DNA of 64,000 nucleotides from Porpolomopsis calyptriformis (lineage: Eukaryota > Basidiomycota > Agaricomycetes > Agaricales > Hygrophoraceae): positions 1,178,001 through 1,242,000 of the forward strand of contig OX621176.1 in assembly GCA_951640195.1 (NCBI GenBank). The letters run 5' to 3'. Positions 1-64,000 of the stretch are shown here, piece by piece. The translations under genes were made by a program, and so were the position numbers. Below the pieces are notes generated by a model, which had not been told where the DNA came from, made no database searches, and saw nothing but the letters and a program-made list of their open reading frames with translations. Position 1 is the stretch's first letter; the number at the start of each line of letters is the position of its first letter.

Positions 1-3000
1 GAGGCTGGGGGGTTAGTCAAAGTTGGCGGTTCAGGCGGATGGATGCACGGACAACAAGAGCATGCTGAGGGATCAAGAAAAAGTTTTCTGGGGAAGATTG
101 GATACGTATTAGATCGGGAGCTGGAGAGGGGATGAATTGGGTTGCCAACCGAAAATGTCTACCGCCAGCATACAGGGACTACACAAGTTAGCAATACATT
201 AAGGGCTTGGAGAGGCTGTTTACTGACACCACGTAGCGGTTCTAAATTTCGCAATAAGGTGCCAACTCTCTGGGTGAATCACGGCGGCCATTAACTCACG
301 GCTAAAAATATCAACCCAGCCGGTCCAAAGGTTCGAGATTTCCAGACTAATTCCACCTTGTCTCATCGGTCAAAATAAAACCATGGTTGGTGCTAGACGA
401 CGAAAGTCATACTTCACTACCAAACTGGGAGAATGGGTTAAAACCTTGGAATCCAGTTTTGGGAGCTCTCACCGTCAAGATGTGATCGTAAAGGAGTGTG
501 GTGAATCCGGCAACTGTGGAGATTGAGGGGGGGGGGGGGGGGGGGTAAGGGCGACTTCAAAAACGGACAGGGGACGAGACCGCACTGAGCATCGATCTGG
601 AGAGCGATAAATGAAGTAAGCGTCTGCGACCGATGGTCGGAGCTGTCATCCGCACTCACTTGACAGCAACATCGTTCCTCTCGGATGTAAAGGCACCAGT
701 CTCGGTGGAGTTCATTCCAGGCTACTTGAGCAATCTCACAGGGACGTAGCGGTCAAGGAGAAGAAGACATTGCGGTATTGCGCCGTACTACATGTGGGCT
801 TTTTTTTTTTTTGATGGCGGCGGAAGCAGGCTGTTACGGAGATGGAGCCACGTGGGACCTCTTCCGGCGGCTGAAGGTCGAGTCCGAGCTTTTACTTTAG
901 AGATTGACTTTGGTCGGTCAAAACCTTTCAAGTCCAGTTCTGCGCCCAGTAGAATGGTTCTTCAGCGTTTGGAGGATTCTGGCCGCCTGGAATCACCGCA
1001 TCCGGCCAGGCAGAAAGCTGTTTCTATGGCCGTGCTCTGTGTACATTGAGTAAACCAGTAAATGATTGGATCCACGCCGCCCGCAAGCGTTACAACCACC
1101 ACTACCCGCATTGATGGATCGCGTCCCTTTTTAAGGTATCGCTCTCAGTACGGTACTTGAAATTTGACGGCTTACAAAATACCATCCACGGAAGACCGAT
1201 GGAAAAGGGGTCACCTGCATAAGACATTGTTCTCTTAGGAGACCAACTGGAAATCAATGGCGTTTGCGGATGTGTATCCAGAGCGCAACCCAGAATGGCA
1301 GGGAATTTTATTGTTGCCCATGCGTACTGGTATGTCCTCCCCACACGCTTATTGTCATGGTTGTTAAGGATAACGGTTTCTATGTGGTCGAGTTTAACGA
1401 GGTCTTTTCTCGATCGAAGCTTTCAACGTGCTTGGGACCCGGGAACCCGTAGCCGGACCTTCATTTTACCAGTTTCTTCAGCCTGGGGTATGTCTTGGTC
1501 TGCAAGGGTCGGTTGGTCTCATAAACTATTTATTTATTCTTCGCTCGTTGCAGATGCTATATTGCAAGACGGATCGTGAGTCATTATACGATACTTGGTG
1601 ACACATTGGCGTCTGCTAATCACCAACTTGTCGCCAGCGACATGGACGCTTTGCGACCACCAACCGAGCGAAACCCACGCCAGAGACGTCTGTATACCAA
1701 GAGCTCTCGTTGGGAGAACTTGGGAATGTGGGATGTAACCCATGTTGGCATCCAAATATCGCTGGCTTAGGTGTGAAGCAGTGTCCGACATGATCTATCC
1801 TCGGTGTCGTGCTGACGATCCAGCGGCGATTTCGGACGCCCATCAAGCTACCCCAGAAACTCTAGATCGGGCAATTGTCCGAATCACTATCACACCGCCA
1901 TATATCCTTGCGTGGTCTGTCGCCATTGGCACGATCACCTGGATACCCAGAAAAGGTATTATCATGCGTAAGTGTGAATGACAGTAATTTCTGTCATCCG
2001 TTTTTTCGGCAGCGGAATATGGATGAACTCTTGTCATCGAAGATAGAACTTGGATCGAGTCCGAGTTCGTTACGAAGGCTACTCATCAGTTCTCGTATGA
2101 TGTGATGGGTCTTTGCATGCGGAAAATGATTGGTCCATCGTTTCCCCCATTGTAACTTCCAAGGGAAGTCGAGCGGATACCTAGCTTGCCCTCTGACAGT
2201 CTGATGTTCTTGAAAACAAAATAAAAAATGACGTGTGATGTGTGGCGCTAAGGATGCCCTCCACAGAGTCGGCGGTCTTACTGCGTTCCCATCTTATCAG
2301 CATCGGCGAGGCGCGCAGCAGCACGCTTCACGGATATTCAGGCAGCCTGGCCCCCATCTTGATAACACGGAGGATTGCAAAACTAGTTCTCTAAGTACTA
2401 AGCTGGCAGGCAGCACACCATAAGATGGTCATTTCTAACATATCATATATCTTGCTTAGTTGGTTCCTTGAATGTCGGTTGCTTCCATGTATCCTTCAGA
2501 GAATCTTTATAAGCTTCGATGAGCGTGTCGTTATGAGACTGAAAGGACTCATACAGTGTATACAGGAAAGGGAATCATTACGGAAAAGAAAAGAAGGGAG
2601 GACAAGAAGAAAAAAAGGGGCGATCGTCCAAAGCGCAAGAAAACAAGCCAGACCATTACACCATCGGATGAATTTTCTGGCAAACTCCCGACACGCGCTC
2701 AAATCACCAATCTGCACCGGTTGAAGGCCGTCGAACCAATTCTGACTGAAGAGAACGGGGGGGAACGGGTTGGCACATGAGGAGTGAGAGAAATCAAATA
2801 GGACATACTGGTTCCCGTTTGAGCACAGCAAGTGTGTCTCTCTTCTGTAATGGGGAATCCCCAAGTGCCTACGGGAATATTAGAAATGGAATGCAACAGG
2901 ATCGACGGTCACTTGCAGCAGGTGCAGCACTGACGGCTGCAAAGATGGACACGAAAACGAGAAGACTCTGAAGACGCATTGGTTTGATTGAACAAGGGTG

Positions 3001-3790
3001 GAAAAAAAAGGAAGGAGAGGATCGAACAACAGCTATGTTTTTTTTCTCTCTTTCTTACCCACATTTTTATTATGGCTGGACTGGGAGACCCCAGGAGCGC
3101 CATGTCACGCCGGCTGTTCCTGGGAGTCTGAGGAGGCAGTAAGTGCCTGATCGCGACACAACAAAATATAAATAGAATTTCCTTTTGGAATAAATACGGT
3201 AGGTCGTCTTCCAATCACCGTCCAGCCTCATAAGCCAAGAGACTGAAAAATGGGAATATCGCAACTTACGACATCTATTCACAGGTTCGGTGGCTAAGGT
3301 TGTCCAAACTGTTTCCTGGTTCTGGAACAGATCAACAGCAACCCAAGACGTAGCTATGCTACCACCAACTTTACCCATATATCCCACGCCATAGTGGGGA
3401 AACCGAGGACAGCCCAATTCACCTCTCGGGATTCATGTGACATAGGAGCCACCTTCATCAGCTGCCATTGACATTACCAATCCCCAACGCTCTGCGAAAT
3501 GGAATTTGGGACACGTTTCCATGCCTGGGAGCAAAAGTGTTCTATCTCGACCATACAAACCTACTTTCAAGGCGACTTACCACTCCAGTCCTCGATCGGG
3601 CATCGGGGGTGCTGCGCTCCTTCAGTTTACAACCTATATAGGTCCCCCGACACCTGATCCCGGTCTTTAATTGCCGATATCCCGGTGCGATATGAGGATC
3701 ACTCCGCAGATACAACGGCGCTCCAAATTGTAATCCAATAGCGATGCTTCAAATACCACAGACCTGCCAGTAGCCCTGGGAAGCTCTCGC
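1..3790. other. No supportable gene
   Basis: I read both strands and found only short open stretches without recognisable motifs, consistent splice structure or repeats shared with the rest of the window. A 49-codon open stretch on the minus strand near 3417-3270 is followed by a possible GTAAGT donor, but I recognise nothing in it. The stretch holds a 19-base poly-G run (527-545) and purine-rich low-complexity DNA near 2570-2640. It may be intergenic DNA or decayed sequence. Confidence 0.5.
527..545. repeat. Poly-G homopolymer run
   Basis: Nineteen consecutive G residues. No gene is associated with it. Such runs are common sequencing-length artefacts, so the exact length is uncertain. Confidence 0.9.
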
Positions 3791-3987
3791 CCTTCCTAAT
3801 GTTCCACCGCACAGGGAGCAATGTATCCACTGCTGGCGGCATGCATACTCACCCAAAGTGAAGCACCCACCATCGGTACCATGGTGCTCTTCTCAATGCT
3901 TTCAACAATTGCCAATACTAATAACATCCATGGGCCACATGGGGCATCCGAATTCCAAATGCTAGATTTCGCCATCATCATTGGCCC

Positions 3988-4079
3988 TATAAAGGCCTGT
4001 TCCTCTCTCCCTAGAATTTCCCAGAGCTGGTCTCCAACCACCCATGAACACTTGACGAAATATCTATCCAACAACCATC
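3988..4079 (+). promoter_or_regulatory. TATA box and conserved leader of secreted family copy 1
   Basis: TATAAAG lies 92 nt before the start codon. It is followed by a leader containing CCCAGAGCTGGTCTCCAA near 4018-4037, which recurs before copies 3, 4 and 5 at about the same distance from the ATG. The shared block suggests a common core promoter and 5' UTR. Copy 2 has a decayed version (CATAAATG near 5304, and GCCGGTCTCCAACC). Confidence 0.7.
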
Positions 4080-4717
4080 ATGAGATTTACATCGCTCTTC
4101 ACTTCCCTAGCCATCGCCCTCACCTCTGCAACGCTCGCAGTTTCTGCCCCACTCAGAGTACGATCCATCGATAGGTTTGACTTCTACCCTCGCGCCCTGC
4201 GGGTCAGGGACATCGACGGAGGCGGTGTCGTCTATCTCTTCCGCAGGAGGTGTGTCTCTTCGCTATCTGCACCTCCGCATCCACACTGACATTCTCATAA
4301 ACACAACAAGCCAGCCCTCTGTAAGTAGCATGTCCATCCGCGAATCAATGCAGAGCACTAAATATCTACTTCTAGTCTCCTCCCCGCCCATCCCAGCCCA
4401 CTCCTCCCAGATTAACTGAACAGCCAACGGCCGCGGAGGGACCCGGGAGTGGTGTGAATGAGGATACCGATACCGTGAACATAATAGTGGATCCGGGCAC
4501 ACCGCCGCTCTCTCCAGTGACCCACCCAGGGACTAACGGCATTCATGATAACAGTAGACACTCATCGTCGCCCCCCCCGGAAGCGGATCCTCCCCGTGGA
4601 AGGCCGCGCCCCCTATCAGGGGATCATCCCACCCAACCCTCACAATCGCCCCGCGTGAACGGTCACTCACTACCACGGGTACTATTCCCCTTGAGTCAGC
4701 CCTCCCGGCACGGGTAG
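4080..4717 (+). CDS. Secreted micro-exon family protein, copy 1 (173 aa)
   Basis: Function unknown. My model is exons 4080-4249, 4311-4320 and 4376-4717. Exon 1 encodes a signal peptide ending near SATLAVSA, then a conserved segment with VRSID, FYPR and VRDID and a terminal FRRR that could be a Kex2-type site. Exon 2 is only 10 nt (CCAGCCCTCT). Exon 3 encodes a Pro/Ser-rich, probably disordered tail. Introns are 61 nt (GTGTGT...AAG, with CTGAC branch-like sequence) and 55 nt (GTAAGTAGCATG...CTAG, family A). The 10-nt exon has length 1 mod 3, joins phase 2 to phase 0 and opens the whole 114-codon tail, which supports the model. Four homologous intact genes in the window share exon 1 and the first intron positions. 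The tail differs from theirs. Confidence 0.75.
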
Positions 4718-5371
4718 GAGAGGAAAAGGGGACTCTTGAGCAAGGTCAAAGCTTGGGGGCCCATGCAAGGAGCGGTCGGGGCAGTGTTGGGCGGTCATCC
4801 GACCTGAGTCGCACGACTTTCTGACAAGTTGGCGACTGTCTGACGACCGACAAACGACCTTGACCCCCAAGCTCCTTGTCACGATATCACCTCGAGGCTT
4901 TAATCTCCATTTCTGCACTCCTCGTTGTGAATACCTGTATTGCGCAGCGTATATAAAAGCTACGAATTCAGTGATGTTCCTTCCTTTCCTTGACCCCAAA
5001 CTTGAGTCGACAATTCTATGTCTCGGTACTGGTCGAAAATGGTGGCGGGATCATTTCTGGGATCACCAAACCAGTGAGTGCCTCAGCCTCATGGTAATTT
5101 CTGCAATGAAAACCTAAGAGGATCTTCTATCTACCACTCAACAGATTTTTTTGGTTATCAGTTAGGCAAGTGTCCTAGATCAGGCAACTCAATATTGAGC
5201 TGCCAGGGTCGACTCGGCTCGGCTGACAAATTGTCCTTTATTAACAACAATTGATGAGTTGCGTATTTCAAATCCCAGTCGTCGTTAGCGCCATAAACAT
5301 TTATGCATAAATGCCCGACCTCTCCCCCAGAATGTCGAGCCGGTCTCCAACCCATTTCACGAAATACGACC

Positions 5372-6182
5372 ATGAGATTCACTACGCTCTTCATCGACCT
5401 CACCTCCGCAACGCTCGCAGTCTCTGCTCCACTTAAAGTGCGATCCATCGATAGGTTTGACCTCTACCCTCGCGCCCTGCAGGTCAGGGACATTGATGGA
5501 GACGATGTCGTCGTCTATCGCTTCCGCCGGGGGTGCGTCTCCTCACTCCCTGTCCCCACGTCTACACTAACGTTCGCACAAACCCAAAAAGCACCCCGGA
5601 AAATCCGCGGTTTGTAAGTAGCCCGTCCGTCCCATGAATCAATGCAGAGCACTAAACATGGCATCTGTGAATCAGCTCGAGCCGCCGCCTACGCCCCATA
5701 GGCCGCCTTCTCCAAATACGCCCAATACGCCCCACTCATCAGTCGCGTCTCAATTACAACCACCGTCCCCGGGTGCCAGTTCTAATCCTTCGAAAAGCAG
5801 TGTTATTTCTGCTGCACGTGCACTCATGCGTGTCGGGGGAATCGGACCCAGTGGAGACGTTGGGAAAGTAGATGATACACTCGCGAAATATGATCCCGAC
5901 GCTCCTAAAGCAGGTCCTTCTAGTCCCAAAATACAACGGTCCCCCAAACCATCCGACAAAACCCCATTTGTATACTCACCCCACGGCACCCACCCCTTTT
6001 CTACCGAGAAACCTTTTAGGAGAGTCCAGACAAAGGGCCCCCCAATCCATCACCAACCGCAGCCTCAACAGCCTCGACCGCCCTCACCCTCACCGCCGCA
6101 AAGGGGTAGGAGAGGAGGGTTCTTCAGCGGGTTGAAAGCAACTTTCAATCGCTTAAGAAAACCACGGACGCGTTCCGGATAG
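5372..6182 (+). CDS. Secreted micro-exon family protein, copy 2 (229 aa)
   Basis: Same architecture as copy 1: exons 5372-5532, 5592-5613 and 5676-6182. The signal peptide is three residues shorter than in the other copies (TLFIDLTSATLAVSA), followed by VRSID, DLYPR and VRDID. Exon 2 is 22 nt, again 1 mod 3. The second intron is a family-A intron with an alternative 3' end (CATGGCATCTGTGAATCAG) that it shares with copy 3. The third exon is a 168-residue Pro-rich tail ending in a basic segment, FFSGLKATFNRLRKPR, which resembles the C-termini of copies 3 and 5. The TATA region is degenerate. Function is unknown; secretion is inferred from the N-terminus only. Confidence 0.72.
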
Positions 6183-6339
6183 ATTTAGCAATCGTTGCTT
6201 ACTTGTTTACGGTTCACGTGAGGTGCAATCCAGTTACTGAAGCATTCGTCGCGTCGGGGACCATCATCAGCGAAAAGTTCAAGTTATGATAAGGGCATAT
6301 ATGGACTTGTAAGATGTATTATGCCTATACACCTGGCAG

Positions 6340-6725
6340 CAGCACGATAAGTCCTTATAAGGGTCAGTTGAAATCACCAGTGTGTTGTCAACAATACCAT
6401 ACTGGCCATATTTCACCAGACTTCCACAATGGATGTCAGTGCTGTCAGTCTGGTCTGCCCCATTATCAATACTCGGCCTTGTCGGCAACAACAGGGTGAC
6501 TGATGTGGTCACCCTTATCATTTTCACCGCTAATACTCAGCCTCGTCAGCAATATCAAACTGGCTGACATGGTCATTCTGGCACTCAATACATGGCCTTG
6601 TCAGCAGTACCAGGTTGGGTGACATCGTTATCCTGGCGCATCTCATTATCAATACCTGGCCTTGTTAGCAATACCAGGATGACCGAGATCATTATCCTGG
6701 TGCATCAATACCCACCCTTGTCTAT
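6340..6725. repeat. Degenerate tandem repeats (about 55-80 bp units)
   Basis: About five imperfect units share the core CATTATCAATACTCGGCCTTGTCAGCAATACC followed by a GGTGAC/GCTGAC-ATGGT-ATCCTGGC half. Cores begin near 6461, 6526, 6583, 6642 and 6697. They lie just beyond the 3' end of the Cys-rich gene and could be subterminal repeats of the neighbouring transposon, but no terminal inverted repeat was found. Confidence 0.6.
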
Positions 6726-7004
6726 GACGCTCCACATGCACATTTAATATTTGCGCAACACCTGCAGCTGGCACAACACCCGCAGCATTATGGGCTTGAG
6801 TGTACAAGGATAAGATGATTAAGATTGGATGTAAACTAGTCTATAAACAACTGAAGAGTAAGTAAATAATATGAGAGAGCGACAACGAAAGCTGAGGGAG
6901 AGATTAGTGAGTATGTATGGTATTGCAAATGAGTGTCCAGTGTCACTTGAAAAGAGAGTGGTGTAGCAAACGAGTGTCCATTCATTTGAGAGCAGCGAGC
7001 ATCT

Positions 7005-8613
7005 TCAGAATTTGAGATCGATGTACTGGAATGTGTAGTTGGGTGACCATGGGTTGATAATGTCCAACTCTTCAGGGAAGAGGGTGTCGATAAACTTATT
7101 GCTGAACTGCAGCGATGCCTCTTCACTGGGCGGGACAAATTCTGGGACACAGGAAACAGGCCTGCAGGGTTTTGGTATAACTTCAGTCACTGGTGCATGT
7201 CGGATAGCAGCCCAAGCGGCAGGCTCAGTGTGTGCAACCATGCCAGAGACCTTGACTTCGACCTCAGAGTCAGAGGTGGCAAACACTATAAAATGCTGAT
7301 CAATAATCATTCTAGAGACAGCAATATGTGCAACTTACATGCAGTTGTCGACATAGAGGCTATCCCAGAAGCGTTACTGGCATTTGCTCTCACTACTCCA
7401 AAGCCTGTAAGTGTAAGTTAACAGTAGTGGTGGTACAAAGGGAGTCGGAATAACCAGTCTTAAGTTTCTTCTTGATATGGATAGGCTTCGGAGTGGTGAG
7501 ATCCTCAGACTCTGAATCAGAGTCCTTGCGTTGGCGCTTTGAGGGTTTTCAGACTTGGAAGGAGAAGAGAAATGTGAGTGACATTGTTGAAACATGTGAA
7601 ATCACTCACCTTTGCCTTTCCTGGAATCATCATTAGGCTCCTTATCGATTGATCCCTCTGTCTCCTCACCCTCAGCCCAAGAGTTGTATACTTGGACAGG
7701 TATGGCTGCTTGTAATCCTAGAATCCCAGTAACATTGAAATTGAATGTTACTAGAATGCGATGGATATTCCTTACCAACATAAATGTGAGAATCCTTAGT
7801 TCCACATTTATCCTGCCCTTTGTATTGAAGCAGATCCTTTCCAGCAGCCTGTGTAGCAATAATGACAAGTTTCTTTTCCTCTTTGAATAGCAGGACCCAT
7901 GTTGATTTTGATGGCCAAGAATGAGTGGTACTTGCTTGTAAGCTATCTGCATACTTAAAGGGAATCGGCAGAAGTTTCTGAAGGAAATCGTCAACCTCTT
8001 TATGTGTCCAGCTGGGATTAAGCCAGATCTCCTCATCATAGTCACCTGAGATCTTGGTGCAACCTCAGTCTTCCATCCTTTTCATGTCAATTTTTCCTGG
8101 AGCCTTGCTTCAATTCAATTCACCAGAAGCCTAATAAACAGTGAGTTACTGTCTAGATTGAATTCGAGCAGCACTGACATCAAGACCACATGTGAGAACA
8201 GCAACAGAGGCAACTTGAACCCATTTATCAACCAACTTTGAGGTTTTCAAGTGAGCGTTTTCCTTCCCCTAAAGCATTGTTAGATCACTGCGAGGTAGAT
8301 TTTAACTTTTTACCTTAAATCCTAACATGCATCTAGAACCTGAACCAGCAGGCTTACAAAAACCCCCCAAAGTTTCTGAATGAGCCTCAGAAACTGTAGA
8401 CTTTGGTCCATCCTGTGTGACTTTCTTGAAGATATCATGAACAGATTTAGGCATAGAAGGATCCCCCAGTGCCTTGAGCCTCGGGTGCTTACTCTTGCCA
8501 TGCAGACATTCCTCACAGCGTACTGGCTGTGAGGGGTCTGGATTGGCAGGCGGTGAGTACTCCTCACACTCACATGGAGCTCCATTTATCATTCCACAAC
8601 AGAACCCCAACAT
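7005..8613 (-). CDS. Cys-rich companion protein beside integrase-core gene (exons not fully resolved)
   Basis: I recognise this as a protein type recurrent in Agaricomycete genomes but know no function. Coding pieces on the minus strand are: 8613-8302 (start MLGFCCGMINGAPCEC, then RCEECLHGK, giving paired Cys motifs that could bind zinc); about 8045-7780, readable as YDEEIWLNPSWTHKEV...STWVLLFKEEKK; and about 7290-7005, an acidic C-terminus with ESEVEVKVSG-like and FPEELDI stretches. Several short introns separate them, and I could not place all junctions, so it may be decayed. It starts about 80 nt beyond the stop of the integrase-core gene, on the same strand, which suggests that the two travel together. 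Confidence 0.5.
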
Positions 8614-8691
8614 GGGACAAGGAATGGGAGTGAAAGTGAGTGTAAAGCTTTTTGTACTGTCACGTTTTGGTTCATGTAAAATGTCTACAGA

Positions 8692-10993
8692 CTACAGGCT
8701 CATAAAATACAAGAGAACATCTAATGCCTGAACCCATAGTACTGCTCGCTTCTGCCATACAGTATTCGATAGATCGATTTGTAGATCTTTCTTACCTCTC
8801 CTCCCTGTTTTAAGTAACTCAAATAAAGGATATACGTTGGCTTCCCATTCAGATGGATGCAAACCATATCCTGTCAGTACAATACCTTGCTCGACAACTT
8901 CAGCAAGACTTTATAAAAGAGCTCTTCATGTAAGCTATCTGGAAATGGGTGTTTGTGACACGGGGGATTGACAGCTTCATGTTGGATATTTGATTGCTGA
9001 TGATCTGCAATGCGCTCAGCAAGATCATCATTGAAGTTGCCATTGGATTCATCATCTGAGTGTCCAGCACCAGTTTGGCCATCCCACATCTGCTGTGGCC
9101 TTCCATGTACACCATAATATCGACCAATTGTATCAGGGTGAATGCCTTCACACTCATCCCGATAGATGCCAAGTTGCATCTGAGCCAGGAAACAAAGATC
9201 CTGGACAATTGTGAGGCGTCGAATGTATTGAGAACAGGAATTACATATACATTTGGGCTTTTGTTATTGGTATGTGGCCCAGAGATAGGGTGAGTGTTCC
9301 ATTCAGATTGAAATTGTTTGCAGTCATTATTGATTGTTTCGAGAAACAGGCTGTGTAAGAGCTATAGATGGGTGGGATCACTGGCATCCAGAAGGTGGAT
9401 TCTCTCCAAACAAGTAAAAAAGGCTCTCCACGGCCGAGCAAATTGGGTCCTAACCTCAACCCATAACCGTTCAATGCGTGTGTTATGGGTAGATCTGCGT
9501 AAAGTGAATCAGCATATCTTTTATTTACAGGAATGAATACTTACGAGCCCCACATGAAGGAGGCATGATTGGGGCCATTGCGCATCACCATGTAGATTGC
9601 CAGCTTGATATTCTCTCCACCATGATCACCACAGACACAAGATGGCATCCCGTATGTGTTTGTAGCATCCAAGAAGAGTTGCAAGACTGTCGATGCCTGG
9701 TTATTAGTACTAGCCCGAATCCCAGTAGCCTACAGACTATTGTGTCAGTTGCTTAATCGCTTTATATTGGAACTGATACACAGACTGTTCTGTCATAGCC
9801 ATCAACCATCCCATGTACCACGATTCCCTACCGAATCAACTTGTGATGTCCATCGATGTGCCAGAGTGAATTTGGTCGCTGAACTTGATATTGCTTCCTC
9901 CTTATCACCTTTTGGTCTCTCAAACAACTACCCAGCACATTGACCTGCCTTAATGAAGCAATAACATGATGGCGTTGAACTCAGAAGCCATGAGCGCGAA
10001 GGAAACTAACAGTATAATGCAGTCCAGAATCAGGTTTCTGAGACTTGAAGATTTTGATGAGTTTGTCGAGGTCCCGATTTGCTATAGCTGAGTACCCTCG
10101 CACGATTCCATATTGCTTCATACGATAGCTGAGTGTGTTCCGGTGGACTCCCAGTATGCTTGCAAGCTCTGTCAGCTTGATTTGGCAATGATTCGCAGTT
10201 GCCTCATGAAGATAAGCAGGGTTAATATTTTTTTGTAGACGCCCTTGGTGGCCCATTGATTCAATAGTCACAGGCTTTGGAAGAGCAATCTTAGTGTCCT
10301 CACTAACACATACAGCCTATGAGAAGGTCAGCGGTTCACTTGTTGATAACAGGGCAAATACATTTGTTGAGTCTCCTCCTGATATGATTGCAAACTCACA
10401 ACCATCCATCCAAGAATTGTCGCACAGTTGTGAAGCCATTCAACTGGTAAGTGATGCATTATCATTTCTCCTTCAGTTGCTAATGCCTCTAAGATGGGAA
10501 GGGTGTCCAATGAGATTGTATTGATATGGAATGCAATCTGCAAGGTTTTGCAGTCATCTTGATTGAGTACTTGGATGGCATGGCTATAGGTGTTGCTGAT
10601 GATCTGATGGGCTGTAAGGTAATTTGACGGCCAACTCTCTCCAGTAGGCAAGGGTGGGAGGGGTGGAAAAGTAGATGGAAGATTTTGCTCACGCCAAGTA
10701 GACATGATAGTTCTTGCCATCGCTCATATCTGCTATTGTATAACCACACACAGATTACAAGCATAGCAAACCATACTAAAGTACAAAAGAGCTAATTTAA
10801 TGCTATTGTATGTAATGAAAGTGTACATCTTGGTCTTGAGCAGATGAGGCTTTTCGGTGTGGATCGATAGGCTGGGGGAGGAATAGTAGGAGATAATCTG
10901 AGCAGAAAGATCAACAATACTGACGGGGGTTGTTGGGGAGGTGGTAGAAGTGGGAGAGGCAGTGGTGGAGGTTATAATGGTGCCCTCAGACAT
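8692..10993 (-). pseudogene. Integrase-core (DDE) transposase-like gene, decayed
   Basis: The product would be a DNA transposase with an HTH domain and a retroviral-integrase-like catalytic core, of a family common in Agaricomycetes (IS3EU-like in my judgement). The start is MSEGTIITS at 10993. An HTH-type segment LASILGVHRNTLSYRMKQYG lies near 10180-10120. The catalytic triad is readable as WHIDGHHK (near 9850), CGDHGGEN (near 9640) and NTRIERLWVE (near 9475). The C-terminal part contains GIYRDECEGIHPD and ends at the TAG at 8692. Five or more short introns are needed. Two lesions argue against activity: the Trp expected after HKLIR is a TAG stop, and the part around 10720-10690 needs a frame change. 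Confidence 0.7.
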
Positions 10994-11253
10994 TTCTGAT
11001 CCAAGTGATGTCTGATGAAGCCAATGCTATGGCCAAGCACAAACAAACCGTTTAATGTGCCAATCTAAAACAGGGGGCACAACAGGTAAGTAAAAAGAAA
11101 TGAGATGGAATGAGATGGATGTGTTGCATATTGCATATGAACCTTGATATACTCGTCAGCCTCTTCAGGCATGAACGCCCTGCTGTTACGCAACAAATCG
11201 ATGAAGCAAATAGTAACACACCCATCAACATTCAAGATGAGCTACAAGAGGCC

Positions 11254-11427
11254 TGTCACGGATACTTTTTTCCTTTTTTTCCTTTTTCTTTTAGTCATAC
11301 TTGATTAGTCTCTATTCCGTTTACCCTTCCACTTTACCGTTTTATATATAGAGACTGATCACATGTACCTTCTTTCCGACTCTTCATGAGTCACATTCCA
11401 TATTCTTTTCGTGACTCTTCACCAGTC
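11254..11427 (+). repeat. Element C 5' LTR, first part
   Basis: Begins TGTCACGGATAC and matches the 3' LTR from 36820. It is interrupted by element A, whose target duplication CAGTC is at 11423-11427 and again at 23769-23773. Confidence 0.85.
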
Positions 11428-11816
11428 TGTCATGGTCATAATTTTCTTTCCTTTCTTTCCTCTTATCGTATGTAAACCCGTATCTTATCTTGGGAATCCC
11501 CATCTTCTTTCACCGGGATTCCCCAGGGATTCCCCACTACTCTACCTATATGCGGACATACTTCATTTCCATTACGTTTCAACCCCTTATGATTCGTCAT
11601 CGATCACGATGACTCATTCTTATCTCTTCCTCATATTATGTCGCACTGACTCACACAGATAAGTAGTCAGTATATAAAGAGTACCTCTTGTACATATCAG
11701 ACCTTAAGTCTGATTCCTCGTTAGCCTACTCATAACAAGGACTTGGAACCATACCCTATATCTCTTGGGACAGAACACTCGAAGTAAAACACATTCCGAA
11801 CAACCGGTTTATAACA
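11428..11816 (+). repeat. Element A 5' LTR
   Basis: Begins TGTCATGG and ends GGTTTATAACA. It contains several GGGATTCCCC-type palindromes in U3 (11490-11536), a TATATAAAG box near 11673 and the predicted RNA 5' region with AAGTCTGATTC at 11706-11716. Confidence 0.9.
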
Positions 11817-11828
11817 AGAATCAGACTT
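11706..11828 (+). promoter_or_regulatory. Element A self-priming pair (R region and PBS)
   Basis: AAGTCTGATTC (11706-11716), about 30 nt after the TATA box, is the exact reverse complement of GAATCAGACTT (11818-11828), which lies one nucleotide past the LTR end where a primer-binding site is expected. This is the arrangement of Tf1-type elements, whose own RNA 5' end primes minus-strand synthesis. That mechanism is inferred here. Confidence 0.7.
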
Positions 11829-12265
11829 CCTTCTGGTTCTCTCCCACTTGCTTATCCAAACACTCTTCATCACTGGGATCATCGACATCCCCCTTTTGAC
11901 TTCTACCCATTTCCATCCTGGCTTCTACCGACAACTCAGACATTGAAGAACAATACGAAGACCCTCTCTCAAGATCGACCTTTTCAGCTACAATTCGAGA
12001 TCAAGAACCATCCTTTTCTTCTGCTCTCGAAGAAACATTAGCTGCTCCCACCCCCACCCCTGCTCCTGCTCCTCTAGGACCGCGAACTCGATCGAGAACA
12101 AGAGGACTCTTCTCTTCATCTTCAGCCCCAGCAACAAGACCAGTTCATCAACAAACTGCTACCCCACCAGGACGATATGGTTCTCTCTATTCTCAGCTTT
12201 CTTCTGTGACATCAACACCAACACCAACAGCTCCAGCAACTCCACAACAGCCGACATCCATCAAC

Positions 12266-13408
12266 ATGTCAGGAACATCCACCAATGCCCCCACTAACCC
12301 CCCTGCCATTGACATCACGACCTTGATGGCCACCATTCGCCAACTTGAACAAACCATCACCCAACAGCAACAGCTGATCACCCAGCTCCAACAACAACAA
12401 CAACAGCCTCAACCTCCTCAACCCCCTCAGCCACCCCAACAACCTCCCTTGCCTCAACAACCCGCTCCCCCCTCTATCAAGATTGCCAAACCCGATGAAT
12501 ACGACGGGTCTGCAGCCAAATGCCTCAACTTCATCCAGGCTTGTCGTCTAGTCCTTGACGACAGTCAATGGTCCGACAGACAGAAAATCACTTATATCTT
12601 GTCATTCATGAAGATCGGTGTCACCCAATCATGGGCTTGACAGCAGACTCAAGAATTCAAACGTACTCTATGGGTTGGAGCCGACTACGAGGATTTTATG
12701 GAGGAGCTCGAGGAATGTTTTGGAGATGTTGATGCGAGAGTGACAGTGCAGGTCAAGATTCAAAAGGTAACCCAAGGACTTTCTACTGTGGACAATTATA
12801 ATGTACGATTCGGAGCTCTCGCAGATGAAACTGGTTTCAATGATGACGCACTCAAAGTTTTCTACCGGAACGGCCTCAATCCCGGAATTCTCGAAAAAAT
12901 CTATGCTCTTGACCCCATCCCCGCCACCCTCAATGCTTGGAAACGAAAAGCTTCCATCTTCGACCGACAATGTCTTGAACTCGCACTTGAGTGTCGTGCC
13001 GCTCCCAGGGAGACCATGGCTCGAACGACGACCCAAACTCCCTCCTCTGCTCCTGTCAAACAGGAGACAACTTCCTCATCATCAATATCGTGTGTTCCGC
13101 GAGGCAACTGCTATCGCTGCGGAGAACCAGGCCGTTTGGCAAACAAGTGTCCAAATACCCCTCTCACCTCTTCTTCATCAGTGCGCCCATCGAGTAGTAC
13201 CTCTGCCGGACAACGACGAGGAAGACCAACCACAGGGCAAGGTTGAGGACGAAACATTCGAGGAATTGAGATGGAACGAGTCAACGAAATGGTTTCCCCA
13301 GCTACTATGGAGGAAACTATTCGAGTGGTGGACAACTGCGGGATTGATCGCTAGCCGAAAGAGAGAAAAGCTCAGCTCGTCAAGGAACTGAAAGAACAGG
13401 GTTTTTAA
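12266..13408 (+). pseudogene. Element A gag
   Basis: The first ATG in the gag frame is at 12266 (MSGTSTNAP). The product has a Gln/Pro-rich stretch, a capsid-like core starting IKIAKPDEYDG, and a CCHC zinc knuckle CYRCGEPGRLANKC near 13111-13152 (C-X2-C-X4-[R for G]-...; the His position reads Leu/Arg, so the knuckle looks damaged compared with element B). In-frame stops are TGA at 12638, TGA at 13244 and TAG near 13352. The frame ends at CAG GGT TTT TAA, the putative frameshift site. It is a decayed copy. Confidence 0.8.
13399..13408 (+). promoter_or_regulatory. Element A -1 frameshift site (gag-pol)
   Basis: The heptamer G GGT TTT (13399-13405) is followed directly by the gag stop TAA, and pol continues in the -1 frame. 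The same arrangement is present at 29017 in element B and, as G GAT TTT, at 25570 in element C. Confidence 0.6.
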
Positions 13409-14562
13409 GGAGTCCGAACGCTTTGCCTACCGTTACGGACATATCTACTCAAGAATGTACCACCACTCCATGCAATCTATTTCAGATTCTTGGTACTCTT
13501 GAAGAAGGCAATCTCAGACTCATTTTGGATGTTTGGATTGAAGCTACCGACACTGGTCGACGTGTTCCGGCCACTGCTCTGGTTGATAGTGGAGCCTCTG
13601 GAAACTTCGTGGACGAATCTTTCATAACTCGCCACAATTTTACTCTAACACGATTGGAAACTCCAATCCCCATACGGAATGCCGATGGATCTGAAAACCG
13701 AGGTGGACCCATCAAGAACGATATTGATATTTGGTTAGAGGCTCCCAGAGGACACAATGAACGGATCTGATTGGAAGTGACTGATCTCAGATCTAAGACG
13801 GATATTATCCTCGGCTTCCTGTGGCTCAAAAAGCACAACCCCAACATCGATTGGAAAGAGGCAACACTAGCTCTGGATAGCAAAGATTTCCCTCTACCAC
13901 GATGGATAGTGAACAATGTGGAGTCACCGGGAATGGAATCGGTCACGCTGGCCATGAATCGATGCATATCGAAGTTGGATGAATCCCGAGCCAGCACAGT
14001 GGAAGAAGATATGCGAAAGTTTGTACCGGAGGTATACTGGAAAGACTACTCTAGTGTCTTTTCCAAAGAATCCTTCGACCGCCTTCCACCGCATTCGGAA
14101 TTCGACCACACCATAGAACTGGATGAAACTTTCAAACCAGTCAAGGGTGGGAAATACGCAATGTCCCCTCTTGAGATGGATCACTTACACAAATTCATTG
14201 ACGAAAACTTATCTACTGGATGAATACGAACTTCCAAGTCGAAACAAGTCTCTCTGTTCTTCTTTGGAAAGAAAGCCGAAGAAGTAAATGCTAAAGGAAA
14301 GAACGCTGGTTTATGCCCTATCGAGGATTATCGCTACCTCAATGAACACACGGTTCCCAACCATTACCCCCTTCCCCTTCTCCACCAAATACTCCAACGA
14401 CCCAAACTCTTAACGGCATCTTTATTCATGGTTATGGATATCCGATGGGGATTCAACAACGTCAGGATTAAGGAAGGTGATGAATGGAAAGCCACTTTCA
14501 TCACTGAAGCAGGTGCCTTTGAACCTACTGTGATGTTCTTTGGTTTGCGGAACTCTCCAGCC
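13409..14562 (+). pseudogene. Element A pol, 5' part (protease and start of reverse transcriptase)
   Basis: The aspartic protease motif DSGASGNF is near 13588-13611. The reverse transcriptase N-terminal part (YRYLNEHTVPNHYPLP, WGFNNVRIKEGDEWKATF) is readable in the -1 frame relative to gag. TGA stops replace Arg codons at 13768 and 14221. The frame runs into element D1 after RNSPA and resumes with TFQQMIDTRF after it. Confidence 0.85.
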
Positions 14563-14708
14563 TGTCATGAAATTGGCATTCACTCTCTTAAAATTCTGTT
14601 CTTTTCCTTTCTTTTCTATGCCAATTCTTTTGGGAAGGGGGCTGTCTTTATTGGCAGCGGAAACTACTTGTACAGAAGGAGGAGTCCATGTCCGACTAAC
14701 TAATTATA

Positions 14709-15538
14709 CTAGTCTGTCTTGGCAATCTCCTGCACCATACTGCCCCTCAAGAACTCTACAAAACTCGAGACTACTTGACCATCTAATGCGGCCAACTTAT
14801 TACCCCAGTAGATTGCCCCATTAGTGTTACTACTGGAGGCCTGCAACTCGGCAGCCTTCCCTTCAATGAAACTCATCGCTATCTTTCTTGCTTCCTCACC
14901 CAACCAATCATTGGTGGGACTCCACAACAAACTGGGAGGATTTTCTTCCTCCTCGATCTTGACGTTGACATTAGTCAACAACGACAACAAATCTTCCACT
15001 AAAGAATAAAGAGTCAACAATCATGAAGAGGGCGAGAGAATTGAGAGCTTACCACTAGATAAAGAACTCATTGGACCAGGGGTCCAAGGATGGAAAGGGG
15101 GACTGGCAGCCCAGTTGACTACCTCCTTCTTGACAGAAGGGAGAGAGTCAGCCCACTTGTCGGACCCCCAATTAACCTGCTCCTCAGGGAGCTGGGAAGG
15201 AGGGGGAGGGGCGTCATCATCCCAAGCTAAGAAAGGGAAAGCCTATTATCAATAAACACAGACTAATAAAGACAAAACAAAAATACTCACCAAGCGGATC
15301 CTCCATCAAGGCGCAAGCATGCTGGATTGGCCAGTGAACGAACGGACACTTCTTGACTTTGTGCTTGCCACCGCAGGCAAAGCAAGAGAAGGAAGACCAA
15401 CAGAGGTCGGCGTTGGAGGGGATGCGCTGGAGGTAGTAGTGAAATGAATCGCAATCAAGAAAGACAGGAGCAGTGCGGTGCACCACTCTAGACTGCTTGA
15501 AGAATCAGACGTAGTGGCCTTGGTGGGAGGGAGTTATG
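14709..15538 (-). pseudogene. D1 CCHC-type protein gene (start codon lost)
   Basis: Homologue of the gene at 37426-38258 in D2, with the same two introns. The exon 1 Cys motif reads CFACGGKHKVKKC. The C-terminal exon (about 15005-14709) reads NDWLGEEARKIAM and ends EIAKTD. A TATA box (minus strand, near 15592-15586) lies upstream. Where D2 has ATG, D1 has ATA (GTTATGAT on the plus strand), and no substitute ATG precedes the conserved TPSHQGHY segment, so I call it broken. Function unknown. Confidence 0.6.
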
Positions 15539-16044
15539 ATGATTGACAAGGATTGAACTGAAGCGTAGGGATACAACCCCACATCTTTTATATGCTCAGA
15601 CACAAAGGGAAGACCAAAAGGAGGTTCCTCAGTCAAAGAAGAGAAACCCGATACGCCAGGCAAGAGATAGAAACAATGGCGATCTCATGACTAGAAGAAC
15701 AATAGGAACCAGTCATGAGACAGCACAGCCTAATACTGCGGAAGGCTATGCCCAATAGAGTTGAGTCATCAAAACAACACAGCCTTCCACAGTATGACTA
15801 AGAACAATGGCAAACCTTAAACTGGAGGCTGTGAACAATAGAAAATGGGGTGACTGCGGAGGTTGACTCATAATGACTCCTATTTTAGAAATACTATATA
15901 AACCCTGAGGGCGAAGTGGATCATCACTTCGTCCTCCTGTGAGATTACTTGTAGTAGCATGAACGCAATCAGAATCATCAGACTTCTTTTCCATCAGAAC
16001 AAGAAAAGAGAAACACAAAATCGTAACTACTGAGCCAACCATTC

Positions 16045-16255
16045 ATGCCCATATTCCCTAAACTCTCAGCAGAGGCACGCAACGGATTCAACCCGCAGAA
16101 CAACTTCTTTGTAGAAGTAAAACTTAATTCAGGGGCAATCATCACTCTATACAAAGACATCCCTGTCAGAACTTTCTTCCATATCCTACTGGACTTATTG
16201 AGCTCCAAGGCCTGCCTTGTGATTAACGAAAAGACTTGCAACTACAGTTGTGACA
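16045..16255 (+). other. D1 plus-strand ORF segment fused to reverse transcriptase
   Basis: An ORF starting MPIFPKLSAEARNGF lies 150 nt after a TATATAAA box and reads through the D1 end straight into element A reverse transcriptase, giving a continuous 482-codon frame to 17493. The D2 copy of the segment is conserved at protein level over about 70 residues. The net insertion (1693 + 5 = 1698 bp) is a multiple of three, which is why the frame is kept. Confidence 0.5.
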
Positions 16256-18236
16256 CAGCCACCTTTCAACAGATGATTGACACAAGATTCAAAGAAGTCC
16301 TAGACTCTGGAAACATTTTTATCTATATCAATGACATGCTTGTTTGTGGAAACGACTTACAGGAATTACAACAATGGACCTTCAGAACTCTAGATATCAT
16401 GAAGAAACACGGACTCTCGTGTAAACCCATCAAGTGCCAATTCGAGAAGGAAGAAGTCATCTATCTCGGAGTCGTCCTATCCAAAGGACGAATCACCACC
16501 AATCCAAAGAAGGTTGACGCTATCATGTCTTGGCCTGTTCCAGAAATGGTGAAACAACTCCAATCCTTCTTGGGTAGTGCGAACTTTTGGCGAAGATATA
16601 TCAAGGGTTTCTCCAAAGTCACTACCCCTCTCTACGAACTCTTACACAATGAAACCGTGTGGGAATGGACTCCTCAGAGACAAGAAGCTTTTGACAACAT
16701 CAAGTCCCTCTTAACGAACACACCCATTCTTCATATTCCTGATCGCGATCTCCCTTATTGTCTAGAAACCAACGCCTCTATCATTGGGATTGCAGGAATA
16801 CTCTCCCAGCTTCATGACAGACACTGGAAACCTGTTGGCTATCATTCAAGATCTACCTCCCCTGCCGAAAAGAACTACCCTACCCACGATCTAGAGCTCC
16901 TAGCGATCATTGATTCCTTTAAGCAATGGCACCATCTTCTCGAAGGAGCGAGACACGATATTCTCATCAGAATGGACAGCTTGGCTTTACGATATTTCTC
17001 CAAGAATCTTCGCTTGTCAAATTGCCAAACTCGTTGGTCTGAATATCTGTCCAGGTTCGGGTTCAGAATCGAATACGTTCCAGGTAGGAAAAATAAAGCC
17101 GACGGCCTGTCCAGGCGCCCAGATTACTTGCCTGACGTTGAAGCCAGTGTGGAGAACGAAGTTCTGATAGCGCACGACCGATGGATTAATTCAATTGTCA
17201 AGTTGTCGAATTCAAGCCTTCTCTCTAGATTACGCTTCAAAATCCCACTCCCGCAGAAGATCCAAGATAAACTCAAGGATGCCTCACTCGCTTGGACCCA
17301 AGCTGATGGGCTTGTACGCGATGTTGAAGGTTGGATAGTGGTGCCAGAGGAAGTATCTCTGCGCACAGACATTATACAACTGTCCCACGCCTACCCCCAC
17401 ACTGGCCACCCTGGCATTGAGAAGATGAAGGAACTCGTCCTTCGTAACTTTATTTGGGATGGTGCCCCACAAGACATCACCAACTACGTTTGATCCTGCC
17501 CCACTTGTCAACAAAACAAGAACTTCCCCTCGAAGCTGTCAGAACTACTCCAACCCATACCCCCCTCTATGGAACCATGGAAGGAAATCACCATCGATCT
17601 CATCGTCGAACTCCCCAAGTCACAAGGCTACGATGCTGTAATGGTCATTGTCGATCGCTTCACTAAACGTGCTCACTTCATCCCGACAACTTCCAATCTT
17701 TCATCAGAAGGTGCTGCGAAACTCTTTCGGAATCATGTCTGGAAACATCATGGATGGCCCCAAAAGGTTATATCCGATCGTGGAGTACAATTTGCATCCA
17801 AATTCACAGAAGCCCTCAATAACTCTTTAGGAATCATCTCCGGTCTCTCCACTGCATATCACCCTCAAACAGATGGTCAAACGGAACGTACCAATCAAGA
17901 ACTCGAAGTTTACTTACATTTCTATACCAACTTCATGCAGGACAACTGGTTGGAATGGCTCGCTTCTGTGGAATTCGCCTACAACAATCAGCAACACTCT
18001 GCCACTTCACAATCACCATTCTATATGGAATACGGACATCATCCCCACCTTCCCACAGCTATTCCAGATCAAAGCAATGTGCCCGCGGCAAACACCTTTC
18101 ACGAACACCTCACACGCGCACAGCAAAACGCCGAACGATCCTTATCAAAGACAACAGAGTCAATGAAGAAATATGCCGATCGAAAACAGAAACCTTTACC
18201 CTCCTATGAAGAAGGAGATCTAGTCTGGTTGGATAC
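16256..18236 (+). pseudogene. Element A pol, middle part (RT, RNase H, integrase)
   Basis: Continues reverse transcriptase (FIYINDM where YIDD is expected, hence a lost catalytic Asp), RNase H (CLETNAS; the first catalytic Asp also reads Asn; THDLELL; LIRMDSLAL), an integrase zinc domain (HAYPHTGHPG, then CPTCQQNK after a TGA stop at 17491) and an integrase core (ITIDLIVELP, ISDRGVQF, DGQTERTNQELE). It breaks off at LVWLDT where A' is inserted. Confidence 0.85.
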
Positions 18237-18637
18237 TGTTATAAACCGGTTGTTCGGAACGCGTTTTACTTCGGGTGTTCTGTCCCAAGAGATATAGAGG
18301 ATGGTTCCAAGTCCTTGTTATGAGTAAGCTAACGAGGAATCAGACTTAAGGTCTGATACGTACAGAAGTACTCTTTATATACTGACTACTTATCTGTGTG
18401 AGTCAGTGCGACATAACATGCGGTAGAGATAAGGATGAGTCATCGTGATCGATGACGAATCATAAAGGGGTTGAAACACAACGGAAATGAAATGTGTCCA
18501 CATATAGGTAAAGTAAGGGGGAATCCCTGGGGAATCCCAAGATAAGAGATAGGTTTGCATACGATTAGATAAAGAAAAAGAAGGAAAATTACGACCGTGA
18601 CATACACCTCGGCTTTTAAGGAAATTCGTCCCGAATT

Positions 18638-19378
18638 TCAAACTTGGGCGGTGTCGGCCGTCTCGTCTTCCGAGGCCTGAGTCAGGATTTCCTCGGTGGC
18701 GGGGGCCTCGACGGCCACCGAGGGGGAAGCGGCGTGTTCGGCTTCTGGAGTCGCTTCAACGGGGGAGGGGGCTCGGACTGTCGCGACGTCGTCGTCGTCG
18801 TTGATTGGGTACTCGAGGTCGACATTGATGGGGTATTCGACCGTTTTTCCGTACTCGATTAATGTCTCCGTCGTCGCGAGATCGCGCTGAGCTCGGAGAA
18901 AGTCGTCTCTGGAAAGACGTTCGCTCCGACGACTTTCCTCTACGAGCTTGACAATGATGGCGCGGGTGGTAACGTCGTAGCAATCGACCCATGTTCGTTT
19001 CTTTTGACGTTGGAGCTCCCAAACTTTCAACTCACTTTGGTCCCAACGATTCTTCCAAAATAGTGCGCTTTTCTCCGACGCTTTGAGCTCGGCCTGTAGA
19101 ACTTCGCGTTCTTGATGAAGTTCGCGGTTCCAGTTACTGACACTGTTACTGTGAACCGTGAGGCGGGAGATGGTGACGGCGGGGTCTTCGGGGGGAGGGG
19201 TTTGGATAGTATAGAAGTCCTCTGCGCGTGCGCGAGCTTGTCGACGAAGTTGTCGAGGAGAGGAAGCAGAGGTGGAGGGACCAGGAGTGGGGGAGCGAAT
19301 GGCGGACGAGGGGATTCGTCCAGAACGTCTGATGGCGACTTGAGGGGAGGGGGATCGTGTGGACCGTGTAGCGGGCAT
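18638..19378 (-). CDS. Element A' ORF3, intact (246 aa)
   Basis: Starts MPATRSTRSPSPQ. An N-terminal Ser/Pro/Arg-rich region is followed by a long charged helical segment (roughly residues 75-180, with EREVLQAELKASEKSALFWK and KVWELQRQKKRTW) and an acidic C-terminus. It lies between pol and the 3' LTR. Homologues occupy the same place in elements A, B and, more distantly, C. I know no function. An env-like role is not supported: there is no signal peptide and no membrane segment. Confidence 0.7.
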   Translation of the reverse strand: MPATRSTRSPSPQVAIRRSGRIPSSAIRSPTPGPSTSASSPRQLRRQARARAEDFYTIQTPPPEDPAVTISRLTVHSNSVSNWNRELHQEREVLQAELKASEKSALFWKNRWDQSELKVWELQRQKKRTWVDCYDVTTRAIIVKLVEESRRSERLSRDDFLRAQRDLATTETLIEYGKTVEYPINVDLEYPINDDDDVATVRAPSPVEATPEAEHAASPSVAVEAPATEEILTQASEDETADTAQV

Positions 19379-19546
19379 GTTAAAGTTGTTCTGCGACGTT
19401 TCGGTCAAGTGGTCTTGAGTCGTTGTAAGAGACGCGTAATTTGAATCGTGAAGGAAAGTGGAGACGTCCGGCAGTTTATAAGGAGTGGTTCTAAAAATAG
19501 AGGTCAATTCTTGGCAGACGAGATGATGACAAACGAATGAATAGAA

Positions 19547-20941
19547 TCAAGTCGCCGTTTGAATTGAGTCTTCATACGTCTTCACAATTTCCTTGGCGTG
19601 TCGTAAAATGTTCGATCGATCTTCCCAAGTGGCTTCTTCGATCAGATAGCCTTTCCATTTGACCAAATATTTTCGGCGTCGTTTAGCTCCGGAATGTTGC
19701 AGTATGGATTCGACCTCGTATTCTTCTTCATTTTCGATCAGATCTGGGGGAGGCCGTGATGTGTCGATGACATCAGGGTGGAGTGATTCATTTCCGACGT
19801 TTGGTCTCAGGAGTGAAACGTGAAAGACTGGGTGTAGTCTCCATGTTCCGGGAATGTCGATCAGATAAGCAAGGTCCGATATCTTCTTCAAGACCTTGAA
19901 TGGTCCGGTCCGTTGGTTGTCGAGCTTCTTTGAGGGTCATGTCATCCTGATGTTCTTGGTGTCCAACCAGACCAGATCTCCTTCTTCATAGGAGGGTGAA
20001 GGTTTCCGTTTACGATCGGCGTATTTCTTCATTGACTCCGTTGTCTTCGATAAGGATCGTTCGGCGTTTTGCTGTGCGCGTGTGAGGCGTTCATGAAAGG
20101 TATTTGCTGCGGGTACGTTGCTTTGATCCGGAATGATCATGGGAAGGTGAGGATGACGTCCGTATTCCATATAGAATGGTGATTGTGAAGTGGCGGAGTG
20201 TTGCCGATTATTGTAGGCGAATTCCGCAGAAGCAAGCCATTCTGACCAGTCGTCCTGCATGAAGTTGGTATAGAAACGCAAGTAAACTTCGAGTTCTTGG
20301 TTGGTGCGTTCCGTTTGACCATCTGTTTGTGGATGATATGCAGTGGAGAGGCCGGAGATGATTCCTAAGGAGTTGTTGAGAGCTTCTGTGAATTTGGACG
20401 CAAATTGCACTCCGCGATCGGATATGACCTTTTGGGGCCATCCATGATGTTTCCAGATATGATTCCGAAAGAGTTTCGCAGCGCCTTCTGATGAAAGATT
20501 AGAAGTTGTCGGAATGAAATGAGCACGTTTAGTAAAACGATCGACAACAACCATTACAGCATCATAGCCTTGTGACTTGGGGAGTTCGACAATGAGATCG
20601 ACGGTAATTTCCTTCCATGGTTCTGTAGAGGGGGGTATGGGTTGGAGTAGTCCTGACGGCTTCGAGGGGAAGTTCTTGTTTTGCTGACAAGCGGGGCAGG
20701 ATCGAACGTAGTTGGTGATGTCTTGTAAGGCACCATCCCAAATAAAGTTACAAAGGACGAGTTCCTTCGTCTTCTCAATGCCAGGGTGGCCAGTGTGGGG
20801 GTAGGCATGGGACAGTCGTATAATATCTGTGCGCAAAGATACTTCCTCCGGCACTACTATCCGACCTTCAACATCGCGTACAAGCCCATCAGCTTGGGTC
20901 CAAGCAAGTGAGGCATTTGGCGGCAGACCCGTCGTATTCAT
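19547..20941 (-). pseudogene. Element A' gag-integrase fusion and chromodomain
   Basis: On the minus strand gag sequence ending near KPDEYDGSAAKCL joins ASLAWTQADG of the pol region. Then follow the HHCC-type zinc domain (HTGHPGIEKTK, CPACQQNK), the integrase core with ITVDLIVELP, ISDRGVQF and TERTNQELE, one TGA stop at 19937-19939, and the chromodomain (EYEVESILQHSGAKRRRKYL) to the stop at 19547. Protease, reverse transcriptase and RNase H are absent. Confidence 0.8.
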
Positions 20942-21609
20942 CGGGTTTGGCGATTTTGATGGAGGGGGGAGCAGGTTGTTGAGGTAGAAGAGGTTGCTGG
21001 GGTTGCTGGGGTTGTGGAGGAGGTTAGGGTTGTTGTTGTTGCTGGAGCTGGGCGATCAGTTGTTGTTGTTGGGTGATGGTCTGTTCGAGTTGGCAAACAG
21101 TGGCCACCAAGGTCGCAATATCAATGGTAGGGGGATTGGTAGGGGCGTTAGCGGACGTTCCTGACATGTTGGTAGATGTCGGTTGTTGTGGAGTTGCTGG
21201 AGCTGTTGGTGTTGGTGTGGATGTTGCAGAAGAAAGTTGGGAGTAAAGGGAACCGTATCGTCCTGGTGGAGTAGCAGTCCGTTGATGAACTGGTCTAGTT
21301 GTTGGTACTGAAGACGAAGTGAAGAGTCCTCTTGTTCTTGATCGAGTCCGTGGTCCTAGAGAGGCAGGAGCAGGGGTAGGGGTAGTTATCGTTTCTTCAA
21401 GGACTGAAGAAAAGGATGGTTCTTGATCTCGAACTGTAGCTGAGAAAGTCGATCTTGAAAGGGGGTCTTCATAGTGTTCTTCAACGTCTGAGTTATCGGT
21501 AGAAGCCAGGATGGAAGTTGGTAAGGGGTAAAGAGGTGATGTTGATGATCACAGTGATGGGGAGGTTTGGATAAGCAAGTGGGAGAGAACCAGAAGGAAG
21601 TCTGATTCT
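20942..21609 (-). pseudogene. Element A' gag N-terminal remnant and leader
   Basis: On the minus strand this holds the 5' leader with the primer-binding site just inside the LTR (AGAATCAGACTTCC next to 21610) and the Gln/Pro-rich start of gag. It matches 11817-12520 of element A by eye. Confidence 0.7.
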
Positions 21610-22009
21610 TGTTATAAACCGGTTGTTCGGAACGCGTTTTACTTCGGGTGTTCTGTCCCAAGAGATATAGAGGATGGTTCCAAGTCCTTGTTATGAGTAA
21701 GCTAATGAGGAATCAGACTTAAGGTCTGATACGTACAGAAGTACTCTTTATATACTGACTACTTATCTGTGTGAGTCAGTGCAACATAACATGCGGTAGA
21801 GATAAGGATGAGTCATCGTGATCGATGACGAATCATAAAGGGGTTGAAACACAACGGAAATGAAATGTGTCCACATATAGGTAAAGTAAGGGGGAATCCC
21901 TGGGGAAGGTAATGGGGAATCCCGATAACAGATGGGGGGAATCCCAAGATAAGAGATAGGTTTGCATACGATTAGATAAAGAAAAAGAAGGAAAATTACG
22001 ACCGTGACA

Positions 22010-22424
22010 GATACCAAGAATATCAAGACGATATGACCCTTGAAGAAACTCGACAATCGACAGACCGGACCATTCAAGGTCTTGAAGAAGATATTGGACC
22101 TTGCCTATCTGATTGACATTCCCGGAACATGGAGACTACACCCAGTCTTTCACGTTTCACTCCTGAGACCCAACGTCGGAAATGAATTGCTCCACCCTGA
22201 TGTCATTGACACATCATGGCCTCCTCCTGATCTGATCAAAAATGAAGAAGAATATGAGGTCGAATCCATATTACAACATTCCGGAGCTAAACGACGCTGA
22301 AAGTACTTGGTCAAATGGAAAGGCTATCCGATCGAAGAAGCCACTTGGGAAGATCGATCGAACATTTTACGACACACCAAGGAAATTGTGAAGACATATG
22401 AAGACTCAATTCAAACGGCGACCT
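22010..22424 (+). pseudogene. Element A pol, 3' part (GPY-like region and chromodomain)
   Basis: Resumes the integrase C-terminus after A' (KKLDNRQTGPFKVLKKI, FHVSLLRPN) and encodes a chromodomain (EYEVESILQHSGAKRR, then a TGA for Arg, then KYLVKWKGYPIEEATWE). It ends at TGA after SIQTAT. The chromodomain would target integration to marked chromatin in an active element. Confidence 0.85.
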
Positions 22425-22585
22425 GATTCTATTCATTCATTTGTCATCATCCCGTCTGCCAAGAATTGACCTCTATTTTTAGAACCACTCCTTATAAACT
22501 GCGAGACGTCTCCACTTTCCTTCACAATTCAATAACTTTGTTACAACAATCAAGACCACTCAACCAAAACCGCAACAACTTCATC

Positions 22586-23332
22586 ATGCCCGCTACACGA
22601 TCCACACGATCCCCCTCCCCTCAAGTCGCCATCCGACGTTCCGGATGAATTCCCTTGTCCGCTGTTCGCTCCCCTACCCCCGGTCCCTCCACTTCTACCT
22701 CCTCCACTCAACAATTACGTCGACAAGCTCGTGCTCGCGCTGAGGATTTCTTCAAAGACTATCCTACCCAAACTCCTCCCCCTGAAGATCCCGCTGTTAC
22801 CATCTCCCATCTTATGGTCCACAGCAACAGCGTCAGTAACTGGAATTGTGAACTTCGTCAGGAACGCGAAGTATTACAAGCCGAGCTCAAGGCGTTGGAG
22901 AAAAGTGCTTTATTTTGGAAGAATCGTTGGGATCAGAGTGAGTTGAAAGTTTGGGAACTCCAGTGCCAGAAGAGACAAATGTAGGTTGATTGCTACAATG
23001 TCACTACCTGCGCCATCATCGCCAAGCTCGTAGAAGAGAGTCGTCGAAGTGAACAACTCACCAGGGAAGACTTCCTTTGGGTGTAACGAGATCTCGCGAC
23101 GACGGAGACATTGATCGAATATGGAGAATCAGTCGAATATCCCATCAACGTCAACCTAGAGTACCCAATCGATGACGATGACGTCGCGACAGTCCGAGCC
23201 CCCTCCCCCGTCGAAATGACTTTGGAAGTCGAACTCATTGCTTCCCCCTCAGTGGCCGTCGAGGCCCCCGCCACCGAGGAAATCCCGACTCAGGCCTCGG
23301 AAGACAAAACGACCGACACCGCCCAAGTTTGA
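22586..23332 (+). pseudogene. Element A ORF3
   Basis: Homologue of the ORF3 proteins at 18638-19378 and 32719-33456. Starts MPATRSTRSPSP. It is broken by TGA near 22646, TAG near 22982 and TAA near 23084, and ends at the TGA of 23330-23332, which overlaps the conserved hairpin (arms 23331-23337 and 23343-23349). Confidence 0.8.
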
Positions 23333-23367
23333 AATTCGGGATGAATTTCCTTTGAAGCCGAGGTGTA

Positions 23368-23768
23368 TGTCACGGTCATAATTTTCTTTCCTTTCTTTCC
23401 TCTTATTGTATGTAAACCCATATCTTATCTTGGGAATCCCCATCTTCTTTCTCCGGGATTCCCCATTGCCTTTCTCTGGGATTCCCCACTACTCTACCTA
23501 TATGCGGACATACTTCATTTCCATTACGTTTCAACCCCTTATGATTCGTCATCGATCATGATGACTTATTCTTATCTCTTCCTCATGTTATGTTGCACTG
23601 ACTCACACAGATAAGTAGTCAGTATATAAAGAGTACCTCTTGTACATATCAGACCTTAAGTCTGATTCCTCATTAGCCTACTCATAACAAGGACTTGGAA
23701 CCATACCCTATATCTCTTGGGACAGAACACTCGAAGTAAAACACGTTCCAAACAACCGGTTTATAACA
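23368..23768 (+). repeat. Element A 3' LTR
   Basis: 401 bp, begins TGTCACGG and ends TTTATAACA. It differs from the 5' LTR by scattered substitutions and a length change within the GGGATTCCCC-rich part of U3. Confidence 0.9.
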
Positions 23769-23968
23769 CAGTCACATTCCATATTCTGCTTTGTAATTGT
23801 CCATATGACTGACTCATGGCAACTCAGGTAGTTAGTATATAAAGCCTAACCTCTAGTCAGTAGGTTAAGTTCAATTCCTAGTTAGCTCCTCACTCTTTAG
23901 TCGAATTCATATTCCTTATCAGCCCCTCCAATGCGAGAAGTAAAACCTTCGACTACCAAATCATAACA
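23769..23968 (+). repeat. Element C 5' LTR, second part
   Basis: Contains a TATATAAAG box near 23836, AAGTTCAATTC at 23867-23877 and the LTR end AAATCATAACA. It matches the right half of the 3' LTR at 36989-37188. Confidence 0.88.
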
Positions 23969-23980
23969 AGAATTGAACTT
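23867..23980 (+). promoter_or_regulatory. Element C self-priming pair (R region and PBS)
   Basis: AAGTTCAATTC (23867-23877) is the exact reverse complement of GAATTGAACTT (23970-23980), one nucleotide after the LTR end. The sequence differs from that in A and B at several positions, and both halves change together. Confidence 0.72.
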
Positions 23981-24143
23981 CCTTCTTGCGCATCAAATCA
24001 CTCTCACTCTAGATCCCACTGAAGACTTAACAAGGTCAATCTTTTCATCTGCGGATTCAGATACTCCCTTTCAGCCTATAGTATTCCAAACCCCTGCACA
24101 ATCCATCATTCCCCTTTCCCCATCATCATCATCACTAACATCA

Positions 24144-25579
24144 ATGTCTCAAACATCTCAACAAGAGTATGAAGCCAATCAATCCATTCCCGCACCCGGA
24201 CCCAGTAACATTCCCACCACTATCCAAGAAGAACAAGAAGAAGTCATCGTCGAGTTCAATATAGAACAAGAGCTCAAGGATCTGAGAGCACAGATCGAAC
24301 AGTTCTGAGGCTGGTACTACAACAAAGTCGACGTCAACAATGAACTCCGAAAGGAGCTAAAAGCCCTCAAAGAAAGTCGATAAGAGGAATCTGAACCAGC
24401 CACCCCTCCCCCCACACAACAACAATCTGTACTTCGAGGACCTGGACTCTCCCCCAGGAATCCTTTCATTTATACCCCAAGAAGAACCCAATCCGTCCAA
24501 CCCCCTTTCCAGCCAACTTTTCCCACTCAACCTCAACCTCAACTACCCACTCAGACGACTGCCCCCCCACACTTCCAGCCCCTACCAAAATCAAAATTGC
24601 CGATCCAACCGAGTATGATGGAACCCCTGAGAAACTTGAAGACTTCATTCACCAATGTCAACTCAATTTTGTGGTCAAGGACTACAATGACAAACAGAAG
24701 ATCATCTACATGCTTTCTTATCTTAGTGACAGCAATCCACAGGCTTGGGGATGACTGTTCACAGAGACGGTTGATAGAACGAGGAACTACACAACATTTT
24801 TGGATGATTTTCAAGAAGCTTTCGGAAGGATCAACCCAGCGGTGAAGGTGCAGATCGAGCTAGAGAAAGTGAAGATGACAGGAACAATCAAAGACTACAA
24901 CCTTTGGTTCATGCAACACACGACAAGAACTGAGTACAACGAGGCCGCCCTACTTTGGTTTTATAAAGCTGGACTCCCCCAACCAATCTGAATGCAGATA
25001 TATTTGATGGATAACATGCCGTCAACTTTGCTGGACTGGATGGCGAAAGCGGCCCAATTCGAGGAACAGTACCAGGAACAATGAGCTGAACAAGCACTGT
25101 GGTCAAGTTGAGATCAAAAAGGAAAGAAGTCTGAACCCAAATCAAATCCCCGAGGAAACCCTTCCCACTCCACCACTACCACCACATTATCCCTGATCAA
25201 ACAAGAATCAAGAGAAGCCTCTCTCAAGATAGCAAAATGAGACAACTCCTCCATCACCTGCTACAACTGTGGCAAGAAAGGACACTATGCTAACAAATGT
25301 TGAAGCCCACGTGCTGACGACGTTCCAGCATATCAAGAAGCCTCAGTCTCCACTCGAGGAAAAGGAGGAAATCGCGGTCGAGGCAAAGGACAGAATGTCT
25401 GAATGATCAATCGGGTTGATACAGAAGAATTGGAAGCACGGATTGAGGAAGTACCAGAGGACAACAAAAAAGAGAAAAGGATGGCAAAGGATGACTTGAA
25501 GGATATGGGAATTGCGAATTGGGACAAAGAGAGACGGGCTACGCTAGCATGAGCGTTAAAAGAGCAAAAGGATTTTTAG
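24144..25579 (+). pseudogene. Element C gag
   Basis: Starts MSQTSQQEYEANQ. A coiled-coil-like acidic region and a capsid-like core (KIADPTEYDGTPEKLEDFI) are followed by an intact-looking CCHC knuckle CYNCGKKGHYANKC near 25259-25300. Many TGA stops interrupt it, most where an Arg CGA is expected. It ends at GAT TTT TAG, the frameshift site. Confidence 0.75.
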
Positions 25580-27022
25580 TCCAGCCAAGTGCTGAGAGCC
25601 TGAGCACTTTAGCTGTGTCCCATGTATGTGTACCATCATCTATGAAAAGTTTTCATTTTCTTGGCACACTTGAACAGGGCAAAGGTGCTCTCGAATTTTA
25701 TCTTTGGATCACAAGTGCCGACAATCTTCGACGAGTGGCTATCATAGCACTTATTGACTCTGGTGCCTCAGGAAATTTTATTGATGAAGCATTCATTCAT
25801 CAAATGGAGATATCAACCTATCCGCTGGATGAGGTTATACTGGTACAAAACGCTGATGGTTCTGAGAACCGAGGAGGTCCCATCACACACGACACAGACC
25901 TGTTTATCAAGGAACCAGATTTATCTTTTCGAGAATGAATCTGATTGGAGGTCACCAACTTGGGAAGAAAACAACAGGTCATCCTCAGCTTCCCATGGCT
26001 CTTGCAACACAACCCCACCATCAATTGGACAAAAGGCACCTTAACCTTTGCGTCTGGTGACACGCTGTTCAGTAGTATGCAAGTCGGAGTATTGCCCTCA
26101 CAGGAAGAACTCTACGTCTTTGATTCGAGTCTGAAACATGACTCCTTTATTCACTTGGTTGGAGTTGACCACTCCTGACTAGTCTCTATCAAGGAGGACA
26201 TCAAATCCTTCATTCCCAGTTGTTATCATAATTTCTGGCATGTTTTCCATACCGCAGAATTTGACAAGCTTCCTCCTCGACATCCCTTTGATCATGCGAT
26301 CAACCTCTACCTGAACACCAAATTTCAAGTCAGAAAACTCTATCCCCTTTCTCCCTATGAACAGGTAGAACTTAACAAATTTATTGACAAAAATCTCTGA
26401 ACAGGTCGAATACGTCCATCGAAATCCCCGCAAGCTGCCCCCTTCTTCTTTGCGAAAAAGGCCGAAGAGATCAATGCCAAAGGTCTCAGTGCTGGTCTAC
26501 ATCCCATCCAGGACTATCGCTATATCAACTCAAAAACCATTCCTGATCGCTATCCCCTTCCCCTTTTGTCGGAAATCCTCCAAGTACCGAAGCTTGCTAC
26601 TGCTTCTCTTTTCACTGTTATCGATATTTGATGGGGATTTAACAACATATGACTCAAGGAAGGCAATGAATGGAAAGCAGCTTTCATCACCAATCGTGGA
26701 CTCTTCGAACCGACCATTATGTTCTTTGGACTGTGAAATTCCCCAGCATCTTTTCAACGAATGATAGACGTTCTTTTCAAACCCATTCTGGACTCTGGCT
26801 GTGTTCACATTTACATCGATGACATTCTTATCATGGGTGACACCCCAGAAGAGGTTCACCACTGGACCAATGAAACCCTCAAACTTATGGAGGAAAACCA
26901 ATTATCTGCCAAACCCATTAAATGCCAAATGGAGAAGACCTCAGTCACCTATCTTGGGACGATCATTTCCAAAGGTCAACTTGCTATCAACCCAAAGAAG
27001 GTGGACACCATCATCAATTGGC
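25580..27022 (+). pseudogene. Element C pol, 5' part
   Basis: Aspartic protease motif DSGASGNFID near 25758, reverse transcriptase with SGCVHIYIDDIL (YIDD kept) near 26800-26830, and several TGA stops (for example within DI-stop-WGFNN-stop-LKEG near 26630-26655). It is cut by element B at 27022; TTGGC is the duplicated target. Confidence 0.8.
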
Positions 27023-27454
27023 TGTCACGGACGTAAATTTTCATTTTCTCTTTATGTTAGTCATCAGTGCTTAGTCGGACAGGTCCTATCTTTACTTGGG
27101 ATTCCCCAGGGATTCCCCACGATTCCTTATCTTTTCATATATCCTAGATAAGACCCATTTCATTTCCGACGATTATGTTTCACTTCTTCACATACTGTTT
27201 CACCTTTTCACATGCTCCGAGTCTCTTATCATGCTTATCTTTACTCGTCGCATGTATTCCTCATGTATTCCCCGTGTTTACACTGACTCATCCGCAGTAG
27301 CGTAGTCAGTATATAAACCCCTAGTTAGTCGTGCTCAGACCTTAAGTCTGATTCCTCGTTAGCAACCCCAATAACTAGGACTCGAGATATCATCATCGTC
27401 TAGGGACAGAGCTCTCCGAAGTAAAACCATCTCATCAGCAACCAGTTTATAACA
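27023..27454 (+). repeat. Element B 5' LTR
   Basis: Begins TGTCACGGACG and ends CCAGTTTATAACA. It contains two adjacent GGGATTCCCC palindromes near 27099-27120, a TATATAAAC box near 27309 and AAGTCTGATTC at 27344-27354. Confidence 0.93.
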
Positions 27455-27466
27455 AGAATCAGACTT
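27344..27466 (+). promoter_or_regulatory. Element B self-priming pair (R region and PBS)
   Basis: AAGTCTGATTC (27344-27354) pairs exactly with GAATCAGACTT (27456-27466), one nucleotide past the LTR. Same sequence as in element A. Confidence 0.72.
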
Positions 27467-27817
27467 CCTTCTTGCTCTCTCCCCCTTACTTGATCCACCC
27501 TCGCTTTAACACTGGACGACGACGACGAAAACTTCTACGATTCCTCTGAGCAGAATAATCCTCTTTCTCAATCGCTTTACTCACAGACCCGGATCTTCCC
27601 AGACCCAAACGAAGAAGCCAGTCAAGCTTCTCCATTGCCGAGTATCGCACACGCTCTAGGAAGAACTCGAAGCGAAACAACTCGCTTACTCGCCGCCGCT
27701 CAGTCACAACGTCCCATCACTCCCCCTACTGTTAGGTATCAACCCTTCCCGTATCAACAACCGACTCGACCGTCTTCACCTTTAACAACACCTTCACCAT
27801 CACCATCACCAGATCCA

Positions 27818-29026
27818 ATGGGTTCTCGCGCTAACCCCCCTGTTCCCAACCTCAATGAAATCCTCGCAGTCATGAATGACTTGCGGAGGGAGATGGCCAA
27901 CTTGCAGACCTCGAATGCGAACCAAGCGGCAGAGATCCAGGATCTCCATCAACAACTTGCCGCTCAGGCTCAGGCTCAGCCCCCACCGGGACCTCAGCCT
28001 CAACCTCCTGCCGCTCCCCCCACCATCGAGATAAAGATGGCAAAGCCAGACGAGTTCACTGGTCGACAACAGGATGTCGACAAATTTATCAACAGCTGCG
28101 AATTGTATTTCATGGGGAAGCCATATCGCGACGAACACAAGATCCCCTTTGCCCTTTCCTTCATGAAGGGCATGATGGCCCAAACCTGGTCGGAGAAAGA
28201 GACCAACGACATGAGGACCGTCAACTGGACTGGCCCGACAGCTACCTGGGCCGCCTTCGTAGTTCGATTCCGCTCAACGTTCGAAGGAATCGACAGACAG
28301 TCCCGTGCTCGTAACGACATCAAGAATCTCCGCCAAGGAAAGAAGAAGATAGAAGACTATAACCTGCGCTTCGGCGCTTTACAGGTCGATACCGGTTTCA
28401 ACGACGCCGCCCTCATCGATCTCTACCAAGCTGGACTCGACTCCGAGTTCATAGAATACGTTTACCGACTCCCCGCCGTCCCTGCCACACTTCAAGAGTG
28501 GAAGGACGCCACAACACGTTATCAACATCAAAAGGACATTCTCGCCTCACAGAAACAGTCCTCCACGTCCCGACCCCAATACTCCAATCCCTTTCCTGCA
28601 CGAGGATCGTATGTGGCTGCAACGACGACCCGTTCAACGACAGCAGCCCCCACCGTCAAGAGAGAAGAACCTTCCTCTTCTGCCCGTACGATCCCATACG
28701 GGAATTGTTACTCCTGCGGCCAATCTGGCCACTTCGCAAATGCCTGCCCAAATCGAAACGCCGGTGATGCGAAGAATCTACCCGATACCTCTTCCTCACG
28801 TCGAGGAGGATACTTTCGAGGCAGAGGAGGCTATAGAGGACGAGGACGAGGACGAGGCAGAGACATACGTGTCGTTACCGCTGAGTCCCACGTGGAGAAC
28901 GTCAACTCGCCCGCTACATTGGCAGCGAGCGAGACTCCGTCGGACATGGCGAAGGTTGGTATACGCAATTGGTCGAATGATCGGAAGGAGAGGTTAGCAG
29001 CGGATTTGAGAGCCCAGGGTTTTTGA
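27818..29026 (+). CDS. Element B Gag polyprotein
   Basis: Structural protein that packages element RNA. The first ATG in the frame is at 27818 (MGSRANPPVPN). The frame is open upstream to a TGA near 27493 without an ATG, so a non-ATG start is conceivable. It holds a heptad-like helix (LNEILAVMNDLRREMANLQ), an Ala/Gln/Pro linker, the capsid-like core from IKMAKPDEFTGRQQDVDKFI, and a CCHC zinc knuckle CYSCGQSGHFANAC near 28708-28749, followed by an Arg/Gly-rich RNA-binding tail (RGGYRGRGRGRG). It ends with CAG GGT TTT TGA, the likely frameshift site into pol. Confidence 0.9.
   Translation: MGSRANPPVPNLNEILAVMNDLRREMANLQTSNANQAAEIQDLHQQLAAQAQAQPPPGPQPQPPAAPPTIEIKMAKPDEFTGRQQDVDKFINSCELYFMGKPYRDEHKIPFALSFMKGMMAQTWSEKETNDMRTVNWTGPTATWAAFVVRFRSTFEGIDRQSRARNDIKNLRQGKKKIEDYNLRFGALQVDTGFNDAALIDLYQAGLDSEFIEYVYRLPAVPATLQEWKDATTRYQHQKDILASQKQSSTSRPQYSNPFPARGSYVAATTTRSTTAAPTVKREEPSSSARTIPYGNCYSCGQSGHFANACPNRNAGDAKNLPDTSSSRRGGYFRGRGGYRGRGRGRGRDIRVVTAESHVENVNSPATLAASETPSDMAKVGIRNWSNDRKERLAADLRAQGF
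29017..29026 (+). promoter_or_regulatory. Element B -1 frameshift site (gag-pol)
   Basis: In the gag frame the codons are CAG GGT TTT TGA, so G GGT TTT (29017-29023) is a classical X XXY YYZ slippery heptamer next to the stop. The pol frame is -1 relative to gag and is open from 28981, overlapping gag by 46 nt. Confidence 0.65.
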
Positions 29027-32000
29027 AAGGTTCGGACGATATGCCCCACGTTGCGAACCATACCACTCGATGTACCACCATTTCTTGCAATTCATTTCGA
29101 ACTCTTGGTACTATCGAAAAGGGCGATTCAGGACTTACGATGGACGTTTGGATCAAGGCTTCAGACAGTGGCCGACGTGTCCCCGCCACGTGTCTTATTG
29201 ATAGTGGAGCTTCTGGGAATTTTATGGACGAGAACTTCGCAACTCGTTACGAGTTTACTCTTCAGGATTTGGAAACCCCAATCCCCGTACGGAATGCCGA
29301 TGGGTCAGAGAACCGAGGAGGCCCGATCGTTTTTGACACAGATGTCTGGATAGAAGCTCCAGGTGGACACACTGAAAGGATCCGTTTGGAAGTGACCGAC
29401 CTCGGATCCAAGTTTGATATAATCCTCGGCTACCCATGGCTCAGAGCTCAAAACCCTAGTATCGACTGGGAGAGTTCAACACTGGCTCTCGGAGGCAAAG
29501 AGATTTCCCGTCGGTATTGTAGCAGCGAAGCAGAGCCCTCTGTGGTAGAATCGGTCTCGCTGGCAAGTATTTCAAAATCGGACGAGTCTAGAGCCAGCAC
29601 GGTGGAGGAAGATATGCGAAAATTTGTACCGGAGGTCTATTGGAAAGACTATGCTAGTGTCTTTGCCAAGGAGTCCTTCGATTGCCTTCCACCTCATTCT
29701 GAATTTGATCACGTCATCGACCTCAAGGACGACTTCGTGCCTCAGAATGACAAGACTTATCCAATGTCCCCTCGAGAGATAGACTTTCTAGAGAAGTTTT
29801 TGGAAGAAAACGTGGCCACTGGACGAATATTCAAAGGAACCTCACCTCAAGCCGCTCCCTTCTTTCTGAGCAAGAAAGCCGAAGAAATCAACGCGAAAGG
29901 ACAAGACGCTGGATACAGACCAATCGAAGACTACCGTTACTTGAACCACTTTACCGTTCCTGATCGATACCCCTTACCACTCCTCCATCAAATTGTCCAA
30001 CAGCCTAAATTACGATCTGCTGCGCTGTTCACAGTTGTGGATATCCGATGGGGATTCAATAACATTCGAATCAAGGAAGGCGACGAATGGAAAGCCGCTT
30101 TCAATACGGTCAAGGGACTCTATGTTCCAAGAGTGATGTTTTTTGGTCTACGGAACTCTCCAGCTACGTTCCAACGGATGATCGATACGCGATTTGCCGA
30201 AGTGTTAAAATCAGGTTGTGTTTTCATCTATATCGATGACGTTCTCATCTGCGGAGATGATCTAGAAGAATTGCGTTACTGGACGTTCAAAACCCTCGAT
30301 GTCATGAAGAAGAACAAACTCTCCTGCAAACCTGTCAAATGCCAATTCGAGAAAGAAGAGGTGATCTATCTGGGAATGACCTTAACGAAAGGTCATATTG
30401 GAACCAATCCCAAGAAGGTCAAAGCCATAGCTGAGTGGCCTGAACCTCGAACCGTTAAACAACTTCAATCCTTTCTTGGAAGTGCGAATTTCTGGAGAAA
30501 ATACATCAAGGACTTCTCAAAGACCGCCCAACCACTTAACGAATTACTCCGCAAAGATACTATATGGGAATGGACCCCCAAGCGACAACACGCCTTTGAT
30601 CAGTTAAAACACTCCCTCACGAATGCCCCTGTCCTCGAAGTACCGAACCAAGACCTGCCGTACTGCTTGGAGACGGACGCCTCTGGTTTTGCCTTAGGAG
30701 GTATACTGTCTCAGTTGCACGAAAACGAATGGAAACCTGTAGGCTTTCACTCAAGATCTTTGACTCCCGCTGAAAAGAAATATCCGACTCACGATGCCGA
30801 GCTCTTAGCGATAATAGACTGTCTTAAAGCATGGCGACATCTTTTGGAAGGATCGCGACACGACCTTCTAATCCGTACCGACAGCCTCGCTCTCAAATAT
30901 TTCAGTACTGCTCGCGTATTGTTTGGACGACGTGCTCGTTGGTCAGAAATCCTGTCGAGATACGAGTATAAGATCGAGTACGTCCCAGGGAGAAAGAACA
31001 AGGCCGATGGGTTATCCAGGCGCCCGGATTATTTCGACGAGGGTAAAGGCGAGGTGGAAGATGAGGCTTTAATCGCAGATGAACATTGGATCAATTCGAT
31101 CGTCAAACTTTCAGAACCGGACTTTTTCGCAAGATTACGCTTCAAATTGCCGATACCGCACAAGATCTCACAGAAAATCGAGGATGCCTCACTGTTTTGG
31201 GACCAAGTCGATGGGTTGGTTCGCGATGTTGAAGGTCGAATTGTGGTGCCGGAGGAAGTATCTTTGCGCACAAACATAATACGACTGTCCCACGCCTACC
31301 CCCATGCTGGACACCCTGGCATTGAGAAGACGAAGGAGCTGGTGCTCCGAAACTTTGTTTGGGATGGCGTCTCTCAAGACGTTATCAATTACGTACGATC
31401 CTGTCCCGCTTGTCAACAGAACAAGAACTATCCTTCGAAACCGACAGGACTCCTACAACCTATACCCCCCGCTACCGAACCATGGACTGAGATTACCGTC
31501 GATCTCATCGTTCAACTACCTGACTCGCTTGGATACGACGCTGTGATGGTAGTCGTCGATCGCTTCACGAAACGTGCCCACTTTATCCCGACGACTTCCA
31601 ATCTCTCATCAGAAGGTGCTGCCCGACTTTTCCGTGATCACATTTGGAAACATCATGGATGGCCAAAGAAGATCATTTCCGATCGTGGAGTTCAGTTCGC
31701 GTCAAAGTTCACTGAAGCCCTCAATAAACTCTTAGGAACCATTTCTGGACTGTCCACTGCTTATCATCCCGAGACCGATGGTCAGACCGAGCGAACGAAT
31801 CAAGAACTCGAAGTCTACCTACGGTTCTATACCAACTTTATGCAAGACGATTGGTCCGAATGGCTGGCTTCTGCCGAATTTGCTTACAACAACCGACAAC
31901 ACTCTTCCACGTCACAATCACCCTTCTATTTGGAATATGGCCGTCACCCTCATTTGCCGATCACAATCGAATCCCCGAGTAACGTTCCCGCAGCAAACAC

Positions 32001-32553
32001 CTTTCATGAACGTCTCACGCGTGCTCAGAAGAGCGCTGGCGAATCACTATCACACGCTGCGGAATCGATGAAGAAATACGCTGATCGAAAACGGAAACTC
32101 TCTCCCTCCTTCAAAGTCGGAGAATTGGTTTGGTTAGATACCAAGAACATCAAGACGACTCGACCCGCCAAGAAGCTAGATAACCGAAGAACTGGACCGT
32201 TCAAGATTCTGAAACAAGTATCGGATCTTGCGTACCTTATCGATATCCCCGGAACTTGGAAACTCCATCCAGTCTTTCACGTATCACTCCTGAGACCAAA
32301 CGTCGAAGATAAGTTGCTCCACCCTGATATTACTGATACATCTCGACCTCCACCAGATCTGATCGAGAACGAAGAAGAATACGAAGTTGAATCTATTCTT
32401 CAGCACTCTGGAGTTCAACGCCGACGGAAATATTTGGTCAAATGGAAAGGCTATCCAATTGAAGAAGCTACTTGGGAAGAACGATCGAACGTCTTACGAC
32501 ACGCCAAGGAAATTGTGAAGACTTACGAAGATTCGATTCAAACGGCGACTTGA
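29023..32553 (+). CDS. Element B Pol polyprotein (PR-RT-RH-IN-chromodomain)
   Basis: Intact. Counting from 29023 as residue 1 (a TTG inside the overlap; translation probably enters by frameshift), domains in order are: aspartic protease DSG at 60-62, reverse transcriptase with YIDD at 403-406, RNase H with ETDASGFALGG (Asp 552) and the ATHDAELL-type and RTDSLAL motifs, integrase HHCC zinc domain at about 755-800 (HAYPHAGHPG, CPACQQNK), integrase core with Asp 827, Asp 887 and Glu 923 (35 residues between the last two, the usual DD35E spacing), a GPF/Y-like region (RRTGPFKIL), and a chromodomain at about 1117-1170 (KYLVKWKGYPIEEATWEE). It is a chromovirus-type Ty3/gypsy polyprotein. Confidence 0.95.
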   Translation: MKGSDDMPHVANHTTRCTTISCNSFRTLGTIEKGDSGLTMDVWIKASDSGRRVPATCLIDSGASGNFMDENFATRYEFTLQDLETPIPVRNADGSENRGGPIVFDTDVWIEAPGGHTERIRLEVTDLGSKFDIILGYPWLRAQNPSIDWESSTLALGGKEISRRYCSSEAEPSVVESVSLASISKSDESRASTVEEDMRKFVPEVYWKDYASVFAKESFDCLPPHSEFDHVIDLKDDFVPQNDKTYPMSPREIDFLEKFLEENVATGRIFKGTSPQAAPFFLSKKAEEINAKGQDAGYRPIEDYRYLNHFTVPDRYPLPLLHQIVQQPKLRSAALFTVVDIRWGFNNIRIKEGDEWKAAFNTVKGLYVPRVMFFGLRNSPATFQRMIDTRFAEVLKSGCVFIYIDDVLICGDDLEELRYWTFKTLDVMKKNKLSCKPVKCQFEKEEVIYLGMTLTKGHIGTNPKKVKAIAEWPEPRTVKQLQSFLGSANFWRKYIKDFSKTAQPLNELLRKDTIWEWTPKRQHAFDQLKHSLTNAPVLEVPNQDLPYCLETDASGFALGGILSQLHENEWKPVGFHSRSLTPAEKKYPTHDAELLAIIDCLKAWRHLLEGSRHDLLIRTDSLALKYFSTARVLFGRRARWSEILSRYEYKIEYVPGRKNKADGLSRRPDYFDEGKGEVEDEALIADEHWINSIVKLSEPDFFARLRFKLPIPHKISQKIEDASLFWDQVDGLVRDVEGRIVVPEEVSLRTNIIRLSHAYPHAGHPGIEKTKELVLRNFVWDGVSQDVINYVRSCPACQQNKNYPSKPTGLLQPIPPATEPWTEITVDLIVQLPDSLGYDAVMVVVDRFTKRAHFIPTTSNLSSEGAARLFRDHIWKHHGWPKKIISDRGVQFASKFTEALNKLLGTISGLSTAYHPETDGQTERTNQELEVYLRFYTNFMQDDWSEWLASAEFAYNNRQHSSTSQSPFYLEYGRHPHLPITIESPSNVPAANTFHERLTRAQKSAGESLSHAAESMKKYADRKRKLSPSFKVGELVWLDTKNIKTTRPAKKLDNRRTGPFKILKQVSDLAYLIDIPGTWKLHPVFHVSLLRPNVEDKLLHPDITDTSRPPPDLIENEEEYEVESILQHSGVQRRRKYLVKWKGYPIEEATWEERSNVLRHAKEIVKTYEDSIQTAT

Positions 32554-32718
32554 TTCGTTTGTCATCATTCCAGCTGTCCATTTTTGAATTCTATTTTTAG
32601 GTCGAGTTGGCACTTATAAGAACTCAGAATCGTTGATACGATTCCATCCAGTCATTCCCCACTTTCGGCGAACTTACCCAGTACTCTTGTTCCCAACGCC
32701 GCTAAACCATCCTTCATA

Positions 32719-33456
32719 ATGCCCGCCACTCGATCTCCCTCTCCTCAAGTCGCCATCAGACGCGCTGGACGAATCCCCTCGTCCGCCATCCTCCGTTCCC
32801 CTACCCCCGGTCCTTCCACCTCTTCCTCTTCCACTCGTCAACTACGCCGACAAGCTCGCGCACGCGCAGAGGACTTCTTCAGCGAATATCCCACTCAAAC
32901 CCCTCCTCCTGAAGACCCCGCCGTTACCATCTCGCGTCTTACGGTTCATAGCAACAGCGTCAGTAATTGGAACCGAGAACTCCGCCAAGAACGCGACGTT
33001 TTGAAAGCCGAGCTCAAAGCATCAGAGAGGAGCGCCCTGTATTGGAAGAACCGCTGGGACGAAAGTGAGCTCAAAGTCTGGGAGCTCCAACGACAGAAGA
33101 AGCGCACGTGGGTCGACTGCTACGACGTCACCACCCGCGCCGTCATCGTCAAACTCGTAGAGGAGAGCCGTCGAGCTGAACGACTCTCTCGAGAAGATTT
33201 CCTTCGCGCTCAACAAGACCTTGCGACGACGGAAACCATCATTGAATACGGTGCGTCAGTCGAGTACCCAATCAACCTCGACTTAGAATACCCGGACGAC
33301 GACGACGTCAAGACGGTCCGAGCCCCTTCCCCCATCGAAGCGGCCCCGGACGCTGCCCCCATCGCTTCCCTCCCAGTGGTCATCGAGGCCCCCACTGATG
33401 AGGAAATCCAGACTCAGGGCCCAGAGAACGAAACGCCCGACACCGCCCAAGTTTGA
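32719..33456 (+). CDS. Element B ORF3 (245 aa)
   Basis: Starts MPATRSPSPQVAIRRAGR, about 165 nt after the pol stop. The N-terminus is Ser/Pro/Arg-rich. A long amphipathic, charged helix follows (roughly 75-175: NRELRQERDVLKAELKAS, SALYWKNRWDESELKVW), then an acidic Pro-rich tail. It is related to the A and A' ORF3 across the whole length. The stop TGA overlaps a hairpin (arms 33455-33461 and 33467-33473) 17 nt before the LTR. I do not recognise a known domain. Position alone is not evidence of an envelope protein: no signal or membrane segments are present. Confidence 0.8.
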   Translation: MPATRSPSPQVAIRRAGRIPSSAILRSPTPGPSTSSSSTRQLRRQARARAEDFFSEYPTQTPPPEDPAVTISRLTVHSNSVSNWNRELRQERDVLKAELKASERSALYWKNRWDESELKVWELQRQKKRTWVDCYDVTTRAVIVKLVEESRRAERLSREDFLRAQQDLATTETIIEYGASVEYPINLDLEYPDDDDVKTVRAPSPIEAAPDAAPIASLPVVIEAPTDEEIQTQGPENETPDTAQV

Positions 33457-33490
33457 AATTCGGGTCGAATTTCCCGAAAAACGAGGTGTA

Positions 33491-33922
33491 TGTCACGGAC
33501 GTAAATTTTCATTTTCTCTTTATGTTAGTCATCAGTGCTTAGTCGGACAGGTCCTATCTTTACTTGGGATTCCCCAGGGATTCCCCACGATTCCTTATCT
33601 TTTCATATATCCTAGATAAGACCCATTTCATTTCCGACGATTATGTTTCACTTCTTCACATACTGTTTCACCTTTTCACATGCTCCGAGTCTCTTATCAT
33701 GCTTATCTTTACTCGTCGCATGTATTCCTCATGTATTCCCCGTGTTTACACTGACTCATCCGCAGTAGCGTAGTCAGTATATAAACCCCTAGTTAGTCGT
33801 ACTCAGACCTTAAGTCTGATTCCTCGTTAGCAACCCCAATAACTAGGACTCGAGATATCATCATCGTCTAGGGACAGAGCTCTCCGAAGTAAAACCATCT
33901 CATCAGCAACCAGTTTATAACA
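33491..33922 (+). repeat. Element B 3' LTR
   Basis: 432 bp, nearly identical to the 5' LTR. Confidence 0.93.
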
Positions 33923-36037
33923 TTGGCCAACACCCCAAAAACTGCGAGATCTCCAATCTTTTCTTGGCACCACCAACTTCTGGCGACGCTATATCAAAAG
34001 TTTCTCCTCAGTCATTCATCCCCTTTGTGGTCTCTTACGGAAGGATCAACCTTGGGATTGGTCTCCTTTGTGTTAAAAAGCCTTTGAACAACTCAAGCAC
34101 CTCATCACTACAGCCCCTGTCCTTCTCACTCCCTGGCCAGACCTACCTTATCTCTTGGAGACTGATGCCTCTGATTTCGGTATTGGCACAGTCCTATCTC
34201 AAAAACATGACAATGGTCGGCACCCTGTCGGCTTTTTCTTGAAATCCCTACTCCCTGCCGAGTATAACTATCCTACTCACAATCTGGAAATGCTTGCCAT
34301 CATCACTTCCCTCAAATATTGGTGCTATCTTTTAGAAGGTGCAAGGGATACTGTGTTGATAAAAACAGGCAATTTGGCGCTCAAATATTTCATGCAGAAC
34401 AGATCCCTCTAAAGATGACAAGCACATTGGATGGAATTTTTAGGCAGATTCGACTTCAAAATCGAGTACTCCCCTGGAGTCAAAAATAAAGCCGATGGAC
34501 TCTCTTGCTGACCCGATCACCGTCGTTCAGAAAAAGAAGAACTAGAAGGTTAAGCCCTCCTCCTTCCCGAACGTTTCATCAATGCTATCATTTCCATATC
34601 CAAACCTTCTTTCATGTCAAGACTTCATTTCCCTGACTTTAATCAAATCCCAGAGGACATTCTCATCAAATTATCCAATCCCTCTTCCAGCTACTCCTTC
34701 ACTAACAGAATTGTGAGAGATGCAGGAGATCATATTGTCATGCCAGCAGACGTATCGCTACATACAGAGATAATTTGATTAACCCACTCCCTACCCCATG
34801 GAGGCCATCCCAGAATTGAGAAGACACATGAGCTTGTGTTGCAGAACTACACCTGGAGTAGTGCTGCCCCTGACATCTGTGTATTTGTATCATCTTGTCC
34901 GACCTGCCAACAAGTCAAGCTTTATCCTTCAAAGCCTGCAGGTCTCCTAGAACCCATTCCCCCTTCATCTCGACCTTGGGAAGAAATCACCGCTGATCTA
35001 ATCATGGAACTTCCCCAATCATCTGGCTATGATGCTGTCTTAGTCATTGTCGATTGCTTTACCAAACGCACTCACTTCATCCTGACAACTTCAAACATTT
35101 CAGCAGAAGGAGTCGCAAAACTCTTTAGGGACAACATATGGAAACACTATGGCTGGCCAAAGAAGATCATAACCGATCGAGGAACTCAATTTGCCTCTAA
35201 ATTCGCGAAAGCTCTCAACACCCATTTGGGAATCATCTCCGGTTTATCTCCTATCACCCCCAAACTGATGGCCAAACGGAATGCACCAATCAAGAACTCA
35301 AGCAATACCTTCATTTATACACCAACTTTATGCAAGACAATTGGTCCAACTGGCTATCTCCAGCTGAATTCGTGTACAACAACTGACAATACTCCTCGAT
35401 GAAACACACTCCCTTTTATCTTGATACTGGCTAACATCCCTTTGTCCCATCTATCCCCGCAACTCCTACTTCCAATCCCGCAGCAGACGCCTTCCACAAT
35501 CATCTCACAGAAGCCCGTGGAGAAGCCTTAAAAGCTCTAGAAGCAATGGCCGAAACCATGAAACACTTTGCAGATCACAAACAGAAAGATACCCAACTCC
35601 AAATAGGTCAATTTGTTTATCTTGATACACATAACTTGAAGACAGGTCATCCAACCCTTAAACTCGATGTCTGACACACCAGACCTTTCAAAATTCTAGA
35701 GAGAATCAGAAAAGTCTCTTATTGCCTGGCCCTTCCCTTATCATGGAAAATTCACAACGTCTTTCACATATCACTCCTGAGACCCGCTAATATCAATTCT
35801 GATCTCCATCTAGAAGAAGTGGACAATAATCTCCACCTGCCCCCAGATGTTGTTCAAGAAAAAGAAGAATATGAGGTCAAACAAATTCTCCAATATCACA
35901 GGTCTACCTGATATTGCACGTATTTAGTCAAATGGGTCAGCTATCCCATTGAAGCAACTTGGGAGCTGAAGAAGAACCTACTCCATGCGAAAGAATGAAT
36001 TCTAGAATATGAATGATCAATTCAAACGGCGATTTAA
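33923..36037 (+). pseudogene. Element C pol, 3' part
   Basis: Continues after element B with LRDLQSFLGTTNFWRRYIKSF, RNase H (LETDASDFGIGTVLSQ), the integrase zinc domain and core (ITADLIMELP, ITDRGTQFASKF), and a diverged chromodomain (EEYEVKQILQYH, YLVKWVSYPIEATWE). It has multiple TGA stops and a frameshift near 35255. Ends SIQTAI-stop, matching the SIQTAT end of A and B. Confidence 0.8.
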
Positions 36038-36160
36038 TCACTCTTTCATGGTATCAACTCCCCTTGTTTATGTTTCTCACCTTCATTACCTTTTCCAAAC
36101 TCCGACTGGTCCTTATAATCTCTTTCATCTCCGTCTTCTCCCCTCAAAATCGACAACACT

Positions 36161-36757
36161 ATGCCCACTGAACACTCTCATCAAACCGCTCGCAAGTCTA
36201 CTGGTGGTCATCCACCCCGTGCTCCTCGTATGTCCACAGGAGGACAACCCCCTTGTCGTGCTCCCCCTCTGCTCGCTTCTACCTCTTCTGCCTACAGTGA
36301 AGTTGAGCTTGCTGGATGGCTCTGGCAATAGGACTGCCGCGAACGAAATCAGGCCCTCACCATGTGGCCAAATGAGATCATCGCACCACCCATCCCACCT
36401 GAGCAGATTATCAAGTCATTGAAGAAGGACGTCGATTACTACAAAGGCAAAATCGCGAGACTGAATGAAGAACTGTACAATCAAGGATTGAGTTTAGATG
36501 GAAAAAGAAGAGTGAGTGAGTACTGGCGAGAACAGGCCAAATATTGGGAGGCGAAACACAAGGAAGTCGCAAAGGTACTTCCCCATCTTGATTCCCCGCT
36601 CCCCCTGTTTTCCCAGGTCCGCTCATCGTTCCCCCCAGTTCGTTGTTGAACCCCATCACTATCCCCAATGACAACGATACTTCCCTGGCCGACATTATTT
36701 CCCTGTCGACCACCATCTCTGACAAGGACTTATCCTAGTCCTTCCCCTCCTCCGCAC
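36161..36757 (+). pseudogene. Element C ORF3
   Basis: Starts MPTEHSHQTARKSTGG. A basic Pro/Ser N-terminus precedes a coiled-coil-like stretch (SLKKDVDYYKGKIARLNEEL, SEYWREQAKYWEAKHKEV). There is little residue identity with the A/B ORF3, but position, size and layout agree. There are an in-frame TAG near 36330 and a probable frameshift in the 3' part. Its end is followed by the hairpin at 36784-36802. Confidence 0.55.
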
Positions 36758-36819
36758 CCATCAACATTCTTGAATGCTGCCTCGAATTTCAGGATGAAAT
36801 TCCTTTTAGTGTGGGTGTA

Positions 36820-37188
36820 TGACATGGATACTTTTTTCCTTTTTCTTTTTAGTCATACTTGATTAGTCTCTATTCCATTTACCCTTCCGCTTTACCATTT
36901 TATATATAGAGACTGATCACATGTACCTTCTTTCTGACTCTTCACGAGTCACATTCCATTTCCTCTATTCTCTTTGTGACTCTTCACTAATCACATTCCG
37001 TATTCCACTTTGTAATCATCTATACAACTAACTCATGGCAACTCAGGTAGTTAGTATATAAAGCCTGACCTCTAGTCAGTAGGTTAAGTTCAATTCCTAG
37101 TTAGCTCCCCCACTCTTTAGTCGAATTCATATTCCTTATCAGCCCCTCCAATGCGAGAAGTAAAACCTTCGACTATCAAATCATAACA
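36820..37188 (+). repeat. Element C 3' LTR
   Basis: 369 bp. The first bases read TGACATGGATAC instead of TGTCACGGATAC, and it ends ATCAAATCATAACA. It contains TATATAAAG near 37056 and AAGTTCAATTC near 37087. Confidence 0.88.
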
Positions 37189-37425
37189 GGAGGGGGATCC
37201 AGGGGGTGCACCACCACCATCCAGGAGGCCCTCCAAGAATCCATCTGGCTCCCAGAACCCACCCAGCTGTCATGAAATTGGCGTTCACTCTCTTAAAATT
37301 TCTCTCTTTTCTTCGTTCTTTTCTTTTCTTTCTTATGACAGTTCTTTTGGGAGGGAGGCTGTCTTTATTGACAGCGGAAACTACTTGTACAAAGGGAGGA
37401 GTCCATGTCCGACTAACTATTTATA

Positions 37426-38258
37426 CTAGTCCGTCTTGGCAATCTCCTGCACCATACTGTCCCTCAAGAACTCTACAAAACTCGAGACTACTTGACCATC
37501 TAATGCGGCCAACTTGTTGCCCCAGTAGATTGCCCCATTAGTGTCACCACCGGAGGCCTGCAACTCAGCAGCCTTCCCTTCAATGAAACCCATCGCTATC
37601 TTTCTCGCTTCCTCACCCAGCCAATCGTTGGTAGGACTCCACAACAAACTAGGAGGAACTTCCTCTTCCTCAATCTTCACGTTAACATTGGTCGACGACA
37701 AGGACAAATCTTCAACTAAAAAGATAAAGGATCAGCGGCTACGAAGAGAGCAAGAGAGTTAAGGGCATTACCACTAGATAAAGGACTTAATGGACCAGGG
37801 GTCCAAGGACGGAAAGGGGGACTGGCAGCCCAGTCAACTGCCTCCTTCTTGACGGAAGGAAGAGAGTCAGCCCACTTGTTGGACCCCCAATTAACCTGTT
37901 CCTCCAAAGGGAGCTGGGAAGTAGGGGGAGGGGCGTCGTCATCCCAAGCTAAAAGAAGGAAAGCCTATTATCAATAGACATAGACTAACAAAGACAAAAC
38001 AAGATACATACCAAGCGGATCCTCCATCAAGCCACAAACATGCTGGATTGGCCAGCGAACATACGGACACTTTCTGACCTTATGCTTGCCACCGCAAGCA
38101 AAACAAGAGAAGGAGGACCAGCAGAGGTCGGCGTCGGAGGGGGTGTGCTGAAGGTAGTAGTGGAAAGAATCACAATCGAGAAAGACAGGAGCAGTGCGGT
38201 GCACCACTCCAGACTGCTTGAAGAATCGGATGTAGTGGCCTTGGTGGGAAGGAGTCAT
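37426..38258 (-). CDS. D2-encoded CCHC-type protein (237 aa)
   Basis: Unknown function. Exons on the minus strand are 38258-38012, 37948-37772 and 37715-37426, with canonical GT-AG introns; the phases agree and total 714 nt. The start MTPSHQGHYIRF sits behind a TATATAAAA-like box (minus strand, near 38309). Residues about 50-62 read CFACGGKHKVRKC, a C-X2-C-X3-H-X4-C arrangement close to a retroviral zinc knuckle. Two Trp/Pro-rich segments and the NDWLGEEARKIAM...EIAKTD C-terminus follow. D1 carries the same gene with its start codon lost. The gene points against the plus-strand TATA of the element. It could be an element-borne accessory protein or a captured host gene. Confidence 0.6.
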
Positions 38259-38765
38259 GATGAATGACAAGGATTGAACTGAAGCGTAGGGATACAACCC
38301 CACACCTTTTATATGCTCAGACACAAAGGGAAGACCAAAAGGAGGTTCCTCAATCAAAGAAGAGAAACCCGATATGCCGGACAAGAGATAGAAACAGCGG
38401 CGATCTCATGACTAGAAGAACAATAGGAACCAGTCATGAGACAGCACAGCCTAATACTGCGGAAGGCTATGCCCAATAGAGTTGAGTCATCAAAACAACA
38501 CAGCCTTCCGCAGTATGACTAAGAACAATGGCAAACCTTAAACCGGAGGCTGTGAACAATAGAAAATAGGGTGACTGTGGAAGCTGACTCATAGTGACTC
38601 CTATTTTAGAAATACTATATAAACCCTGAGGGCGAAGCGGATCATCACTTCATCCTCCTGTGAGATTACTTGTAGTAGCACGAACGCAATCAGAATCATC
38701 AGACTTCTTTTCCATCAGAACAAGAAAAGAGAAACATAAACCCATAACTACTGAGCCAATCGTTC

Positions 38766-38976
38766 ATGCCCATATTCCCTAAACTCTCAGCAGAGGCACG
38801 CAACAGATTTAACTCGCAGAACAACTTCTTTGTAGAAGTAAAACTAAACTCAGAAGGAATTATCACCCTTTACGAGGACGTCCCCGTCAGAACTTTCTTC
38901 TACATCCTACTAGACTTATTAAGCTCCAAGGCCTGCCTTGTGATTGACGAAAAGACTTGCAACTACAGTTGTGACA
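38766..38976 (+). other. D2 plus-strand ORF segment
   Basis: MPIFPKLSAEARNRF... lies about 140 nt after TATATAAACC and is open to the element end. It is conserved in D1 (16045-16255). The frame runs on into flanking sequence in both copies, so the native downstream exon or gag is not here. Confidence 0.45.
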
Positions 38977-39858
38977 CCAGCTCCATGAATTCACCCAACT
39001 CCAAGGACTCCAAGGACTCATTGGGGGTGCCCCCCTTTCATTTGCCTATAGCTGGATGGTCTTCAATCTCTTCATCAGGTTCATCAGGTTCAATACCAAA
39101 TCTGCAAGATGTTCCAAGTGAATGCAGCCACTTCTCTAGTGACTCATTATAGAATTGACTAATCCCCTACTCTCACATAGAGCAGGAACCAAGGACCCCC
39201 ACCAGGTCAGAAACCCAGGTATGATTCAGCAGCTGCTCTTCTAATGACAGTGAACACTAGTTATTGAATCAACTGACCCCCTATCCTCACACAGCACCAG
39301 GGACAAGCAGTAAACCTGACCCCAACTTGGCCCCAGAGTGCCCCACCCAAAAATTCACCCAAAAACTCAGGGGAAAAGACACCCAAAAGAAACCCCCCCA
39401 CACAGCAGTGCTGCTTTATGGCTTTGTCCTGGTCTCACAGGATCCTCAGCAGTGAGGTGGTAAAGAATGATTAAATGCTTGATGACTGAATCAAGTCGTG
39501 ACTAATCTCTCCCAAAATGGATGATGCCTTTCCTTATCCATATAATTTACACTCCGACCCAATACAACCCGCTCCTTACCCGCTCCTTACCCGCTCCTTC
39601 TGATGGTCAGTCGTGGGAGTCAGCAACAATCTATTAACGCCGATTCTGTCCATATCTCCATAGCCCTCGTCCCCCTCCCCCGTCCCCCATCGCCCACAGA
39701 CACGGAGATCATGCACCTATCAGGTACCATACTGCACCAACACCCAGCGCGAATCTCAGAGCAGTAACCTCGTACGTTCACCACCGCGGTCGTAACGACC
39801 GCTCTCAAGCAATTACCAATACTATTGACAGCCTGGTCCCCGTTTGATACCGCCTCCC

Positions 39859-39936
39859 TATAAAAGCCCAAGCCCTCTCCCCAGAATCCCCCAGAGCTGG
39901 TCTCCAATCCACCCCCACGAACATTTCACGACCATC
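39859..39936 (+). promoter_or_regulatory. TATA box and leader of secreted family copy 3
   Basis: TATAAAA at 39859-39865 is followed by the conserved CCCAGAGCTGGTCTCCAATCC leader, with ATG 78 nt downstream. Confidence 0.7.
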
Positions 39937-40861
39937 ATGCGATCCACCTCGCTCTTCACTTACCTCGCCATCACCCTCACCTCTGCAACGCTCGCAGTCT
40001 CTGCCCCACTCAGAGTACGATCGATCGATGGGTTCGACCTCTATCCTCGCTCCCTGCAGGTCAGGGACATCGATGAACGCGATGTCGTCTATCTCGTCCG
40101 CCGGAGGTACCTCTCCTCATTACCTCTCTCCACATCCACACTGACATTTCTCACAAGCACAAACGACGACCCAAACTCCTCAAAGTGGTTTGTAAGTACA
40201 CGTCCATCCGTGAATCAATGCAAAGCACTCAACATGGCATCTACGAATCAGGATAATCTCCCCCAAACGCCCCCGTCCCCGAAGGTGGATACCCCGTCTA
40301 CACTCGAGAATATGTTGAAGAAGAACACAAAAGGCGGATTCGAACCGATTGCCCTAGCCTATCCCTTTAGTCCCCTTAGTCCCCTTAATCCCCCACCGCC
40401 GTCCCCAATCGCAGGTATGCAACGGCTGCGCCTCTAGTGACAGTGAACGCTCATCACCGTCCTACTTAGAGACCCCCCACCCCTATTCTCACGGGGGACA
40501 CGTACAGGTGCCAAGTGGACCCTCACAGGTGCCAAGTGGACCCTCACAGGTGCCAAAAGGACCCTCACACTACTTCCCACCGCCCCCAAGCGCAGGTATG
40601 ACCCAGCAGCCGCTCTTCTAGTGCCAGTGAACGCTCATTATAGAATCGACTCCCCCTCACCCCTATTCTCACATAGGACACCCAACGGGGCCAACCGACC
40701 AGCCCGCCGCGTCTACTTCAAACAACCCCGCTTCCGGAGAAGGGTCGACCCCCCCAAAAAAATCTAAAATCTCCAAAGTTTTGAATGCCCTAAAACGAGG
40801 TGGAAGGCGCAAACCAGATCCAAGTCGCAAACATCCGGGTCCTGGATCCACACACCGGTAA
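39937..40861 (+). CDS. Secreted micro-exon family protein, copy 3 (236 aa)
   Basis: Exons 39937-40106, 40158-40191 (34 nt), 40252-40414, 40470-40595 and 40644-40861; phases agree throughout. The signal peptide (LFTYLAITLTSATLAVSA) is followed by VRSIDGFDLYPR, LQVRDIDER and VYLVRRR. The tail is Pro-rich and contains a 21-bp repeat (VPSGPSQ, three times) in exon 4. The C-terminus is basic (KKSKISKVLNALKRGGRRKP). Intron 3 and intron 4 belong to a third conserved intron family (C, starting GTATGACCCAGCAGCCGCTC). Intron 4 could instead end at 40676, also in frame (33 nt shorter exon). Function unknown. Confidence 0.68.
40596..40643 (+). repeat. Family-C intron (exemplar)
   Basis: Starts GTATGACCCAGCAGCCGCTCTTCTAGTGCCAGTGAACG. 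Relatives are at 40415-40469, about 39119-39180 and 39219-39294. All occur in copy 3 or in the broken sixth copy. Confidence 0.6.
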
Positions 40862-40975
40862 AGATCTTGGGGGATAATTAAACGCTAGTGAGGTCTTTTT
40901 TATCGTCATAGGAGGAGGATGGGGAAGGAAGAAGGGTCTTAAAGGTAGCGCGTTCCAGACAGATGGAATGAGAGA

Positions 40976-41030
40976 GCTGGATTCATTGTCAAGTCGAAAG
41001 ATGGTGAATGAAACGTTCGAATTACTCGAT
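40976..41030 (-). pseudogene. NACHT-NLR relic downstream of copy 3
   Basis: On the minus strand the piece reads VIRTFHSPSFDLTMNPA. It aligns with VIRTLHPSFFDFITNP of the two NLR genes in this window, and the DNA matches 55265-55317 with few differences. It is a fragment only, with no flanking NLR sequence. Confidence 0.65.
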
Positions 41031-41060
41031 GAGTGAATTAAGTTGCGTGATTGCGGTGCT

Positions 41061-41850
41061 AGTGACAAGAAAGTCTGAGAAATAAGTCTCTTAAGGCCAC
41101 TTCGGTGGCAATGCCCGCTACCGGTATATATAACTATCACTCAATTGGCACATAAATGAACAGCGTCGACGTGGTGAAATTTCATGAGCAACTATGTACA
41201 AAAAGAAAAAGAAATTTCCGGCCAGCTCGTTTGGAACAAAGACGCGAAAGGGTATAATGGATTAAAAAAAAAATTAAGATTCAGTCAGATCAAGTTACCG
41301 ACACATCAAGAAAATACACGTGACTTTTACTAATTCACCGCGAAAATTGTTACCCGAAGGCACTATAAGACCCTCTACCTACGGTAGCGGTAATTATTAG
41401 CTAATCGACGTTGGAAAGGGGCAGACTAAAAGAGCGGGTGGAACGGGATAGAGATGCTCGTTCTTTGGGGTCAGCTGGATCGTGGGCGTACGGGAATGAC
41501 AGTTGGTGAGGAGAATGTCCAGGCGGGTAACCGTACCGTTTATTTTCGTGCACCCGATCATTGTGTGGATCGCCTGGTGATGTGCATACGGCGGGCGGCG
41601 GTGCACAGTTCCATTCTCAGGTGTGGATGACCCCCTAACTTTGGCAATTCCGCCCAGCTTAGCGCCGAACAGCCCCCAAAAATATCATATTTCACCTTGC
41701 CCTCGACTGTTAGGCGATTTTGCAATTTATTAATAGTAGTTAACAACCTAAATTGCAAAAACCGCCTTACGGTCATGGCAACAAGGTACAGTACAGTACA
41801 GAAACGTCAGCAGGCATCGCACGTCGTAGCCGAATTTCAAAAATCCTAGA
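41061..41850. other. Intergenic stretch between copies 3 and 4
   Basis: AT-rich, with poly-A and no supportable gene. A TATATATAAC box near 41125 has no ORF that I can attach to it. Confidence 0.5.
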
Positions 41851-41852
41851 CA

Positions 41853-41926
41853 TATAAAGCTCTTCAGCTCTTTCCCTAGAATCCCCCAGAGCTGGTCTCC
41901 AACCCATTTCACGAAATATACGCATC
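41853..41926 (+). promoter_or_regulatory. TATA box and leader of secreted family copy 4
   Basis: TATAAAG at 41853-41859 is followed by CCCAGAGCTGGTCTCCAACCC, with ATG 74 nt downstream. Confidence 0.7.
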
Positions 41927-44010
41927 ATGAGAATCACTTCGCTCCTCACTTACCTCGCCATCACCCTCACCTCGGCAACGCTCACAGTCTCTGCCCCACT
42001 CAGAGTACGATCTATCGATGGGTTCGACCTCCACCCTCGCTCCCTGCAGGTCAGGGACATCGATGAACGCGATGCCGTCGTCCATCTCGTCCGCCGGAGG
42101 TACGTCTCCTCATTACCTCTCTCCACATCTTTACTGACATTCTTAACATCACATAACAAGCAAGCGGCCTGTGAGTAGCGCGTCCTTCCGCGAATCAATG
42201 CAGACCACTCAATATCTCTACTTCTAGAAAACACCTTTGGGGGGCAGGTAAAGATTCCTGCCTTATCAAGCTGTGGTCCCAAAATCTAACACCCAGGCCA
42301 CCACTTTCTAGGAGTCAATCAAGGGCTGGGAGTATACCGCCAGTTCCCCCAGTTCCCCCAGTTCCGCAACTTCCGCCTGTAAGTAGCACGTCCATCCGCG
42401 AATGAATGCTGAGCACTCAATATCTCTACCTCTAGCAAAATCGAGACCAAGGCCGACGGACGCCTGGGCCTGGACCGCCAGCGGTAATGTTCGCACAACG
42501 ATTCCTGCCTGATCAAGTTGTACTCCCAAATCTAACAGACCTACACTGCTTGACAGCCTTCCGCCACCCGATTTATCGTCAGGCGCCGGACGAACACCTC
42601 AACGTCAACTCTCGGAAGGCACATGGCCGTCACTGCCGGGTGTAAGTAGCCCGTCCATCTGCGAATGAATGCAGAGCACTCAATATCTCTACCTCTAGTC
42701 GGGTGGAACACCTCCCCCGCCGCCGGTGTTACGAAGGTTCGCTGCCTGATCAAGTTGTAGTCCCAAAATCTAACACACCTCCAGGAAAGGGGATCCACCC
42801 AAGCTTCCTGTTCAGCCTGTAAGTAGCAGGTCCATCCGTGAATGAATGCAGAGCACTAAATATCCTCTAGGACCCAAAACCACCACGTGACTCACTGCAA
42901 CATCGAACTGCTAAAACCCTTCACCACATTCAACTGCCTGGAGACCCGCTACCCGGTAATAGTGGGAGTGGAAAACAACCGTCAAGGTTCGAACAATTGC
43001 TTGCCTGATCAAGTCGTACTCCCAAATCTAACATGCCTACACTGCTTGACAGTGCTCGTTGGCAACCCCCACCGTCGCCATCTAGTAATCAAGGATCTTT
43101 TTATCCTGGGCCGGTAGGTGGTCTCGTGGGCACAGGAGGCACCACAGGCAATCAGGTCGTAAGTAGCACGTCCATCCGCGAATCAATGCAGAGCACTAAG
43201 TATCCCCACCTCTAGCAACCTGGAAATCAGCCGGAGTCAGGAGTTAGGTCAAAGTTAGCACAACGATTCCCGCCTGATCCAGTTGTAGTCCCAAAATCTA
43301 ACACACTTGACAGGCCAACACAGTCACGCAAACCCTCAGTACCGCATACATTACAGGTTCCTACCTCCTACTCCGGGCCAGCAAGCGCTAGCTCCGGGAC
43401 TTCGGGAAGCGACTTCTACGGGGATGGCTCGATGGCTGTTCCACCTTTAATGCCCAGAAAACCCTCCGGTAACAAGGTGGCTGTAAGTAGCACGTCCATC
43501 CGCGGATCAATACAGAGCACTAAATATCCCTACCTTTATCCCCAGCCTAACCCATCTGTACCCCAAATCATAATACCCGACACAACTTCCAAATCGTCGA
43601 AAAGGGAGGGAGGGATTTTCAATTTGAAAGATCGATTTAAATCGCCTGGCGGGGGACAACCCGGAACTCGTGAACAAGCACTTGACCGGCTCCAGAAAAA
43701 CGCGGAGAATCCTGCGGGGGGTGGTGGGTCAATGCCTCCTCCCCCCTCCTCTCAACGGTCATCCGATCATCCGCCAAGCGCTTGGGGATCGTCAAGCGCT
43801 TGGGGATCGTCAGGCGCAACCCGCAGACTCTCTGTATCGTCAGTCCCATCAGGCAGTCTCCCTGGATCGTCACCCTCAACCCGCAGATTCTCTGGATCGT
43901 CAGTCCCACCCCACCAATCCAGTGGAGGAGACCCCAATATCCCTTCACCGCCCCCTGGAGGATCCGGAGGAAACAAAGGAAATCCCAAAGGAAAAGGGAG
44001 AGATTATTAA
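41927..44010 (+). CDS. Secreted micro-exon family protein, copy 4 (13 exons, about 457 aa)
   Basis: Exons: 41927-42099, 42161-42170 (10 nt), 42228-42247 (20), 42312-42378, 42436-42488, 42557-42641, 42699-42736 (38), 42785-42818 (34), 42871-42986, 43053-43158, 43216-43253 (38), 43314-43482 and 43546-44010. Exon 1 encodes the family signal peptide and VRSIDGFDLHPR...VRDIDER segment. Introns 2-12 alternate strictly between family A and family B. Exons before a B intron end in phase 2 and exons before an A intron end in phase 0, and all 13 join into one open frame rich in Pro, Gly and Ser. The last exon carries a IFNLKDRFKSPGGG segment and Ser-rich repeats (SAWGSS, RRLSVSSV/RRFSGSSV). The phase agreement over 12 junctions is strong support. 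Exon 4 may start at 42297 instead. Function unknown. Confidence 0.72.
42379..42435 (+). repeat. Family-A intron (exemplar of 12)
   Basis: GTAAGTAGCACGTCCATCCG...GAGCACTCAATATCTCTACCTCTAG. Copies: 4321-4375, 5614-5675, 40192-40251, 42171-42227, 42379-42435, 42642-42698, 42819-42870, 43159-43215, 43483-43545, 44785-44839, 45011-45067 and 45256-45310. Most differ at only a few positions, more alike than the exons they separate. Confidence 0.85.
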
Positions 44011-44038
44011 AACGACGACCCGAAACCACTAACATAAG

Positions 44039-44110
44039 TTGGATTGAGACATCGAGCTGTAAAGTTGAAAGATGGTGTTCGAATTAGTTGCATGTCATTA
44101 TCAGGTACCT
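44039..44110 (-). pseudogene. NACHT-NLR relic downstream of copy 4
   Basis: On the minus strand it reads VPDNDMQLIRTPSFNFTARCLNP. This corresponds to VPDDDTQVIRTLHPSFFDF and TRCLNP of the NLR at 52589-57416, with a short internal deletion. The DNA aligns with 55247-55335. Confidence 0.7.
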
Positions 44111-44483
44111 GACTGAATGAAGTTGCTGGATGGTGGCTTGACCTCGTATTCTCGAATGGGAAATTCTGCCGACTCGGATGCCCATTCTCTGTGTGCTCTC
44201 TCTCCCAGTCATCTGGAATGCAGAGAGCGGGGTGGTGGGCTGGGCCATTGATGTTTCGCAAGCTAATGTGGCCGAGTCATTATCTAGCTCGTTTACACCA
44301 TCAGCTGTGAGTTGATATTTTGTTTGCTTGGCGTTATTTATTTTTTTGTGGTGATATGCTTAAAACGGTAGAAAGATAGCCAGAAACAGAATAGATGTCT
44401 CAACCTACGCGATTTTCACTGGGACGAAGTCATGACAACATTTAACATTTCCAACGCTAACCCCTATCTCAAATCCCTCACTC

Positions 44484-44548
44484 TATAAAGCCCAACCCCT
44501 CTCCCTACAATCTCCCAGAGCTGGCCTCCAATCCATCTAACGACTATC
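44484..44548 (+). promoter_or_regulatory. TATA box and leader of secreted family copy 5
   Basis: TATAAAG at 44484-44490 is followed by CCCAGAGCTGGCCTCCAATCC, with ATG 65 nt downstream. Confidence 0.7.
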
Positions 44549-45901
44549 ATGAGATTCACTTCCCTATTTTCTTACCTCGCCATCACCCTCACCTCTGCGA
44601 CGCTCGCCGTCTCTGCACCACTCAAAGTACGATCCATCAATGGGTTTGACCTCTACCCCCGCACCCTGCAGGTCAGGGACATCAATGAACACCATGTCGT
44701 CTATCTCGTCCGCAGGAGGTGTGCCCCCTCACTCTCTGTCTCCACATCTTCACTGACATTCTTAACATAACAAGCGAGCCGCCTGTGAGTAGCATGTCTA
44801 TGCGAATCAATGCAGAGCACTCAATATCTCTACCTCTAGGGAAAACTACCGAGGCCAGATGGGCCAAGGGGGGCACGGGACCCAGGGCAACCATGGCCAG
44901 TAACGACAAGGTTCGCACAACCATTCCTGCCTGATCAAGTTGTAGTCCCAAAATTCTAACACCCACCCAGGCGGGGTGCCACTGCTGGTGGCTCGGACCC
45001 TTCCCACCCCGTAAGTAGCACGTCCATCCACGAATCAATGCAGAGCACTCAATATCTCTACCTCTAGGGAGGACAACCGAGGCCAGGTGGGCCAGGGGGG
45101 GCACGGCAGCCACAGCCACCACCGGAGCCAGTGGAGTTACAATCGCAAATGCCAAGGTTCGCACAACCATTCCTGCCTGATCAAGTTGTAGTCCCAAAAT
45201 CTAACACCCACCCAGGCCGGATGACACTGCTGGTGGCTCGGACCCTTCCCACCCCGTAAGTATCGCACCCTGTTGCTAATCAATGCAGAGCACTCAATAT
45301 CTCTACCTAGGGTAAACCATCTCTACCCCCAATCGTAATTCCAGATAGAAGGTGGGCACGCCACATCGATCCTAACGAATTTCAACCCCCAGTCTCCAGG
45401 GGCCCTTCACCGCCTGGGGCTGTACCGCCCGACACGAACCAGAACATTCCGGCAGCACCCCCCGTCATAGTTTTAACTAAACCTCCAGGCCATCACGCAA
45501 GTGTCCCTGGATCGCCAAACTCACTCACTCCTTTGTCACCCGGATCTAGGTTAAAGTCAAGCCCCGGAGGCTCCTCACTCCGCCGACTGTCACCCGGCGA
45601 AGGCTCCCGACCGCCATCCAGCCAAGGCTCCCGACTGTCACCCCCCACAAGCCACCTGTCACTCCCCAATGAGCCCAATGAGCCACACCCCGGCCAACAT
45701 AGGCCAAGCTCACTGGGCTCGACACACCCACAAACACAGCCACCATCAGCTGCTGGTCCTTCAGTCACTGGATCAGAGAGTCCTGGGGCGAGCGGCCCAA
45801 GATCCAGATTTTCAGTATCGCCAGCCGAGGAGCCAGGTGGCTTCTTTCGCAAACTCAAGAATAAATTTGGCAAGGGAAAGGGCAAAAAGGGAAAAGACTG
45901 A
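44549..45901 (+). CDS. Secreted micro-exon family protein, copy 5 (7 exons, 336 aa)
   Basis: Exons: 44549-44718, 44775-44784 (10 nt), 44840-44910, 44971-45010 (40), 45068-45156, 45216-45255 (40) and 45311-45901; all phases agree. Signal peptide LFSYLAITLTSATLAVSA, then VRSINGFDLYPR, VRDINEHH and VYLVRRR. Introns alternate A, B, A, B, A. Exons 4 and 6 are almost the same sequence, as are parts of exons 3 and 5, which shows a recent duplication of one A-exon-B-exon module. The last exon is Pro/Ser-rich with direct repeats (GSRLSP type) and ends in a strongly basic FFRKLKNKFGKGKGKKGKD. Function unknown. Confidence 0.75.
44911..44970 (+). repeat. Family-B intron (exemplar of 7)
   Basis: GTTCGCACAACCATTCCTGC...AAATTCTAACACCCACCCAG, with a perfect CTAAC branch site. 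Copies: 42248-42311, 42489-42556, 42737-42784, 42987-43052, 43254-43313, 44911-44970 and 45157-45215. The 5' splice site is the uncommon GTTCGC in most copies. Confidence 0.85.
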
Positions 45902-46183
45902 CTGGCCTGGTGGCATGCCCCTGTAGCGTTGGGATCAACCTAATCTGGATTGAGTGATTGTATCAGATTGATTGTAAATTAATGAGGGGATTGGATGAGT
46001 TCCGGTAGGAAATTAAGCATATGTTGTAAATGACCCAAAATGGCCATGCCATTCTACTGTCAAAAGTGGCTGAGAGGTAGCACGTGTTGCAGTCATCTCA
46101 CATCGAACGATGAAAGTCAAAACATACACCTGGTACATCCCTCCTCGGGCCAGATCTCACCGCTAACTCCCTTTGCTTGCCAG

Positions 46184-46938
46184 GGTATCTTTCTGGTTCT
46201 TGCTCTCCGCGCCGGTCATATTTTGGGATGTAGGATATTGTTTTATGCGGTAATAAGGCCCAACCCTCCTCGTCTCTCCGTCCACAATTGACTTGATGGT
46301 CGTGGTCCCCGGCGATCGTCCTTCACGCAGCCCGCGCTCGATGAAAGGCGGTGATCTTCATTGGATCTGGAAGCCATACAGCCTGTACCAAGAAATCGAC
46401 TACGTCCGTCTTTTTTTTATTTTTTTTATTTCTCTCTCTCATTATCGGCCACTACCTATAGGTCTATGGCGTAGACACGTTTTTGAAAGGAGATGGATTC
46501 ACCAACGCTCAAGGTATACCATTTTTTAATCATCAACGATCTGCCATCTCTCATCAACTACCAGCGCTACTCAACATCTTTGAGACCATACTAAACCTCG
46601 CCTACGTCTACCTCGCACACATCGCCTCTTGGCATGGCGCCCCAGTGATCGGGTTCACAGCTGCCGTCATGACAGTGTCCAAGACGATCCTGTACTGGGC
46701 GCAGGAATACTACTGCAACTTTTGTTCGGTCGGTCACAACACTCTCGATGTCCTGATTGTCTATTGGATCATCCCCAACGGGTCCGTCCCTCATCGTTTT
46801 AATAATCCGGATAGGGCTCCCTTACCCTTTTCACACAGCTTATGGATCATCGTACCCTCCTTTATAGTATGGCGGCTCGGCAAAGATCTGGTCTATTCTC
46901 TGCGTATCACCTCTGGCCCTCACGAGAAGGCTCAATAA
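46184..46938 (+). CDS. EBP/EXPERA-like fungal membrane protein (5' exon unresolved)
   Basis: Exons that join cleanly are 46184-46249, 46331-46403, 46462-46513, 46565-46781 and 46839-46938. The product reads FWFLLSAPVIFWDVGYCFMR, then GGDLHWIWKPYSLYQEIDY, VYGVDTFLKGDGFTNAQ, AVMTVSKTILYWAQEY, VGHNTLDVLIVYWIIPNGLW and ends GPHEKAQ. Conserved WD, HW, GFT-AQ, SKT-LYW and IPNG positions match a fungal family of multi-pass membrane proteins related to emopamil-binding/EXPERA proteins, known to me only as uncharacterised. The first exon is uncertain: an upstream ATG at 46040 or 46046 would need a weak donor near 46066 to fit the phase. Confidence 0.65.
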
Positions 46939-47511
46939 ACGCGCTCTCGACTAGTATTTCCCCTCCCGGCGTTCTCCCCCACCTTTTTCCTCTTTCGTTC
47001 CAGTTTAAATTTGGGCTGTGCCAATGACAACTCATCGTCTCACGGGGCCAGCGATCTATTCGTCATCTTTATTGCATAAAACGGAATTTCTGGAAGCTGG
47101 TAATATATCATGTAGTCAGCGCATGCAACTCCATTGACTCCGACTCGTTTCAACGCATGGGTGTGGTGAAAAAGATCAGGAGATACATTCAAATAATAAT
47201 ACATTTTACTAATTATTGCAGACCTTGGTCCAAGAAAAAAACAAGAGTGTAAAGGTCGGGCCCAAAAAAATACCGAGAATGGATACGGGACGTAAAAAAA
47301 AAAAAAGTAATGGGCGAGCCAACTCGGCTGTACAAAAGAGCAACAGGGGTGACACAAGCTAATAGGCGATGAGGGCAACAGATAAAGGTAACCACGTACA
47401 TACATATTCCGCAAAGGTAACGCTTCCGCCCATGCTCCTCCGAATCGGGGCGGGGGTGTATCGAACACAGGTGTGTTCCCACCTCCAGGTGTCGCGAGAG
47501 ACGAGTCATCA

Positions 47512-49464
47512 TCAATCCATATCCATTTCCATTTCCATTCCGTCCCAAATCTCCTCGTCCTCGGTATCCCTGCCAGTAACAGCACCTCCCCCCCTCTCCT
47601 CATCTTCCTCATCTTCCTCCCTGACACTATACCCAACTCTCATCTCCTCTTCCTCCCTTGTATATGGATACGAATACCCATATCCATGCTTCCCTGACTC
47701 TCGCCCATGGCGCCCACGCGAGCTAAACCCGTACGGCTGCGCCCCGCCCCACTCATCAGGAATCAATTCCACATCAACAACAACCTCGCTCCCATTCCCG
47801 TCCCCATTCCCGTCCCCGTCCTCCTCCTCATCAACATCACTCCTACTTCCCACATCCGATCGAGACGACCCGGACAGAGAACACAACGGGGACTCGCGAC
47901 TCCCCTTCGCCCCACCACCACCGGAGAGCGAGTACGACACCGCCGTCGTGGACGGGTACGACGATCGGCCTTGAGGAAAAGACGCGAGCGAGGAGGACCC
48001 CCACGAGTCTGGCTTTCCCCCACCAAACTCATAGCCACGACGGTACGGGGAGCCACCGATCGCATTCACTCGCACAGGCACAGGCACAGGCACAGGCAAC
48101 GAACCACCCTCCCGCACAGCTTCGTCGACCCTTCCTCCTCCTCCTCCTCCGGAGTGACCGGGCACGCCAGGCCCAGTAGGCACGCCGATCAGTCCGGGGC
48201 GGAGCTGTGTGATCCCGCCAGATCCGTTTGCGGACGCGGGGAGTGGGTAGTCATGAAGTCGTGGGCCGGCAGAAGTGGCGCGGGTGGAGCCGCGGATGGG
48301 TGCTGAACGGGAGGTAGGGTGTCCGATGTACGAAGAGGATGGCAAGGATGAGTGGGTTGCGTGGATGGGGTCGCTGTCCGAGGTTGGAGGTGGGGGGATG
48401 CTGCCTCCTGAAAGGAAATATGGCCAAAGGGAACGATCTTCTGGGAGACAAGTTCCTGTGGATGATGAGGGTGACAGGTGAGATAGAATGGCGGCTGCCT
48501 GAGGTCATTATGAGACCAGTGTCATTCGGGCAACGAACGCGACGAACCTCAAGCAGCTGTACTTGCTGATGCTTGCTTAATACAAACTTGGACGCTTCGC
48601 GCCAATGAGGAGTGTGCTCCCAGCGGTGCTTGATGAGGCAGGATGGGTGGCGATATATCTAGAGGTACCGAATTCGGTGAGTAGGACTGCGGTGATGAGG
48701 TAACACGGTACCTTTGAGCAACTCTCGCATCTATGGTCCATGCCCTTTTTCTTATTACTTTTAGCGCCGTTTTCATGTGGGCCGTTCTGACGGGCGCTAC
48801 CCATCGTATGGCTCAAGATGCTCCCATCGCCTATTGGTGCCGACTTGGACGTTCCGTGGTCTGGGAGGTGAGTGGCAGGACTGGGAATGGGCATTTGGGA
48901 GTTGGATGAGAGCGCGAAAGGTGCGGAGTGTGGTGGAAGTCCTGGGGAGGGGGATGTGGAGGTAAGGGACAAGGAAGCTAAGGAGATGGCCGCTCCGGTC
49001 ATTTGTAGTGCGGCGGGCCTGAATGTACAGATAAAGAAAAGAATTCAGATGAAAATTCAAGCCGGTTTTAGTGGATTCATACGAAGGGGGCGACGGGTAG
49101 ATGAATGGGATCTCAGGTAGACATGAGTTCGAATCATTGAGGGAGGTATATGGGAAGAGAGAGGGAAAAGATGGACTGACAAGGGACGAGAAGCTGCATC
49201 GCGAGCATCGCTTAGTCTCCTTCTTGATTTTCCAGCTGATGAGAGACGACGATGGTGTTTTGGAGAGCCAGCAGGGGTGATGGGACTGGCAGTGGAAGTT
49301 GTAAGTGCGTCCGGGGCCGGGTTTGGAGGTATGTTTGGGAGCTTGATGGGAAGGACTGTGGCAGCGGCGATGGATAAAGTCAAGAGACTGCGATCATTCT
49401 GAGGAGGATGGAGGGTTAACGGGAGGATATTGAATTTTTTGTCACTCACGGGCGGAAGGTCCAT
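47512..49464 (-). CDS. C2H2 zinc-finger protein (545 aa)
   Basis: Probable nuclear DNA-binding regulator. Minus-strand exons: 49464-49450, 49398-49181, 49018-48712, 48658-48548 and 47512-48498. All introns are GT-AG and the phases give one frame of 546 codons including stop. Exon 2 encodes TASPITPAGSPKHHRRLSS and RRRLSDARDAASRP, conserved in basidiomycete homologues as I recall them. The junction of exons 3 and 4 makes the finger CESCSKIYRHPSCLIKHRWEH (C-X2-C-X12-H-X3-H), followed by HWREASKFVLSKHQQVQLLEAAAILSHL. The C-terminus is low-complexity Ser/Gly with acidic runs. It is convergent with the EBP-like gene and divergent from the bestrophin-like gene (397 bp apart). Confidence 0.82.
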
Positions 49465-49746
49465 TTAGCATGGAAAATAAATAAAATTAAAAATAAAAAT
49501 AAAAATAAATTAAATGACTTCCTTTTTTGGATTTGACATCGTTTTGATTGTCAGAAAATCGTAGGCGAAAGGTTTTCACTCTTTCCGTTGCCGGGGATTT
49601 TAGCTTGTGGACATGGACATGGGCGCTCAGCGCCCGGTTTGATGGCGGTTGACAATGACTCCTGATGTGGTCGTCAATCGATGGCTTGGCAGTGAGTGAA
49701 ACGACATCATCACAACTCATGTTTTTTCTGATCTCTCCGGGTTCTT

Positions 49747-49861
49747 ATATAATATTCCATTCGTTCTTGGCATGTTAATTATAACTTGCACCCGTACCTC
49801 TTCGTACGTACTTTTTTCTCTTCAACCATCCCTTCAACGCATTCACCGCTACCCAGAGAAA
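49747..49861 (+). promoter_or_regulatory. Promoter region of the bestrophin-like gene
   Basis: TATATAAT at about 49747, 115 nt before the ATG, in a divergent intergenic region shared with the C2H2 gene. The other end holds an AAAAT repeat (49480-49515). Confidence 0.4.
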
Positions 49862-52121
49862 ATGAACTTGAATGCTCAAACACCGCGTACAGCTGTCAGT
49901 CTTCATTTCTCCCTCTTTTTTTCTCTCCTTTTTTCCCTCCTTTTAACATTTCTCTATGCAGGCGGTACAGGGAAATACCCAAGGATTTCCTGACCCGTTC
50001 GCACCCAGACGGGGACACGCAGGGGCAGCCTTCGTTCATGCGTTCCTCGCAACCACTCTTTTTCGATGCTGGCACATTATTTTAATTTTCGGCGCTTGGG
50101 CCACTTTTATCACCGTCTGGAATGAAACTCACGACTCTCACCTGAAAATCGCACCAACGCTCCTTACAGTGTATGTGTCTTCCCTTCCTCCCTTCCTCCC
50201 CCCTCCTCACCCCCTTTCAAGTTTCGGTACTGTCCTCGGTTTTGTAATATCCTATCGTACAACATCTAGCTATGAACGTTACAACGAAGGCAGGCGGTAT
50301 TGGTCTCAGATCATCTTGGCCAGTCGCACCTTTGCTCGTATTGTCTGGTTCCACGTCCAAGGTCAGAAATCGTCTCTGTTCACAACCATCACCTTCTCAT
50401 AGTTCCTTTCCCAGATACCATTCCTGGAGACCCTTCTACCCCAGAGCAAATCAAAGCGAAAGTGCTCGTCGAGAAGAAGACCGTCATCAATCTGCTCGAA
50501 GCATTCGCCGTCGGTGTCAAGCACTACCTCCGCGGCGAAGATGGAATTTACTACAAGGATCTCTACCATCGCGTCAAATTCCTGCCCTCATACGGCCTCC
50601 CCCATGGAATGCCCTCCGTCGTAGACCAGATCAACCACTCAGAATCCCCGTCGCTAGCTTCCCAACACGACCGCAAGAGTACCTCCATGGACGGTCAGCG
50701 TATTCAGCCCTCAGGGACGGATGCCACTCTCGTCCACCGCGGCGCCGACACCGAGCCACCGTCCTTGCCGCTCCCTGTGACGACACCCACACATGGCCCG
50801 TCCCCCCTTCGCGTGAACATAGCCCAGATGACGAGCCCCCCATTCTCCAGATCCGGAGACGAAGAAAAGGCACAAATCGACAGCGAAGAGAACTTCCTCC
50901 TGCCCTCACGCGATCCCCCCCAATTTTCCCTCTTTGATATTTTCCCCCTCTCGCTCTTTGTCAGGTTCTTGACTCACAGAGGGAAAGAGGTGAAAGGAAA
51001 GAAGGCTGCGAGGTTGAGGGCAAGCTTGAGGCCCAAGGCTTCCCACAACCTTCCGTTGGAGATAAGCTTATACCTCGTAAGTCTTTCCCTCATTTTCTTC
51101 CCCACCTTGTGGCCGCTCATCCTCGGGATGTTCCAGAGCTCGTACATTTCCGCCATGCAAGCTAGAAAGTCAATAGATGCCCCTACCATAAGTAAGTCTG
51201 ACTTGTATCATGCCCCCCCATGAACCCCGTTAATCAATTATTATAGCACTCCTCTACAATACCACCAACCAACTTGTGGATGCCCTCGTGGGATTGGAAA
51301 GAATTCTTACAACTCCTATACCATGGTCGTAAGTGCACTAGCTTTGACTTCCTCCCTTGTGTTTTGATATCTTGTTTCACATAGATACCATTTCCATTTG
51401 TGGGAGGTCACTGTTATATACCTTATCGCTTTGGTGAGAAACACGTTTACCGTTCGTGGTTCCCTTCACTGATCGAACCTTACTTTGCAGCCACCCCAAA
51501 TATGGGAACCTATGCAATGGACGACAATACCCGCTACCATGCTCATGGTAAGTATCCCGATACGTTGAGCAGTCACTCCCTCACCCTTTCATCCAGGCTT
51601 TCGCCTTCTTCGGATTCCTTGCCGCTGGGGAAGAAATTGAGAGTAAGACCGCCTATGCTAATGTCATTGATTAGTCTCTGACGCCTGTATATCATTTCCT
51701 AGATCCTTTCGGTAAGCACCTTAGGATAATGATCCACTCATGTTTCGAACAGCTAACTAACCAATCTAATCTACCCAAGGCTACGACAAGAACGATCTCG
51801 TGAGCCCCATTCCTTTCTGTTATCTCTCGTTATCCCCGCCGCTCACAGGTTTTTTTTTCAGAACATGGACCATTTCACGCACAACATCATCCGTAATTTC
51901 TTCAGTCTATTCTGACCTCCCTCAATGCTGACCCCCATCTCTCAGGCCAGGAACTTCATGCGATAACCGCGACCGCGCCCCCCGACCTTTCCCAATGGGT
52001 GTTCAACCCCTCGAACGATCTCGTCTTTGCTGCGCATACCGATTCCGACGAGCGCGTCAGGCCATCGGAATGGTTGGCACGAGGCACTACGAAGATCCAG
52101 ATGGCTTTGGCACACCCCTGA
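49862..52121 (+). CDS. Bestrophin/UPF0187-like chloride channel (522 aa, 13 exons)
   Basis: Predicted membrane anion channel of the bestrophin-like (UPF0187) family. Exons: 49862-49894, 49962-50170, 50222-50361, 50415-51076, 51137-51191, 51247-51328, 51385-51433, 51491-51547, 51597-51642, 51703-51711 (9 nt), 51780-51799, 51862-51892 and 51946-52121. All phases agree. Family hallmarks are GFVISYRTTSSYERYNEGRRYW near residues 86-107, an amphipathic basic loop (GKEVKGKKAARLRASLRPKA), a second membrane half (LPPQIWEPMQW, AFAFFGFLAAGEEIENPFGYDKND) and the end HNIIRQELHAI. A long Ser/Pro insert sits between the halves (about 190-300). The stop follows KIQMALAHP. Confidence 0.88.
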
Positions 52122-52356
52122 GCGTCGCTGGGCTCTACCCATCCATCTATCCATCCCGATTTTTCTTTTTTTTGGGGGTGAAAAATCTAACTACTGGACG
52201 TGTTGTTACACCTCCTTTCTTTCATCGATCACTCTTTTACTTATTTAACTGATGACTCCCGTTTCGATATCCGCGCTACCACAACTGGCTTGCGTATATA
52301 TATATGAACTTTTCATGTACATTTTTTTTTTGGTGTGACGATAAAGGTGATGCGTA

Positions 52357-52474
52357 CTCCGCACTCCTACCTGAGAAGGCTTACAGCCTTGGTATAGACC
52401 AGACAGACTGGTTTGCCACTGGCGCCAAAGCCACCTATACTAAGGTGGGATCTGACGACCTTTTTGATATGTAA
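52357..52474 (+). other. Orphan open segment after the channel gene
   Basis: Reads SALLPEKAYSLGIDQTDWF...KVGSDDLFDM and ends TAA, preceded by poly-T. It has the look of a terminal exon, but the channel gene already ends at 52121 and I cannot attach it. It may be a relic. Confidence 0.2.
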
Positions 52475-52588
52475 ACTTCCAAGAATGAGTTTGGGGAATG
52501 AATAAGGGAAAGATGTTGCAACTACCTAACAAATAGCAAATTATGATATGAAACTAAGTCCACAAGACGACGGAAGAGATGGAAACAG

Positions 52589-55500
52589 CTATACAGTCTG
52601 AAAATAAGAGTCCATGGACGTGAAATCAAGGATGACCACACGGCCATCCTTTGTGCCAAACACTACACGGTCCCCATTCGCATCCAGCATCCTCGGTCTA
52701 CAAGAGACCGGAATCCAAAAAATCCGCCGATTCTGAGTGATAGAGTAGACCCATCCGTCTGCGGCGATATAACCAAACACCGGACCAGTTGGATTTGAGC
52801 TATCGGTAGACGGGCGCTGGCATGAATGATAAGACCGCGCGGTCGACTGAACCGAGCTGAAATGTCCTGCTAGGGTCTTCAGATGTTCACCACCGAGTGC
52901 GTCCCACAGCCGAAGAGTGTTGTCGTGGGATCCAGAGACAACACCCGTGCCATCAGGGGTGAATGCGACCGAATTCACAAAGCTGGAATGCCCTATCAGG
53001 GTATTAAGATGTTGGCCATTGACTGCGTTCCACAGCCGAACGGTAGCATCGACGGATCCAGACACGATACGCGTGCCGTCTGGAGAGAATGCTACCGAAA
53101 GCACCCAATCGGAATGTCCCTCGAGGGTCTTCAGATGCTCAGCAGTGATGGCATCCCACATCCGAATAGTATTATCACGGGATCCAGAGACGATACGCGT
53201 CCCATCTGGCGAGAACTCGACAGATTCGACCCAGCTGGAATGTCCCCTGAGGGTGTTCAGATGTGCACTGTCGACTGGGTTCCATAGGCGAATAGCACCA
53301 TCAACCGATCCAGACACGATACGTGTGCCGTCTAGGGAGAATGCGACTGAAAGCACCCAATTGGAAGGTTTATCGATAGTGTTCAAATATGCACCCCTGA
53401 CTGCATCCCACAGCCGGACAGTGTTGTCGCCGGATCCAGACATGATAGGCGTAGTATCTGGAGAGGACGAGCCCAGGGTGGGATACTCGAGGGTGTTCAG
53501 ATCTGAACCGCTGGCCGCATCCCACAACCGAAAAGTACCATAGTCGGATACAGACACGATACGCGTGCCATCAGCGGAGAAGACGACTGGTTCAACATAG
53601 TCGGAATGACTCTCGAGGGTGTTTAGACGTGTACCGCTGACTACATCCCACAGTTGAATAGTACCATCGACGAGTCCAGATACGATACGCGTGCCATCGG
53701 GGGAGAATCTGACTGATTCTGCCCCGAGGAAATGCTCCCTGAAGGTGTTCAAACGTGCACCATTGATTGCGTCCCATAGCCGAATTGTATTGTCGAAAGA
53801 CCCAGACATAATACGTGTGCCATCAGGGGAGAAAGTGACTGAAGGCACACAATTAGAATGTCCCTCGAAGGTCTTCAGATGTGTACCACTGGTTGCGTCC
53901 CACAGGCGAACAGTATGGTCGGCAGATCCAGACACGATAAGCGTGCCATCAGGGGAGAATGTGACTGAGTATACACCCATGGAATGTCCCTCGAGGGTGC
54001 TTAGACGTTCACCGCTGAAAGCGTCCCACAACCAAATAGTATCACCGGATGCAGATACGATCCGCGTGCCATCAGGGGAGAATGTGGCACATTCTACCCA
54101 GTCAGGGTGTCTTTCGAGGGTGTTTAGGTGTGCACCGTTTACTGCGTCCCATAACCTAACAGTATCACCGGATGAAGATATGATCCGCGTGCCATCGGGG
54201 GAGAATGCGACACATTCTACCCAGTTAGAATGCCCTTCGAGGGTGTTCAGAGGTGCACCGTTGACTGCGTCCCACACCCGAACGGTATTATCGTAGGATC
54301 CGGACACGACACGCGTACTATCTGGGGAGAACGCGGCAGATTGTACACAGTCTGAATGTCCTTCAAGAGTTTTCAAATGTGCCCCAGTGGCGGCGTCCCA
54401 CAACCGAAGGGTATGGTCGCCAGATGCTGATACGATCCGCGTGCCATCAGGGGAGAATTCGACACATTCTACCCAGTTAGAATGTCCTTCAAGGGTGTTC
54501 AGATGGGCACCGCTGACTGCGTCCCACAACCGAACGGTATTGTCACCGGATGCAGAGACGATACGCGCACCATCGGGGGAAAATGCGACAAGGTAAACGC
54601 CTCTGGAATGTCCTTCTATCGTCCTTATACATGAATTCCACGACTTGTCCATTCCATTGTATATTTTCACCGGAAGGTCCAACTCCCTGCCATATATCTT
54701 TTTTATTGATGTTTCTTCGGGTGTGAACAGTAAAGCCGAGTGGTATATTTGAAGCGAACAACTGTTGATGATCCAGAAGAATTCTCGGGTAAACCGCTCG
54801 CAATCATGAAGTAAGTCCTTTGCATCAGTCATCCCTTCATCGGCTTTCTGTAGAATGGGATCAACATCACGCGTTGGAGAGAAAGAAGATAACATACTGA
54901 AATCGTCTTTTGAGCCACATCTAATGCAAGCAGTCCACTTCGAAGATCTCCTATCAGACTGAGCACCTCAAGCCAGTACAGTAAATAGTCTAAACAAAAT
55001 TCGTTTACGAGGCTGGCGAGATCGCCAGAGAAAGTCGCATTTTCTAGATGCCAAGACCAATGACGACATGCATACTGCAGTTCAGGTCGGATGCAAGTCA
55101 TCGCGCGCGTCTGAAGGTCGTCCACCTCGCTATTGAGCAATGAAGGATTTCTTATCCCACAGATGTCTCGCTTCAACTCCTTCATAGCAGCTAGACAAGC
55201 ATGCGCAAGTAACGTATGTTGTGTCTGGGGATCAACAACATATCTCGGATTCAGACATCGTGTTGGATTCGTTATGAAGTCGAAAAATGATGGATGGAGC
55301 GTTCGAATTACTTGCGTGTCGTCGTCAGGTACCATGATCACCGAGTGAAGTCGTCGGAGTGTTATTCCCACCGAAAGCGATGGAAGATCTAATAATCGTT
55401 CGAGAGCAACCGACGAGAGGGGGTCCCGAAGGAGAACAATGGTGCCCAGAATCGTCTTCAGTCGGTCAGAAAGGTGAGAAGATATATTAGGAAATGCATG

Positions 55501-57416
55501 GTTCAACACTTGACCGTATAATTGATCAAGGTTATAAAACGGGGACGAGCCTTCCATTGCCGTGGGCGCATTACAAACAAGACGAGAAAGTTGATGTTTG
55601 GGATCACAAAAGTTTTCATCTTCAATGAATTTAACAGACGTCGACGCAAAGATGAAAAGTCCAAAAGACATCTGCGTCAAGGCATCGATATCGGCGATAG
55701 AAGGCCATTCGTTTCCAAGTTGATATAACTCTCGCGTGCAAGTGATTTTCGTTGAAAGGAAGTGTTTGATATCATTTTGCACGACGCCTAGTTCCACTTC
55801 GTGTAAAACGTATCGCCGAGTCACCGGGTTCAATTCATTTGATCTGAAGACGGTAGTGATGTGACTTTCAGGCCGACTTGTCACTAAGAACTTCAGCGGG
55901 AACAATTCGTCGACATGACGAGAAAGCGACGATAGGATAATTGAGATCATCCCAGTCTCCTTGCACTCGTCGAGTGCATCCAAAACAACCACGCAGGGAG
56001 AGATCGAGTGTCTGATCAACTGAAGAGGTTTGATAATCAGTTCTTGGAGTTGATATGGAGGGATGGCATAGCCAATGTCGGGATTTGATTTCATAGCACG
56101 AGTAACCTCTGCTCCAAATAAGGGGTTGAATATCCCGAGCTGATAGGCGATACTCGTAAAGATCATATTCGGGTTGCTGCAATCGGCATCGTCACGTGAG
56201 CAGAAGAAGCTGGCTCCAAGAATATCAAATGTGTTGCACGCCTCCGCGACCGTGTAAGCAATCGTCGATTTCCCAGTCCCGGCCGATCCATTGATCCAAA
56301 AGATACAGGTATCTGTTGAAACGGTATTGGGCTCTCTGTCAAGAACGGCACCGATTTGAGGTTGCGAATCCCCGATACCACCAATCCAGCCAAAAATCTG
56401 GTGAAGAATGTCGGCTCTTGTACCTTCCAAGCATCCGGCTCGATATTTGCAGTTGAAGGGAGAAAAGAAGGCGTGTGGAGGGTGCTCGTCTAGGATGTAT
56501 ATGTTACCATTATCATATATCAATAAATACCAGTAATCACCTTTTGTATCTAATCTAGCATTCATTTTCTGGAAGGCAAGAAGTAAGAGTGATGTAACGA
56601 CAAATAGTGCAGGGAAAGCCTATACCTGAAATTCTCTTGTTGCAGTTTCATGAAGGTGGTTTACTTTCTCTTGGGTCCTGATTGCACGCTTCTCGGTCCT
56701 GGCGGTGTGTTGCTGAGAATACATGAGTGATGATCCCATTGGTAGCAAGAGATTAACACACATCAAGTGCGGATTCGATTGCAACCGTAGTCTCTGCCTG
56801 CATACAAAGCCCAACCATGAATATTCAAACGTCAAACTTCACAGGCAAATAGCCATACCGTAAACGCTTGCATCAACAATGTGATCGTCTGGGTATGACT
56901 GCTAATCAATTGTGCGTCGTCGGCAGAGCAGATAGAGCGCATTATGGCAGGTCTGGAAGCTATCTGTTGCAGTTGTTCTGACGCCGCATTCGATGTGCTA
57001 TGGGAACACAGCGTAAGCTGGTTCACCGTGGTATGGAGATAACATACGTGAACAAACGATCTATTCGGTCAATGGCCACCTGAGAAAGCGTCCCTCCATT
57101 CTTGGAACCCTCAAGGACTAGGTTGAAATTATGGATCTGCATTGTGAGTCTCTCGACGTCTTCTGCGTTTTGAGATGTTTTCTGCATTGCTCATCAGAAG
57201 ACGTCAATACACACAACAGAAGCGATCTGCCTTCATGACATCTATCGCGAGTAGCAGACCACCTATGGCCGCCTTTAATCCAGGCACTGCTGCGTCTCCT
57301 GCTGCTGCTTTGGCTATTCGGAGAGTTGCTTGCAGCGCACTAGCAGCAGTGGAACACGCCCGCTTCAACCTCTCTTTGTTCTCGGACTTTGGTTTGATAG
57401 AGCGGAACATTGTCAT
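52589..57416 (-). CDS. NACHT-WD40 NLR, copy 1 (14 WD repeats)
   Basis: Fungal STAND/NLR protein, presumed to act in non-self recognition or programmed cell death. The start is MTMFRSIKPKSENKER (57416, or the second Met at 57410). The N-terminal helical region (AGDAAVPGLKAAIGGLLLAID) and a heptad-like linker (HTARTEKRAIRTQEKVNHLHE) are on several short exons between 57416 and 56630. One long exon (about 56570-54898) carries the NACHT domain: P-loop WINGSAGTGKSTIAY, Walker B CVVVLDALDEC, LVTSRPESHI sensor. After a 50-nt intron (54897-54848), 52589-54847 encodes fourteen repeats ending in LWDA, most with FSPDGTRIVSGS cores (one truncated near 53480), then a non-repeat tail. A paralogue lies beside it at 58458-62828. 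The intron after exon 1 may use a GC donor. Confidence 0.82.
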
Positions 57417-57770
57417 AAACTTGGATGAACGTGAGATGGGTCAAGGATGGATAGGCGCGGAAGGAGGCCCATGCTGTACCTTATTTGATTATTACACAGC
57501 ACCGGAAACTGTCGCTGTTACGTCATGTCTTGATTTCTTCGACCAAGTGGTCTCTCACACGCCGGTCATTAAACGCCCCCTTACTTGCTAGCCACTTCCG
57601 CTCAAGCATGAAAACCAACATGTGAACATCCTACAGTCCTTTAGCTTGGAATCTTGAAACGATGAGAAATCCAGTCGAGGGCGATGAGTGTTCGCTCCTT
57701 CGGGTAGGTAATCTCAGGATTGGTGCATGCGACTTGGTTCAAAACTATCATGTCTTCCTTACACCCGTCG

Positions 57771-57905
57771 TCCTTACCATCCCAGAATCCATCGGATCGA
57801 CCACCATCCATCAACCATGGCTGCCTTAAACTATGAATAGAGCGACAAAACACCTCCGCAGGTTTTCTATGCATCCGGATTTGAGGTCTACAGCCATTCG
57901 TAACA
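57771..57905 (+). pseudogene. Duplicated 5' fragment of glycyl-tRNA synthetase gene
   Basis: Matches 63057-63232 by eye: CTTACCATC...CAGAATCCA...GGAT...CATCAACCATGGC before the start codon, then (after a gap) CCGCAGGTTTTCTATGCA, TTTGAGGTCTACAGC and the start of the first intron. In-frame stops follow the ATG (57815). It lies upstream of NLR copy 1 exactly as the real gene lies upstream of NLR copy 2. Confidence 0.75.
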
Positions 57906-58457
57906 CCCTTAGATTAATTCTGAACTCGTACTAACTTTGATCAATATTTTTTCTTCTGCTGACAGCTTCGTTATGCTTGGCGGTAAATGGTTCAGTAAAT
58001 CGAGACTCATCATCTCAGATTGAGAAATGCGGGGACTTGCCTTGGCATCCTATCCACTCCCAAGTTCACTACAGTACTTTTCCTCAAAGTTGAGTAAATT
58101 TGTGCAATCAATCGTAACATTACAGACTCACAAGATTTAATTTAGAAAACAATAAGAAAGCTAGAAAATCATCAGTGGAGACCGCCAGAGTGACGAGTTA
58201 GAAACGGCTATAGGTTATGAAGATAAAACCTGCATGCAGCTTTGGGATGCGTGTGGGCAGATCGAGAGCTAAACTGGTCACGTCGAGCTAGATGGTTTGC
58301 AAAGGTCACTTGTGCTAAGGTGGAAGGTAAATTTGTCGGACATTTTTGGGTAAGTACGGAAAAGAACTAGAACAGTAGTGGTACAGGTCGCAACTGCAAA
58401 TCACAACACTACAGATATAACCGCAAGTCCACAAGACGACGAAAGAAATGGGAACGG
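57906..58457. other. Spacer between the tandem NLR units
   Basis: No gene seen. It separates the synthetase fragment of unit 1 from the 3' end of NLR copy 2. The last 60 bases (58430-58457, CCACAAGACGACGAAAGAAATGG) resemble 52560-52583 just past NLR copy 1, marking the left edge of the duplicated unit. Confidence 0.55.
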
Positions 58458-61400
58458 CTATACAACCTGAGAATAAGAGTCCGCGGACGTGAAACCAAGG
58501 ATAATAACACGACCATCTGCCGTGCCAAAGACCACGCGACTTCCGTTCGCAGCCAGCGTCCATGGTCTACAAGTGACCGGGATCCAACAAATCCGTTGGT
58601 TCCGAGTAATGGAGTGGACCCATCCGTCTTCCGCGATACAACCAAACACCGAACTGGTTGTAATCGAGCCATCGGTAAATGGGTCCTGGCACAAACTTAA
58701 AGATTGCGCGACAGATTGAACTGAACTGAAATGTCCCGTGAGGACGTCCAGCTGAGCACCGCTGACTGCGTCCCATAACCGGATAGTATAGTCGTCTGAT
58801 CCAGAGACGACAAGCGTGCCATCTGGAGAGAATAGGGCCAATCGTACCCAGTTGAAATGTCCCTCGAGGGTGTTCAGATGCTCACCACTGAGTGCGTCCC
58901 ACAGCCGAATGGTATGGTCGTGGGATCCGGATGCCATACGGATGCCATCTGGAGAGAATGCGACTGATCGCACCCAGCCTGAATGTCCCTCAAGAGTGTG
59001 CAAATGTGCACCAGTAATCGCATCCCACAGTTGAACGGTATTGTCACTAGATCCAGACACAATCCAGGTGCCATCTGGAGAGAATGCTACCGATAGGACC
59101 CAGTCGGAATGTCCCTCGAGGGCGTTCTGATGTGCACAGCTGATTGCATCCCACAGCCGAACGGTATCATCAGCAGATCCAGACACGATACGCATGCCAT
59201 CAGTGGAGAATGCGACAGACTGTACCCGGTGAGAATGTCCCTTGAGGGTGCTCAGATGTACACCGCTGGCTGCATCCCACAGCCGAACAGTATCATCACG
59301 GGATCCAGATACCATAGTGGTTCCATCTGGGGAAAATGTAACCGAAAGTACCCAGTGGGAATGTCCTTTGAAGGTGGTCAAGTGGGCACCGCTGACGGCA
59401 TCCCATAACCGAACGGTGGTGTCGAAAGATCCAGATACAATACGCATGCCGTCTGGGGAGAACGCAACCGAATGTACCCAGCCGGGATGTCCCATGAGGG
59501 TGTTCAGATTTGCACCGTTGACTGCGTCCCACAGCTGAACAGTGTTGTCGTGGGCTCCAAACACGATACGCTTGCTATCGGGGGAGAATGCGACTGATTG
59601 TACATTGGAATGTCCCTGTAGGGTATTTAGATGTGCGCCGCTGACTGCGTCCCACAGCCGAACAGTATCATCGGCTGATCCAGACACAATACGAGTACCA
59701 TCTGGGGAGAACGCGACCGAAGATACCATGAGGGAGTGTCCCTCAAGAGTGTTCAGATGTGCACCACTGACTCTGTCCCAAAGGCGAACAGTATTGTCAC
59801 CGGATCCAGACACAATACGCGTGCCATCGGGGGAGAATGCAACCGATTGCACCCATCCCGAATGTCCCCGGAGAGTGTTAAGATGTGCACCACTGACTGC
59901 GTCCCACAGCCGAACGGTATTGTCGCGGGATCCAGACACCACAGTGGTTCCATCTGGGGAAAATGTAACCGACTGAACTCCACCGGACTGTCCTTCTATA
60001 GTTCGCATACATGAATTCCATGTCTTGTCTAATCCATTGTATATTTTCACCGGAAGGTCCAGCTCTCTGCCGTATATCTTTTTTATTGATGTTTCTTCGG
60101 GTGTGAACAGTAAAGCCGAGTGGTATATTTGAAGCGAACAACTGTTGATGATCCAGAAGAATTCTCGGGTAAACCGCTCGCAATCATGAAGTAAGTCCTT
60201 GGCATCATTTATCTCTCTATCCGCTTTCTGTGGAATGGGATCAACGTCACGCGTTGGAGAGAAAGAAGATAACATACTGAAATCGTCTTTTGTGCAACAT
60301 CTAATGCAAGCAGTGCACTTCGAAGATCTCCCATCAGACTGAGCGCCTCAACCCAGTTTAGTAGATATTCCAGACAGAAGGTGTTCACGAGGCTGGCGAG
60401 ATCGTCAGAGAAAGTCGCATTTTCTAGGTGCCAAGCCCAGTGACGACAGGCATACTGCAGTTGGGGCGGGATGCAAGTAATCACACGAGTCTGAAGGTCG
60501 TCTACCTCGCTATTGAGCAATGAAGGATTTCTTATCCCACAAATGTCTCGCTTCAACTTCTTCATAGCAACTAGACAGGCATGCGCAAGTAACGTATGTT
60601 GGGTCTTGGGGTCAACAACATATTTCGGATTCAGACATCGTGTTGGATTCGTTATGAAGTCGAAAAATGATGGATGGAGCGTTCGAATTACTTGCGTGTC
60701 GTGGTCGGGTACCATGATCACCGAATGAAGACGTCGGAGCGTTATTCCCACCGAAAGCGATGGCAGATCTAATAATCGTTCGAGAGCAACCGACGAGAGA
60801 GGGTCTCGGAGGAGAACAATGGTGCCCAGAATCGTCTTCAGTCGGTCAGAAAGGTGGGAAGATATTTTAGGAAATGCATGGTTCAACACTTGGCCGTATA
60901 ATTGATCAAGGTTATAAAACGGGGATGAGCCTTCCGTTGCCGTGGGCGCATTACAAACAAGACGAGAAAGTTGATGTTTGGGATCACAATAGTTTTCATC
61001 TTCAATGAATTTAACAGACGTCGACGCAAAGATGAAAAGTCCAAAAGACATCTGCGTCAAGGTATCGATATGGGCGATAGAAGGCCATTCGTTTCCAAGT
61101 TGATATAACTCTCGCGTGCAAGTGAGTTTCGTCGAAAGGAAGTGTTTGATATCATTTTGCACGACGCCTAGTTCCACTTCGTGTAAAACGTATCGCCGAG
61201 TCACTGGGTTCAATTCATTTGATCTGAAGACGGTAGTGATGTGACTTTCAGGCCGACTTGTCACTAAGAACTTCAGCGGGAACAATTCGTCGACATGACG
61301 AGAAAGCGACGATAGGATAATTGAGATCATCCCAGTCTCCTTGCACTCGTCGAGTGCATCCAAAACAACCACGCAGGGAGAGATCGAGTGTCTGATCAAC

Positions 61401-62828
61401 TGAAGAGGTTTTATAATCAGTTCTTGGAGTTGATATGGAGGGATGGCATAGCCAATGTCGGGATTTGATTTCATAGCACGAGTAACCTCTGCTTTGAATA
61501 AGGGGTTGAATATCCCGAGCTGATAGGCGATACTCGTAAAGATCATATTCGGGTTGCTGCAATCGGCATCGTCACGGGAGCAGAAGAAGCTGGCCCCAAG
61601 AATATCAAATGTGTTGCACGCCTCCGCGACCGTGTAAGCAATCGTCGTTTTCCCAGTCCCGGCCGATCCATTGATCCAAAAGATACAGGTATCTGTTGAA
61701 ACAGTATTGGGCTCCCTGTCAACAACGGCACCAATTGGAGATTGTGAATCCCCGATACCAATCCAGCCAAAAATCTGATGAAGAATGTCGGCTCTTGTGC
61801 CTTCCAAGCATCCGGCTCGATTTTTGCAGTTGAAGGGAGAAAAGAAAGCGTGTGGAGGATGCCCATCTAGGATGCCTATGTTATCTTTATTGTATATCAA
61901 CGAGTGCCAGTAATCACCTTTCGTGTCTATTCTAGCATTCGTTTGCTAGAAGACAAGGAGTAAGAGAAAAGTAACGAGACATAGTAGATGGTTAGCCCAT
62001 ACCTGAAATCCTCTTATCGCAGTTTCATGAAGGTTGTCTATTTTCTCTTGGGTCCTGACTGCATGCTCCTCGGTCCTAATGGCGTGTTCCTCGGTCCTCA
62101 CAGCATGTGTCTCAGTCCTTGCGACATGTTGCTGGGAGTGCCTGAGTGAGGATCTCATTAGGGTAGGAAGAGATTAACACACATCTAGTGCAGATTCGAT
62201 TGCAAGTGTAGTCTCTGCCTGCGTACGAAACCAGGCAACGATTCTTATTATTCAAATGTCGAACTACGCAAACAAATAGCCATACCATGAAAGCTTGAAT
62301 TGAACATGTAATCATCTGGATATGGTCGATAATCAAATGCGCATCGTCGTCAGAGCGAATGAAGCGCTTTATGGCATGTCGGGAAGCAATCTTGTCCAGT
62401 TCTTTTAATGTTGCATCCGATGTGCTATGGAGACACGGGTTAAACTGGCTCACTGCGAAATGGGGGTAACGTACGCGAGCAGACGAGTTACTCTGTCAAT
62501 GGCTACTGGAGGAAGTGTCCCTCCATCCTTTGAGAGGAGTCGGTTGATTCCCTCGATCTGCTTTGAGAATCTCTCGATGTCTTCGGCGTTTTGAGATGTT
62601 TTCTGCATTACCGATCAGAAGACGTAAATCAAAACAGTTGTGATCGACCTTGATAGTGTCTAGCATGAGTAGCAGACCACCTATGCCTGCTTTCAGCCCA
62701 GGCACTGGAGCGCCTCCTGCCGCTTCTTTGGCTATTCGGAGAGTCATTTGCAGAGCGCTGACCGCAGTGGCACATGCCCGCTTCAACCTCTCTTTGTTCT
62801 CTAGTTTGGGTTTGATAGATGAGAACAT
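58458..62828 (-). CDS. NACHT-WD40 NLR, copy 2 (10 WD repeats)
   Basis: Close paralogue of the neighbouring NLR. Starts MFSSIKPKLENKERLKRA (62828). The N-terminal helical region GAPVPGLKAGIGGLLLMLDTIK joins KTSQNAEDIERF across an intron with donor GTCGAT. The linker contains a short repeat HAVRTEE/HAIRTEE/HAVRTQE (near 62110-62050). NACHT domain with P-loop WINGSAGTGKTTIAY (Thr where copy 1 has Ser) and CVVVLDALDEC; then, after the same short intron near 60250, a WD40 array of ten repeats (60230-58780) and a conserved tail with DGWVHSITRNQRICWIP. NACHT sequences of the two copies are nearly the same, whereas WD arrays differ in number and residues. Confidence 0.82.
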
Positions 62829-63110
62829 CGAGGACGACTGGGTAGATGGGGGATAGATCAAGGATCGATAGGCGCGCAAAAGGCAAATGCCGTACCTTAT
62901 CACACACGATCAAAGGTGCTGTGAGCCCCAATATTAAGCACGACCTGTTTATGGGCGAGCAATCCATGATGATGTGCACGATAACGACGAATCGTTCCAA
63001 GGTGTGACAATAAAAAGTGACTGGGTTGTATGCGACCTTGTCTGAACCTACCACGTCCTCCTTACCATCACTATCTCAGAATCCACCGCATCGCCCGCCA
63101 TCAATCAACC

Positions 63111-64000
63111 ATGGCCCCCCTAACCGTGAACAAAACCGCACATCCATTCGACAAAACCCGTCTCGAAGCATTACTCAACCGCAGGTTCTTCTACGCACCT
63201 GCATTCGAGATCTACGGCGGTACGTAAAAAAAAAAAACCCTTCCTCCTCTCCTCTCCTCAAAACATCCACATCTACCTATCCCTCCATTCAATCCATCAG
63301 GCGTAGCCGGCTTGTACGACTTCGGTCCTCCAGGCTCCTCCCTCCAAGCGAACATCATATCCGAATGGCGCAAACACTTCATCATCGAGGACCACATGCT
63401 CGAGCTCGACACGACGATCATGACGCCCGCCCCGGTATTCGAGACGTCCGGCCACGTCGCGCGGTTCGCGGACTGGATGGTCAAGGATACCAAAACGGGC
63501 GACGTCCTCCGCGCGGACCATTTGGTCAAGACCGTGCTCGAGGCCCGGCTCACGAGCGACAGAGAAGCGCGGAAAGACGTCGTCGTCAATCCTGGTCGGA
63601 GTGGCCATCGTGGTGTCAAGCATGTCCGGTTGGACGATCATGTTGTGACAGAGTACGAGATGATGTTGGCTCAGGTTATTCTTTATTTGATCTCTAGTGT
63701 TCTTGTCAAATTGAATGGTTTTGGTTTTTTTTTTTTCTTTTCTTCTTTGGAAATTAGATCGATAATTACACGGGTCCGGAATTGGGTGAACTCTGTCGGA
63801 AACACGCCATCACCAATCCAGATACCAACAACGAGGTCGGGGAACCCCAACAATTCAATCTCATGTTTGCGAGCAGCATAGGTCCCACCGGACAACATCC
63901 AGGGTGAGTACTTCAACCGGGCGTACTCAATCTGACCCTCAGTAACCAAAACCATTACAAAAAAAAAGCTATCTCCGCCCTGAAACAGCCCAAGGCCACT
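63111..64000 (+). CDS. Glycyl-tRNA synthetase (5' part; runs off the window)
   Basis: Class II aminoacyl-tRNA synthetase charging tRNA-Gly, dimeric alpha2 type. Exons 63111-63219, 63301-63674, 63758-63903 and 63969 onward; introns are 81, 83 and 65 nt and phases agree. Start MAPLTVNKTAHPFDKTRLE. Conserved blocks are [75 protein letters not shown] (reading across the exon 3/4 junction). The insert between ARKDVVV and DDHVVTEYEMM is less Lys-rich than I would expect. The window ends within motif 2. Confidence 0.92.

Follow-up and report, generated by a model that had tools for sequence, protein, structure and literature searches.

Several described systems bear on the gene family reported here. 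Introns are conserved within each conotoxin superfamily of Conus (PMC3862624). The citrus SCAmpP genes share their promoter, first exon and intron, and their divergence begins 6 bp past the intron (PMC4409773). Schistosome micro-exon genes (MEGs) encode secreted products using very small symmetrical exons that permit alternative splicing (PMC4350168), and the bicycle genes of aphids contain many small internal exons of biased phase and encode highly divergent proteins (PMC9168663). The SP7-like effectors of arbuscular mycorrhizal fungi are secreted repeat proteins of divergent sequence whose genes share a conserved intron ahead of the first repeat (PMC11333574). Introners and introner-like elements insert into many genes genome-wide (PMC9860276, PMC4457414), and introners of the DNA-transposon type are marked by target site duplications of 3-9 bp and/or terminal inverted repeats (PMC9860276).

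Here, we describe a gene (gene F) that lies in a 64,000-nucleotide stretch of Porpolomopsis calyptriformis DNA, which is the window analyzed, together with its paralogues. Gene F is unusual in that amplified introns of two alternating types, A and B, are combined with unalignable exons. We propose, with a probability of roughly 0.6, that gene F belongs to a secreted pre-pro protein family that has grown by in-frame intron-exon modules, whose exons would diversify fast and whose introns would change more slowly. In the way it works, the family resembles conotoxins, the SCAmpP genes of citrus, schistosome MEGs and the bicycle genes of aphids, but the membership criteria tested for conotoxins, MEGs and bicycle genes place it outside those groups. 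The conotoxin-like pattern of a conserved signal/pro exon, conserved introns and a hypervariable mature part is found in the family, with one paralogue pair (g2 and c4) as an exception. However, conotoxin genes are animal genes with two or three exons, introns longer than 3 kb and cysteine scaffolds, the cited text on them describes no amplified intron-exon modules, and a cysteine framework is absent from all nine mature parts of the present family. SCAmpP genes are resembled by another paralogue pair (h1 and h2), which is alike through intron A and divergent afterwards, but the plant genes have a single intron and encode precursors of cyclic peptides of ~50 residues. Conotoxins and SCAmpPs fit the family at least as well as the schistosome MEGs, to which the first-pass annotation had likened gene F. 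The likeness to MEGs is confined to architecture. In MEGs, very small symmetric exons make up most of the coding region, whereas 11/11 internal exons of gene F are 1 or 2 modulo 3 in length, only exon pairs are symmetric and the introns are repeated copies. Bicycle genes have CYC motifs and almost all internal exons in one phase, whereas the phases of gene F alternate between 0 and 2 and its mature part is cysteine-free. Introners share with A and B the occurrence of sequence-similar introns at several places, but the A and B cores were found in one family rather than in many unrelated genes (up to 3 mismatches), with module order and phase kept. The SP7-like effectors are, like this family, fungal, and they are secreted; this likeness is one of description, and they differ in being specific to Glomeromycotina and, in the cited text, in having no amplified introns. 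In a literature coverage that leaves subscription journals mostly outside, no alternating amplified introns with unrelated exons were found.

Predicted architecture of gene F

The model of gene F was built by enumerating donor and acceptor options around each A and B copy and retaining the open-frame choices. The resulting sequence model (41927-44010, + strand) consists of 13 exons and 12 GT-AG introns, with a frame that is open from the ATG to the stop codon, and this layout is a well-supported predicted gene architecture with the following features.

41853..41926, +, promoter end and 5' UTR; TATAAA upstream in 7/9 family members, GAGCTGGTCTCC in 6/9
41927..42099, +, exon 1, predicted signal peptide and pro-region, Arg-Arg end, phase 2
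42100..42160, +, intron 1 (I1)
42161..42170, +, 10-nt mini-exon, phase 0 at its end
42171..42227, +, intron A1, ancestral position; nhmmer 67.9 bits; groups with A of h1/h2
42228..42247, +, exon a1, 20 nt
42248..42296, +, intron B1, donor shifted
42297..42378, +, exon b1, 82 nt
42379..42435, +, intron A2, from profile search
42436..42488, +, exon a2, 53 nt
42489..42556, +, intron B2, alternative in-frame acceptor at 42538
42557..42641, +, exon b2, 85 nt
42642..42698, +, intron A3, from profile search
42699..42736, +, exon a3, 38 nt
42737..42784, +, intron B3, donor shifted
42785..42818, +, exon b3, 34 nt
42819..42870, +, intron A4, short 3' end
42871..42986, +, exon a4, 116 nt
42987..43052, +, intron B4, closest to B2 (59/66)
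43053..43158, +, exon b4, 106 nt
43159..43215, +, intron A5, from profile search
43216..43253, +, exon a5, 38 nt
43254..43313, +, intron B5, 60 nt, open if retained
43314..43482, +, exon b5, 169 nt
43483..43545, +, intron A6, 63 nt, 3' end extended, open if retained
43546..44010, +, last exon, 465 nt including the stop; its nt 3-35 align with the g5 last exon (27/33)

The introns follow the order I1, A1, B1, A2, B2, A3, B3, A4, B4, A5, B5, A6, with six A and five B copies, and the exons measure 173, 10, 20, 82, 53, 85, 38, 34, 116, 106, 38, 169 and 465 nt, of which exon 1 and the last exon supply 638 of the 1389 coding nucleotides. The open frame and the strict alternation past the mini-exon bear out the thirteen-exon A,B,A,B gene of the first-pass annotation, and its size range of 10-169 nt for the mini-exons also holds (10 nt for the mini-exon, 20-169 nt for the other internal exons). 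Its phase rule was recovered at every junction. All five exons that precede a B intron (20, 53, 38, 116 and 38 nt) are 2 modulo 3 in length, and all six that precede an A intron (10, 82, 85, 34, 106 and 169 nt) are 1 modulo 3, with phase 2 ahead of 5/5 B introns and phase 0 ahead of 6/6 A introns; the same rule applies to the two B and three A introns of the neighbouring gene g5. The length rule is obeyed by 10/10 internal exons a1-b5. The module frame alone is stop-free in 10/10 of these exons, the two non-module frames being closed in 3/10 and 5/10, and this openness exceeds chance, since in dinucleotide shuffles all ten exons were open in the module frame in 6 of 2000 sets.

For B2, either of two acceptors (42538 or 42556) keeps the frame, and the predicted protein would be 468 or 462 aa long. 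B5 and A6 (region 43216-44010) are multiples of three and stop-free, so that transcripts retaining these introns would keep an open frame at the 3' end. The 3' ends of A4 and A6 are altered, and the donors of B1 and B3 are shifted. Does this reflect a decaying tandem repeat that is no longer a working gene? The altered ends of B1, B3 and A4 and the many small insertions that separate the paralogues c4 and g2 are in line with such decay, but a frame of 462 codons that is open across 13 exons, a promoter end that is similar among members and an exon 1 in which dN is below dS in every gene pair make a pseudogene very improbable.

A family with a shared 5' part

The genome was searched with the signal exon (exon 1), and the nine family genes obtained are a lower bound. 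Five of them lie in the window, in agreement with the five copies first reported, and the genome-wide search extends this count with h1 and h2, ~155 kb to the left on the same contig, and one gene each on contigs C4 and C13. The window paralogues g1, g2, g3 and g5 start at ATG 4080, 5372, 39937 and 44549.

4080..4717, +, paralogue g1, one A, no B, 173 aa
5372..6182, +, paralogue g2, one A, no B, 229 aa; last exon alignable with c4
39937..40861, +, paralogue g3, one A, no B, 236 aa; intron type C twice
44549..45901, +, paralogue g5, 7 exons, three A and two B, 336 aa; modules 44840-45067 and 45068-45310
Locus L009, same contig, ~155 kb left of the window, - strand, paralogues h1 and h2, a tandem pair
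Contig C4, locus L010 3132-3901, paralogue c4, one A, no B
Contig C13, locus L011, paralogue c13, one A, no B

All nine genes have a common 5' part that comprises the signal-plus-pro exon, intron 1 and the intron A position, where the intron closes a phase-0 exon in 9/9 genes. A profile search still recognises intron A in c4 and c13, though weakly (E 0.004 and 4e-7, respectively). The second exon measures 10 nt in F, g1, g5, h1, h2 and c4, and 22, 34 and 175 nt in g2, g3 and c13, respectively. Over the 36 pairs of the nine genes, the 90 nt upstream of the ATG are 54-87% identical, and dN is lower than dS in exon 1 in 36/36 pairs. In the predicted exon 1 product, a hydrophobic leader is followed by a conserved part that is pro-like. 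Arg-Arg closes this part in 7/9 genes; h2 has His-Arg there, and c13 has Pro-Arg. Past this 5' part, the number of modules is 0 in seven genes (one A, no B), 2 in g5 and 5 in gene F; the modular layout proposed at the outset thus finds support in the sequence, being symmetric by exon pairs and present in 0, 2 or 5 copies among paralogues. Between c4 and g2, many small insertions are spread through exons and introns, with the frame still kept.

In g3, two copies of a further intron type, C, occupy 40415-40469 and 40596-40643, both in phase 1, and their exons align over 33/42 nt. This pair indicates that intron-exon duplication has occurred at least twice in the family, independently in the case of C. 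A scan of 108 kb for direct repeats returned 27 short close repeats, of which 24 were of this family, two of WD40 regions and one of locus L013; the scan missed the C pair of g3 and is therefore not fully sensitive.

The tandem pair h1/h2 invites a different account of the variable 3' exons, in which recombination places a cassette from promoter to intron A onto other downstream sequence and creates new 3' exons at once. The two genes are alike upstream (86%), in I1 (100%) and in intron A (93%), and no useful alignment was obtained between their last exons (z 3.2) or 400 nt downstream (z -1.1), a shape also described for citrus SCAmpP-3/-4 (PMC4409773). However, the last exons of h1 and h2 carry the C-terminal motif of g2 and g5 and look like old homologues, and capture alone leaves the repeated A/B modules within one gene unexplained. 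We consider it unlikely. A captured last exon was also sought directly for gene F and discarded: the genome has no second copy of 43314-44010 beyond the A intron.

The surroundings of the family were inspected as well. Neighbouring gene regions at 52589-56619 and 58458-61945 (-) of the window contain NACHT (NPHP3_N) and WD40-repeat frames. Among the 120 matches listed for one NACHT protein of the window, the named relatives are agaricomycetes of the genera Mycena, Jaapia, Athelia and Ramaria (48-55% identity), which makes an agaricomycete genome likely, and metagenome matches reach 68% identity. A search for 5.8S yielded no match. Ty3-type retroelement frames lie beside the family at 11900-21055 and 27494-35402, including a long frame with a chromodomain at 28981-32553. 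Exon-wise searches of the genome, which are weak evidence, gave 0 matches for pectate lyase and one gene region for peroxidase.

Conserved introns, divergent exons and the proposed origin of the modules

Sequence similarity drops at the splice sites of the A and B introns. Within gene F, the six A introns are 73-95% identical (mean 85%) and the five B introns 74-89% (mean 83%), values for which the initial description of the copies as near-identical was too strong. All A pairs and B pairs, including those of g5, lie far above shuffles (minimum z 13.6 for A and 9.6 for B). The exons between these copies are unalignable, in line with the different Pro-rich sequences first noted for the mini-exons: exon pairs within gene F are near the shuffle level (10 pairs of each kind, with z at most 2.8 among a exons and 1.6 among b exons), and the best likeness between F and g5 exons is that of a5 with g5 a2 (z 3.4). 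On the 5' side of A, the first 15 nt of the intron have a mean column identity of 0.92, versus 0.39 for the preceding exon, and on the 3' side the last 15 nt have 0.67, versus 0.28 for the following exon. For B, mean column identity is 0.50 inside at either end, a value lowered by B length changes, versus 0.35 and 0.31 outside.

The introns were also measured against the synonymous sites of exon 1. Intron A is less diverged than these sites in 24/36 gene pairs and equally or more diverged in 12/36; its 5' core is less diverged in 32/36, and I1 in just 15/36. In the g2/c4 pair, the last exon (361/421) is at least as conserved as the introns (80 and 85%), which argues against a general rule of slow introns. 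The rapid diversification expected of the mature part was observed against exon 1, relative to which it is much faster, and mostly, but not always, against the introns.

Introns that resemble one another between exons that do not could have arisen by transposition, with introner-like A and B elements copied into one long proline-rich exon and the resulting exons never homologous. The abrupt loss of similarity at splice sites and the unrelated exons agree with this scenario, and a proline-rich frame could conceivably bias the insertion phase. The opposing evidence makes transposition quite unlikely. Six A and five B introns that alternate strictly, each type in one phase, are improbable products of independent insertions. 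Matches between exon end and intron end amount to 3 nt at 1/18 introns, where they also coincide with the splice consensus, and to 0-2 nt at the other 17, and the exon end matches the start of the next exon over 1 nt at most. All 11 genome matches of the A core and all 7 of the B core, at up to 3 mismatches, fall inside the family; this limit misses more diverged copies, including five A copies of the family itself. Furthermore, the exons of the two g5 modules are clearly homologous to each other (z 16.9 and 22.6). The strict alternation, the fixed phases, the lack of clear target duplications and the absence of the cores elsewhere at up to 3 mismatches together favour module duplication over insertion.

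The g5 modules are the youngest pair. The two B introns of g5 are identical at 59/59 aligned bases with one 1-nt gap, and the adjoining A introns differ more, with 4 and 6 mismatches as well as gaps. In the 27 ungapped codons, a set chosen by the analyst, there are 10 changes in 81 nt and 8/8 changed codons are nonsynonymous (24 synonymous and 57 nonsynonymous sites, dN 0.20, dS 0), with one-sided Fisher p values of 0.023 for nonsynonymous versus synonymous changes and 0.003 for exons versus intron B. Over the complete alignment with gaps (36 codons), there are two further changes, both synonymous, and the values become dN 0.25 and dS 0.20. In the last exon of g2/c4 (147 codons), dN/dS values are 0.32/0.24 (NG86), 0.40/0.15 (YN00) and 0.33/0.26 (LWL85), and dN is not above dS in 7.6% of bootstrap replicates, which places equality within range; exon 1 of the same pair gives dN 0.009 and dS 0.050. 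These selection tests are small, covering one g5 module pair and one g2/c4 pair. The mature region may alternatively be an unconstrained disordered linker that drifts through slippage and indels with no arms race. Its proline content of 7-26% and freedom from cysteine in nine mature parts, a dN/dS that is close to 1 or slightly higher in the larger comparison and length differences between homologous modules are compatible with relaxed drift, but the frame is kept in 10/10 internal exons of gene F and the ungapped g5 pair has 0 synonymous versus ten nonsynonymous changes. Drift of this kind is possible, though rather unlikely. The rival readings are partly compatible with one another and not all mutually exclusive.

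We return to growth by modules as the preferred reading. A unit of exon a, intron B, exon b and intron A would have arisen in the ancestor of the 41927 and 44549 genes and multiplied through tandem duplication. Similar introns in identical phase would permit unequal crossing-over, or A-to-A splicing, to add or drop modules in frame. Under diversifying selection, the exons would then have diverged in length and through substitutions that alter the amino acid, with the introns changing more slowly. Diversification by modules is a likely mechanism on this sequence comparison. A bolder version is tentative, at somewhat less than even odds: the alternating intron pair may be a fixed scaffold for in-frame gain, loss and recombination of hypervariable exon cassettes, in which the inherited units would be the introns rather than the exons, and both genes and isolates would differ in their number of modules.

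The history of individual copies is partly visible. A1 of gene F groups with A of h1/h2 (support 0.93), apart from A2-A6, which argues against a simple or recent homogenisation inside gene F, although the A-intron tree, which is short, is noisy and has several nodes with support below 0.5. B2 and B4 form the closest B pair (59/66) and have a longer 3' end in common, and the exons that flank them show no clear alignment (z 2.1 for a2/a4 and -0.4 for b2/b4). To trace B, three B copies were compared with I1, A, C, the last exons and two upstream parts. Matches to I1 of g2 (10 nt, p 0.013 and 0.023) and to the g2 last exon (p 0.000 and 0.003) were unconvincing as origins among approximately two dozen targets per query. 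RNA folding of three A and two B introns was no better than that of shuffles, and no pairing was found in three A/B pairs; one A intron was self-complementary beyond 300 shuffles, yet its folding was no better than that of shuffles.

Predicted product and significance

The mature parts range from 43 to 405 aa, with a proline content of at least 14% in 8/9 members. A C-terminal motif resembling F-x-x-L/W-K-x-x-F, whose rows were chosen by eye from six members including F and c4, passes leave-one-out testing in g2, g5, h1 and h2 (0-5/1000 shuffles) and fails it in g1, g3, c4, c13 and F. Three family proteins matched no Pfam family, and a shared-word search of 5.8 billion proteins found no relatives, which is weak evidence because intron-containing genes may be poorly predicted in protein sets. 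A kexin-repeat protein was considered and rejected, given that the mature part has few dibasic sites and these do not occur once in each module.

From these sequence features, we infer that the family proteins are probably secreted, kexin-cleaved and disordered. The product would most likely be cut by a kexin protease past the basic site that closes exon 1, releasing a proline-rich, disordered protein with a basic amphipathic C-terminal helix in some members. The best reading of the family is an orphan, lineage-restricted set of probably secreted, proline-rich and probably disordered pre-pro proteins. The most likely role would be at the interface with another organism, either host or competitor, which is a guess by analogy.

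Gene F joins, in one fungal gene, hypervariable mature exons that lie between conserved introns with frame-symmetric units of small exons, and adds to these features a difference in module number between neighbouring paralogues. Genes of such build easily escape protein homology searches. If transcripts confirm the predicted junctions, this family would provide a compact system for studying how secreted proteins gain in-frame pieces and why introns can outlast exons.
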